Assembly (NCBI RefSeq): GCF_037975245.1
Contig: NC_092574.1
Coordinates: 9,769,713-9,833,712, forward strand
Source of the DNA: Apostichopus japonicus
Taxonomy: Eukaryota; Echinodermata; Holothuroidea; Aspidochirotida; Stichopodidae
Direction of reading: 5' to 3'
DNA: 64,000 bases
Made by a program: the position numbers and the translations under genes
Shown here: piece after piece, positions 1 to 64,000 of the stretch
How positions within the stretch are numbered: position 1 is the stretch's first letter
Layout: each line of letters begins with the position of its first letter
Notes under the pieces: model-generated
What the model was told of the DNA's origin: nothing
Database searches by the model: none
Seen by the model: only the letters and a program-made list of their open reading frames with translations

Positions 1-3
1 TAA

Positions 4-93
<90 letters not shown>
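1..93. repeat. (TA)n microsatellite at window edge
   Basis: Almost uninterrupted TA dinucleotides from the first base to 93; the tract is cut by the window edge, so its true length is unknown. Confidence 0.97.
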
Positions 94-95
<2 letters not shown>

Positions 96-1164
96 TAATA
101 AGTGAGGGCGTGTGGCAATAGTGTTCAAAAATATCTAGAGTCTACTATATTATCAGCCTATCGTAAGAAGCGGCGCTATTCCTTCTTTCTAAAAGTTGTT
201 AAAATAATTGAGAACAGACAGTGATGAATGATAATAGAAAACGTTCATTATTTAATTGAAATATATCAACCTGTTTCTAGTCCTTCATAAACCGATAATA
301 TATCGGCAACGTATCTCTCAATCACCACCAACATCTGCAGAAATGAGACATTGTACAAATGTGACATTGTACAAATCGATTTTAACAATTTATCAAGCTT
401 TAAAATTCACAATAATCAAATAATTCGAAACTTGAGGCGTAAAAATGAAATGTTACTTATCGATTTCACTCGAAACATAAAAGGAATTTGAAATACATAG
501 TCGCATAAACTTCTTACGGTATATTGAGTTTTGAAAGAAAATTTCAAATCCATACTCTGTGTCATGGTTAGCACACAATGAATACGTCTTATTTAAACAC
601 CCTAAACCGTTTTACCTTCCTCACGTGTATTGTATTGACATTAGATTACGTTATAGCAATGTAGCATAACGAATTTTGTGTGGTAATATTACTTGCTAAA
701 AGAAATATTCCAGTGTCGGACAACGTGTTTCGTATATGGGCAATATTTTACACTTATGTTTTAATCGAGGAACACTCCCTTTCATTATATTTACATTAGA
801 TATGTGTTTTTTATATATATTTTTTATAAGATTCGGTTTTTATTTTTGCAAACTGTTGGACCCCCATTGGGTGTGACGTCATCGTGACGTATGATGCTCA
901 ACATCTTTGCATTGTTTTTTGTTTTTGTTTTTTTGTTATTGAAATGTAATACTTTTTGGAATATTTGTTCAGCTGTCAAAATGTTCTCTGAATGTTTCAT
1001 TAAACTGTCATTTACTTTAAGAATTTCTTTTGGCTTTCGATAATAGTGGTTCGTACGCTATAAAGAAAGAAACGAGAAAAAGTTCAGCTCATTTGAGAAG
1101 ATGATGTCACTCACTCTAATGTTGCCAGATACGTTCATCAAATTAATAGTAAAGATAATAATAT
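94..1164. other. Non-genic AT-rich DNA
   Basis: No open frame with coding character and no recognised repeat. A pair of TGACGT motifs, one inside a CRE-like TGACGTCA, lies near 875-895. A short direct repeat of an 'acattgtacaaat' motif sits near 347-377. Confidence 0.6.
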
Positions 1165-1252
1165 AAATTATAATAATAAGAAGAAGGATGATGATGATAA
1201 TGACGACGACGACGACCATGACCATGACCATGACGACGACGACGACGATGAC

Positions 1253-1295
<43 letters not shown>
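1165..1295. repeat. Compound trinucleotide microsatellite (AAT/GAT/GAC)
   Basis: Runs of AAT, GAT and GAC triplets grade into each other, ending in a block of pure GAT. Any frame across it reads as homopolymeric amino acids such as poly-His or poly-Val/Ile, so the two small minus-strand frames here are artefacts. The GAC blocks look like point-mutated GAT blocks that then expanded. Confidence 0.95.
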
Positions 1296-1297
<2 letters not shown>

Positions 1298-2132
1298 AGA
1301 AACATTCTTCGAAGTTAATGTAATAATTCGAAGTGTTAGTACAGAGGAAGATTTGTGACTGATGAAAGACAAACACATACTAAGCATCTCCTGCAAGTCC
1401 TGTATTACTTTTTTGAGGTATTGATAGTTGAAACTTAAATACTTTTGACCAACAGTGAACTTAAATCAAACAGGTCTGATCCAGTCTTTTCTTAGAGAAG
1501 CGAAGTATTTTTCCAACTAAAAATCACCATCATTGAGATGATCGTTATAAAACTGAGCATCCTACGGTAGTAGTATTTCAGTAGCCGCAATAAATGATTG
1601 TATTCAACAGAATATAAACTACTTAGTCTTACGGTTGAATGCCAAAGTTTTCCTGGTTTCAAAATGTATAACTAATGCATTGAACTGTCTCTATAGTAGA
1701 CGAGATGCCAATCCGTGTAAGGAAATGTAACTGAGTTGTGTAATGAAAATAAAGAGCAAATTATACAGGCAGAGTAAACATGTATGCAAGGAGCCATGTG
1801 AACACTATATGTATTAATCTTATTTTATTTAATTTAGTAATATTGAGATGAGGAGTGGATGTTTGATAAACTTTCAGGAAGGTAGGTTGCTGATTAACAA
1901 CCACACAAAGATCAAAATGTTTTGAGTGTTTCCCTATCTGTCCACATTGTTGAATTGACATTGGATTAGTGGACAAGGTTTCAAGTTTACTGTAGGGGAT
2001 GTGAAAGTTATCAGTACCTCAATGACTGTAAACACAACCTAAGTTTGAAGAAGAGAATTTGATGTACATGTCGAAGAAAAAGCATGAAACAAATGTTTCA
2101 GTGTGTACTTATGACGTCACACCTGTTTGATT

Positions 2133-2134
<2 letters not shown>

Positions 2135-2215
<81 letters not shown>
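2135..2215. repeat. (TA)n microsatellite next to a SINE head
   Basis: About 40 uninterrupted TA units, followed within about 55 bp by the tRNA-like sequence at 2270-2343. The same pairing of (TA)n with this SINE family is seen near 8.2-8.6 kb. Confidence 0.97.
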
Positions 2216-2216
<1 letters not shown>

Positions 2217-2255
2217 CCGACAGTGAAATTACGACCTTCCATACCGGTTTCGAAC

Positions 2256-2352
2256 CTCTGGACATACAATCAGCGTCCATAGCCTTGTGGTTAGGGTGTC
2301 CGCGTTACAGAGCGGAAGGCCCGGGTTCGAATCCCGGTGGAGGCTGGAAGTT
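2256..2352 (+). mobile_element. tRNA-derived SINE, family A, plus-strand copy
   Basis: The sequence from 2270 folds as a tRNA-like head: 7-nt acceptor arms GCGTCCA and TGGAGGC (one mismatch), an A-box-like TAGCCTTGTGGTTAGGG, and a T arm CCGGG-TTCGAAT-CCCGG that is a perfect B box. The anticodon arm has an irregular loop, which argues against a working tRNA gene. It shares the 15-nt leader GGACATACAATCAGC and the post-head motif GCTGGAAGTTTTTT with the minus-strand copy at 8.4-8.6 kb. Shared sequence outside the tRNA part is why this is called a SINE and not an isolated tRNA pseudogene. Confidence 0.8.
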
Positions 2353-3490
2353 TTTTCACTGTTCTTGATTTTCCAACTCATTACGATTTTCATTTATAGA
2401 TATTGCTTGAGTATATATAATATTTTCTTGTACAGATAATAAATGTGTATTGACAAATACATTATATGTTGAAGAACAGCTTCCTGGTTAGCCCTATACA
2501 CGTACGTATATAGCAATTCGAGTTAAACCAAACATTCGAAAGAAGACCTTGGAATTTGTTACATACTACACAGTGGGTCTAGTTACGAGGGCATTTTATG
2601 CAGCTTTCTATATCGGTAACACATATTGTCAATTATGCTAATGAATTTTGTGATCTGTTAGCTTCTCGCACGTTTGTGGACGGCACGAGAAAATCATTTC
2701 AAATTTGGAAAATAGACCAGCGTTGGGAATTGGGGAATTCTTCAGAAAACGGCGCCGAAAACTGAACATTCTGTGTTTGAAATGTAACCTTAGAATCTTT
2801 TGGAAGTAACAGAAAACAAAACCACGTGTATCTCATATACTACGCTACTTGTGTTACAAAAAAGGATAAATCAAATGCCAATACAACATTTTTCTTCACA
2901 ATGAAACGACTGATATGTATAGTTCAAACCTCAATAGGCCTACGGTATAGTTTAACCATTCACACATATTTAATGCAATATTGAACTCGTTCCTCGCTTC
3001 TTCAAAAGATGCTTTGCAAAATGAGTTTTCTTTTCTCCTTCTCGAAAAGGTAAAGAAATAAGAAATGGCCTATTGTCATTAAGATATAGTCATACCTTAA
3101 TAGATACGTTGTCTTGTTTCAGATACGAATTAACAGATTCGTCTTGGAGTGTAGGCTACAGAGCCTTTTTTAAGCGCGACCAGATGTCTTTTCGTCAAGG
3201 TTATATCACGCAAAATCCACCTGTAGGCCTCGACTTTCACTCTGCAATAATATAGCTTCGTTGCGAGAACTTTAAATACATTCTACTCCCAATTATACCA
3301 ACTCGATTGCAACCCTTAAAAGGGTATTGACAACACAGTATTATTCTCAGGAAAAACATTAATACCCGCCGCACCCCCCCCCCATCACCCCTCCCCCCCC
3401 TTTTCGTCAACGCCACCGACCCATTATGCTACAAAGCACCCTCCCATTTCCCTTTTCTCTTGTGAAAACAACAATTGTCTGTACTCATAT
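2353..3490. other. Non-genic DNA with polyC tracts at the end
   Basis: No supported gene. The segment 3370-3410 is C-rich and pyrimidine-biased, leading into the hAT-like cluster that starts at 3498. Confidence 0.55.
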
Positions 3491-3497
3491 TAATACA

Positions 3498-4089
3498 GGG
3501 GCGGATGCAGGATTTGTGACAGGGGGGGGGGGGGTCTGACTGGTCCAGCTGCGCCTGAACGTAAGACTATCTAAGCGGAGCGCCACCATCGGTTGGCGCG
3601 GAGCGTACCAGAAAATTTTTGGCTTTACAAACCCCCCAGATGGCCAGAAACGGCACTTTCCGAGTATTCAAAGCTGCATGTACCTAGCCTGAAAATATGG
3701 ATCTCATGTCTGCAATTTTTCAATTGATGAGAAAAAAACAATCTATGAAATATGGTAATACATATCAGATGAGTTGAGATGATACAAAAATCATAATACC
3801 TTTAGCCCCCAATCCCCCTCCCGTTCCGTCACCACTGTTTGATGCAGTCCCGGATCCAGGATTCTGGAAGGGTGAGGGGTTTGGCCTCCAGTGATCCTAG
3901 GGTCTAAGGGGAGTGGGTTTCCCTCTATCCATTGTGAAATTCTTGGATATTTAAGTACAACAGGGAACCCCCTTCAATTTAGCCATACAAAGCACCTCTC
4001 TCTTTTTTTCTCTTTTTTTTTCTCTTTTTTGGGGGGGGCAAGAGCAGGGGGTCCGGACCCCCTGGACCCCCCTCTGGATCCGCGCCTGT
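3498..4089. mobile_element. hAT-like non-autonomous element(s), degenerate
   Basis: The left end reads CAGGGGCGGATGCAGGAT and the right end, inverted, reads CAGGCGCGGATCCAGAG, so the ends form an imperfect terminal inverted repeat of the hAT 'CAGgGGCGgAT' style. Long G and C tracts sit next to both ends. An internal CCCGGATCCAGGATT at 3848 suggests two elements side by side or nested. Flanks (TATTAATA and TAATAATT) do not give a clean 8-bp target duplication. It carries, in reverse, the subterminal module shared with three other elements in this window (3566-3661). Confidence 0.6.
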
Positions 4090-6650
4090 AATAATTTTTA
4101 CGAATCACAAGCTTTTAGCAACATACAATATGTTTTAAGCATATCATCAGAGAAAATATTCTGACCTCTTGCTTTGATGATTTTGTGGTACGTAAGGCAT
4201 CTTTCGCACAGAGATTCAAGTTGCTTGCTCTGTAGCACACATAGTAACACATCCACCAGGAAATGAGCGGTGTGATCTGATGACAGAATTGTTCTACATA
4301 ATAGGCCTATGGCAGGCTATACCAGTATTTATCTGAGTACTCATCACCATAGTGTATAACGACACACAATATCAAATTACGGTGTGAGTAAAACATGACC
4401 AGCTAATTAGTAGTCCGTAATCGCTTAATGAAAGACAAACATTATAGAAATAATAATAATCATATCTGGTTCCACTAGATTCATTCTCATTCTGCGTCCC
4501 AATTGTGCATACGAACTAGTCGATACCTTTTCTGATTGTGTAAAGCAAGTGCTCATTCTTGTTTAAAACCTCCATGGGGTAATTTATGTGCAGATTAGTC
4601 CGGTAGGGTGCTCACGCCTAAGCCATTCGGGAAAACACATAACTAGCGCATGACTAGCGCAAAAGTATGGACAGATTCTTTTTGTTTTTAGTCTTTTGCG
4701 GTAAGATTTGTCTCGCGAGCCGTTCAAGGTCTAACTATTCATATTTCGGGAATAACTTACACATTGTTATAGGTAATTTTACATCAATTGTTTTAAGGAT
4801 AACTTCAGGCGCAATACTAATTTTGATTTGTTGCAGAATATTAAAACACACTGCTATCAAGTCCAGGTTGTATTGATATTCCTCTTTAAACTTTTGAGGA
4901 ATGACTCTTTAATCAGCTGAGGTTCATCAGTTAAAGTGACTGGACTATGCAGTCTAAAACACAGACCATTAAAGCAGTTCCTTGGGTGCTAAACATAGCT
5001 CAATGGTAAAGCATAAGACTTTAATGGCCTCAAATGACATATTTACAACGCCTTAACAATTTGTAAAGGACAGATGGTGTTGAATGTCCTCTGTGGTTTA
5101 CATGAAATTAAAAAAGAACATGTTATTGTAATTTAAAGAAGAATGATTTGACATTAACAATTGACACATCGTCGTCGGCACCATCAAGTTAGCCTTAAAG
5201 AAAATTCCGGAGTATTATCATATTTTTAAAGGAGCATATCTTTGAAAACCAGAAACTTTACAAAAGCTCTAAAGGTTACCTTTCCCTTGGACTATGACAT
5301 ATACAAGTCTAAAATTCTGACTATAGTCATAATTAAATCTCAAAGCAATGCTTTTAGAAGAGCTTCACTATTTACGACAAACTTCAAACCAAAACAGAAG
5401 AGAAATAGTTCAAAAATTAGGTGGAAAACACTATCCGAAATTACTGCTTACATTTAAGTGCTATACTTATATAATAAAGTGTCTAGGATGTTGACGAAAT
5501 TCATCACAAAAGAACTTTTAGAATCACTAATTACTGATTGCTAAAGGTAACGTTCGTTTGGTGAAACATGGTAGACTGTCTAAGAATTTTGTTTTTGTTT
5601 TTTTGTGATCAACAGCAAACCTATTTCGAATACTATACCGTTATCTTCATAGAAAACGCATTAGCTACATGAACTTGAAGTAAGATCACAAACTATATGG
5701 TTACACATCACAAAACACGTAACGAAATGTCAAATTCGTATAGTCTTCTTTTTGTCTACATCAGAACTAGCCTTGCGGATAATTATCCTCACAAAATCGT
5801 AATGACGTTTCAATGCGAACATGATCCATTAGGGAAATGTCACCATTTTACCATTTATTAACAGTATCCTTTATGCATTTAGCTCGACCGTGAATGGGTG
5901 TCGCCTTATGTCACAGAAGTAATAAAACCAGCTCATGTATAAACCAGAAATTGAAGCTAAAAATACATCTCCCTAAAAATCGCGAGTCAAGGTGACTTTT
6001 ATTAAATGAATAACGTTCACTCCTTTTCATATTAACCTAAAGGGCATGCTGTAATCAGGTGTAAAAAAAAGTTCACTGTTATTTTCCCGAGATGGATGAT
6101 ATTTGATGAAACGGTCAAGGCGGGCGAATTTTTTCGTGCGTTATGAGGTATAAATCAAACCGTTCCGTTTCCAAACAAAATAATAACAGTATGTAGGCTA
6201 TATTTTGAGAGGATTTGAAAGTTTTGCTACAAGAGGCCTTGAGATGGGGTTTCTAAACTTAAAAATGTTTCGTTGATGGGCGATGAAGTTGCGAGGTTTG
6301 GAAGTTAAGACATCATGCTAATTCTTGTCAGACAAATATGCATTGAAAGGATGACTTTAGGCGTACTTTTAGGCATAAACATTTTAATATTTTATAGAGC
6401 CATTAATCACAAATTCCAGTTTTTTTGGGGGGAAAGACCTTAAAGATCAGAGGATCATCAGTTAATTTGGATAGAGTGCCGACATTAGAACAAGAACCAA
6501 AAATTATATGGATTAATATCAAAAGACAATTAAAATTTCAAGGAAGATTTTTAATTTCCCTGACAACCATAATCATATCGGAGTTGGCGCGTGCACAATT
6601 CTCATAATATCTGTAGGCAAGCAGCAGAAATCCAAACGTTCAGTCCTTAA
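4090..6650. other. Non-genic DNA, no supported gene
   Basis: Short frames of 60-71 codons occur by chance in AT-rich sequence, with no family motif and no splice or start context. A weak tRNA-like A-box motif near 4990-5025 has no matching B box. Confidence 0.55.
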
Positions 6651-6714
6651 TACAATGGCGTTGACTGTGAGGATGAGGAGGAAGATGAGATTGAAAGTCA
6701 TGGCGATGCTAATG

Positions 6715-7086
<372 letters not shown>

Positions 7087-8192
7087 AAATATTATAGTTT
7101 TCATACGATGAAACGTCTGGTATTGATCTGGCCAATCCAGTACTGAAGTGGCCGTTTTTATAAACTGCAAGCTTTCAACGGACTAGCTGACCGCGCATCC
7201 AATCAAACATTTTTTTTTAAATTTTATAATCGTGGACAGCTTTCTTCACTACCTGCTTCCACGTTAGATGCAATCAAAGATTGTTTCATTTAAGTCGAGC
7301 ACCGAAGTAAATTAGTCTTCGGAGGTTTGCCAATAGGTTGTTCGCCCGTATTTCTCGATAGTTCACACTGCCGGGTACCGTCACGAAAACGTATAAACAC
7401 AATAGGCTTTTGTGAAGATTGCGTGTTCTCATTAAGATATTCTGAAATGTAACGATATACTTGACATTATTTCGTTGTTTGATTAGTTCAAGAGAGATCA
7501 CTAAAGTTATTCCAAATTCTTTATTGTTACCTGTTGTGGGTATAGGATGATGTTAGGCAAATCGCCGAGTGAGACTGTAGCGTTGAAGTTGGTCCTCGTT
7601 CACTTAATTACCAACCATATACTGGTAGGCTATTAATTACTTGCGTGCGAAATTGATTTATGCTGGTCGTATGGTTAACTATCGTGTTATGCATATTATT
7701 CATGCATCACTGTTTAGTATCGTTCTTATGACGCATTTGATGAGTTAAAACAGAGAGAAAAAATGTTAAAAGAAATTAATCAGTCTTGAACCCTTGCCTA
7801 TAGGCTTTGCTGCCGAGATATTAAATGCTGAAAATCTGTAGCAAATTAAACATGATCACAATTATTCTTTTGCTTCTTATTTCATGAACTGACAGTACGA
7901 GACCATAGCCCTTTCTAGCACATAAATATTACTACAATGATATTGCTTTCCAAGGTGGCTATACCAAAGAACTGCCTCACAATTTTGTCTGTATTTATAA
8001 ATAGAAATGTCTATAAGTTGACAGTGCATTAGATCAAATTGGTCTGTACCACCCGGCTACAGTGATTCTGCTGGTGTGAAGGCTTTCTTTATCCGTCAAT
8101 GACAGCACATGACACACGCGTTGGGATTGTATAGAAGTTCACCCCTGATGCTTTGAATCTGACAATGTACACAAAATTACCACATTTTGAGG

Positions 8193-8193
<1 letters not shown>
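7087..8193. other. Non-genic DNA
   Basis: Nothing recognisable as coding or as an RNA gene; small frames have no motif. Confidence 0.55.
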
Positions 8194-8414
<221 letters not shown>

Positions 8415-8597
8415 GTAAAAAAAACTTTCCAGCGTCCATCGGGATTCAACAAAAAGGAGTTTACCCCTGTTCGACCTCGCAAGAGGTCCTACGGGGAAAA
8501 AAAAATCCATCGGGATTCGAAACCGGGCCTCCCGCTTTATATGGGCACACCATAAGCAACTAGGCCATGGATGCTGATTGTATGTCCATTGTATTTT
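8415..8597 (-). mobile_element. tRNA-derived SINE, family A, minus-strand copy with internal duplication
   Basis: On the minus strand the same leader as in the 2.3-kb copy (GGACATACAATCAGC) precedes GCATCCATGGCCTAGTTGC and a B box TTTCGAATCCC. Downstream, the motif 'GAATCCCGATGGA' occurs a second time about 65 bp further on and runs into GCTGGAAAGTTTTTT, so the 3' end of the tRNA-like head has been duplicated around a short insert containing TAGGACCTC...GAGGTCGAAC. The element abuts the (TA)n tract at 8194-8414 on its 3' side. Confidence 0.75.
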
Positions 8598-9555
8598 ATG
8601 AAAAATGAAAGTGAGACAAAGTAGGAATAATATTTATTTTAACAATATAGATGTATTGAAATTTTCGGTCCCTCTGCATGAAACAGAGGTTCTTTTCTCA
8701 AGTATCTTTGCTAATGATTACTTGTTTGTGATTGCGATTTCTTGTTTGTATCCTCTATACCCGTACATTTCATGCTGCCTAGTGGATGAAATATTTATCT
8801 TTGATATAAAGTTATGATTGTCATATGGAAGCTTCGTCTTATTAAATTATTTATTCAATTCTACCGCGGTGCCTCATTTGAAATCATTACTGTTGTCCTT
8901 TGACAATTTCTAAAATGTTTTTTTTTTTTTGTTGTAATACAGGAACCTCCTTGCAATGGCCTAAAGTTATTATTATATTATACTTTCAGCTGGCGAGGAA
9001 ATCATTTGTTTGAATTAACCGACGATAATTTAATCAATTTTTTTAAATGGTTATAATGATTTTTTTTTTTCTTTCTTTGTGTTTGGGGCGACCGCATTTT
9101 TGCTGAGCCATACATAACTTTATATATCAAGAAAAGATTGGTAGATTTGATAAAGTTACGTCATTCGCACAAAACAGTGTTAGGCAGTTTGTTTAGGCCA
9201 GACACGAAATTCAATTATAAAAACAGTTTAGTTGAGCAGTTTGGTAGGCGGTCCCTTTCTCTCTGTAGTTTCCATGCATCTAAAACTGTCTATCGGTTAA
9301 CAAACATTCCATAAATTTACAAAAAAAAATGGTAGTTAAAAGCTTGCAGCAAAATGCAGCTGATGACGTATCAAATAATATAGAACAACACTACTACAAG
9401 ATTAGTGTACTTTGTGTTGCGGCTTGCGTAGACGCCATTTATAACTTCCATAAATGTTACTTCCATGCGGTAATTACTCGATAAGAACTTGTCTATGAAT
9501 GAATTTACCGTTAGATCTTCTATTTCATGGTAGTATAACAGCACACCGAGTGAGG
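8598..9555. other. Non-genic AT-rich DNA
   Basis: Several T-homopolymers (near 8919 and 9060) and no coding signal. Confidence 0.55.
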
Positions 9556-9563
9556 TCATGCAC

Positions 9564-9835
9564 GGGCGCGTAGCCAAGGGGGGGGGGGCGAAGGGGCGAC
9601 CGCCCATCCCCCCTTGAGCATATTTTTTAAATTTATTTAGGATATCGCTAGCAATTTCAAAATAGAAAATGCTTAGATGTATATTACAAGACCTCGGAAG
9701 TGCCATATCCAGCGATCTGGGAGGCATTTTCGGCCAATTTATTTTTGTACGCTTCGCGCCAACGCATGGTCGGAATACGATAGTTTGCCTACAAGCTTCG
9801 CCTCTCCCTTGGCAAATTCCTTTCTACGCGCCTAG
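9564..9835. mobile_element. hAT-type MITE, 272 bp, with 8-bp target duplication
   Basis: Flanked by identical 8-bp copies of TCATGCAC at 9556-9563 and 9836-9843. The ends are short inverted repeats: GGGCGCGTAG at the left and, inverted, CTAGGCGCGTAG at the right. A G-tract followed by a C-tract lies just inside the left end. Positions 9697-9784 hold a diverged copy of the subterminal module found in three other hAT elements in the window. There is no transposase, so it must have been moved by an element elsewhere. Frames over it on both strands are artefacts. Confidence 0.85.
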
Positions 9836-9843
9836 TCATGCAC

Positions 9844-10143
9844 CGCCGTCTCTCTGGTTACCTAAAATACTTAGACTAGCTTCTCAGCCACGGATGTAAA
9901 ATTGTACTTAAATATCTGATCATGGACTAAACACATACCTACTGAGGTCCCGGACAATTTGTTTCAGACTCCAGCTTCCTTCATAAATCTATGCATCTTA
10001 TATTACTATTAATCATTAAATTATTTTTCGATAACCGTCATTGATTGCAGATTGGGTATTTATAGTCCCATTCATCACGAATTTTGTGAGTGCCGATTTT
10101 GTTAACACTGTTCAAAGGGTAAAGAATAGTTATCCATTACATA
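9844..10143. other. 5' flank of the tRNA-Arg gene
   Basis: Non-genic. The last 55 bp or so (from about 10091) recur imperfectly 200 bp downstream, across the tRNA; see the direct-repeat finding. Confidence 0.5.
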
Positions 10144-10216
10144 GCCCCTGTGGCCTAATGGAGAAGGCATCGGTCTCCTAAACCGGGGATTGCGGGTTCG
10201 AGTCCCGTCAGGGGTC
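10144..10216 (+). tRNA. tRNA-Arg (CCT anticodon)
   Basis: The 73 nt fold as a complete cloverleaf: acceptor GCCCCTG pairs fully with CAGGGGT, D stem GCCT/AGGC, anticodon stem TCGGT/ACCGG with one G-T pair, loop CTCCTAA with anticodon CCT at 10177-10179, and T arm GCGGG-TTCGAGT-CCCGT. It closely resembles animal tRNA-Arg(CCT) genes. There is no intron. A TTTT pol III terminator lies 31 nt downstream at 10247-10250, a little further than usual. Intact pairing everywhere separates it from the SINE heads in this window. Confidence 0.93.
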
Positions 10217-10290
10217 TAAGCTCTGGAAATTTGAGTGTCAATTTCCTTTTGCGGGTTCTTCCTGTAAATAAAATAACTTATTGTGTAAAA

Positions 10291-10365
10291 CATCAATTTT
10301 GATAACACTGTTCATAGCGGGAGAGGAATTAACACTACATTATAATTTAGCCCTTGTAGAAACTT
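10291..10365. repeat. Partial duplicate of the tRNA 5' flank
   Basis: The segment TTTTGATAACACTGTTCA starting at 10297 repeats TTTTGTTAACACTGTTCA at 10097, exactly 200 bp away. The similarity runs with changes up to a degenerate 'TTTAGCCCTTGT' that lines up with the start of the tRNA (ATAGCCCCTGT). The rest of a second tRNA is not recognisable. Confidence 0.55.
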
Positions 10366-10616
10366 GTAAATTTGTAAATTAAATGAAGGAACATTTGAAT
10401 AACAAATTTAGGAAAAAAAACACTTATATTTTAAAGTTTCGTCTGTGTCTATCTTCGCCTGTCTTTTTCGAGTCTTGTGACATCCGACAGATACCTTTCC
10501 AAAAACCTGATATGAAAAACGAAATCTTAACGATAAACGTGAGAATTTAACATAATATGAGTTTTCAAAATATTTTTGTCCCGTAGTATATCGCCTCAAA
10601 TTTCTTGCTACAAATT

Positions 10617-10830
<214 letters not shown>

Positions 10831-13120
10831 TACCAAATCTTTTCTCAGTTCAAGGTTTTTTTCATATTAACAGTATTATTTTGTTTTTTGTTTTTTTGCT
10901 TCAGAGACTTTTGCACTTTACATCGATCCTGCAAGTTTGCGTATATATTAAAGCTGTAGGTTGTTATCAAGAATGCGAACACTTCAAAAACTAAAAGTAC
11001 AACCACTTCCTTGCAAACACCCGGGAGTTAAAATTGTTTAAATAAATTTACATTTTTGTTAATGAAATTGTGAAACGATTTTCGAGAAAGCATGATTTAT
11101 ATTATAAGGCGTTAAGTTGCATGACCTTCCTACAGGGTTGACGTCAGAAAGAGTGTTAGTGCGGATTGACGCCCTTGGACAAATTGTTTTACTGTTTTCA
11201 AATGTTTTATTGAGCGAAATGAACACGGTAAAATGTGGAGAAAAGAAGAGAATTGTTCAAGAAGAATTCAAAATTGGAATTCACCTCTTAAAACTATTTC
11301 TTTTTTTTAACGTGAGTCTACCACATTGTTCCGTGTGAGCTGCAGCCAAGTTGCTTTCTGCCAAAACGTGTTTGACAATCATATGACAATGTATTTTTGA
11401 AACAAATATTCGTGTTCAATGTTCTGCGCATGTGTAATGGGATGTAGGCGTGTTCTAGTAAAGGAGAATGTTCACATTTTGAAACAATATGGCATTTTCT
11501 ATAAGATATGTGCATGTTCACATGTATCAGGAATTCTAAATAGGCGGCCGCCGGGCCATATCTGGTTGCGAAAATGAAAAAAACAAAAGTGTCCTCAAAG
11601 ATAAGCGCATGATTGATATTTATTGATCGATATATATAAATGTATGTTTAAAGGCGATATGAATACTTTCCAAACGAAATATAGCCTGTCCATTATCTAG
11701 ACAGATGTGTGACAAATAAAATTAAACACCTTATTGTTGCTTCTAGGCACCATTATAAATGGCTAGACAAATATATGCGAGATGTGTTCAGTTATGGCGT
11801 AAAAATATCGTGTTGTCAAATATCAGCATATCAATTTACATTATGAGATTTAAAAACATTGCTCAACCGCGGACATATCTTTGTGAACTTTATCACATTT
11901 TGACATTTCGTGTGAATAAACAAGGGTGATTTGACATGCGCACTTCCAAGAACCTTCTGTTACGTAATGTTTCTGAGCAGCATGTGTCTATCAAATTTAT
12001 AGACAATATCATTATTATTATACGGTTATTTGACGATGACTTCATCAATACTTCTCAGATTATGGGTATTATTGCCGAGTTGAAATTAAGTTAGTTGAAT
12101 TGATATGAACATAGAAATACAGAGCAGTCTAATTTTTGTAGAAAAGGTGCACTGTACCATTTGATTATGACTGTTGTCGACTTAACGTGTTTTTTTTTAG
12201 TTTTTGTTTTAGTTTCGTTCTAATCCAAACGACTGCACACAATTCTATTATTGACTTTCTCATGTCGCATATTAAGAATATACACAGACATATACGACAC
12301 AGGATACCAAACTTAACACGCATGTTTAAATAAACATTTGAACAATAATCGCAAAGTTTAGAATACAACAAAAACCTTTACGTGTCCTCACGCGATGCAT
12401 AAAACAAACTCACTGAGTTACAATTTGCTGAGAGCAAATACGTATCTATATTTGTAAATTGACGATATCTCGTCAAGCCCATTTTGAACTAATGCCGATT
12501 CTTTCCCCTACTCTTTCATGTAAAAAATCCTACCTTGAATTAAACTATGTAGTTTACTGAATGTGTTTCAGAGATGGATCGCATGCATCTAGGCTCTCAG
12601 AAATGTAAATGCCATTCGCATTAGCTTCAAGGATTTATTTTAAAAGCAGCTCAAATTAGGAGCCAGACCGTAAGTGACATTTCAGTTTTGTTAGCTTTTT
12701 AGATTTTTCACTAAATTTAATAAACCTTGGATTCCGTTTGTAACGCCGAGTGGGGTAATGCAGAGCTAAATTATAATGTGGAAACCTAAAAAAGAAAGAA
12801 AAATTGAAATAAAACATTATAAAATAAATTACCGCGACAAATAAGAATTATGTCTATAGCTTATTGAATTACGTTTTAGCCTATACCTGGCAGGAAAAAT
12901 GAAAAATAACCGAGGCTTGGAATGTTCTTTATTAATAACTTGCAAAGTACGACTTAAATAATGCACAGCATGTTTGAGGTTATAAAGTGTAGATGTCTAT
13001 AGTATAGTACATCCATCTAGTAATGTACATGATCTCATGTAACCTTACCACAACCGATGGAAAACATTAAAGGTAAAGTAAAAGCCCATGCAATCATCAT
13101 CTTTAGCTCACATAATAGAA
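10831..13120. other. Non-genic DNA
   Basis: No supported coding region; the small frames have neither motifs nor splice context. The sequence is AT-rich and single-copy by eye. Confidence 0.5.
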
Positions 13121-13190
13121 AAATGTTTGTGGTTAACAATTCCCCCTAAATATTTAAATGTTTGTGGTGAACAATTCCCCCTAAATATTG
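13121..13190. repeat. Two-copy 35-bp tandem duplication
   Basis: AAATGTTTGTGGTTAACAAT (13121) and AAATGTTTGTGGTGAACAAT (13156) start two adjacent 35-bp copies ending in CCCCCTAAATATT. The pair differs by a single T/G change, so the duplication is recent. Confidence 0.9.
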
Positions 13191-13261
13191 TATGGCAAAT
13201 TGTGCTTGGTTTGGGAAACAACGTGGTTTAACAGATGACAAAAATAACTTTGTTATGTTTT

Positions 13262-13400
13262 ATATTGAACATTTATTTTAGATAATATATATTTTATGTT
13301 AATATATAAATGTATAATATATAGTATAATATAATGTGTATATATAATATATAATATATAAAATGTATAAGATATAAATGTTAATATATATATGTTATGT
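13262..13400. repeat. Degenerate TA-rich low-complexity tract
   Basis: TATAATATATAAT-type sequence without a strict period. Confidence 0.8.
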
Positions 13401-13699
13401 TAAAAACTACTGTTTTCAGCACAAGTAATATTTTGACAGAAAGTATTCTGGCAAAACAGAAAGCCGTGTCTTGTAGAAAAGCTGTGAAATCCTTCGGAAT
13501 AATTTACTATGAAACTCCTGCAAACACACAAAATCGATTGATTCGCAAAGATGAAGCCAATTAATATGGTGACTTAATTAATAGAAATGCACAAGATTAT
13601 GAAAAGAACTTTTTTCTTAAATGATGTCTTAGCTGATAATTGATGAATGAAATTTGGTTGTACCAGAACGTTTTCATTTTAAGATGTCTCGCTCGACTA

Positions 13700-14085
13700 T
13701 TGTCCGTGTAGTCATGTCATCGAAGCTGCATTATTGTAACTATACCTGCTGTATGGCCTGCCCCATGTGTTCAATTACAACTGTTGCAGAGTGCTCAGAA
13801 CACAGCAGCTAGGATTGTCACTCGTAGAAAAAAAATCTCACCACATCAGTATAGGGTTTGACAACAGCTTCACCGGGAGTAAGTCTCATGCTGTTGTTAC
13901 TTTTTTTTTGCTAATTACTAATTACTACTTCCCACTGACATTAAAACAGCTCCTAGTGTCCACATTCATTTTTCAAAGGAAACTCAAGAATGATTCGTTC
14001 TCAAGAGCATTTTCCGTGACTCTGAAACATTGCTTGTCTTTGGATATTAGGCGCTAGACAATTTGTTTTTGATTGATTGAAGGAT
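13700..14085 (+). mobile_element. Non-LTR retrotransposon remnant (RT C-terminal region)
   Basis: Several short frames joined by frameshifts resemble the segment that follows the reverse transcriptase domain of CR1/L2/RTE-like LINEs. At about 13710 a frame gives SKLHYCNY (compare SRLDYCN). At about 13770 a frame gives LQLLQSAQNTAARIVTRRKK, a classic match to 'LQ..QN.AARLVTR..K'. At about 14000 a frame gives FSVTLKHCLSLDIRR, the position of 'S...LWNSLP.EIR'. At least two frame changes break it, so it is dead. The catalytic YADD part is absent. Confidence 0.7.
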
Positions 14086-14991
14086 AGTTGTCAAGACTAA
14101 AATTTTGCCCAAAGTCATCCTTTTCACTGTCAAAAGACATGCAGTGTAGGGACAGACATAGTGTCAATCTGTGTCTACGTCACAGAGGTATACAAGGACT
14201 AAGGAATTACATTTTTGTTGTTGTATTCCTTCCATATTTTCGAGTTCAATTATTTTTTCATTTCATTTATTTGTTTCATCACATCGTACATATATGAACC
14301 ATGTATAAAGTAATTAATACGATGATGACGTGCATTGTAAAATGAGGTGACCTAAAAGCCTTTGTAGGCTTGTCTTGTAGGTCATTCCCTGCATAACACA
14401 TGTGGTAACACATAACTAATATACGTAAGGTCTACGTAAACAGTCATGGTATACCAGATGACATGGCATTTTATGAGGTCTTGTTGAGAACTTCAATGGT
14501 TTCAGTATTCAAAAGCCGTTACATTGAATAAACATATTACCTAGTTCACTTACAATGTGTGTTGTGCCGCAGAAATCTTGTCATGTCTATTATGTGCATC
14601 ACTAACGGCAATATAGGAACCAGAAGACATTTGGAAATCAACCACGAAAGTATTAACATTAAAAGTTAGGGGAAGAAAAGTCTGTTTCTTGATAATATGG
14701 ATAATAATATGTTTTCTGTACAAAATTAAAAGCAAATGATGAGTGTCTATACCTCATATATCTGTCAAGTGAGATTTCGGATTGCCCAATACTGTCTGAA
14801 TGTTGAAACTCAACGCAAGCTACATCTTGAAAGCAGGGAGGTGTCACTCCGAAATAACTACGCCCTGCGTTTAACGCACCCCTTTATATGAAACTCCAAA
14901 TGGCTCTGCAGTTCTGAAGGATACTTTCTCACTTTATTCATTTCAATATGTCACGGCTTTGCTCGCATAGGAACGACTCTTATACATACGA
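14086..14991. other. Non-genic DNA
   Basis: No supported gene between the LINE remnant and the hAT composite. Confidence 0.5.
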
Positions 14992-15099
14992 AGCATATCC
15001 ATGGGCGTCAATCCAGGGGGGGACGGGGGGACACGTCCCCCCCACATTTCGATGGATGGGGGAAACAATATCAAATGTCCCCCCCACACATTTGGAAAA

Positions 15100-15500
15100 A
15101 GAGTAGTAGAGTGTCGTGGCTCTATTTGGTTACGGCTTACACATCTTAGGATTCATATCCTCGAATATCACTCAATGTTGCTGAATGGAGAATTCCACCC
15201 AGATCTCGTGAGTTGGTACCCTGAGCTCTCCAACAATCTTAAGCTTAGTCTGCCTTTATTTCGAGGCCAGTTCCATTCGTCGTCGGTTGAAGGGTATAGA
15301 CAAATATTCAAGTTGATGAATCCAGTGGTACGGGCTATGTTTGGTGAAGTCGAAGCTCTCTTGCGGTTGCTCCTCGCCTCCTCCGCCAGTTCGACGGAAG
15401 CCGAGAGATCTTTTAGTGCTTTGAGGCGTTTGAAGACAACGCTACGGAGCACCATGACTCAACAGAGGCTGAACCATGTGATCGTGTTCCATATTCACCG
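15100..15500 (+). pseudogene. hAT transposase C-terminal (dimerisation) fragment
   Basis: A plus-strand frame open from 15001 to 15555 encodes, from about 15150, a stretch typical of hAT transposases of the ZMYM1-like / DUF4371 type. It includes LPLFRGQF and then LLASSASSTEAERSFSALRR, which matches the hAT C-terminal dimerisation domain (Pfam Dimer_Tnp_hAT, 'SS..AER.FS.L..IKT.LRS.M...RL..L'). Only this last third of a transposase is present; the catalytic RNase H-like part is missing. The ATG at 15001 lies in the terminal repeat and is not a real start. The frame after 15503 runs into another inserted element, so the protein is truncated and inactive. Confidence 0.85.
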
Positions 15501-15502
15501 CG

Positions 15503-16365
15503 CAGGGACGTCGTTAGAGGGGGTGTGGGTGTGTTTCACCCCCAAGCCATGGTAAAACTGACGCTAGTTGGAAAATTGGAGTGCGACAGTCGGAATTTCC
15601 GACTGTCTCACTCTAGTTTATCTAAGCCTTTTCATGTATCCCTGTGATTGTGCATGACCTAAAAAATTTTTAAAAATTTCGGTCAAAATTGACCTTTAAC
15701 CTGTCATATTTACCACGTTTTCCTTGCCACTTTGGGAAATTGTTTCTCGCGATTCTTATACTCCACCGTACAAAACTTCTTATGATTTTGAATACTACAA
15801 AAAAATGCCTAATAGAACTACCGTCATAGGCGTAGGAGCCCAATTTGTTTTGTGGGGGGGGGGGGGTTGTAACGACTTGCCCGAAAAATATAACCAAAAT
15901 TTTTCGCGCGCTACGCGCGCATCACACATGATCATGTGCATATCATACAGGCATGCATCGGATTTTACATCGCATGCAAATAGCATACAATCATTTTCCG
16001 TCTTATTACCCTTCCGTATTGGTGATAATTGTTGGGTAATAATAATATCAGTATAACCACACATTGCAAATTATCCAAAAAGCTATCAGCATATTGCCCG
16101 AATTTCACAAAAATATTTGCTTGGGGTGGGGGGGGGGCAATAAGTTTTTGAAATGAGTGCCAGTGGGTACAATGTATCGCAACAAGTTCGTAACAGAAGT
16201 GCTGTCGCGAAAGATTGGGTTTTCTGACTGACACTGACCGTATCGTTGACGAGTAGCGGGAGGGTGGGGGGTACAAAGCAGCAGTTGGAATTTTCTGGCT
16301 TCAAAACAGATTTTCAGCCACTACACCCCCCCTCCCCCAATCATCAGGCCTTAGCTACGTCCCTG
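15503..16365. mobile_element. Nested hAT-like element (TIR CAGGGACGT)
   Basis: The left end CAGGGACGTCGTTAGAGG is matched, inverted, by CAGGGACGTAGCTAAGG at the right end. G- and C-tracts lie inside each end and at 15855 and 16126. The left end interrupts the transposase frame just after the dimerisation domain. Flanks (TCACCGCG and GGTACATG) do not match, so one end may belong to a different copy. A second end-like motif (GGCGTAGGAGCCCAA) at 15828 suggests another partial element inside. Confidence 0.6.
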
Positions 16366-17296
16366 GGTACATGGTGGTTACATAGTACGCTCACACCATA
16401 ATTCACCCGATAACCAGATGCAAATCCACCTAGCAACCGAGGTAACTTGCTTGAGGACTCCAACGAACAACCACTGATTTATTTTCATGCCTTCATCACT
16501 TTAGCCACCACTCACATGGGACCTATTCTAAGTCTGACGATACATGCGCATGTGTGAGGTCCTGAAAACATAATCAAAGTTGTTTGTCTTGCTATCCTTG
16601 TTTTCAAATTTCATGTAAATGTATTCTCGTAGACCTAGCAACCTGGTTTAACATGCTGGCGCCAAATTTGCGCTAAGCTCGCTATACGAACTCGGATATG
16701 GGCTGTGCCTTATTAGTTAGTTATTTAAATTATTAATAATGGCGTATGAGGAAATGCACCATTTTGTGGTATGACTCCCAGGACAGAAAGTCGAGAAACT
16801 CACATGCAGTCGCGGCGGATAGCTTCCTTCGCCTATATGTCCGGGGAAATTTTGGGACATCGTTCCCATAGACCAGGGGTGGGCAACCTGCGGGCCACAT
16901 GCGGCCCGCCAGTGATTTTTTTGCGGCCGGTGAGATGTCTCAAGAAAAAGAAAAAAATCAATCTATTTTGCATCATCACCAAAAACGAGCTAGCTGCTTA
17001 GAATTTATCTGCACTTATGATGCTGTCAGGTTGGTCTATTATCACCATTAATTATCAACAGGACTGTATTGATAATAATCAGTAGTTATTTTTACGGCGC
17101 TTAAAGACCAACTATGGAGACTTTTCGATGAACATAAAATCCCACCATTTTTCATGTATGTAATCCTTAACTGACTCCAATTACATTGCTGTAATTAACT
17201 TTACCAATTTCGGACGTTAAATAAGTGAAAAATGGGACGAAAAGTCAGCTTCTATTTCAGACATTCCTGAAACATTCCTAAGACATCAGGTGACCA

Positions 17297-18504
17297 TGTG
17301 ACGTCAACGTTTGTATACCTCACTCACAACTCTACTTTTAGTGTGTAAAGTCGTATACTTGAGCTGCCAAAAACATCAACGATATTACTCCTTTTTCCTC
17401 AAAATGTCACAATTCTGTGTTGTTGGAGGTTGCAGTTATACCTCATTCAACAAAATCATCAGCTTTTTTTAGATTTCCGAGTAAAAGAACCGACGTAAAA
17501 CGCCGCAGACTTTGGATCAATTTTTTGAGATCCACGCGGAAAGATTTTTCAGCACCCTGAGTATCTCATGCCCATGAGTCCACATGCATGACCCTGCTTC
17601 TGTGTATGCTGCAAATGTCTCATTCTGTGAAAATTATATACTGTCGATAGCTGTGTCGGACCATGCTCGGACATAGCTAATGTGAAATTGACCGTAAACA
17701 CGCCCTGGACGTCCTTACATGTAACATTATATCACGCAATTGACAGTAATATATTTACTGTAAGAGATGACCGTGCCAAGGGTATAGCATTGTTAGCACA
17801 TGCACGGTAGTTAGTTACAACTCTCGCCGGCTTTGGCTCACAGCATGTGTAAATAGCCATGTTAGGATTTATCTATTTCATTTGTTGTATTCCAGTATCG
17901 TGAGTTCGTGATACATGTGTAATATTGTCCGTTCTGTTTATTCCGACATCTGCATGGTCCAAGGAGTTGAATAAAAACGGTAGTATGTAGCGATCGGACG
18001 TTTTATTTCGTTAGTGACTGTCTTGTGATTGTGGGATGTTAGTACTGGGCAAGGCCTGTTTCAACTAGACCTAACTCTATGGAATTACACAGACTCATGG
18101 TAGTTTTTCGCCCAGGATTGAACAAGAAACGTGGATTAGGATATTCACTGCTAAATTTGTTTATTGACAGGATACTTTTTCTGTGTTTGTATACTTTTGG
18201 ATATTAAAACGAGTAAGTACTATGTAAGTATATTGTACCGTACGGACCTATTGACGCTACGCTATGTAAAAGATGCCTCCATTTGAGTGGAAATTTTGCT
18301 AATAAAATAAGCAATTTAACTAAAATTTCTGCTTATAATTGTCTTAAAACTTGTTGTTAACCTTCATGTGTTCTTGTTTTAAGCTAATAGCTTTTCAAAC
18401 GCTCGAAATTGGAAGTCAAAAACAGTACAATTGTTCGCTATCTGTGTACAAACTGTGCCTATATCAGCGTTTGATTTTCGCGGTATACAAACTTTGACGT
18501 CACA
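17297..18504. repeat. Inverted repeat bracketing the THAP fragment
   Basis: The 23-bp segment 17297-17319 (TGTGACGTCAACGTTTGTAT...) is the reverse complement of 18482-18504 with one mismatch. It encloses the THAP fragment, so it may be a subterminal inverted repeat of the element that carried it. True ends were not found outside it. Confidence 0.65.
17404..17600 (+). pseudogene. THAP zinc-finger fragment, frameshifted
   Basis: From ATG 17404 the frame reads MSQFCVVGGCSYTSFNK, with the Cys-x4-Cys spacing of the THAP (C2CH) DNA-binding domain. After a run of seven T near 17463-17471 the frame must shift by one base to continue as FRFPSKRTDVKRRRLWINFL, which gives the conserved 'F.FP' and the invariant Trp. 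A second frame break follows near 17560, before the expected Cys-x2-His pair. THAP domains occur in P-element and Kolobok transposases as well as in cellular factors. The location inside a transposon and the frameshifts favour a dead transposase N-terminus, although a broken cellular gene is possible. Confidence 0.7.
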
Positions 18505-18854
18505 CGGTGACTAGAGGCTCCTTTGGGTCAATCTCTGTTTTCAGACATTCCAGAGGTTCATGTCACGTGACTACCCAAAATGTCCATTTTCGTGGTCGTT
18601 TTTGATGGGTAATAGTAGGTTTTGGAAGATTTTTTTTTACACATATTGATTATGGGCATGTAAACTCCTAAATTAATGGAAAATCTCAAAAAAAAAAATT
18701 GCCTCCATATTCGGTCTTTAAGCGACCACAAATGTGGGAGAAGCCCGCAAGGGCTTATGGATTACAACTTACACGTCGGGTGGCTTCCAATTCAACATTT
18801 TAACTCAAATTTGGAATCTTTTCAATTTAGAAAACCATTTCAGATGGGAAAACC

Positions 18855-18990
18855 GTAGATTGCTCTTGGATGAAAAACCCACCTTACTATGGCCCGGCCG
18901 GGAATCGAACCCCGAACCTCCCGATTGCTAAGCTTCACTGCTTCAAATGCCACCGCCTTTATCCACTCGGCCACAGCACCGGTCAACCAT
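18855..18990 (-). mobile_element. tRNA-Ser/Leu-like SINE, family B
   Basis: On the minus strand: GGTGCTGTGGCCGAGTGGAT (A box) is followed by AAGGCGGTGGCATTTGAAGC, a long variable-arm-like region and the B box GGGGTTCGATTCCC. The type II layout resembles tRNA-Ser or tRNA-Leu. Pairing is imperfect, so it is not a working tRNA. A diverged copy lies at 22405-22540. Confidence 0.7.
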
Positions 18991-19191
18991 TGACATTATG
19001 GTTTTGTGAATACAGATTAAGTACACACACCTATTGCTTGAACGTCCTCGGAATCAAAGGTTTGAAATCAGCAGCAGGCCGTTGGTTAGGTGCGGCCCTG
19101 TCAATCTTTCACTCCTAAAATCTGGCCCATTCATTCAAAAGGTTGCCCACCCCTGCAATGGGCCTATATCTGAGGCCCTGGGGTCAGTGGC

Positions 19192-19260
19192 GTCGTGCCC
19201 ATTGGGGCCCGGGGGGCACAGGCCCCCCCCAAAAAAAATCAAAGGTGTCATAAAATTTTG
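19192..19260. mobile_element. Orphan hAT-like left end
   Basis: CAGTGGCGTCGTGCCCATTG followed by G, C and A tracts looks like a hAT terminus, but no partner end was found before the element starting at 19565. Probably a truncated copy. Confidence 0.45.
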
Positions 19261-19564
19261 TCATAATTTAAAAAAAAAGTGTTTTGGAAATCGCAAAGTA
19301 GACTAAATATTCAATTGCTCTTTGATGGTCGTTGCGGATTTTCCACACACCTCAAAGACGACATATCGGGATTAGTAATGCCATTACCTTTGAATATGTT
19401 TGTCCTAAGCTCGCGTTTGATACAGTCTCAATTAACCTGGAAAATAATCACTGCGTTATCGCGCGTTTTACCTTAGGTTTCGCTACTTTCACTTTTTCTG
19501 CCCATGTTTTCAAACGGCATGGCTTTTTCTTCACCCAGTCACCACTTCTCACGGGCATGGGCGG

Positions 19565-20213
19565 CAAGGGCGGCGGAAACGGGGGCACAGGGGGCACGTG
19601 CCCCCACTTTTCCCCAGGTTAAAAATGTGCCCATTTTCTACATAAAAATTGAGGTGTCTCAAGTTAGCAAGAGGCCAGGGAACCAGAATGAACACTCGGG
19701 AAGGGCCTTTTTCCGGCCATCTGAGGGGTTTGTAAAACCAAAAATTTTCTACTACGCTCCGCGCCAACTGATGGTGGCGCTCCGCTCAGATAGTCGTGCA
19801 TACAACTTTGCAACTCCTGGCTACGCCTCTGACTCTTAGTGAATTTCTGTGGGTCAAACTCAAAGCTATTTCGAATGGAAAAAATTTGTTAAGATATTAA
19901 CAAGAAATAAACTCTAATTCGGAAGATTCCTACATTAGCAATTAGCATGATTTCGCCTCATTTTGTCTCAAAAGAAAACTTGTTCCTTGTTTCCCAATTT
20001 GCACATTGGATATTGCAGTGCTAGTATGCATATTTTCCTTGAGAGGGGGGGGGGGGGCGTTGATGGAGTGATGTGTGTACACAAATAAGATAATACAATA
20101 AGAGTTGTAAAGGGTACTAAATATAAGGCTGCATCAGTCCAATCGAATTGCTGCAAAGTGCCCTTTGATGTCGGTGCCCCCCCCCCAGATTAAAAGTGCT
20201 TCCGCCGCCCTTG
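19565..20213. mobile_element. Nested hAT MITE, 649 bp, with 8-bp target duplication
   Basis: Flanked by ATGGGCGG at 19557-19564 and 20214-20221. Ends are CAAGGGCGGCGGAAACG at the left and, inverted, CAAGGGCGGCGGAAGCA at the right, so at least 14 bp are identical. The left end continues into a G-rich stretch and C-tract, the right end into a C-tract. It contains the shared subterminal module at 19698-19794. It has no transposase. It inserted into the older composite 15000-20566. Confidence 0.88.
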
Positions 20214-20574
20214 ATGGGCGGTGATCATGGATCAGCCAACACGAAAATGTTTCGACATCTTAAATGTTGGGCGCTTCTGGGAGACAAGGAATTGGTAAAC
20301 TTAGGAATAAATGGCGATCACTTCCTTCGAGAATATTTCCCAAAATAAAAAATTGCCGGAAATTTTTATCAATTTTAGGGGTGTTGCTTTCTGCCATAAT
20401 GCACGGGAAGTGCCGTTTCCTGCAATCTAAGGGGTCTGCCAGAAGAAAAATTTTCTTGTACGCTGCGCGCCAACCGATGGTGGCGCTCCGCTTAGATAGT
20501 ACTTACGGCCGGAATACTCGAATCGATTCCGTCCCCCCCACGTTTCAAATCGGATTGACGCCCCTGAGCATATC

Positions 20575-20995
20575 TACGAAGAAAATGCGGCCTGCTGTTT
20601 CTTTTTTCAAGTGCATTTTCCTTCAGATATAGCCGTTAATGTATGTATACTTGTAATAATAAGTGGTTCAATCGGTTCGCGTTTTCACCAAAGTTTGCAG
20701 ATGGTTGGAATTGCAGCATAAGGTTTACTTGCCACCAAATACACTTGAAAATACTTAATATTATAAAATATGTTTCATTTATGTTGCAAGTATAACTAAC
20801 TTTAAGAACGAGTTTTAAAATATTCAAAACAAGCGTCGATACTTCGACAAGACGAATACCAAGCAATTGTTTCAGGTAGATCCTGCTCCCCCTCTCCCCT
20901 CTCCCCTCTACCGCCTCTTATAGTCGGGGCCGTTACTATACGCATATAAGATTCGTATCTTTATAAAGCAATGTTGATATGAAACCTAAAATTAT
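20575..20995. other. Non-genic DNA
   Basis: Short chance frames only; a pyrimidine-rich CCCCTCTCCCCT tract lies at about 20888-20910. Confidence 0.5.
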
Positions 20996-21003
20996 ATACA
21001 AAG

Positions 21004-21371
21004 CAGTGGCGTAGGAAGGCACTTTTGAGTGGGGGGGGCTGAAGACTGATGGCCGGCCTGGGGGAGGGGTCTAAGGGGAGGGGGTGTCCCCCTCCCCTTT
21101 GGAAATTTTTGCATTTCCAGGTGGCCTCAGATGCAATTTGGTGCAATATAGCACACTTCAACACCCACTCCATTTTGTAAACTTAATTTTGTATTTTCAC
21201 CTGGCCTTAGATGCAATTTGGTGCTCCAAATGAGATTTTTTATCTCATTTGGAAATGAAAAAGGGGTTTTCGGACTTGCGAAGCGGGGGGGCGGAATGAT
21301 ACTTCCGCCCCTCCACATTTTTCACTGGGGGGCTGGCGCCCCCCCCAGCCCCCCCGGTTCCTACGCCCTTG
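21004..21371. mobile_element. hAT MITE, 368 bp, with 8-bp target duplication (family H1)
   Basis: Flanked by ATACAAAG at 20996-21003 and 21372-21379. Ends are CAGTGGCGTAGGAA and, inverted, CAAGGGCGTAGGAA. A perfect internal hairpin pairs CCAAATGAGAT with ATCTCATTTGG around 21225-21252. G and C tracts flank both ends. A second, 5'-truncated copy of the same family is at 31569-31827. Confidence 0.92.
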
Positions 21372-21740
21372 ATACAAAGTGTGGAAACATATTTACCCAA
21401 ACGCATACACTAGCACGTGATGTCTGCAGTTAACTTAATCTTCATCAGTTTCGTGTCCAAATATGCTAAGAGAGGTCAAACAATGGTCACTCACAACATA
21501 TAGCTCGGTAAACGTCTCCGTATAAACCCAAATCAAGCACAAATACCACTTTCTTGGAGAAATTCTTAGCCTTGCAAGTTGAGATTTCCAATTGGTTTTG
21601 GAACGTTAGATGAATACCATAACTTATGCAATGAACTTCACGTCAGTTTCGTTCGAAGAACGTATCAGATTTCATTTTGATAGAAACAGTTGTCACGACC
21701 GTCAAACAGAATCACCGATGTGTGACCAATCAACATTTAC

Positions 21741-21742
21741 TA

Positions 21743-21823
<81 letters not shown>
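21741..21823. repeat. (TA)n microsatellite
   Basis: TA dinucleotides with one GTA interruption at the left end. Confidence 0.97.
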
Positions 21824-21826
<3 letters not shown>

Positions 21827-22404
21827 AGGTAAACGTTTTTATTGTAACCTTATATAACCTTAGAATTTCAGCTTATCTCCTAAATTGATGTACTGCTGCG
21901 TGGGGAGACCAATAAATACGAAATATAGAAGTAAGTGGTAAATCTTGCTTATTCTGTGGTTTGTATGCCTATTAAAGACTTAACACGATTAAGAAAACAA
22001 ATCAATGGACGATGAATCGGAAACTTTAGGAAGCAGCGCTTTAGGCAGATAGAAAATAAAACTGCTCCTCTGTTTTGGCAGGTTTCCTTTTCTTGTTTTG
22101 TTGATAAATCGCAAAAAAATTGATTTCCCAGCTGCAAAAACACAAGCTCTTCCATTTTCCCCTTCAGCACGAGGTGGACTCTGTACCTCGTGTTTTATCG
22201 TGCCGATAAGGAGTTTCAAATTTTGGCTAAAAATTCCTAAAAAAACATCACCAAAGTGAGTGACGTCATTAAGACAAACCAGCTCAAATGCTATTTTATT
22301 TCTTATGCACGAATCATTTACATTTCACGTCCGGTGGCTATCCCATTTACAGTGTTAGATCCTGTTTGGAAAATTTGACATAATTTAAAAGAAACCGCCG
22401 TGAG
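21824..22404. other. Non-genic DNA
   Basis: No supported gene; a palindromic-looking CACGAGGTGGACTCTGTACCTCGTG motif lies near 22169-22193. Confidence 0.45.
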
Positions 22405-22545
22405 TTTACCCTGGATGAGAAAAAAAAAACTCATCTTAGTTTAGCAGGCCAGTCAACCCTCGAACTCCGGACAACTCATATGCTTTGTTTGTTTCTAATG
22501 CTACCGCCTTTATTCACTCGACTCACATAACACTGATGACATCAT
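22405..22545 (-). mobile_element. Degenerate SINE, family B
   Basis: On the minus strand TGTGAGTCGAGTGAATAAAG and GGCGGTAGCATTAGAAAC line up with the family B head at 18.9 kb, and the B box has decayed to GGAGTTCGAGGGT. Further along, GATGAG and an A-run match the region next to the other copy. Confidence 0.6.
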
Positions 22546-25500
22546 GATGACATCACACATCTGTATGCCATAGCTAGGCATTCGTGGAACGGTAATCAGG
22601 AAACACTACACACTTCCCACTCAGTAGTAACAAAAAGGAATTTATCTGGCAAAAAGTATTTACCTCAAAACCTTCAAACAGCCATTTTTTTTGTTCTTTC
22701 CTAAAAACAAATGCCATATCATTTTGCTATAAGAATATCACCTTTAAGGTATCATATGAATGACAACCATTGTAGCCATACAATCTGAACGTTATAAGCT
22801 GTAAAGCATCACTAACCATAAAAATTGAGTGTCATTGAATTAATCTTTAGAAATATATTATAGTTTTTAAAAGCTCTGATTAATAATACCCTGCACGTAT
22901 AAAGAAAACATTGACAGACTCTGCCTTTAACCAGGATAAAAAACGACTTTTATTGTCTAGTTCTTGGCATTTATTGTTATTTATTGCTACGTAATTCTCA
23001 CCCGCAGGCGAGGTTTCTTTTTCATTAATCATGTTTTATGATTTTAATTGTCAAGGATGCACTCAAAAGCAATACTATAAAGTCCATAAGGAGACGCTTT
23101 TCAGTAAGTCGACAAAGATTTATGAACTCTTTTTTATGATTACTTTGCTATTGTGTTTTCTTTTAATAGTCTTTGTGGTGGTTTATTCCCTTTTGTTGAA
23201 CGCATACATGACATTAAGTTAATAACTGATGTTTGCTAACCTTCTCATATAAACAAATAATCCTTTAATCACAAGTTTGGTAATGTTAAAAAACAAAAAA
23301 TAATATAACAAAATTAGTTCATATTTCTTTCGTAAAAGAAAAAAAATGTACGGAATTAAATATGCAATTTGCCTGACGTGATTTTTCTTCAATAAAATGA
23401 ACTATCCGGTTTTAGTAGTTTTATATAAAGCTGTGAAGTAAGCTGCCACGGATTCTAAAGCTTTAGTACAATAACTGAAGATGAAATATTCAGGGAGAAA
23501 TAAATTTGTCAAACAGTCAAGCGGAATATAGAATTTGTTGTTTCATGTCAATTTTCCGCAAAAATGAGTTTTTGCCATTTCAGCTGAGATGAGGCTAATA
23601 TCTCGGGAAGATCATTAGCTCAGCTGAAAGCTGTCAGCTGAGATATAGTGATCGTGCGATTCGGCCGAAAATCTGTCACTTTTTGCTACCGTGTAGAATG
23701 ATTGCCAGTTCATCGCGTTTTGATGTGAGTAGCAAAAAATGTTTTCCATCTTAATATTCCCGTCATTTTCTCAAACTATGTCTGTTAAGAAGGAGCATAA
23801 AGCAATGTGGGGGGGGGGGGTGGCGAGGAAAGGAAATGACACCGTTATCCCGCCCTATGTCTTATATTTTTTCGCACGAATAAATGGATAAACTACGGTA
23901 CTCCGAAATATTGCCAATCAAACAAATTCCTCAAATAGAAAACTTAGCTGAGCTTTTGCAGCGTTGCTACTCTTCTTTTTTTTTTATTTGCGGCCGTATA
24001 TAACCAGAGAGGCTTTCATATTTGATATCAAGGATGTTTCTGAGATTATTGACCCGTGGATTAACGTAACCAACGACCAAGGGGGAATTGGTCAGAAATC
24101 AGATATCAAGAGGGACTACATTTAAGATGAAGTGCATGAAATTAGTAGGTGCGAAGAAAATCTGCCTGTGATTAGGTATATGACGTTGATGTTTATAAAG
24201 GTCATTTAAGGCTGGCAAGAGTTTCATAATATATGTTGTTTATGCATGGGTGTTAACTGAAATGTTCTTACAGTGAAAACATAAATTACAAAGGGAAGAT
24301 ATGTATATTGAGAATAAACAGACAAGAATGTAGGAAATTAAAGGACATTTTTGAAAAGATAAGGAGAAAAGAACAGTTCCTTGTTTATTCATATTGTTTT
24401 CAGCAACAACAACAACAGCAACAACGACAAAAAAGGGGAGGAACTTTTAATCGTGGAAGATCGTTATTCTGATAGGTGTCTGTTCGTCAGAAGGTTTCTA
24501 TGAAAATGTTGACAGCAGTGGTTTTAAATTGCAAATTGATCGCTCGCAAGCTGAAGTATACCCGTGACAGCCTCAAGAGTTAACGAAAAAAAAAATCAGT
24601 AAGCTTTTAGTATTGTGTGCTACGAGGAATTGACAAACGCTCCAGGAAAACCCCTTCACAAAGTTAATGTAGGACGCCGTTTGAAGCAACTGTTAGTTAT
24701 ACTTCAAATGTTAAATATATTGTTTACTGACTGTGTAATGAATTTGTGACTAGCTGCCATGTGTCTTGCCTTTCTTAATATGGAAGGCCGTATTTGACAA
24801 AATTAAACGTCACTTCATTTCGATCTAGTATAGCTCTTTACTCCATAAGTTAGGATGGAACAAGCATCATACAAAAAAAAGTGGAGGACATATAGCATAC
24901 CTACCATGCCATACCATATATACGTACACAATCGTACTATGCTTACCTATCACTACAACACAGCGCAATACACAACGCTATACACTATACTATAGCACAA
25001 ACAAAAAGAGAATATCGACAATAATTACCCATCACTACTGATATCAATTCACTCCCTTTTAATTTCATTGCCATTGGCGAGCCACATTTCTTTTCAGCAA
25101 CTAATGCTTCTCGGTTATATCATTTCTCTTCTTATAAATCCTTTATGTATTAATTTTTACAGCTTTATTTTCGTTTAGTATTAACTGTTATTTCATATTT
25201 AAAAAATAAAGAAATGTGTCCAACTTCCCACTTTCCAACATGTATTGACCAATCGATAAGTGTTTGCCAGGTAATCAATTAATCATATCGAATCCTGGAA
25301 GAGATCTTAGTTGACAGACATAGCTTGAGGGGAATTATATCTTAGCCACCTTTCCATCTTCAAGCTCTCAATTTACAATCCAAACAAATCGAAGCAAAAT
25401 CAAGAAAATCTTATTTCTTTCTTTCTATCTATCTATATTTCTGTCCGTCTCTCTATCTCTTTTTCTTCTATTTTGCCGCTAGGGCTAAGAAGCGGTTGCC

Positions 25501-26922
25501 ATGGTAGTGTTATTGTCTAAACAATATATACTTGACCTTGGGTAAAACGTCACATCCTGCTGCATTTACGTGTCCGTAGCTAACTGAATATTCTGTAAAG
25601 ACAAAATGAATCATAATGTGTTGGTGCTGTGATGATATAAGCAAATACTTATAAATTATTGTGTTAACGAGGAACCTGCTTCTGTTGTATTCATGTAGTA
25701 CAGTTGTGAACCCCGAGGGTGGGGTGGGGGCTTTGGAGTAATCCCAGTAATCCAACCACCCCTTAGCCAAATCACAAGCCACTTACGGGTGGTGTAATAA
25801 ATTCACTAACGTTGTATAATAAGCTCACTAAAACCTCAAAGCCTACATTAAGTAATGACTTTGGGCAGAACGTTTGCCCTTTTATGTCATAGTAAAACAA
25901 GAATTGAGAATGTTGAGTACTTGCAATGCATCTAACGCTATTCTTGTCTTCAAGATATGCGCCTTTAAAATATGCCCGAATCTCTGGAAGGCTCCTTTAA
26001 GGCTTATTTGATGATGACGTCACCTACTCACTGCAGATTTGTTGTCAATGCTAACCCGTTGTTCTATAAATTCTAATACAACCGAAAATTGTTCTGTTCA
26101 CTTCATATGAGAAAAACAGGACCATTGGATAACATTCAACAGCTTTTGCATTGCACGAGTTTTCATCTGAGAAACTTTCTTAATAATCTGTACAGACTAA
26201 ATTGTCCAGCCGCTTAAAATTGATCAACCACAGCTGTTTCAAGGGTCAGTTTTCACAATTTGAAAACGCTATAATAAAAGAAACGCATCCTGAACAAATA
26301 GTAGGAATAGTCTTGCATGACGTTCTACGACAGATCAAACGTAACTTTAGACTGCACGTTACATGATACATTATACAGCACGTGTTCTATCTACGTAGAA
26401 AATTTGTCTCTCTCAACTTGAAATCTGTATGTCATGTTCTTCTTTTTTTTTCATAACAAATTTGATAAATGAAAAAAAAAACATTACTTTACTTCAATCT
26501 CAATCAGTAACAACATTCTGTGATACTTGAGCTAGTCTTGGATGACGTTATTCTTGGGTTTATATTTCATGTCTTATGTTTCATCCAGGCTATGCACGAT
26601 TCTTTGGGCCCCATCTAGCGTCATAAAATTCCCATTGATACTGAAAATCTGCCTCTGTCGTAATTGCTTTGAGTAAAAACATTGTCAGATTTGATTCCCT
26701 TGACAACTCGCTGTTTTCGATCATACAAAGATATATATATATATGTGTGTCATTCTCTATCTATCTCTTCGTCATAATGGGCGTTTCCCAAAAGAAGGAG
26801 AACCAAACCTATAGTATGAAATGTTTCCCGAAATGTTATGACGGCGGTATTGGCCTTATAGTGGTGGCCAGTGAGTACTGAAATCTCTCGACCAATCAGT
26901 AATCATTACGCGGTAGGCCAAA

Positions 26923-26957
<35 letters not shown>
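26923..26957. repeat. (CT)n-(TA)n compound microsatellite
   Basis: About ten CT units run straight into eight TA units. Confidence 0.95.
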
Positions 26958-28588
26958 CGGCTATATGTGTCTGTACAACGTAATACGATTTGTCACCATG
27001 GTATTACTCAATAATGCGTAAGGCTGGCATGTAATATACATTTTTGTAGTCGAATGATAACTTTATTTCAGGATAAATAAAACATATGTGTGTTGCTTAT
27101 ACTTTGTCTGTCGTGCAAGCATTTATAATATCTACATTTGTTATATATTTAAAGCCAACTTATGTCACCCCTATCAACATAATGGTACTAACGCTAAACA
27201 AGCTTCGGGTTCGTGGACTATCGTAGAGGAGGTTAACAATTGCTGTATCAAACACAAAATATTTTCTTTTTATATATAGTTCAACCCGTGTAATGTTCTT
27301 TTTTTCTAACATTGATAAACAGTGCACACTCTACGATTTTAAATGATGATAAACTTTCTGAGAATTGACGGTCTAGCCGTCGCTGACCAAACAACGAAGT
27401 CTTCGGCTTTGAGTACAGCGTTTCTGTATGTTGCCGTGTTGGACAACATTAACCGTATTATAGTAATAATCGACTTTGCGATCTGCGTTGTAGTCATAGC
27501 TGAATTTGCAATCCGCGGTTATCCTCACAGTTTTGCAAGGTCGATAAAGAGTGATTCCATAGTTTTCCCTTTCGGGAAAACAAAAAGCGAGAACGCAAAA
27601 CGAACATGACGAGACTATACGAGAACAGCCTAACTCGGTTACAGATTTGAAATCAACATTTTTTACGTGCAAATGGAACGGTTACGAAATACGAGAATTG
27701 TAGTACTCGATTCCGTACGGCGTATACTAGAATAAGTTCGAATCAACATTCTTATTTTAAGATTTAACATAGACCTCATTATCTTAACGTAACACTATGG
27801 CATTGATTCTAAAATCTACTTTAATCCAACTACTTTAAACTCTCTGGTGAAAAGCCAAAAACTTGTTTATATGATTTAAAATTGCGAGAGAAGGTGTTGA
27901 AGCATTACAAAAATTGTTTTAACTTTTTCTTTCTTTTTAAGTTTTAGCCCTTGACAACTGAAATGAAAAACAAAATGCGTATACGACTTGAAATTAGTTG
28001 CCTTTCTTGTGAGAGGAATTCCTCACACCTTTTTAAACTCATTTTGTATCCTTGACCTCGTATTTGTTTTGCTTTTACAGATTAGATTCAAATTATTATT
28101 CTAAATTATAAGAGCTTTGCAAGTTATTTATTTTCGCCCACTTTCGCTTGGCATCGCATTTAGTCAACCTAATTGTGTTTGTCAGGAAATTATTGCAGAT
28201 CAACGACTTTAATCCTCGAATGCAGATGGACTATAAATTTATGTGCAAACTTGAAATCTTAATGGTTGACACGAGCTTGTTTTTTTTTTTTCATCTTATA
28301 AAAGAGACACAAAACCGAATCATCAACTTAAGTTAATAGTATAGACAGAAAGCCTTGTGATGGACGAATCCCAGATGTAGCTAAGAAATATCTTGTTGTA
28401 TTTAGGAGAGGTAACCTACATGCCATAACATGTGTACGGTGTCTGAGTCTTTCATGTGGGAACTTTGTGGTTATATAGTGTAGCTAGGAGTTGAAATCAG
28501 GCTTATGACCCTTCCTCCTCCATAATGATGATCTTTAAAATTCTCTCTTTACTGTTTGACATGAATGGTTAAGCTTGTGAATTACCAC

Positions 28589-28630
28589 AACGATGATGAC
28601 GACGACGACGACGATGATAATGATGATAAA
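28589..28630. repeat. GAC/GAT trinucleotide microsatellite
   Basis: Short GAC block followed by GAT triplets, the same two triplets as the long tract at 6.7-7.1 kb. Confidence 0.9.
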
Positions 28631-29482
28631 TGTTGACCACGTTCTTGTCTTAAATACTGCCCAAAGAATATCAGAGAGTGTTAATTTCGTCATCATTTAG
28701 ATTTTTATTGTTGTAAATTCCGTCCATTCAACTTACGGGGCATATTTATGGAACTGTATTAACGGTATTATGTTCTGTTATACTCGATCGATTGCCAGAC
28801 ATTTATTACAAAATAATAATAATAACAATAAAAGTGATAGAATACATATAAACTTGAGAACAAACTCTTTTAACTTCCACATATAACTCATAAAAATAAC
28901 AGTCTATGCGAAATTCCCAAAGTGAGCGTTCTTCTTCTTCTTCTACTTCTCCTGATATATTATGTTGACACCATTTATCGATAGACCTGCCCTACATTTT
29001 TGATCAGTCATTGTAGACGTTCCCAGGCCTTATAAGTACGAAGCTTTTAAAACATAAACTGAAGATACATAACATTGAATTAAAATCGAGTAAATAGTTT
29101 GCTTTCCATTTCTTGCTTGTTCTAAAGGGAATTAACGAATCCAGTAAAGTCACAATCCATTTAGTAGGATGCAAGTTCCCCGTGGTATCGATGTCAACTT
29201 ACATTTTGGAGATAACGTTGAGCCGGAAGACGGATGTAGTCTGATATATAATTCAAATGATTTGATTTGACAGTAATTGATATGATGATATAACCTTCAT
29301 ATGAATCGTTGAAATCAAAGGCGAAAAGGGGAAAGAATACCCCTTCCCGTCCGTAAAAGAAAAAAAAAGGGCCCGTAAGGGTGACATTGCAATTTAACTC
29401 GTACCTATATTCTTGTACCATGTATACTTAAACCTAACCGATTTCGGCAAGTTGTAATAGTATATGCCTTTCTCATGTAATG

Positions 29483-29545
29483 ACGGATCCAGGATTTCTC
29501 GGAAGAGGGGAAGGGGGAGGGGGCATGTAGGAGGGGGAGGCTGGT
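29483..29545. mobile_element. hAT-like terminal fragment
   Basis: ACGGATCCAGGATTTCTCGG followed by a G-rich stretch resembles the element ends at 3498 and 3848. No partner end was found. Confidence 0.4.
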
Positions 29546-30098
29546 GGACTCAGGAAACAAGCATCACAGCAGCTATCGAAATTACTACGGAAATATTAGC
29601 GGCGGATATGGAAAACATCGATAAAAACTAAGCCTATATATGCCTGCGATCGGAACGTCATACATAAATTGTTTATTCTTAAATCACATCTTCTTTGTAA
29701 GGTAGTGATGAATTGATTAGTATTTAGTTGCTGGCATATTAAAACACAAAGTTGTTAAAACCAGGTAGACACCCCAATCCCGATGCAACCACGACGATAA
29801 CGACTTCCATGTGCTAAATCATCTTATCGAAGAGTCTTTATCTGTTGGTTTTACCTTTTACCATAAACAAATCTCGTTTATTGGAAGAAGACGACTCACC
29901 TTTTTTTATATGTACTTTAAAGGACCAACGAACCCGTCAAGCGTTGGTATTATAGCCATTGGTGACACTTTCCTGTTGAAAATAGTCATTAACTAGTTAT
30001 TGTATCGCGCTACTAGTCTCCTCGTCGTATACGAAGCTGAATTTACAAGTTACATAATTTCGTAAAAACCGTATACCATTTCTTGGGGGTTATAGTTA

Positions 30099-31415
<1,317 letters not shown>

Positions 31416-31416
31416 T

Positions 31417-31434
31417 ATATAATTTATATATATA

Positions 31435-31491
<57 letters not shown>

Positions 31492-31560
31492 AATATATAT
31501 ATATAAATATAAATATATATAGATAAATATAATATAAATAGATAATATATAAATACATAT
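31417..31560. repeat. Degenerate (TA)n microsatellite
   Basis: TA units with frequent TAAA interruptions, directly abutting the truncated MITE copy at 31569. Confidence 0.93.
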
Positions 31561-31568
31561 GTGTATAT

Positions 31569-31827
31569 GTGGCCTCAGATGCAATTTAGTGCAATATAGC
31601 ACACTTCAACACCCACTCCATTTTGTAAATAATTTTCCATTTTCACCTGGCCTTAGATGCAATCTGGTGCTCCAAATGAGATTTTTTTTTCTCATTTGGA
31701 AATGAAAAAGGGGTTTTCTGACTTGCGAAGGGGGGGCGGAATGATACTTCCGCCCCCCCCCCCCCCATATTTTTCACTGGGGGCTGGCTCCCCCAACCCC
31801 CCCCCCCCCCCGGTTCCTACGCCCTTG
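31569..31827. mobile_element. hAT MITE family H1, 5'-truncated copy
   Basis: Collinear with 21121-21371 of the complete copy, including the CCAAATGAGA/TCTCATTTGG hairpin, the CGGAATGATACTTCCGCC motif and the terminal GGTTCCTACGCCCTTG. The C-tracts are longer here than in the full copy. The left end starts at the edge of a (TA)n tract, so about 117 bp of the 5' part are missing. Confidence 0.9.
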
Positions 31828-32380
31828 GCTTGAACCTATGTAAGTGAAAAAGATATATATTTTCAATATATATTCTTATTCGAGATATATACGAAAATCG
31901 GTGCTAATTTTTGACATGAAGTTGTATATATGTGACGTCATGCTTATGCCTGGTCCGCTCCTGGAGTCCATTCGGCGCACAATACCTTGCATCTTTACGC
32001 GTTAAGATCGATCAAATTCAAAAGCGTTATGGACAAAGAGATTAGATAAGACATTGGCTTGGATAATTAAATTATGTTACCGTTAAGAGATAAAGGTATG
32101 TGATTTTAATCCTTCTAATACATAACAAGATCATTGATTTATGGGATATTAAAGTAGGGCTAGGCTTACGAATCTTTAGCCAGCTATTACAGTACTACTT
32201 GTATACGATACGTAGCGTAGGCTAGTCAGGGCTAAGCCTGAAGTAGGTCATGAACTAGTGGGAACTTTTCGCAAACCTCCACACTAGAGTCTATGGTGGA
32301 TGTACAAGAAAACGATGCACAATTAGGCCTAAGGTACATATGTGAATTACATCACACTGGCCTAATTCGAGATAACGTCT

Positions 32381-32429
32381 ATGGGCAGCGCGGCTGAAGT
32401 CACTTTTCGGCAGTCACCAGTTTTTGCCG
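32381..32429 (+). CDS. Candidate first coding exon of a plus-strand gene
   Basis: ATG at 32381 opens a frame MGSAAEVTFRQSPVFA that ends at a splice donor G|GTGAGC after 49 nt, leaving one base of a split codon (phase 1). An in-frame TAA lies 15 bases upstream, so no longer start is available. The next strong coding segment on this strand (40839) begins in the matching phase, so the two join as ...VFA-E-PPMVSTTEQ. The -3 base is T, a weak start context, with G at +4. A LINE remnant begins just inside the intron. The product is not recognised. A chance ORF is possible: a matching phase occurs one time in three. Confidence 0.4.
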
Positions 32430-33000
32430 GTGAGCACACACCAATCTAAAGTGTATTTCTGTTTCTGTTCAGTACTTGTTAAAACCCCCCTCGGGTATCA
32501 CAACGAGGATGTTGTTACGCAGGTCAGCAGTGCTAGTAACACAAACAAACAATGCGTGGGCAATCTAGTTTTAAACACCTCAAGAATAGGGCTCTCCTTA
32601 TCGGCCAAGGATTGCGTATTCCAGTCTTTTATAGTCCTAGGATAAAAACTATACAGAAAAGCACGATGATTATGTGGAATGAGTATAGCGGACACGTCTC
32701 CCTGGTTTCAAGAAGGGATTAGTCTCGTTTGGGACTGCAACTAGGCCATTTATAATTTGATAAAAAAAGCATGAGTCTGGCCCTTTTTCTTCTTTCTATG
32801 AGGGGTTCCCATTTCAAAGTCTTAAAGTTTAAGATCTCAGTGACGCTGGATTGCCTATGGAAATCACAAGTTACAAAACCTGCTGCCTTCCTTTGACTTT
32901 TTTCTATTTTATCTCGGTCTGAGACGTTATAAGGGTCCCAAATCTGAGCTGCATATTCAAGAGTAGAAGGACACATGTATAGACATATAGGCCAATTCAT
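32430..33000 (-). mobile_element. LINE remnant (RT C-terminal region), CR1/L2-like
   Basis: Minus-strand frames at 33000-32719 and 32695-32430 read through motifs of the post-RT region of CR1/L2-like non-LTR retrotransposons: CPSTLEYAAQIWDPYNVSDR, then IEKSQRKAAGFV, then WEPLIERRKRARLMLF. In the other frame come FYPRTIKDWNTQS, LEVFKTRL and a terminal GVLTSTEQKQK. One frame change separates them. The catalytic part is missing (5' truncation). It lies antisense in the candidate intron 1 of the plus-strand gene. Confidence 0.85.
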
Positions 33001-33219
33001 TTTTATATGTCAATGTGTCGTTTTACTCTTGAATAGTACAGATAAAGGCTCTAGCTCAGTATAAAAAGGTTTCTTGACTTACTTGTTACTTAAACGATTA
33101 GTGTTTAGTAGCAAATAACAACTACACAATTATTTGAAATTATTTGAAGTTTAAACTTCTGAATAAGAGTATTTTAGCTATATTTGACCTTATGAGCCAT
33201 CTGGCACAGAAGAAAACCT

Positions 33220-33695
33220 ACCTACCTTCTCACTATGGGTAACCTACCCACCAAGTACTGTATAAGCTCAATTGAATTTTACCTCATTAAGATATATATT
33301 GTTTACAAGGTTTTTATGTTTGACCTCTGTTAACCTCCACATAAAACTAAACACTTGAAAGAATACACATACTAAGTTTGAGCTCAATTGAAGTTTGTCT
33401 TGTCAAGATAAGGTGTTTACAAGGTTGTCAATGTTTGACATCTGTTGACCTTTGAGAAAAACAATAGGGACTATGAACTCACTATGAATAATCTACATAA
33501 CAAGCATGAATTTAATTGAAGTTTGTCTCAAACTACGATGATTAAAAGGTTAACAGTTGTTTACCTCAGACGAACTTTGACCTCAACCAAAAGCAATAGG
33601 GACCATGTACTCACGAAAAGGTATTCTACCTACCTAGTATGAGCTCAACTGAAGTTTGCCTTTTAAGTATCAAGTTATTACGTTTACAAATGGCA
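33220..33695. repeat. Imperfect tandem repeat, 116-133 bp period
   Basis: The motif GAGCTCAATTGAAGTTTG recurs at about 33264, 33380, 33508 (as AATTTAATTGAAGTTTG) and 33641, each followed by a CAAGGT...GTTTACAAGG segment, GTTTGACCTCTGTTGACC and 'AATAGGGACCATG.ACTCAC'. Spacing is 116, about 128 and about 133 bp, so units have diverged by indels. Confidence 0.8.
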
Positions 33696-34059
33696 TCACA
33701 TGCATGTCACTTACATACACATATAGCATGTACACACAAGCGTGACTGCATAGACCTGTTTCTTTTGCTTCTGCTCAAGTCATAGTTGTAGTCACACTAG
33801 AAAATACTCAGTAAAGTACTGTACTGTATCTTAAATTGATGCTGAAGAATTGGTCGTATGATGCTAAGATCAACTAGAGATAGCTATATTGTGCTAACCA
33901 CCATAGCTAGAGAAGAGCAGATTGGGATTTTTCAATACCTGTTTGCCAGGAGATTACACTTCAGTAAAACTACTACCAGTGGCAATTCAATTACCTCTTG
34001 TGTTCATGCCTAATCCTGCAACAGATATCATTCATAGTATGATAATATTTTTGTTCCAG

Positions 34060-34112
34060 TTGATCTATATGAGGACTGTGAAAGTGAAATGGAATCTGAT
34101 ACAGAGTCTTAG
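34060..34112 (+). CDS. Possible alternative terminal exon
   Basis: A good acceptor (TTTTTGTTCCAG) at 34059 is followed by a short acidic frame VDLYEDCESEMESDTES and a stop at 34110-34112. It joins in phase with the exon at 32381-32429 and is acidic like the exon at 40839. It could give a short isoform, or it may be chance. No polyadenylation signal was confirmed. Confidence 0.2.
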
Positions 34113-34477
34113 GAAAACAGCAACAAACAATTGAAGAGATGACACAAATCCTTTACTACAGGTAGGATATTTGTACAATTTATTATGGAACAGTGTGTAT
34201 AAATGTCATAGCCTAATTTAGTACATTACATACTAAAATCCCTTTTGTATGCTAAGGCTACAACAATGCAATGCCAAACCACTGTACATGCTCGTAAACA
34301 AAAAAGGGTCTTGGAAAACCCAGTTCTACACTTTTAAATAAGAAAAAAAAGGAAGATTATAAAGTCCAACCTTCTTTATTCCAATACTTCCCATGTTTAA
34401 AAAAATACTGTATTTGAAACTTATTTCTTCTTGTAGAACAGTTATATCCAAAGTGGTATTTTGTGTACTTGTATATT

Positions 34478-34537
34478 AATAATATTTAATATTAATAATA
34501 ATTTAAGAATAATATTTAATATTAATAATAATTTAAG
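34478..34537. repeat. Perfect 30-bp tandem duplication
   Basis: Two identical adjacent AT-only-plus-one-G units, each ending in ATAATTTAAG. Confidence 0.92.
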
Positions 34538-36416
34538 AAACACATCTCAATAAATATATAAGCTTCCTTCGTATGCATTCTTTTGTGGTTATTAACACTA
34601 TTAGTGTCTCCTATGGATTTTTTTTACAAAGTTTGTCTTTTATCAGGAAGTACTTGTACTGATAGAGAATAATTGATAACAAACAGAGAGGAAATATTCA
34701 TTTACTAAGGTTAGTTTTCATAACTACAGTAATACGCCCAGTTCAACCCCCCCCCCCCCCCCAAAAAAAAAAACACAGGTAGAGACATTAATAAAGCTTG
34801 GGTCACATAAGGAATATAAATACCAATTTGGATCACATAAGGAATGCAGATACACCATCTATCTAGTAGTGGAGATATAAGCTACTGTAGCAGTGGAGAT
34901 TCAAACAGAGAAATTTAAGAATTTGAATCGTCCAAGAACATACACCTGCAAAGGTCATTCATTGACTCTCCACTTTTTTTCAACAGGACTTCAAATTAAC
35001 AAGCATTTGAAAAACCTGGTGAGTATGTTATAATGCTAATTTGCCTTTTTTTAAACGATCCCTAAAGACATGCACATATGTCTTCAACTTAGGTCTAAGG
35101 AGGTCTCTTCTACTTAGTAGCCCCTCCCACCACACACACAAATCCATGTCCATTATACATGTATCAGAAATTCATTTGGTCTATGTGTATCATGTGCATA
35201 TGGTTGTATGCTGAATGTCCTACCTACCATTCATTTAGCTGTATATTTTAAATATGTCCTCCTAATATTACTCACAGGAGTTGACACAAAAAATATGATT
35301 CCATGATATATATAGTATGTCCTCTATTGGTACTCATATGTAAGGTAACATACAAGTCATGGTGGTGAGGGGGGTGGGGGGGGGGTAGTCTTTCCATGGA
35401 ACCTCCCCTTTGTTGAAAAGTGCAATTTACAGGTCTCTGGATGCAAAATGTTGCAATTTTTATGGATCAAATGGTTATTTTCCCATTTTCTTGTATTTAT
35501 ACCACCTCACATTTATACATGTACATGTCTCCTTCTCTCCCATGTACATAAAGATGAAAAATACACCCCCCCCCCCCCCCCTCCCCAAAGAAAAAAGAAA
35601 ATCATGTTGATTCTATCAGACATTATTTGAGTTGTTTTGTAATTTATATGACTATAATATAACAGAGAACAAGTACAACAATGAATACCTTCAATAAGAA
35701 GTGTCATGTATGGTTGCATGCTTTAAGTCCAATATGCCTTCCATTTAGCAGTAAATCTCCAACAAGGATTATGAATATATGATATTATGTCCACCTAATA
35801 TTACACATGTATGTAAGTTGATACCATATAATTTTATTTGATACACAGTAAAACAGTGTCTCCTACTGTACCCCCCCCCCCCCCCTCTATTCAATACTGT
35901 ATAACATGTTTGTCTCAATGATACTCCTCTGCCTACCGTAAGAGGGAAACATTAATGTCCAACTTTTATATGTGTTAAAGTTCATTTGATGTGCACGAGT
36001 GAACTGTTTAATATATGTATATGTACCAACATTAAGGGTCAAAATTAATGTAGGTTTATCAATAATTATCTTTATGACTTTGAATTCCCCAAAATAAGAT
36101 TAACCAGTGACAGTTGTCTTACTGTGTGGGTATGGTTGTGTATATTCAAAATATATGTGTTCCCCTAATATTGACACAAAATTTTTCAAGTACAATAAGG
36201 GCTAGTTAAAAAGTGTGCTGTACTAATTCCTCCTGAACAACTCATGTCTTGAATGAGATACTTAAGTGAAGTGTCCAACAGTACATGGCTATGGGCTGAA
36301 TATTGTACATAGACTGATTAACATACAGTACAGTCCATGTAAGTCTACCATAAGGGCTATTCAAATTGAACCTCATGGAACTTGAATGTATGTATGTATG
36401 TAAGTATGTGTGCATG
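34538..36416. other. Intron-like or intergenic DNA with three polyC tracts
   Basis: No coding signal. C-homopolymers of at least ten bases at about 34747-34762, 35567-35581 and 35872-35885, the first followed by a run of A. Confidence 0.55.
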
Positions 36417-36655
36417 TATATTTACTTTGTTCCCCGCTTACCTGTCTCCCCACAACATTTTTCGAAAGATTTGAATCCACCAGAAAACGTATGAGTAAAC
36501 ACTTTGGATGGTAGAATGAGAAGGAAGGGCATTGACCGGATAGGACCTGTCACTGAGGGTGCACAGTATTAAAAGATTACCAGGGCATACTAGACACGGT
36601 AGAATGAGGTGCTTATGTTGTGGGGAGACAGGTAAGCGGGTCACTCGTAAATATA
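36417..36655. repeat. 239-bp inverted-repeat unit (24-bp near-perfect arms plus tips)
   Basis: Left arm 36417-36458 and right arm 36615-36655 are reverse complements over CCCGCTTACCTGTCTCCCCA and CAACAT (no mismatch) and again at the outer tips (TATATTTAC), separated by a short mismatched segment. The arms enclose about 156 bp of unrelated sequence. It could be a small unclassified MITE. The left arm follows a (GTAT)n stretch at about 36388-36416. The minus-strand frame across it is not a gene. Confidence 0.8.
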
Positions 36656-36699
36656 TAAACCAGTAAGTTTCATAATGATGGGTGTTTGTGAGTGAGTGA

Positions 36700-37290
36700 G
36701 CAAAATTAAGTATGTCGCAAACTCCTCCTAGACCCGAAGTCCTGTCAAGTTAAGCTTGGTGAGTGGGTGCCTGACCATGTTAACTCATGCCTGCTGGAAA
36801 GATGATGTCAAAGAGGTCAAAGGTCAAGAAATCTAAAAATTGGTTTTTAGCAATTATGCCAACTTGTTGGACAAAGGCATTAAACCTCATTATATGTAGA
36901 GAAAGAAGAGACAAAGTTTAAAATAATACAGATTTAGCTGTTAATGCTTGTAGTTAACGGGACCGTCAATTGAGTTAAAGTTAAAATTGGTCTAAATTGT
37001 GCAAAAGAGTGTGTCGTGAACTTCTCCTACACTGTAAGTCCGATCAGGTTCAAACTTTGTGTGTAGGTGCCTGACCATGTACTGTAAACTTGATCTTAGG
37101 TGATTGGTATAAATGTCATAGGTGAAAGGTCAAATACCGAGAAACTGTAGCCATTTTCTGCTTGTCAGTATGTTTGAAAAAGTCATTAAACCACAAAATA
37201 TGTAGACTATAATGGGATAAATTTTAAATTAGAACTTGCAGTTGTTAAGGGTCAAGGTCAAAGTCCATTGTAGATCCATTCCATCATAGA
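36700..37290. repeat. Two-unit dispersed repeat with DR1-like motif
   Basis: Two related units of about 300 bp: each has GTCG(C/T)(A/G)AACT(C/T)CTCCTA, a 'GAAGTCC..TCA.GTT' segment, then TGCCTGACCATGT, an AGGTCA-containing segment and a 'TTAAACC.CA..ATATGTAGA' segment. The first unit contains the perfect direct repeat AGGTCA-A-AGGTCA at 36814-36826. Confidence 0.7.
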
Positions 37291-38028
37291 AGAGATGAGA
37301 TGCCATGGATTGCCATCTTGTCTTATGTTTTAATCGTAATAGATGCTAAGATCCGATAACAAGGGAGCTTAATAGGCAAGTTTAATTCGTTTCTGTTTTT
37401 CTCGACAGGAAAGATACAATTGATAAAGATGGCTACCTTCAAGGTATGCAAGGAGTTAAGATGACTAATGAAGCAATCCACGACAGAATGAAGGTGAGAT
37501 GACAAAACTGTTAATTAATGGATCATTCAACTGTCAATTTGAGTATAGTTTCATTAGTTTAATGTAAGTTTAATTGCTTTGTTCAAGAGCTGTCCTAACA
37601 TTGTTGCTGTTCAATATCATTAGATGCAAGGTTACATTGCGACTAACATGCAACATCATGTAACATGTTGAAAATTTCAAGTTTCATTGCTTACACTACA
37701 TTTCGTGTTTAATAGAATGCTGAGTGAAACTACCCACTGCTGTTGGTGATGAAACATTTGGTGTTTAATCTGCAAGCTCCAGCTCATTCATTGGGGCTTA
37801 AATTTTAACTCCTACCCAGATCCCAACGAAGAGAGTAAGTGATGTCTGCTCCTGTAACGCGACAATAGCATAAGAGAGTAAGAGATGGTGGTAAGAACAG
37901 ACCTTATGGGGAAAAAGTTAACACATCATTTAATGAAGTGAAAATATTCCCCATCTTGGTGGGGTTGAATTCATTTCCCCTCTGGGTTGTATAACAAAAG
38001 AGAAATCTGTAAGCGATTGTTGTGAATG

Positions 38029-38109
38029 CATCTTTGTGTGATTGATAACTAATCCATCTTTGCGTGATTGATTATTAATCCATCTTTGCGTGATTGATTA
38101 TTAATCCAT
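38029..38109. repeat. Three-copy 26-27-bp tandem repeat
   Basis: CATCTTTGCGTGATTGATTA-type units at about 38029, 38057 and 38083, ending TTAATC. Confidence 0.88.
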
Positions 38110-40838
38110 TTCTGTGAAGAGACTGGTAGGAGGACTGTACAGAAGGTGGAAGAGCCAGGTACATTTTCAAGTTTCTTCCATTTGGGTTTGGTACGTTGAG
38201 AGTACAAGATGGATATGATGCTCGCATTGTATACAATTATTAATAGCAGTATGCTGGAGACAATGGGTTGTAGGACTATTGTTTGCGAGCGAGTCACAGA
38301 TATGGTCATGTGCGAAGAAAGTTGTAATGAATTTGAAAACTAACCAATGAGTCTGTCTTGCGTACAAAGATTTACTTCGCTGCTAAATAAACCCGAGCGC
38401 GTTTAGCAGGAGTGTCAAGCATAAATCAGGGACGTTTAAATTCGGTTAAAATGTTCTATTTATGGTAGTTTGCAAGCGAAGATCTATGTTACCTAACTTA
38501 AATGGAATTGATACCAAGTTTTTGTATTGAATGAGTGCAGTTGTTAAAGTTTTTGTCCCCACCAACCCCACCCAACCCCCGGAAAGAAGTATCCCTAACC
38601 ATGATGAAATATCACTTAGTAATATTCAGTCTTACCGAAGGCGATGGAGAACAACAGAGTTAAGGAGAGTGGAATTTTCGGAACGTTAAAGAATACATCA
38701 AGTTTATTTCCTTCATCCTCAGATTTAGTGTAAAGAACATTTGGTGAATATTTTAAGGATTACAAGCTCATTCCCTTTTTCCTAGAACTGAATAAGTGTT
38801 CACGCAAAGCAAATTGCTCTTTTTACCCATCACGAATGTAGCTGTGCAGTTACTAGTGTATTGGAAACAATATTATACCTGCCATTAGTTATACCACATG
38901 CAACTGTGTTTTATTTTTTTTTTTTTGGGGGGGGGGTTTCCCTTAAATTGTATGTGCATTGTGTCACTTTGTTTTGACAAATAAGGCTTTGTTCTGTGCA
39001 GTTATAATTTTTTCCTATAATCACAGAGATATAAATATAAAAATATTTAGAGGAAAATCTTGAAAAGGGTGTAACAATATTAACGTTGGGTCGGTTCAGA
39101 TCTTTCTGGAAACCCTACACGTAAAGAGACTAGGAGAGAATTGGTCGGGAGGATGGGGAAGGGAGGGAGGGGTCTTGGTGGAATATTTAGGGACATTGCA
39201 GTTATTGTGTGTTGTTCTCCATCTCCATTTAAGTCCTGTTATTTATTTGTAAATAAACACCCATCAGTTACTTAGTATTTTGCTGTTTTGGATGCACTGC
39301 CAGGGGTGGGACCTAGATTCCTCATCTCTTAGATTTTCTCTTAGATTTTGTCTGTAACTTCACCAAAACACATATCCAGTACCACTAAACCCACTCCAAA
39401 CTCTGTTGCTCCATTAACCTGAGCGAATCTTGCTATGAAATTGACTGACTTGCTACAAGTGTATATTGGGCATTTTTTGCCATTAATAGAAACTCTATTA
39501 TTATCATCAATTTAATAATAAACAAAAGGGAGAAACTTTCAGCACATGTATTCAAAATAGTAAACACTTACACTTATTGCCTCCACTTCACCCTCCACTT
39601 TAATATTCTGGCTTTGCTTTCTGATTATGGGCAGGTTTGAGATGTAGTACATTTCTCCATCCGTGTTATTGTCAGATAATGAAATGAGAATAAGAATTAA
39701 TAAAATTGTAAAAGAAATGTTTCCTTCCTCAACAGCATGACTTCATATCCGTCACTTCTTCAGTATCTACCTAAATGACAAATGTAGGCTGAATTTAGGC
39801 ACAATAATGTCGTAGACCACCAGAACAAGGTTAATTTGAGATTTTACACTCATACACTGCTGATCCAGTTTCAAGCTATTCACCAATAAAATATGCTAAA
39901 CCTCCGGTATGTTCCTTTAAAGGCTAACTTGATGTTATCAGCTCTTCTAGTACAGGCTTTAATGTTAATGGTAACCCATTGCTTTACATAAATTATCATA
40001 ACTCACTCAACCAAAGCATGTTCCTTTAACTTGATAATAAAACAACAACACCCTTGCACCCATTGAATGAAAATTGAGCACCATCTGTCCAAAAGTTGAC
40101 AAATTTGTACTACCACTGTAAACATGTCATTTGAGACAGGTAAAACTCACTTTGTGATTTTGTGTTGGATCTGAGGAACTGAGCTAAATGGTTAAAGTAT
40201 TAGACTAAATAGTCATGTCACTCTAAACCGATGAACCTGAGCAAATTAAAGGGTCGTTCCCTCAAAAATTAAAAGTGGCATAAAAAATCCAGCCTGGCCT
40301 GTTAGCCTTATCTTTCAACGGTTCACAACAAATTAACTGATGTTTGTTAAACTTTTTTTCTAAAGTCATCTGTTTTATGAATTTATCCTTCATGTCTTTC
40401 CTTTGTAATATAGCTTGTAAGATCTATTGCAACTCAAAAGCTTTTTATTTTACATTTTTTTTCACATTTTATAATAATAATATTCTGTAACTACTGTAGT
40501 TGATACAACAATACTTGACATTTTACTAGAAGATGGGTTATAAATGAAAACAAAAATTGACATTTCTGACATTACATTAGTTAGGGAAGTCATTAAATGT
40601 TCTTACATCTCTGTCTGTGGCTCTGACCCCCTCCCACCAAGAAAGTGTTACTCCCCCACCCCCTCCCATCACCCAAAGCAATCCGTGTTCACCCTTAAAA
40701 TTTTGGGCTATCGTTGACTCATTCCAGTCTTCAAATGTAACATGCATGATCTACACTTTATGCAGAGTACTTTTGTCTACATGGCTTGTTTATTCCTATC
40801 TAGTAATTTTCTTTCATACTCTTTTTTTTTGTGGACAG
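38110..40838. other. Probable intron sequence
   Basis: Lies between the candidate coding exons of the plus-strand gene. No supported exon. Contains a T-run then G-run at about 38912-38938. Confidence 0.4.
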
Positions 40839-41341
40839 AACCACCTATGGTGTCCACCACGGAACAGCTCCCCGAGAGACCTCCAGAAGACTTAAATTTG
40901 GAAGAGACTTGGGAAGATGACGAAACATCAGACAGAGACAATAAATTGGAATCCCAAGCCCCTGTAGCCGATAGTCTCATTATGGACATGAAAGCTTCCA
41001 TCTCATCTCTGAGTAAAGTACGGTCTAATTCGGACCGGATCAGGAAAGGCTTTAATACAAAAGACGATAACCTCCTGAAGGCAGAAGAAGACAGAAAAGT
41101 TTGTTTCAATTCTGGTAGCGACGTGCTGAACGCTTCATCAATCCAAAGAGACAAGCCGATAGAAGTTTCCTTCAGAGGGATTAGAAATAGGACTAAAGTT
41201 GAAGAAGAATTGGAAAGTGATATGATCCAGCTACCAGATAGTCCTGCCGGTCTCCAACTTTCAGGATCACAAACTTTTCAAGCCACCGATGCTGCAGCTT
41301 CTTTAAAGATATATATATATATATATGTATATTATATATAT
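40839..41341 (+). CDS. Long acidic/Ser-rich exon of an unidentified plus-strand gene
   Basis: A polypyrimidine tract and CAG (ending 40838) precede a frame of about 160 codons beginning EPPMVSTTEQLPERPPEDLN. It has an acidic patch (EETWEDDETSDRDN), a basic/Ser segment (SLSKVRSNSDRIRKGF) and an Asp/Glu-rich end. There is no globular motif, signal peptide or membrane segment, so it looks intrinsically disordered. It is phase 1 at its start, matching the exon at 32381-32429. The donor is uncertain: a (TA)n run starts at 41309 and possible donors are GTATAT at 41327 and GTAAGC at 41342 (chosen here, phase 0). Coding character is good because the codons avoid stops over 500 bp in an AT-rich region. 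The family is not recognised. Confidence 0.6.
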
Positions 41342-43254
41342 GTAAGCTTTTCTACTCTTTTTTATGTATGACCATGTGTGTAAATATTGAAGCACTAAGG
41401 ATATGCATTCGTTTACCCTTAAAATAGCAACAGATAAAGGAGAATACTGTTATGAAAGCTGTACTTAAAAAAACTTGAAATGTTGCTTTCCTAAATTTTA
41501 AGGAACATTTTGGCAGAAATTTTTTCTGCAGAAATCTATCTATATATCACGCATAGTCTTGAATACTTCTGCAATACCATTAGACCATCTCTGCCCTGCA
41601 CCTAAAAATACAGGTGGTTTTTCTCTCTTTTATGTCTTCAAAAGTGCTCTTCTCAAGGGTATCGTGTTGAAAATTTTCTCAGATTTACAGATGGAAATTA
41701 TGAAAGGTTTTTCGTTAAGGATGGTCATGTGATGATGCTAAAAAATAATCTAATGCATAAAGAGTCTGTAAATTCAGAAGAGAGGAATATATAAGTATCC
41801 TCTGCCGGGAATCTTGGATTGATTCCTAGCCAAAAGGCAAAAAGAAATCTAGGCGTGTATGTATGCAGGAAAACGTATGTGTATGTGATGTTCCAACTCG
41901 TAAACGGGGTGACTCACCAAGCATATCTTACATGAATTTCATGCAAATTAGGAAGTAACTTTACAGCACTGAATTCTTTGGCTGCTCCAGTTATTAAGCG
42001 GAGTGAAATGTCAACTGAGGTCATCAGCGGCCAAACTACAAAAAACTCATAGTCAAGTTTAGTGAACATCTGTAGCATCGGTAAAATGTCATAGTTAGGT
42101 GGTAGGTCCCCCTCACTGAGCATTACACTTTGAGCAGTTCTGTTAAGAGGTCAAATGTAAATTGGAGTCATCAGCTGCCAAAAGCCTAAAATTCTTGTCG
42201 ACATATTTAGCTTCAAACTCAAAGCTGCGATTATTCACATGCTCAGAAATTTACAAGAACTGAATGTTCTACGAAGAGGTCAAAGGTCACTTAGGGTCAA
42301 ATTCTGACCACCTTGATAACTCCAAAAGTTAAGGTCGGATGAATCGCACGCCTGGTATGATGGTGCCCCCACTGTGAGTTCTCCATTGCAAACATTTCCT
42401 TTTGGTGCACATAATTTGGTCAACTTCAGTTTTAGTTTGTGAAGTGGCTCAAATTACAGATAGGTCTGAAGTAACCTTGAACAATGCATAAACAGTCAAT
42501 CAGGTAAATGATATCTGCTTCAGAAGTGATAATCATATGTTGGATGATCTTAAAACACACCTCAAGTGATCCCTGGCAGTTACCACTAGTTGAGTCTCAA
42601 GGAGGTAAACAGGCTGTCTGAAAAGTTGCCTTCTTCTGTGTAGTATATATATATATACTGTATACTACATGGCTTTGGCTTTGAAAATATTTTAGTGTAT
42701 TGAAGGGGTAGGTTGCTGGCAGAGCTGATTTGCTAACAAACAAAAAAGATAAAAGGTAATGCCCATTTGCTCATACATATTTAACATATATATATTTCAC
42801 ATAAAAGGAAGACTGTTCTTACTGGATTTTAAATCATTTTTGGCCATAAAACTTATGTCCTGTAAAAACGTTATCAGTGACTGAATAGGTTGATGTCCAA
42901 AGAGTGAGTTAGTACATGTGTTGTGGTCTAGGGAGCTTGAATTGTCTGATCATTTCTGGTTCTCACTTAATTCTTGAACAAATGTTAACTCACTTGACTC
43001 TACATCAGTCAGATAGTCAAGTGGGATTTTGTGCAAATAATATGGCAAGAAAATCACAATTCTTTGCCCCCTGTTTAGAGGATGCTAAAACTCCTCTTCC
43101 TTTTGGGGGGTTTGATATAGATGCAATATTTTGTTAGCACTTAGTGGACATAGTTTATTTGCAAGTTTTGGTTATTTGTTTTTACTTGTAAGCTGCAAAA
43201 AAAAATTTGAAAAATCGGTGATGTGTTGTTTTTTTTACTTGTGCTTTCACTGGA
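41342..43254. other. Probable intron or 3' region
   Basis: No supported exon. A (TA)8 tract at about 42645-42660. The segment 41990-42330 contains degenerate repeats with AGGTCA motifs, including a perfect DR1 (AGGTCA-A-AGGTCA) at 42277-42289, related in style to the repeat at 36.7 kb. Confidence 0.5.
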
Positions 43255-43345
43255 AGAATAAAAAAGAATAGCATAAGTTGAAATTGAACCAGGTACCTTG
43301 TGATGCCTATTTTTTTTGTCTACCACTAAACCATTAGGTGAGATC
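43255..43345 (-). mobile_element. tRNA-like SINE head, degenerate
   Basis: On the minus strand CTCACCTAATGGTTTAGTGG (A-box-like) is followed, about 35 nt later, by CTGGTTCAATTTC (B-box-like). Arms do not pair well. Confidence 0.5.
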
Positions 43346-43419
43346 CTACTGTTGGATGCATTTCAAATATTTAAAGATCCTGTTGTTGGGACTAAGGTGT
43401 TTTAAAATATATTCCCCTC

Positions 43420-43600
43420 CACTGAACCTTGTCAGGAATAGAGGAGACCTCTCCGCTGAACCTTGTCAGGGAGAGGGGTAGTGGCCAACTCGGGTGCCGC
43501 TGGGGAATCTTGTCAGGGAGGGGGGCCGCGCAGCTCGCATGCGGCTTGGGTGCCTTGTCGGGGGGAGGGGTGCCGGCGAGCTCCTTTTACAGAATTCACT
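43420..43600. repeat. GC-rich imperfect repeat cluster
   Basis: Four copies of CTTGTCAGGGAGGGG-like sequence (about 43430, 43462, 43510 and 43554), the last two within longer units of about 43-48 bp that also share GGGTGCC and (G)CAGCTCGCATGC-like parts. It stands out from the AT-rich surroundings. Frames across it give an 86-codon ORF on the plus strand that I do not believe is a gene. Confidence 0.65.
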
Positions 43601-43603
43601 CAC

Positions 43604-43690
43604 TCACCCACCCGGGGCTTGAACCATGCTGCTCAGTATCATCGCAGACGGAACAACCCATTACACCATTTTGGTTCCCAATGAAATAAC
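43604..43690 (-). mobile_element. tRNA-like SINE head
   Basis: On the minus strand AAATGGTGTAATGGGTTGTT is followed by GGTTCAAGCCCCGGGTGGG (a good B box). It lies immediately before the tandem tRNA-like array. Confidence 0.5.
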
Positions 43691-43699
43691 ATTCGTTTC

Positions 43700-44640
43700 T
43701 TACCTTTATACTTCCACCTGCTCCAAAGAAGAGAAAAGTAAAAGGCTCTGGTTGGGTCTTGAACTCATGACAGTGTGTTTGTCTGTCTCTCAGTCCAGAG
43801 CCCTTACCACTCTGCCACAGCAACTATTGAGAAATAATGCTCGTTTTTAATATTTCAACTTCAGAATGGAAGGAGGAAATGGCAAAAGATCAAAATGCTG
43901 TCTGGGGATTGAACTCATGACAGTGTGTTTGTCTGTCTCTCAGTCCAGAGCCCTTACCACTCTGCCACAGCAACTGTTGAGAAATAATGCTCGTTTCTAA
44001 TATTTAAACTTCAGAATGGAAGGAGGAAATTGCAAAAGATCAAAATGCTGTCTCTGGGGTTTGAACTCATGACAGTGTGTCGTCTGTCTCTCTCAGTCCA
44101 GAGCACTAACCACTCTGCCACAGCAACTGTTGTAAAATAATGCTCGTTTCTAATATTTAGACTTCAGAATGGAAAAAGGAAATTGCAAAAGATCAAAATG
44201 CCATCTCTGAGGCTTGAACTCATGACTGTGTGTTGTCTGTCTCTCTCAGTCCAAAGCACTAACCACTCTGCCACAACAACTGTTGATATATAATGCTCGT
44301 TTTTAATATACAAACTTCAGAATGGAAAAAGGAAATGGCAAAAGATCAAAATGCTGTCACTGGGACTTGAACTCATGACATTGCGTCGTCTGTCTATCTC
44401 AGTCCAGAGCACTAACCACTCTGCCACATCAACTGTTGTAAAATAATGCTTGTTTCTAATATTTCAACTTCAGAATGGAAAAAGGAAATGGCAAAAGATC
44501 AAAATGCTGTCTCTGGGGCTTGAACTCATGACAGTGTGTTGTCTGTTTCTCTCAGCCCAGAGCACTAACCACTGCGCCACAGCAACTGTTGAGAAATAAT
44601 GCGCGTTTCTGAAATTGCAAAAGTAATCATTTCAGAACAA
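43700..44640 (-). repeat. Six-unit tandem array of a tRNA-like element, about 152-bp period
   Basis: The motif GAACTCATGA recurs at 43761, 43911, 44063, 44216, 44369 and 44522, i.e. spacings of 150, 152, 153, 153 and 153. On the minus strand each unit contains TTGCTGTGGCAGAGTGGTTA (A box), CTCTGGACTGAGAGAG and ATGAGTTCAAGCCCC (B box), ending in ACAGCA. The first TGCTGT and last ACAGCA pair as an acceptor-like stem. The long region between suggests a type II (Ser/Leu-like) origin. Between units lies a conserved linker with AATAATGCTCGTTTCTAATA. Units are a few percent diverged by eye. A tandem, not dispersed, arrangement of a pol III-type module is unusual. Confidence 0.85.
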
Positions 44641-44698
44641 TATAGCAAAGATAATTTACGATCGGTTTAGAGGTTGATGATGACACCCGTTTATATAT

Positions 44699-47600
44699 AA
44701 TATGGACATGGGAGTTGCAGATTTGGGCTCCTGAGCATCGATTACCCCCTGTTACGTCATTTGGGCGAAATCGAGTTTGGGTCAATTTTTGGCAAAAATT
44801 GCAAGTGGTAGGTACCCTTACGGGTTTTTTTTAAATCAGTTTTTTGCCCCCCACGCCCCCACACAACACCCAATTCGAAAATAAATTTCAGATTCGTAAT
44901 CAGCGTGTCGCAAACTACCAGAAAAGATACACATTTATCGCTTTTGCGACAAAAAGTTTTTTCCCCTCATAAACAAGGAAGAGCGAAAAACTTTTACGAC
45001 GAACAAAGGATTAAAATCTTTTGTTGTCCCTAAAAGTTTTTCGCTTTTCTTTTGTTCATCTGAAGTTGCAAACTGAGCGAAAAAAGTGCCATAAGAGGGC
45101 TCAAAGGCGATAAATGTGTATCTTTTCTGGTAGTTCGCGACACGCTGATTACGAATCTGAAGTTTATTTTCGAATTGGGTACCAAAATGAGGTACTTTTT
45201 TAACTTTGAAAGACAAAACACCTATTTTTGACGCAAATAGAAATAATATAGACAAAAAGCCTTTCCCGGTCAGATAATTACACGAAATTGGTGTATAACA
45301 AAGACAAGGGTGTCTTCTACTTCACGTCCTATTTAAATGTCGATGGGTGTTTCAGAGAGGACAAGCGAGGGGGCTGAAAAGAGGATGTTTTCCAAATTGT
45401 GCACAGTCTTATAAAGAACACGTATTTCTATCTTGTACTCTGGGACCACGTATCTCCCGAACGGAAGCAGAGATGGACCTGGGAGTTGCAGATTTGGGCT
45501 CCTGAGCATCGATTACCCCCTGTTACGTCATTTGGGCGAAATCGAGTTTGGGTCAATTTTTGGCAAAAATTGCAAGGGATACGGATTTTTTAAAATCAGG
45601 TTTTTTGCCTCCCACGCACTCAAAATACATCCAATTCGAAAATAAATTTCAGATTCGTAATCAGCGTGTCGCAAACTACCAGAAAAGATACACATTTATC
45701 GCTTTTGCGACATAAAGTTTTTTTCCCTCATAAACAAGGAAGAGCGAAAAACTTTTACGACGAACAAAGGATTAAAATCTTTTGTTGTCCCTAAAAGTTT
45801 TTCGCTTTTCTTTTGTTCATCTGAAGTTGCAAACTGAGCGAAAAAAGTGCCATAAGAGGGCTCAAAGGCGATAAATGTGTATCTTTTCTGGTAGTTCGCG
45901 ACACGCTGATTACGAATCTGAAGTTTATTTTCGAATTGGGTACCAAAATGAGGTACTTTTTTAACTTTGAAAGACAAAACACCTATTTTTGACGCAAATA
46001 GAAATAATATAGACAAAAAGCCTTTCCCGGTCAGATAATTACACGAAATTGGTGTATAACAAAGACAAGGGTGTCTTCTACTCCACGTCCTATTTAAATG
46101 TCGATGGGTGTTTCAGAGAGGACAAGCGAGGGGGCTGAAAAGAGGATGTTTTCCAAATTGTGCACAGTCTTATAAAGAACACGTATTTCTATCTTGTACT
46201 CTGGGACCACGTATCTCCCGAACGGAAGCAGATATGGACCTAGGAGTTGCAGATTTGGGCTCCTGAGCATCGATTACCCCCTGTTACGTCATTTGGGCGA
46301 AATCGAGTTTGGGTCAATTTTTGGCAAAAATTGCAAGGGATACGGATTTTTTAAAATCAGGTTTTTTGCCTCCCACGCACTCAAAATACATCCAATTCGA
46401 AAATAAATTTCAGATTCGTAATCAGCGTGTCGCAAACTACCAGAAAAGATACACATTTATCGCTTTTGCGACATAAAGTTTTTTTCCCTCATAAACAAGG
46501 AAGAGCGAAAAACTTTTACGACGAACAAAGGATTAAAATCTTTTGTTGTCCCTAAAAGTTTTTCGCTTTTCTTTTGTTCATCTGAAGTTGCAAACTGAGC
46601 GAAAAAAGTGCCATAAGAGGGCTCAAAGGCGATAAATGTGTATCTTTTCTGGTAGTTCGCGACAAGCTGATTACGAATCTGAAGTTTATTTTCGAATTGG
46701 GTACCAAAATGAGGTACTTTTTTAACTTTGAAAGACAAAACACCTATTTTTGACGCAAATAGAAATAATATAGACAAAAAGCCTTTCCCGGTCAGATAAT
46801 TACACGAAATTGGTGTATAACAAAGACAAGGGTGTCTTCTACTTCACGTCCTATTTAAATGTCGATGGGTGTTTCAGAGAGGACAAGCGAGGGGGCTGAA
46901 AAGAGGATGTTTTCCAAATTGTGCACAGTCTTATAAAGAACACGTATTTCTATCTTGTACTCTGGGACCACGTATCTCCCGAACGGAAGCAGATATGGAC
47001 CTGGGAGTTGCAGATTTGGGCTCCTGAGCATCGATTACCCCCTGTTACGTCATTTGGGCGAAATCGAGTTTGGGTCAATTTTTGGCAAAAATTGCAAGGG
47101 ATACGGATTTTTTAAAATCAGGTTTTTTGCCTCCCACGCACTCAAAATACATCCAATTCGAAAATAAATTTCAGATTCGTAATCAGCGTGTCGCAAACTA
47201 CCAGAAAAGATACACATTTATCGCTTTTGCGACATAAAGTTTTTTTCCCTCATAAACAAGGAAGAGCGAAAAACTTTTACGACGAACAAAGGATTAAAAT
47301 CTTTTGTTGTCCCTAAAAGTTTTTCGCTTTTCTTTTGTTCATCTGAAGTTGCAAACTGAGCGAAAAAAGTGCCATAAGAGGGCTCAAAGGCGATAAATGT
47401 GTATCTTTTCTGGTAGTTCGCGACAAGCTGATTACGAATCTGAAGTTTATTTTCGAATTGGGTACCAAAATGAGGTACTTTTTTAACTTTGAAAGACAAA
47501 ACACCTATTTTTGACGCAAATAGAAATAATATAGACAAAAAGCCTTTCCCGGTCAGATAATTACACGAAATTGGTGTATAACAAAGACAATGGTGTCTTC

Positions 47601-47941
47601 TACTCCACGTCCTATTTAAATGTCGATGGGTGTTTCAGAGAGGACAAGCGAGGGGGCTGAAAAGAGGATGTTTTCCAAATTGTGCACAGTCTTATAAAGA
47701 ACACGTATTTCTATCTTGTACTCTGGGACCACGTATCTCCCGAACGGAAGCAGATATGGACCTGGGAGTTGCAGATTTGGGCTCCTGAGCATCGATTACC
47801 CCCTGTTACGTCATTTGGGCGAAATCGAGTTTGGGTCAATTTTTGGCAAAAATTGCAAGTGGTAGGTACCCTTACGGGTTTTTTTAAAATCAGTTTTTTG
47901 CCCCCCACGCCCCCACACAACACCCAATTCGAAAACAAATT
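44699..47941. repeat. 761-bp-period satellite, four full units plus a partial
   Basis: The marker GGAC(C/A)(T)GGGAGTTGCAG occurs at about 44704, 45475, 46236, 46997 and 47758; the four copies of an internal 321-bp segment start exactly 761 bp apart (44935, 45696, 46457, 47218). Middle units are nearly identical. The first and last 'A' parts (44699-44881 and 47754-47941) share a GTGGTAGGTACCCTTACGGG variant that the three middle ones lack. Each full unit carries a 313-bp foldback. Conserved frames of 63-106 codons are by-products of the near-identity of units. Confidence 0.95.
44868..45180. repeat. Foldback inside satellite unit 1 (74-bp arms)
   Basis: The arms 44868-44941 and 45107-45180 are reverse complements at 72 of 74 positions. 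Between them sits an inner hairpin, AGCGAAAAACTTTTA at 44982-44996 against 45031-45045, 15 of 15. Equivalent foldbacks recur 761, 1522 and 2283 bp to the right, with one extra arm mismatch in units 3 and 4. Confidence 0.95.
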
Positions 47942-48616
47942 GCTGTGTTGTATTATGCTTTACAAAACACATTACAGAACGTTTCCATAGGCTTAAAAGG
48001 TGTAGTAGACCTATTGGTTTATTTACAAGGCCGTTCAAAGGGCAAAACGATTATTGAGTAATATCATCTAGCTTTCATATCGACTTCAATATCCTGTCTT
48101 ATCAAAACAATTGTTTTGGCAAACTAGTCTGTCAGATTATTCATAACATCCTGATATATATACGATATGTGGGGATGTTAAGCGAGGTCAACTTCCAGTT
48201 CCATTTGTAAGGACCAGACAAGTTCTCAAATTGCTCTGTTTTTTTCTTCTACACACTAGAAATAAAACAGAGACAGACAAGAAATAAAAACGGAAAGAAA
48301 AGAATTTCAGGACTGCCTGTTTATTTTTCCACTTCTTTTGGGACACGATATTGCAACATTTATTAAGCAAAAGTGCAAAGAACCACATGTGTGAATCGCA
48401 TACAAAAAAAAATGGCAGTTGCCATGGAGACAATGAGTACACAATAGAAACCAGTGGTTCCTGCAATTATTGAACGTGCATTGAAAATTGTACATAGCTT
48501 CGTGACCTGTGATAGAACCCTTCACCCATTCTGCAAAAAAAAAAAAACAAGTCACGAGACGTCGCGATGTCGCGGAGCGTCCCCTCCCATGTTGTACCTC
48601 GGTAGAGGTTACTTAC
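47942..48616. other. Non-genic DNA after the satellite
   Basis: No supported gene. Might contain distal 3' untranslated sequence of a minus-strand gene. Confidence 0.4.
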
Positions 48617-48678
48617 GACAATGATGACATGGGTGGGTGTTATCTGTGGTACAGGACTATGCGTATTAACTAAAGCAC
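48617..48678 (-). CDS. Weak candidate exon, unidentified
   Basis: A minus-strand acceptor TTCTTTAG is followed by 62 nt reading ALVNTHSPVPQITPTHVIIV in a frame that is open well beyond it, ending at a consensus donor GTC|GTAAGT. No family is recognised and no partner exon was found. It may be chance. Confidence 0.2.
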
Positions 48679-48869
48679 CTAAAGAAGCCATTCCAATCCC
48701 ACAAGCAATGATCAAGCCACATTATTTACAGTAAAGAAATGAAACATATGCAAATGACTAAAAGGAAAGAAGAAAATCAGTATATATATATATCATTATT
48801 CCCCCATGCATTATTTTATTAAGTTTGGTTTCTACTGGAATAAAATGTGTCAAAATTCTTTTACCTCCA

Positions 48870-48885
48870 CCCCCCCCCCCCCCCA
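48870..48885. repeat. PolyC tract
   Basis: C-homopolymer of more than ten bases in an otherwise pyrimidine-rich stretch. Confidence 0.9.
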
Positions 48886-48899
48886 CCGATTTTGATTGA

Positions 48900-51800
48900 T
48901 ATTAATTCCGAGTTGAGTTTAGAAAGGCTAGGGTAACAATACCTTTTGTCCAAAAACTATAAATATTGGAAAAGAGAAGACCCTGCCACTACCCTGCCTG
49001 GGATTAAGAGTCGATCCAAAGTCTACTCTTCCAACCAACCAACCAACCAACAGAACCTCTTTTCTGGAAAGGAAAAAAACCCCACTTCAGTTCAACCTGT
49101 GTGATCTTGCCGTACAATTACAACGTCACGATTAATACCATGGCAATTTCTTTACAGCGTTTCTGACCGTCATCATTCACTCTTCGATAACCATTTATAG
49201 GTTTTTTTATTATCCATATTCAAATTTGGTTACATAACACTAATTACCTACCATACAGGATATACATTCAACTTTTTATCTCAATTTAAACCTTTTTATG
49301 AACTTTGTATCATTTTACAGCCTTGCAGTTATACCTCGCCTCACCTTCCCAATTATATTTTTTTCCATTCTTTTTATATATTTCTGTGCAAAGAATCTAT
49401 TTTTCCAAAATTTTTAGTTAAGCAAACTACATGCATGAACTACATAATCTGTGGGGTATCGGTTCCCATGGTGACTGCAAAACCCTCCACTTAAACATGA
49501 ACGCTCACATGACGACATGGAAAATCAGGCATAGGAATCATGCTAATTTTGATATTTGACATGAATATTCATTGTGCTTGTAGTTTCAGTACATCTGTAA
49601 TGAACATCAGTTGATCCAAACTTGTCTATAAATACTGCCTCCTTCTATTTGTAATATTTCCCTTCAACCTCTGCTATCGTTACAAATCTCTTAATAAGGC
49701 ACCCCGACACACACACAATGGCTGCAGAATGAGTCATTGCAACCACATCACCTTGGTAACCTCACAAATAGGCAAAATACCAAGAAATTTGTTGAATGAA
49801 ATGGGATGCTTTCCAACTTGGCTGCTCTGCTCCTGTTGATCTGAATACAAATTCATGAATATTCATTAGCACTGCACTACACTAACATCAGCTAATAAAT
49901 ATATTTTCATAGCTTTAACACCAATATCCATATATCCCATGAGCACCTGTTCCTGGAGTGGCCTCTGCTCATTGTTAAGTTGTACATGTTTACCATGAGG
50001 ACACAATGCCAAGTTTTTTGGCCCTCGGTACGACTGTTCCATTTATCCACGGGACAATGGTACAGCCCAGTCACTGAACCCGTCCAGAGGTACACGGGAA
50101 AATACTTCCTCGTGGTCTGAAGATGGCTATTCCCTTATTATCAAATCACAGCATGCATAACTACAGGTTTGTTCACACCCCCATGCTGGCTTTTAAACTT
50201 GTGAAATGCATTTGAAGTTTACAGGCAAATATTTCTGCATAATCATCATAGCTACACCTTTCATAAATTAAGAGCAGGACTAGATACAAATAACGAGTCA
50301 ACAGCGGGCTAACAGACTTCATACTTTAACAACCGGTGCTTTTTCTGACTTTAAAAAAAAACAGAACACAGTTTAATATTTCTATATATATGACATTAGA
50401 TGAAACAACATTGAAGATCTATCTTAGTAATGTCAATAATTAAGAATACAAGTCGTAATGAAATACTTTAATCATGAATACATGCATCCAAGACGTAACC
50501 TTATAACACAAGGAATAAGGAATACATTCATACTTTTTATACGTCTAGCCCTTTAATTATAATGAATTAAGAAAAAAAAAACAGTAAAGATTTTTTAAGC
50601 TTGGCTTTGTTGTACAAATGAAGATTACATCTCATATCCAAAGGAAAATCATAAACATTTCAACATGCAGTCATATTTGAAAAACAAAATACCCTATGAA
50701 ATGTTTGTTTCCTTCTTTCTTTTATTACAAATTACCAGGTTTCACAAAGCCCATTCATTCTTCATCCATTCAACAAGGTTAATTGTTTTATTCATGCTAT
50801 GCTACACTACACTACATTACTAAACAAACCACATTCCATACAGATCAGCCTCTGTTGACCAGATGCTGTTACTAAAATATTCCCCATTTTCTTTCTTTTG
50901 TTAAACCTGCGAAAATCAAAAAAAGACCTATATGATAATTACATTATTTTTGTTTTGTTTTCGATACGATTAAAATTGCACTTACTAAGTACCTGTAATC
51001 CTATAACTAAGTTTTAAGTAGGTCTGAATCCAAATCCAATAGGAAAAAAAAAGGTAAAAAAAAGCTATTCTTCAAATACGGAAACAAAATGAAGCATGCC
51101 TATGAAGTGTACATAACACGATGTGTTTATATGAGAGCAAATGCACACCTTATAGGCAGTTTCAAAGTGTTTCTTATTGACATTAGAGAAAAGCAGTGTC
51201 TGCTTGTTTATTATGTTAACATCTTTGGCAAAACAAATTAAAGCAATCCAGATCATTTCCTATCTCCATGGATCGCACATGGCATACTAGCTATTGGATA
51301 AGACTCCTGGCAAGAAATGCTTGTGCAATTTTTTTTTAGTGATTTTTGAGAATAAGCACAAAAAAAAATTACAAAGGATAAATTAGCTAGGGGATTGTTT
51401 CTATTCTTATTTCCGTGTGATGCTCCTGATATCCGCACATAAACAGAGCCGTGCGAGTAAATATTAGCTTCATTGGTAACTGGAACTTTGTACTGCGGCA
51501 TGTCGAGAATTAATTCTAAACATGCCTCTCTCGTCCTGTGAAGAGAGTTTTGTTACAAATATAACGCTAGTCTGATAGTCCTTGATCCACGAGAATATTC
51601 AGAAATATTTCAGCAGAGTGATTTTCAATGTCTTCTTTCACGACAGCAGTTCTAATGTGGTTTAAATTCTTGGCTGGATATTTGAAGTTCAAGAACTAAA
51701 ATTAAGAAAAGTATGTATAAAAAGTGACGTTTGTGCTCCAATGTAATAAGATTACGAACGAGTGGCTTTCTCTCGATCGTGAAGGCAGTTTGTATATGTC

Positions 51801-52620
51801 AAAGAGCTGTAGTTATCAGGATTTCTATCACTGTGACATGGCCTCGAAACAGAAACAAAAGACAAACTGTCTCTACACAACATGCATGATATTAACAACA
51901 ATGCAAACATTCAGATAGGTTAAAAAATACAAATGAGAATAACATTTCAGGGAAATACACAAACCGAACCGACACGTGGTCCGGTTACGGAAACCCAGGC
52001 ATGCAAGAAGGAAGGAAGGAGCCTTTATGTGCAACATTCTCATACATATCTACACAAAATACTTACCGAGGAAAGTGATACGACTCAAATGCTTAAAATC
52101 TGTTCTGACAAATACATGGTATTAAGTACTATACATTATGCGACTGGAGTAAATAGACCCTGTACGCTCTGCGATCCTGTTAGCCTAAACTTTAAGAGAA
52201 AAGTAAGGGGGAAAAAAAATAAAGAGAGGAAGAAAACTATTGCCTGGAACATAATGCTGATCCGGTCTAGAGTTAATTCCACTATTTAACAACAACCCAA
52301 TAAACTTATATAATGGAAGCCAAAAAAAAAAAAAAATCCGGACAAAAAAATCTGGACATTTTCATACCGTTGACCTCTGCCCTGACTACTTCCCGTGGAC
52401 ACTCGAGAAAAGCTTCTCGCATCACGGAGTAGGCATATACTTGACTTCCATGTAGCTGTTATAATGCACCTACAAACATAGTACTTGCAAAGAGAGAAAA
52501 AATATATAAAAAAATTGTAATAACGAGAGGGGAGGGACAGTTGAACTCTAACAGTACTGCTTACTAACGTTTACAACCAACTTTCAACAGAAACAAACTT
52601 ATGAAAGGAAATTTGACTTG
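48900..52620 (-). other. Downstream of adducin: likely 3' UTR and intergenic DNA
   Basis: No supported exon in 3.7 kb immediately past the adducin stop codon. Several TTTATT/TTTATA motifs (AATAAA or variants on the minus strand) are present, but the cleavage site cannot be chosen from sequence alone. Short open frames here lack motifs. Confidence 0.4.
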
Positions 52621-53937
52621 TCATTTTAAAAGTAGCGATTCTTCCTCTAGCTCTCTGCCTTTTTGTCCTTCTTCTTCTTTGACAAGAATGATGGCGTTCG
52701 GAACTTCTTCTTCTTCTTGGTCGGCGAGAGGAACGAGTCCTTCGAGGGGGAACCTTCCACGCTCTGACTGCCCTCGGGGGTGGGGAGGGTGCCTGTCATC
52801 GTTGTCTTCCTTCTCGCCGTTCAAGATACTGACTGTGGTTGTTTCTACCGTCCCCAGTTGATCTGAAAGAGTTGTGAAGAGAGAGAGAGGATGGAAAACT
52901 GCGATCGTACAAGAGAGACATTGACGAGATCATAATTAAATTCTACCATGACTGTATCAAACCTAACAGAAATGCACCTATTTATGCATGTGATGTATTG
53001 AGTGGGCCATAGTATGGTCTCTCATGGCTTTAGGACTTACATACATACATACACACACATACATACTCTAGCCAACTTATTTTAAGTTTTAAGAGGGTTG
53101 TGCTGGGTTAAGAGAGAGGAAGCTGGAGAATACAGGACTAAAATGAATTGTAAGATCACAATCCACAGCTAGGTTATGTAGCCGCTTCTTGAACAGGAGG
53201 AATGACAATGACCTTCAGCTCTCTCTCTCTCTCTCTCCACCAGCGGTAAGTGGTAAACTCTGGCAGACTATTACCTCCGTGAATGGTCACAGTCTTGGTT
53301 GTAATTTTCGGGGGTTGGGATGATAGCGGAGTTTTACAGAATTGGAGTGGGAGGGTAGGAGCAGGATTTTAATGTGGTGGGATGGGGAGGGGCGTAGCAT
53401 GATTTAAGCTAGAAATGGAACTGCTGAGGAGAGATTCAAATCTGTGTTGCGGAGGAGGAAACGTATGGAGATGGGTTTTCTCACTCTCCTTAAAGAGTGA
53501 AACAGACAGACTTATACTGACAACATCTAAAGTAGGGTGTAAGTCTGTCTTTCATGGCAATTCCCTTTCCTTGGGAGGGGTAGGGGAAGGGAAGGGGGGA
53601 CAAGGGCTGAAAGGTCCCAAAACTGTGTCAGTGAGCCCTCATATCAGACCAATATGCCCTTCCCCTGGACCCCCCACGCCACCCACCCAAAAAAGAAACC
53701 GGTTAAAAATTAAAAAAGGCCGGTAAAAAAAAATATCTACAGGACTTGTTAAAATGAGATGAACAAACCTTGACCAGTTTTGTCTGCAATTTCTTCCTTG
53801 TAACCAAAGATTTCTCTCTTTGACATCGACGTGAATGGATTGGGAGCGTAGGCCGTGTACAGTACAGCCTCGTCTTGGTACTCCCTCTGGATAATTCCTT
53901 TAGACTTGGCGTAGACTTGATTGTACAGGTCGATTCG
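52621..53937 (-). CDS. Adducin, 3'-terminal part of the gene (two exons seen)
   Basis: Adducins cap fast-growing actin ends and recruit spectrin at the membrane skeleton; the C-terminal MARCKS-related domain is the basic segment bound by calmodulin and phosphorylated by PKC. Two minus-strand exons are identifiable: 53937-53769 encodes the C-terminal part of the tail/neck region and 52862-52647 the MARCKS-like tail. The 'head' (aldolase-like) domain exons are not recognised within the window and should lie at higher coordinates or beyond the right edge. The introns use GT-AG borders. Identification rests on two independent motif matches in the correct order and strand. Confidence 0.85.
52647..52862 (-). 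CDS. Adducin last coding exon (MARCKS-related tail)
   Basis: A strong acceptor (CTCTCTTCACAACTCTTTCAG) precedes 52862. One frame ends SPSKDSFLSPTKKKKKFRTP then SFLSKKKKDKKAES and stops at 52649-52647; this is the hallmark adducin C-terminus (KKKKKFRTPSFL). That frame is closed by TAG and TGA between the acceptor and about 52810. The frame that is open from the acceptor, and in phase with exon 53769-53937, begins DQLGTVETTTVSILNGEKED and leads instead to an acidic tail ending at 52621, because AAG repeats are read as GAA. Either a downstream acceptor at 52793 (GATGACAG|GC) or a one-base difference in the C-run at about 52776-52785 restores the lysine tail. Confidence 0.85.
52863..53768 (-). 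other. Adducin intron
   Basis: Lies between the two exons, with donor G|GTTTGT at 53768 and acceptor CAG before 52862. It contains an (ACAT)n tract at about 53037-53066, a (CT)n tract at about 53217-53236 and G-rich sequence at 53290-53620. Confidence 0.75.
53769..53937 (-). CDS. Adducin penultimate exon
   Basis: A 169-nt exon between TTTGCCCTCCTCAG and AAG|GTTTGT. It reads RIDLYNQVYAKSKGIIQREY, then QDEAVLYTAYAPNPFTSMSK, then REIFGYKEEIADKTGQ. It matches the vertebrate adducin pattern 'ASKAIIEKEY...GPNPFT.LTDREL.EYR.EVE', with the invariant PNPFT. It starts in phase 0 and ends in phase 1 (one G left over), which dictates the frame of the next exon. Confidence 0.9.
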
Positions 53938-56012
53938 CTGAGGAGGGCAAACTCAAGCTGTTAATTCATATTTATAAAACCTCTGTTGTGTTTCTCTCGT
54001 CCCTCTTTTGACCAAGACAAGAATCAGCAGAGGATGAAACCATTCTTCACATTTGTCAGTTTAATTTTCTCCATGTGTAATATAATATAATTCATACTTC
54101 TGTGTTATATGTGTTTAATAGAAAATTAACAAATACTTAATTCTTCCATTTGTAATATATATATATAATGGCGGCCATCATGGCATGAAAATATGACATA
54201 AAATATTGCAGAAAGACTGTCAAATATACATCCCTCTCTCAAGATGGAAAGCAGAAATGTGATAGTGTTATTTTTGATATAATGTACATGCAGAGGTTCG
54301 TCATAATAATAATTATATGGATAAATGCATAATAGGTTTAATAATTCCTATCAACTTTACACTTGCATATATATGTTCAAGCTTCACTGAGATGATAGCA
54401 AAAAGCAATAAAAAGTAAGACCCGTAACTCTTGACAGGAGGAACTCTAAACAGGTAAATTTTTCAACAACAGGTTGGAAAAATGACAGTAACCAGTGACA
54501 AAAGCTTGTAACGGTTCATCCAAACCCAGGAAGGAAGTGATCATTGACCGTCACAAACGCCCATTACGATAATTACAACCAAATTTAACTAAAGGCAACT
54601 GTACTGCTTTCTCTTTGTTTCATAGTCTCCTTTTAAATTTCTTGTTTCTTCATTCTTCTCTCAACAGTTCAAAGAAGCTTGTCACATTTAATAACAATGG
54701 CTTTTAAGAGTCCAAGGAAGTAGAGAAAAAGAATGCCACAAAATATGACAACTTAACATGGTCCTGGAGTGAATGCTGATTGGTCGAATCATCCAGACAA
54801 TGACAGCATTGTACATTAAGCACGACATGCAGAACAACACTGACCACAAATCTTGATATGGCGTGACATTTCCCTCATTTCAGCCCCCCTCTGACGGCTA
54901 AAGATCTCCCATCCTCCACCCCGTCCCAACCCAAGTGGAAACTTCAATGTGAAGGGGAATATTACCAGAATTTGGCCCAAGAAAATATTATTATTCAAAA
55001 ATTTTGAATTTTGGCATTCATATTATATAACATTATAACAAATATTTGGAATAATAAGTTTGAAAATATAATGTGAGTGCAAGCATGCAAAGAAAAAAAA
55101 AGGAATACATGAAAACTTGAAATGTGAGCAGGTACAGGCAAAGCAGTTAATGTGCAGATAAATAAAAGGAGGAAGAATACAGAACCAAAACCAAAAAGAA
55201 AGGAATACTTGGGGACCCTTTCTATTCATACATCTAATTTGGTGGAAGAGTAGGTATAAATACCATTGCGGGGATATTTGTCTGGTTTAGTGGTAAATAT
55301 AACACATTTTACCATGCCCCAAACTGACTTCAATTCTTTAAGGGCATTCAAACAATAAACATCCACTAACTTTGTGTCAAAATATGAGCTCTCTGTTACA
55401 TATGTGATGGTGTGTTAGCACATTGCATATAACTCCTGACTATTCTGTCATTTGTGAATAGGACTGCATAATGCAATTTTAGTCTAGTATGTTAATTATT
55501 TAATGATGTCAATTTTCCTCACGATGAGCTTCATTCTCAAAAGTTATACGGTCTATACTTACATTTTATGCCTTTGTTTGCTAGCTGGGTCATCTACTTG
55601 GTTATTTTTCAGTGGAACAGGTGTCACTTAACTGTTTCTTCTCCTCTTTACTGCTTGCATGTGTTCCTCTCATTCCCAAATTTGTCCATCAACTTCATGC
55701 TCCAGTACTCCTGTTTCAAAAGGAATATAAATAATATCAAAGGCTCTATGTTCACATACTGGGTAATCACTAATCACAATAAATCCCATTCCAACCCCAT
55801 AGCTTGACGCACACACACACATCTAATCAAATACAAACACATGCTGTTCAAAAGCTGTTATTTCCTATCCACAGTTGGTTTGGTCTACCAAACATAGTCT
55901 GAAACTCTCTACAAAGACAACGATGCACAAAGCTGACCTTGGCAACCTAGGATAAGGAATTATATTTTACCCAGCCCAGACACAATAACATGTGCATATC
56001 AACATTACTTAC
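53938..56012. other. Probable adducin intron, no exon seen
   Basis: Both strands were scanned; only short frames without splice or family support. A (TA)5-type tract lies at about 54156-54168. Confidence 0.45.
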
Positions 56013-56204
56013 TATAGGATGAGCTCCAGGTATGGCTGCCTTTCCCAGGAACAAGTACACCCCACTGCCTCTGAGTAGTGGGCTGATGAGGGACGTCCGT
56101 GTGGTGATCGATCAGTTCAAGTGCAGCTTGTAGATTGCTCAACAGCATGTCTCTTCCCAGTCCTGCTGTCAGTACACTACAAAAGTCAGCCAACCAGTTT
56201 GGAC
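56013..56204 (-). CDS. Candidate 192-nt symmetrical exon, unidentified
   Basis: A minus-strand acceptor (TTTCATTACATGTAG) and an excellent donor (TATA|GTAAGT) bound a fully open frame: PNWLADFCSVLTAGLGRDML, then LSNLQAALELIDHHTDVPHQ, then PTTQRQWGVLVPGKGSHTW. It is phase 1 at both ends and divisible by three, like a cassette exon. It has a helical Leu-rich centre and no recognised domain. It does not match the adducin regions I know, and its phase does not fit the phase 0 start of the adducin exon at 53937. It may belong to another gene or to an intermediate exon set I missed. Confidence 0.4.
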
Positions 56205-56226
56205 CTACATGTAATGAAAGAAATTA

Positions 56227-57548
56227 ATGAAAATGATATGGCACAAAAGAATGGGTCTAATAAAGAAGACACTGCAACTGGGTGGCCTCTCCAAGGACTC
56301 TCCAATTCATGCAGAATATGTTCATCAACATAACAACCCTCTGAGTAATGCAAGAAGTAAGACTCCATTTGCTCCTGCAAGCCAATGCAGAGATGTGACT
56401 GTTGAGAATGTCGCCATGGATAAATATTTATTAGTTACCATCACAGTATTAAACAAGTTGTCCTTAATGGGTGAAATGAAAAGAAGAAGGGATCACATGG
56501 TACAATGTCCAGACCATGAGAGCTGTTCAGCAAAGATGCCCTATTTCGGAGATGAACAAAATGGTGGAAAGATTTGCGAATCCAAATTACTTACAGGTAA
56601 GAATCCACTAATGGTCAAGTGTCTCACAACTGATGCTGATGGCAAGGCATGTCAAGGGTTCAGTAGTACAATGGCTGTAACTATTCATTCTGAAACAGAG
56701 AACCTGTTAGATCAAGTTCACCTACTCAAGTCACTCCGCAGAGCACTGACTAAAGCAGTATTCTTCTCTGATATGTTCCTGCAAAAACTGTGACTAAGAA
56801 GCGCTTGACACAAAAGCGCTTTGCAGAGGAGTTGACCTACCATGTACAGGCAGAGGTGACTGCTTGCAGGAGAGCACTCAAATATGACCACTGCAACGTT
56901 GTGAAAGCTTTATCAACTTGCTTAGACTGCCTTGCAAAATGCTACAGTGGAAATCATTCACATTGCCCAAAGAATTTATTTCTATGCAAGAGGGGCAGGA
57001 AGTACACATTTCCATGTATGCCAAATGCTGCAAAGGGTTCTCTGCTAATATCCCACACTAACAGCAGGAAGCTAAAAAAAATACTTGAGACACGCACCTG
57101 CAGCAAGCATTATGGTCCACTCGTTTTGAGACTTCCACTCAAAAAGCAAAGGCAGTCTTATAAGGCTTTCAAGGTGACCAACCCAACATAGTACCACATT
57201 TTCATGCAATATTCAGTACAGGGACCAGTGCCATACACATAACAAATAATGTGCCTGAAGAGTCCGTAGCCAGGAAGATGGAAGCTGCAATATTAAAGGT
57301 GAGCTCAAATAGTCCACGGTTTCCAGACTCTGAAATAGATGCAAAGAAAACAGCAATGTGATGAATTACGCAGAGCATACAGATGGAGGATAACATATCT
57401 CAGAGAGAGAACATACAAGCTACATGGTAGAACTAAAAACATAAACCTGCCCAGTATTTATAAAAGAGATCAACTGATTCATGACCGCAGTTACTCTAGG
57501 ATGAAAAACTACACTGATGATGATGAAGATGACAATATTTATCAGTGA
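56227..57548 (+). pseudogene. Transposase-like gene, broken by frameshifts
   Basis: Four plus-strand frames follow each other collinearly: 56227-56793, 56790-57191, about 57201-57361 and 57339-57548. Together they resemble a transposase-like family common in cnidarians, molluscs and echinoderms. Matching parts are MVKCLTTDADGKACQGF, a 'DQVHLLKSLRRALTKAVFFS' segment, FAEELTYHVQAEVTACRRAL, KCYSGNHSHCPKNLFLCKRG and FSTGTSAIHITNNVPEE. The first frame break is a one-base loss in TTC(C)CTGC near 56777 (F-P-A-K-T expected). Further breaks occur near 57190 and 57345. The last frame ends in an acidic DDDEDDNIYQ. The superfamily is uncertain: Mutator-like or Kolobok-like are options. Introns cannot be excluded as the cause of one frame change. 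Confidence 0.5.
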
Positions 57549-60019
57549 TGCCAGTAATTTGTAAACTGAGTCCTATCCACACTCACTGTGATGAGTTAAA
57601 ACAGTATCACTCAGTCAGGGAAGTAAGCAATCAAGCTGATGACCATGACCTTGGCAAGTGCCATCAAAGTTGCAAGGCCTTCTGCTGTTGTTTGCACTGC
57701 AAGATACTGCTGAGAGACGTGACACCTCTCTCCACATGTAGGCTGTTGTGGCATATGTAGGAGATGTCAAATGGTTTGGTCCTTAAAACTTGTTTTTTTT
57801 TTTGCACAATACTTTGAAGAGCCTCTATGTCAGAATGTGGACCCTGCTGTCTGTTCTCTAAGTTGCCAGGGGGAGCATTGTGATAATGTCATATGCTGGT
57901 GCCCCTGGCTTACTGATGGTATAGGCACCTGTCCACATTCTGCATCCCATTGTGCCACTTGCTGGGGCTGATGTATGTTTTGCCAACTTTTCATTTATGT
58001 CATCAGCCCATGCCATGCATCCAATCTTGGTCTGACATTGTAAAAGTGTGAGCTTTCCAGTTACATGTCTAAATGTATATAGGCCTATGCTTATTCTGAA
58101 TGCAGCTTGGGGCTCAGTTCAGCTGATACTTAAACCACATTGAGTAGTAATGTATGCTTTTAAACTACTGACTGTCCCTTTTGAGCTGCTAGGTACACTG
58201 CACGAAAGTAGGCTAGTCACCAGATGTACAACTTCAGTCCCGCAGATTTTAGTTGTTATATAGCCTAACATTAAAATTAGTGGCTCCATATACCATCCTT
58301 TACTTCATCTCAGTAGCAGACAGCTCAAAACAGACACACACAGTTGATACAGTCCATGAACATGTTCTCCCAATTTAATCATTACTTCATCAGTGCATTT
58401 TTGGGAATATTGTGTACCAATGTGTTACTTCCGTGGCAATCTCTACCATAATATTGGGATATTTTGGTGATATTTCATGAAACTTGGCACTTATATCACT
58501 CAAGCTTAAAATGATGAGATGTTTTGTAATATTTCATGATTACACTTCATTATACTCAACACCTTCAGCTATAATCAAGGCTGATAGAGTTTAAATTAGT
58601 ATCAGTGTGGCAATGCTACACAGCAGTTCACATATTGCACTTTAATGAAAAGAACAGCTTAAGAAAATGCAGCAATGCATGTGACAATCACTTTAATATT
58701 GGGAATTTTCTTACTAACTTTAACTTCCTTTGCAGATAAAGTTCTACTTCTCATCTGAATCTTCACTGCATTATCTTAACTTCCTTTCTGGAATGACTAC
58801 TTGTTGTGTTGGATGTTGTTGGGATGTCCCATGCTTCTGAAGTTGATAGGCAACTGTCATTTTGTTGTGCAAGTTGAAAATAACACTGCTTATATGTTGG
58901 ATGGCTCCATAACAGTCACCGATGATTCATGGAAACTATATAGTGGATCTTCACTATCAAATAAGTTACATGTACTACTTAGTGAGTGTAAGTCTGTGAT
59001 GGTATAAGCTCTAAGGTGCTGGGTATTACTTTCACTTTTCCTCTTTGAGGTAGCTGAGAGGTTTCCACACCTACCCATGCAATCATCCCATTCTTAATCA
59101 TAAAGTTGAAATTTGATTTATTCTTGAATATGAAACTTTTTTCCTAATTTAAAGTTGCTAACTCTTCAACTTGTTTCTGTACTTTTAAGGTGAGGTCATA
59201 GATAGCCAATGTGAGGAGTTTATAAATACTGATTTAGTTCCATTATATATGTCTAGTTTTTCACTCACTTCTCCAGTGCAAATACAAAATATAAGCCATC
59301 GTTGAATAACCTTGCAGGGTCTGGCATAATTATAATTGTGTGACAATGCTGGATCTTTTAGACACTGTACAGTCTGATGAAAAAGAAAATGAATGAGATT
59401 ACAGCAAATACGGTTGTGTGCAGCTACTGTAGTAATGGTGATGTTGAACAACAAAGTTGATTTTATCAATATCTATAAACATCTACAGCTCAAAATACTT
59501 TTCATGAAACTTACACTTGATCACTACATAGCTCTTAGCATCAAATTTGTATAATGGCAAAGTACAGTGATAAGTAAAAACTCTGGCTTTCTTATAATTA
59601 ATGTATTGTATGACTCTACAACATCATATACATGACATTCCCTATCAAAGCAATCAGTGTCCATTTAAAATCTTGGTTATCAGTAGGGCTCATTTATTAA
59701 AATTACAATTCATTCTTCTTAATTTTAGTTAACCATAAACATAGCTTGAAAAACAGATCTTGTCTCTTACTATTTTCATGACCAGTACTGCATGTGGATT
59801 CCTAACATAGTTCATGATCAGCTATCTGTGGTATTCTGTTCGTCAAGTGTTTGTGTAATGCGGTTGAGCAAGATTCTTTCCAGTAATGCCGTTGGAAAAG
59901 GGAAGATCACTGATGGAATAAATTAAAACAATTAAATGATACCTTAAATAACTGTTGACCACCTGATAAACATACTTATATTCTTAAATCCAGATTAGTA
60001 ATAGTAATATACCAAACGT
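57549..60019. other. No supported gene
   Basis: Several short Cys-rich frames (57545-57971) have no motif and may be decayed 3' sequence of the transposase-like gene. A T-run lies at 57791-57802. Confidence 0.4.
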
Positions 60020-60940
60020 GTTCATCTGTGGGTGCGAGAGCAATTAGTTACTCTGTCACTGTGAATTTCCCTCATGCAGTGACATTGCTGGCACGACTCT
60101 TGCTCAGCCTATTCTTGTTAGTTTGTGACTTTTGGAGTTTAAGACAATGACATCTGGTATAACTAATATTAGCAAACATGAAAAAGTCAGTGAAGGATAA
60201 ATTGTCAACATGATACACAATCTTGAAAACCTGAATCAAGTCACCACGTAACCTCCAGTATGTTGAGATTCAACAGTTGTAACCGCCTATAAAGTATAAT
60301 AAGGGGCACCTTTAAGGAACTAATTATCCTAGTAGCCTTTCTCTGGACCTTTTCGAGAAGGCCTACTTCCTTATCCTTAACAAAATATTGGTTCCAAGCC
60401 TGCACAACATACTCCATATGAGGCCTAGCCAACTGCTTATAAAGCCTAACAACTATGTCCTCTAAAGTTGCAGAAAACTGAAGTTCCTCTTGATCATACC
60501 TAAACCCCTATTACTTCTTTTTAGCAGCTTCGAGACAATGTTTAGAAGGTTGCAGAGATGAGTCAATGTAGATACCTAGGCCTAGGTCTCATTCAACAAA
60601 GTCCTCCTGTAACTCCTCACCATTAAGATTGTAGGTATACTTTTGGTTACTTCTACCAATATGCATCACCTTGCATTTATCAATATTAAAAAGCATTTGC
60701 CATCCCTGAGACCATCAAAAAACGTTATCCAAATGCATTTGAAATTTTTCAATCTCAGAATCGCTATTGAAAGTAACCTCAGTCAGAAGAATACAGTTTG
60801 GTGTCATCATCAAACTAAATCTTAGCTGTACACAATTAATATCTCCGTCAATGTCATTTATATAGGCAACAAACAACAAGGGACCCAAAACAGAACCTTG
60901 TGGAACCCCACTAGTACTGTCCTGCCAATCACAACAACAT
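60020..60940 (-). mobile_element. CR1/L2-like LINE reverse transcriptase remnant
   Basis: From 60940 downwards the minus strand reads DSTSGVPQGSVLGPLLFVAY then INDIDGDI. This is RT motif B' and the run-up to the catalytic FADD, which has been lost by a frame change (a DDT remains out of frame at about 60807). Further on come FNIDKCKVMHIG, then RPHMEYVVQAWNQY, LEKVQRKATRIISSLK and, in another frame, RGDLIQVFKIV. The YxDD and thumb region and the following C-terminal part are present, but several stops and frame shifts show it is dead. It is distinct from the fragment at 32.4-33.0 kb, though of the same broad class. Confidence 0.88.
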
Positions 60941-62637
60941 TAACATTGCAAGCATGCATTACATCACATGCATGCGAGTCTGTATTGTCTACGAATGCAG
61001 CTGCAGCCTAGTGTTAATATTCTGGCTGGCATTGGTTCGTTTAGTTGTGTACGTTGTCGTCGTAGCCTATCGTTACACTGAACTAGCCAATATACTCAAA
61101 TAGCACCTGCATTAATACTACTTACTATTTGGCCTATAAACGTCCCGAATTTTAATGATAAAAGTGCACATCCTTGATTTTCAGTAAGATGCTTAGGCTA
61201 TGCAATACTTGGTGTCCTGGTCACAGCAGAAGTCGATTTTCTGTTCCAAGTTGATACGAGATGAGGTCTCACTAATAGTTATAGTACCGTGCCATCTTTT
61301 CAACAGGCCTTCGTACGTGTAGTGTGTGCGCGTGCGCGGGACGTTCACCGTACGTGTAAATGTCTGAGCACCCCCCCACACCCCATGGCACTATTTCAGT
61401 ATTGACACTCCTGATCACTTTAAATGAGATCTTTCTTATCATCACCGCATATTGAAGGGCGGTTAATAAGATGTATGGTACTGGTCGGCCAAAGGTGAAT
61501 CATGAGCAAGTTCGGAGACCCTTTCCCGTGACCCCCACCGGCCCCGTACCGCTGTCAGACCTGGCGATCGCGACAAAATAAACGTAGAAATTTACTGACA
61601 TATTCCATGAGTTACAGACTTACAGTAATGAGCTATGAAAAATACTATAATTCTTGCTAAGTCTTGGTGTGTCCTATGGCGAAACGCACAGATTTGACAA
61701 ATATGACGGTTCTGTGAAGTCTGAAGTATCCAGATGGGTGAAACTGAAGAGAGGACGCGGTGTCGGGGCTGATTCAGGTTTTCACCTTATCATGTGAACG
61801 ATATGATGGAAATGTTCGCAACACCCTATAGAAAAACCTTCTAGCCTGAAAACAAGGTGAATGTGGGGTGGGGGCATGTCACAGTGACACGGGAACCTCT
61901 AAAGAACAGCACCTTTTGATAAAACAGTAAACTTTTCAATTTCTGTAGTTTAGAACCCCCCCCCCCCTAGGCATAAATCCATGGGTTGTGTGGATGGTGT
62001 ACCCCTCCCCAACTCTTTTTGTCAACACAACCAAAAACGTAAAGCACATATTTGCACAATCCCAGTGTGGACCTATTGAAATACGGTACCTAATTTATAG
62101 CCCAAATATGCCTCAGAATGCAGCAATTTATGTATGTTTAATGGGGAAGGGGCCAATCCCCCATTACAAGGGCGTTGACTTGATGGACCTCTGAGTCACA
62201 ACCCGTTCTTATTCAAATCACTGATCAATGCTGCATACTTGAACTAGAGCACCAATGGTGCAGAAGCTCATACCTTTTCGAGCTTAAAAATGTAGGGCCC
62301 ACAAAACTTTATGGCCCATCAAATTTCAGGCCATTTTTCAGATTCCACCAATTTTGGGCCCATGAGGGATAACCCCCCCCCCCCCTCCGTTAGCAGAATC
62401 CTGGCCACACCACTGGCTATAATTCCTATTTTTCCCCCTTTAAATCCTATTTTACCCACTCTCTCAAACAATACCACTGACCTACCCTATTAAACTTTCT
62501 CCCCTTTACCTGAGCAGACCTGAAGCACTCCTTGCCAAAATTTTGGCTGGCTGCCTACATACCTCAGGCTCAAAGACTTCTAAGAATCGGCAAGTGCTGA
62601 TTGGCTATAGGGCTCTCATGCTTACAGTTCAACAGTT
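60941..62637. other. Mostly non-genic; G/C-tract hAT-like fragments
   Basis: A C-tract at 61372-61378, another at 61957-61969 followed by TAGGCATAAATCCATGGG, and a C-tract at 62369-62382 followed by AGAATCCTGGCCACACCACTG (hAT-like end). The ends could not be paired, and no target duplication was found. Confidence 0.4.
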
Positions 62638-62752
62638 AATAACAACTCCCAGTCCTGCTTTAATTCCACTAACAGCCTCTGCAGAGCTTAACCACAAATG
62701 TAAACAAACACTGCAGAGATTGGGAGACAAATTAAAGGAGCTTTGGCAAAAG
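62638..62752 (+). CDS. Weak candidate exon
   Basis: CTTACAG is followed by 115 nt in an open frame, QQLITTPSPALIPLTASAEL then NHKCKQTLQRLGDKLKELWQ, ending at a donor AAAAG|GTAAAG. Predicted to be a helical, lysine-rich peptide. No family is recognised and no linked exon is seen. The polypyrimidine tract is weak. Confidence 0.25.
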
Positions 62753-62859
62753 GTAAAGGCTCAGATTTTTTTAAACAATGGGGATTAATTGTAATTAATT
62801 AACTTTTGACCAAAAATTATTAGGCATCACCTTATTCATACACAATCCAACAATCATCA

Positions 62860-63360
62860 GTTCAACTTTGAATATGATCCATCAAAATCTTGAGGAGATT
62901 GAGATATTTGAAAATATTACAAAGAATGACCCCGATGACCCCCTAAATGACATTTGACCTCAATTTTCCGAACACACCTCGTAACTTTCATCCTGAGGAA
63001 CGTTGTGACCAAGTTTCATTATAACTGGCCATACACTGTACGAACAGGATCAATTTGAAAATATAGGGCCGCGGCCCGGGCCACAAAATACCCCTAGTTG
63101 ATCTTTGATCTCAAATTCATGAACACCCTGAAGGTAAAACTTCCATAGTACTATCGTGACAAACCCTCAACATTGTACCATGGAATCTGTAGGAGAAGAA
63201 GCATTTTGCGTATTTCCACAAACTGGCCCATTACGGCCCACAGGTGACCTTTGACCCCAAATTTCAGACCATTTCTGATGGCCCTATACCCAATGGTCCT
63301 TGTGTCCAAGTTTCATGAAATTCCATCAAACACTGTGCGAGTGGGAGCGGTTTTACCAAT
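62860..63360. repeat. Dispersed repeat, three imperfect units, with DR1-like motif
   Basis: Units share 'TGACCTTTGACC(T/C)(C/A)AAATTT', then 'GTGACCAAGTTTCAT.A', then 'CCATACACTGT.CGA.....AGC'. The third unit has a perfect TGACCT-T-TGACCC at 63245-63257. The same style of repeat lies at 36.7 and 42 kb. Confidence 0.65.
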
Positions 63361-63363
63361 TGT

Positions 63364-63423
63364 TGACGGATAGAGTGATAGAGTGATAGAGTGATAGAAT
63401 GATAGAGTGATAGAGTGATAGAC
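63364..63423. repeat. 8-bp minisatellite TGATAGAG, about seven copies
   Basis: Seven near-perfect TGATAGAG units, one with an A in place of the last G. It directly follows the third unit of the dispersed repeat. Confidence 0.95.
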
Positions 63424-63702
63424 GCCGCACTGTAACAATAGCTCACACCAGCATGCTGGTATGAGCTAAAAACTTGATAACTTATCAAGCGATAAGTTTT
63501 GCTATTTTCGTTAACGCACATACTTCAAATGGCTTAATTTTTGGCAGAAAACCCAGGAAATTTCAGATAAACACGCCAATGAAATAGTACAGCGAGGAAA
63601 GACTGATATAGACTACTGCGCAAGAAAATAATTATAGTACTCATTTCAATATTTCTGTGATACAGTATAAGCAAAGGGGGCTACAGCTCCCATATTAAAC
63701 AC

Positions 63703-63703
<1 letters not shown>
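63424..63703. other. Non-genic DNA
   Basis: No coding signal; a short inverted motif CTCACACCAGCATGC/GCATGCTGGTATGAGC forms a hairpin at about 63441-63468. Confidence 0.5.
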
Positions 63704-63738
<35 letters not shown>

Positions 63739-63753
63739 TATATATATATAAAT

Positions 63754-63791
<38 letters not shown>
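63704..63791. repeat. (TA)n microsatellite with AAA interruptions
   Basis: TA units interrupted by AAA in a fairly regular spacing. Confidence 0.96.
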
Positions 63792-64000
63792 CTATTAAAA
63801 TCTAGATATATATGGCGGTCGACTGATTTATAGTAAACCGAATAGAGTCACTAATCATTTTGTCGTACCTTCACTGACATTTTTTCTTCAAGTACTTGAC
63901 GAATTTCTGGGAATTTGGCTCTATTGCTGCTATTTCAATATATATGAAGGTATTAAACATATAATTCGCTCATGAGCGCTCGTTTTCTTTATACTGAAGG

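Follow-up and report, generated by a model that had tools for sequence, protein, structure and literature searches.

Background

Long dyad symmetry within satellite monomers is known, and is called "not so common" in a source that describes TmSat2 of Tribolium madens (704 bp, with inverted segments of about 300 bp), a satellite of T. brevicornis (1061 bp, about 470 bp inverted) and one of Trichogramma brassicae (385 bp, with 80-bp inverted repeats) (PMC13081366). In Drosophila virilis, the foldback transposon Tetris is reported to have given rise to satellite arrays, TIR-220 (PMC4079207). Template switching between the arms of an inverted repeat has been described as leading both to homogenisation of the arms and to inversion of the spacer (PMC8604942).

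The origin of satellites is an open question, and the genome of the sea cucumber Apostichopus japonicus bears on it: related sequences occur there as solo hairpins, as copies of a single unit, as short arrays and as an inverted array, some of these forms sharing one site in duplicated segments. Here we analysed 64,000 nucleotides of this genome (GCF_037975245.1, contig NC_092574.1, positions 9,769,713 to 9,833,712), hereafter the window, and searched the 671.6-Mb assembly of 35 contigs. An earlier note on the window, made from its letters alone, had pointed to a satellite of foldback units and called such a satellite uncommon; this is correct, though Tetris and the satellites of Tribolium and Trichogramma are precedents.

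Results

Structure of the array

Direct and inverted repeats were computed over 44.4-48.4 kb, which gave four units spaced 761 apart, with arms 77-79 nt long that match at 95-96%. The tandem array occupies positions 44702-47941 and has 4.24 units as assembled: one of 771 bp, three of 761 bp and a remainder of 186 bp. The array and its 761-bp period were thus as claimed in the earlier note, with units starting at 44702, 45473, 46234 and 46995. Its description as a tandem satellite of foldback units also holds, since every full unit contains a 313-bp foldback. No match to the array sequence was found elsewhere in the 64-kb window. The features are the following.

44702..47941, plus strand: foldback satellite array of 4.24 units, from repeat comparison
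44702..45472, plus strand: unit 1, 771 bp, A-type patch
45473..46233, plus strand: unit 2, 761 bp, B-type patch
46234..46994, plus strand: unit 3, 761 bp, B-type patch
46995..47755, plus strand: unit 4, 761 bp, B-type patch
47756..47941, plus strand: partial unit, 186 bp, A-type patch, stopping about 20 bp inside the left arm; 3 differences from 44702-44887
44868..45180, unstranded: foldback of unit 1, arms 44868-44946 and 45102-45180, 76/79
45629..45941, unstranded: foldback of unit 2, 75/79
46390..46702, unstranded: foldback of unit 3, 74/79
47151..47463, unstranded: foldback of unit 4, 74/79
44975..45052, unstranded: inner hairpin of unit 1, 38-nt arms and 2-nt loop, recurring every 761 bp

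The modules of the unit were named by us H, patch A or B, left arm (LA), LOOP (which includes the inner hairpin), right arm (RA), T1 and T2. The arms of the foldback are 79 bp long and complementary at 74-76 of 79 positions; the 74-bp arms proposed earlier, with 72 of 74 positions complementary, are exact and can be extended to 79 bp (76, 75, 74 and 74 matches in units 1-4). A nested inner hairpin is present as well, but the 15 bp attributed to it fall short, because its arms measure 38 nt, are 82% complementary and enclose a 2-nt loop. One arm pair is broken by a change shared by units 3 and 4.

RNA folding, which the earlier note had proposed as a check, places the foldback far below shuffled sequences: the 341 nt spanning the first one reach -180.6 kcal/mol versus -68.7 (sd 5.1) in 100 shuffles (z -22.1), and folding as DNA gives z -19.7. 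The 448 nt between two successive foldbacks fold ordinarily (z -0.61, 28 of 100 shuffles being equally good). The other long inverted pairs of the window, with partners at most 800 bases apart, are AT repeats, in its second half as judged among the 25 longest of 78. Long inverted segments within the monomer recur from array to array: 44 distinct foldbacks were collected from 10 arrays (88 rows, each foldback being found on both strands), 43 of them with 1-8 mismatches in 79 and one with an indel (52/78 ungapped).

A minus-strand open frame of 128-138 codons lies over each foldback (44935-47634) and is uninterrupted in units 1-4; a scan of one copy (45696-46112) gave no Pfam match. Two identities were rejected. 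An LTR-like element, with 44702-44887 and 47756-47941 as its terminal repeats of 186 bp, would have a target-site duplication of at most 4 bp, and the other arrays neither start nor end at the corresponding points. A retrozyme, or another catalogued RNA, was discarded with no hammerhead among 22 Rfam matches (E up to 5) in 43600-48700. A search of plasmids and IMG/VR with two exact patterns gave no match.

Mosaic patches and probable exchange between arrays

Units 2-4 differ pairwise by 2, 3 and 3 substitutions per 761 bp (more than 99.5% alike), whereas 21 substitutions and a 10-bp indel separate unit 1 from unit 2. Sixteen of these substitutions and the indel fall in a single 64-column patch just outside the left arm, which exists in two versions. 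The outermost copies, first and last, are of version A and have 3 differences over their 186 bp; the three inner ones are of version B.

44804..44867, plus strand: A-type patch outside the left arm
45575..45628, plus strand: B-type patch, 49 of its 54 bases aligning at 100% to the array at 6.98 Mb of contig C14 (C14a)

The array C14a also retains the 10 bases that are missing from the B patch of the window. The remaining modules of the window's unit are closest to another array of the same contig, at 9.46 Mb (C14b): where fully matched, they are 96-100% identical to it and 89-98% identical to C14a. Because the B patch resembles one array and the rest of the unit another, exchange between arrays would be the best account of this mosaic. 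When the units are aligned, all four combinations of states at sites 432 and 611 are present across the four units, which points to exchange or to recurrent mutation.

The family in the genome and its variants

A 34-base marker of the unit has 782 copies in the assembly (385 + 397, at most 3 mismatches) and its control has 0 (0 + 0). A search with the unit, also proposed in the earlier note, gave 107 matches, in arrays on C14 (six), C5 and C9, eight of 534 first-look candidates having been scored; these eight arrays were compared module by module. The units lie head to tail and form many arrays in the genome, as in a dispersed satellite. Among 100 exact marker copies listed there are 30 runs on seven contigs, the longest of 25 units, and 70 neighbour spacings, of which 50 are about 913-930, 14 about 761, 3 about 741, 2 about 588 and 1 is 1177. 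Unit length looks partly contig-specific among the places listed, with mostly about 913-930 bp on C5 (some 760 and 588) and about 761 bp on C9 and C14.

The 913-bp unit, represented by locus L052 (C5, 9.1 Mb), has the module order H - inverted T1 - LA - LOOP - R - RA - inverted A-like piece - T1 - T2, and its foldback of about 475 bp includes module R. The unit of the window has neither R nor the inverted A-like piece, and looks like a shortened 913-bp unit. An extended-arm form was also found, in which an inverted copy of T1 (1-64) flanks the left arm and the arms reach about 143 bp; the extra pairing, ungapped, is 59/64 in C14c (11.60 Mb), 44/64 in the array on C9 and 43/64 in C14a. Its junction has 322 copies (control 0), about 40% of the marker count, the two patterns allowing different mismatches. 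Array C14b is palindromic: its units run minus and then plus, turning at a foldback, and outward from the turning point 686 of 690 positions are complementary.

The edges of the arrays were compared. C14a and C14c share their left edge, at T1 position 54; the C5 and C9 edges coincide at T2 1-2, within duplicated flanks; the window's array begins at H, and C14e (14.69 Mb), preceded by a piece of inverted arm, at T1 44. Three arrays (C5, C14b and C14c) have module R at their right end. Some edges thus recur, as expected of a mobile element, and others do not. In C14c the outer units are of A type and the inner ones of the extended-arm form. The flanks of the five other C14 arrays have little in common except 153-bp arrays in two of them.

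A duplicated segment and its other copies

The array of the window lies inside a longer repeated segment.

36692..55201, unstranded: dispersed duplicated segment holding the array, collinear with one C9 locus, the aligned blocks at 82-89%
43753..44610, plus strand: 153-bp tandem array, 5.6 copies, adjoining the foldback array

Positions 38521-50941 are also collinear with C5. For the right flank, all of the 36 candidate places were scored and gave 55 matches, and 53313-55201 has 32 candidate places with 39 matches; many candidate places of the segment are on contig C20. On C9 and C19 matching sequence reappears after about 14 kb, so that the segment may exceed its approximately 18.5 kb. At 55200 the homology of four other places starts, and 33 of 40 scored rows cover only about 55450-56300 (87-89%), which indicates another repeat there. 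The segment as a single transposon was considered and left unclassified, no Pfam domain (E up to 0.01) being found in six frames of about 36600-55700. Its open frames have pN/pS values scattered around 1, and a few are low in both comparisons (e.g. 39542-39742, minus strand, 0.25 and 0.25). The open frame at 40718-41277 shows several indels versus C9 and C5 in multiples of three, and others that are not.

Arrays like the 153-bp one adjoin solo hairpins or foldback arrays in many of the paralogous segments examined. By eye the 153-bp array resembles a reversed tRNA-derived repeat; neither Rfam nor ARAGORN called a tRNA in 43753-44610. The 90 bases at 44611-44701 have no match in the regions of the seven other arrays. 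Elsewhere in the window are transposase fragments of the hAT (PF05699) and Mutator-like (PF20700) kinds, at 14971-15555 and 56218-56793.

The site of the array was inspected in 19 other copies of the segment (20 loci cut out, minus the window and two duplicate places, plus two more). Ten of them (L032-L036, L040, L041, L044, L046 and L047) carry a long hairpin of R', LOOP and R that is related to the foldback core and to the inner hairpin of the window's units, and is free of arms and array units; L034 also has a T2 fragment, and L032 and L044 have more than one hairpin piece. Six copies have unit modules (L037, L038, L042/L043, L049, L050 and L051), and three have neither (L039, L045 and L031, the last with a 27-base R match only). 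The right edge of the window's array corresponds to a loss that starts near position 20 in the left arm and runs up to 47942, and the sequence at 47942 is conserved in 15 of 16 aligned loci, two of these being one place. From this we infer that the window's array was inherited within the duplicated segment, as a family member trimmed at its edge, and is not a fresh insertion.

Concerted change in the arms of solo hairpins

The pairing of arms was analysed in solo hairpins and in array foldbacks. Twelve of 13 candidate solo hairpins were aligned; the other, L044b, has no intact hairpin and was left out. Both sides had changed in 14 of 88 pairs, versus 5.2 (sd 1.2) in shuffles, none of 500 being as high, and pairing stood at 96.1% versus 93.4%; seven of the 14 two-sided changes depend on L034 alone, or on L044a alone or nearly so. 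Between the two arms of one hairpin there are on average 4.67 differences over 88 positions, and between arms of different copies 7.95; none of 20000 permutations gave so low a value. This excess of own-arm similarity gave 28 and 31 of 40320 permutations when five close copies were collapsed to one and 5 of 5040 when L032b was also removed. Omission of L034, the most divergent copy, left 0 of 20000 in the full set, and 28 of 5040 and 4 of 720 in the collapsed ones. The loop is reversed in three of the 12 hairpins (L044a, L032a and L049, the last two being close relatives). The arms of solo hairpins thus evolve in concert. This and the reversed loops are what template switching would produce, a reading based on 12 hairpins of which several are related. 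Selection for pairing could be an alternative cause.

For the array arms, 12 of the 44 foldbacks were chosen by us from 8 arrays. None of 79 outer-arm pairs had changed on both sides (0.3 in shuffles; pairing 97.5% in both), although divergence is lower among these arms than among the solo hairpins, which gives the compensation test less power. Own arms were no closer than those of other units (4.33 versus 4.29 differences), no permutation total lying above that of the own pairing, and the inner hairpin of array units showed no own-partner excess (8.58 versus 8.57). Compensatory pairing, which we had taken as our own mark of a hairpin RNA (hpRNA), was therefore seen only in solo hairpins and not in array arms, at their low divergence; the sequence of the array speaks weakly against a maintained pairing. 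It lends no support to the cruciforms, or to the double-stranded RNA processed into small RNAs, that the earlier note predicted. A short loop should favour template switching and a spacer of 155 bases should favour it less, whereas selection for double-stranded RNA should act on both. Arms that are concerted in short-loop hairpins and not in wide-spaced foldbacks hence fit template switching better than such selection.

Discussion

Origin of the array

We consider it probable that the array belongs to a dispersed satellite that arose from nested foldback elements and was amplified by unequal and ectopic exchange, and that it is not a maintained source of double-stranded RNA. The unit would be made of a nested foldback element (a hairpin core and long outer inverted arms) and some 340 bp of unremarkable sequence. 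Core and arms probably derive from one or two non-autonomous elements of the foldback (MITE-like) type, of which they are remnants; the array arms look like remains of the inverted repeats of such an element, and some units have nested inverted arms flanked on either side by outer A-like segments. Ordinary unequal exchange would have multiplied the units into short arrays, which would then be patched through exchange with other arrays. Template switching at inverted repeats would keep the solo hairpins nearly perfect and reverse their loops; it may also have copied the right-hand flank to the left arm in one subfamily and made one array a large palindrome. The transposon origin, the mechanisms and the order from hairpin to array are all what we infer from DNA sequence; the direction may indeed be from hairpin to array or, through loss, from array to hairpin. 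Any function of the window's array is putative at most. Neither a transposase nor a clean empty site was found in this analysis, and the best exact flanking match at the window's array, looked for as a target-site duplication, is 4 bp.

A bolder version, which we hold as a tentative possibility, makes the hairpin itself the motor: a single element, maintained almost perfect and lengthened by template switching, would repeatedly seed tandem and inverted arrays at its own site, and the genome would then hold the whole series, with the solo hairpin at one end, the foldback satellite in between and the array-scale palindrome at the other. It is rather unlikely, in our judgement, that a mobile element instead has the array as its tandem core and moves whole, as do the satellite-like cores of non-autonomous Helentrons in oyster. 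In favour of such an element, short arrays are dispersed over many contigs; the outermost patch copies of the window are alike and the inner ones different, a layout with a counterpart in the A-type outer and extended-arm inner units of C14c, and module R ends three arrays on the right. The left edges of C14a and C14c, coinciding at T1 position 54, suit a mobile element equally well. Against a core moving whole, the other edges differ (H in the window, T1 44 in C14e, T2 1-2 in the duplicated flanks of C5 and C9), the flanks of the five other C14 arrays are mostly unshared, apart from the 153-bp arrays in two, and no target-site duplication was found at the window's array.

We regard as improbable that the locus works as an hpRNA gene, whose array transcripts would fold into long double-stranded RNA and be diced to siRNAs as for the tandem hp-CG4068 of Drosophila. 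The predicted fold is strong (z -22.1), tandem hpRNA loci with 9-20 copies and a copy number in flux are described (PMC10317233), and the solo hairpins retain pairing through two-sided changes. Two-sided change is however absent from the 79 outer-arm pairs, own-partner excess is absent from the inner hairpin, and one pair is broken by a change common to units 3 and 4; moreover the array has no match elsewhere in the window, and its Rfam microRNA matches stay far under the gathering score, the best being found on both strands. A false tandem duplication in the assembly, which the earlier note had named as a danger to its reading, is very unlikely indeed given 782 marker copies on many contigs, in similarly spaced arrays, and the distinct substitutions carried by the units; what could be misassembled is the exact copy number, units 2-4 being more than 99.5% alike.

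Comparison with known systems

The array is instructive and of a known kind, not a new system, and is likely the product of ordinary satellite amplification of an old foldback element. As described for Tetris/TIR-220, a foldback element appears linked to satellite-like arrays of variable copy number and to modular, rearranged forms; in Tetris the tandem repeats lie within the TIRs, whereas here a whole foldback lies within every satellite unit, and target-site duplications of 8-10 bp are reported for Tetris but none was found at the window's array (PMC4079207). Cg_HINE Helentrons of Crassostrea gigas also have short dispersed satellite-like arrays inside larger repeats and, in exceptional cases, two different tandem repeats side by side as here (PMC7492417); several array edges in the sea cucumber vary between loci. 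Tandem hairpin repeats with a fluctuating copy number are shared with hp-CG4068 of Drosophila, for which small RNAs and targets were shown, the present array being known from its DNA (PMC10317233).

A further parallel concerns the monomer: as in the satellites of Tribolium and Trichogramma, each tandem monomer holds a long inverted repeat, and arrays that turn in orientation are described in T. madens too (PMC13081366). The satellites of T. madens fill multi-megabase putative (peri)centromeric regions (PMC13081366), whereas the arrays of the sea cucumber are short (longest run 25 among the 100 exact copies listed), dispersed and accompanied by a solo hairpin relative.
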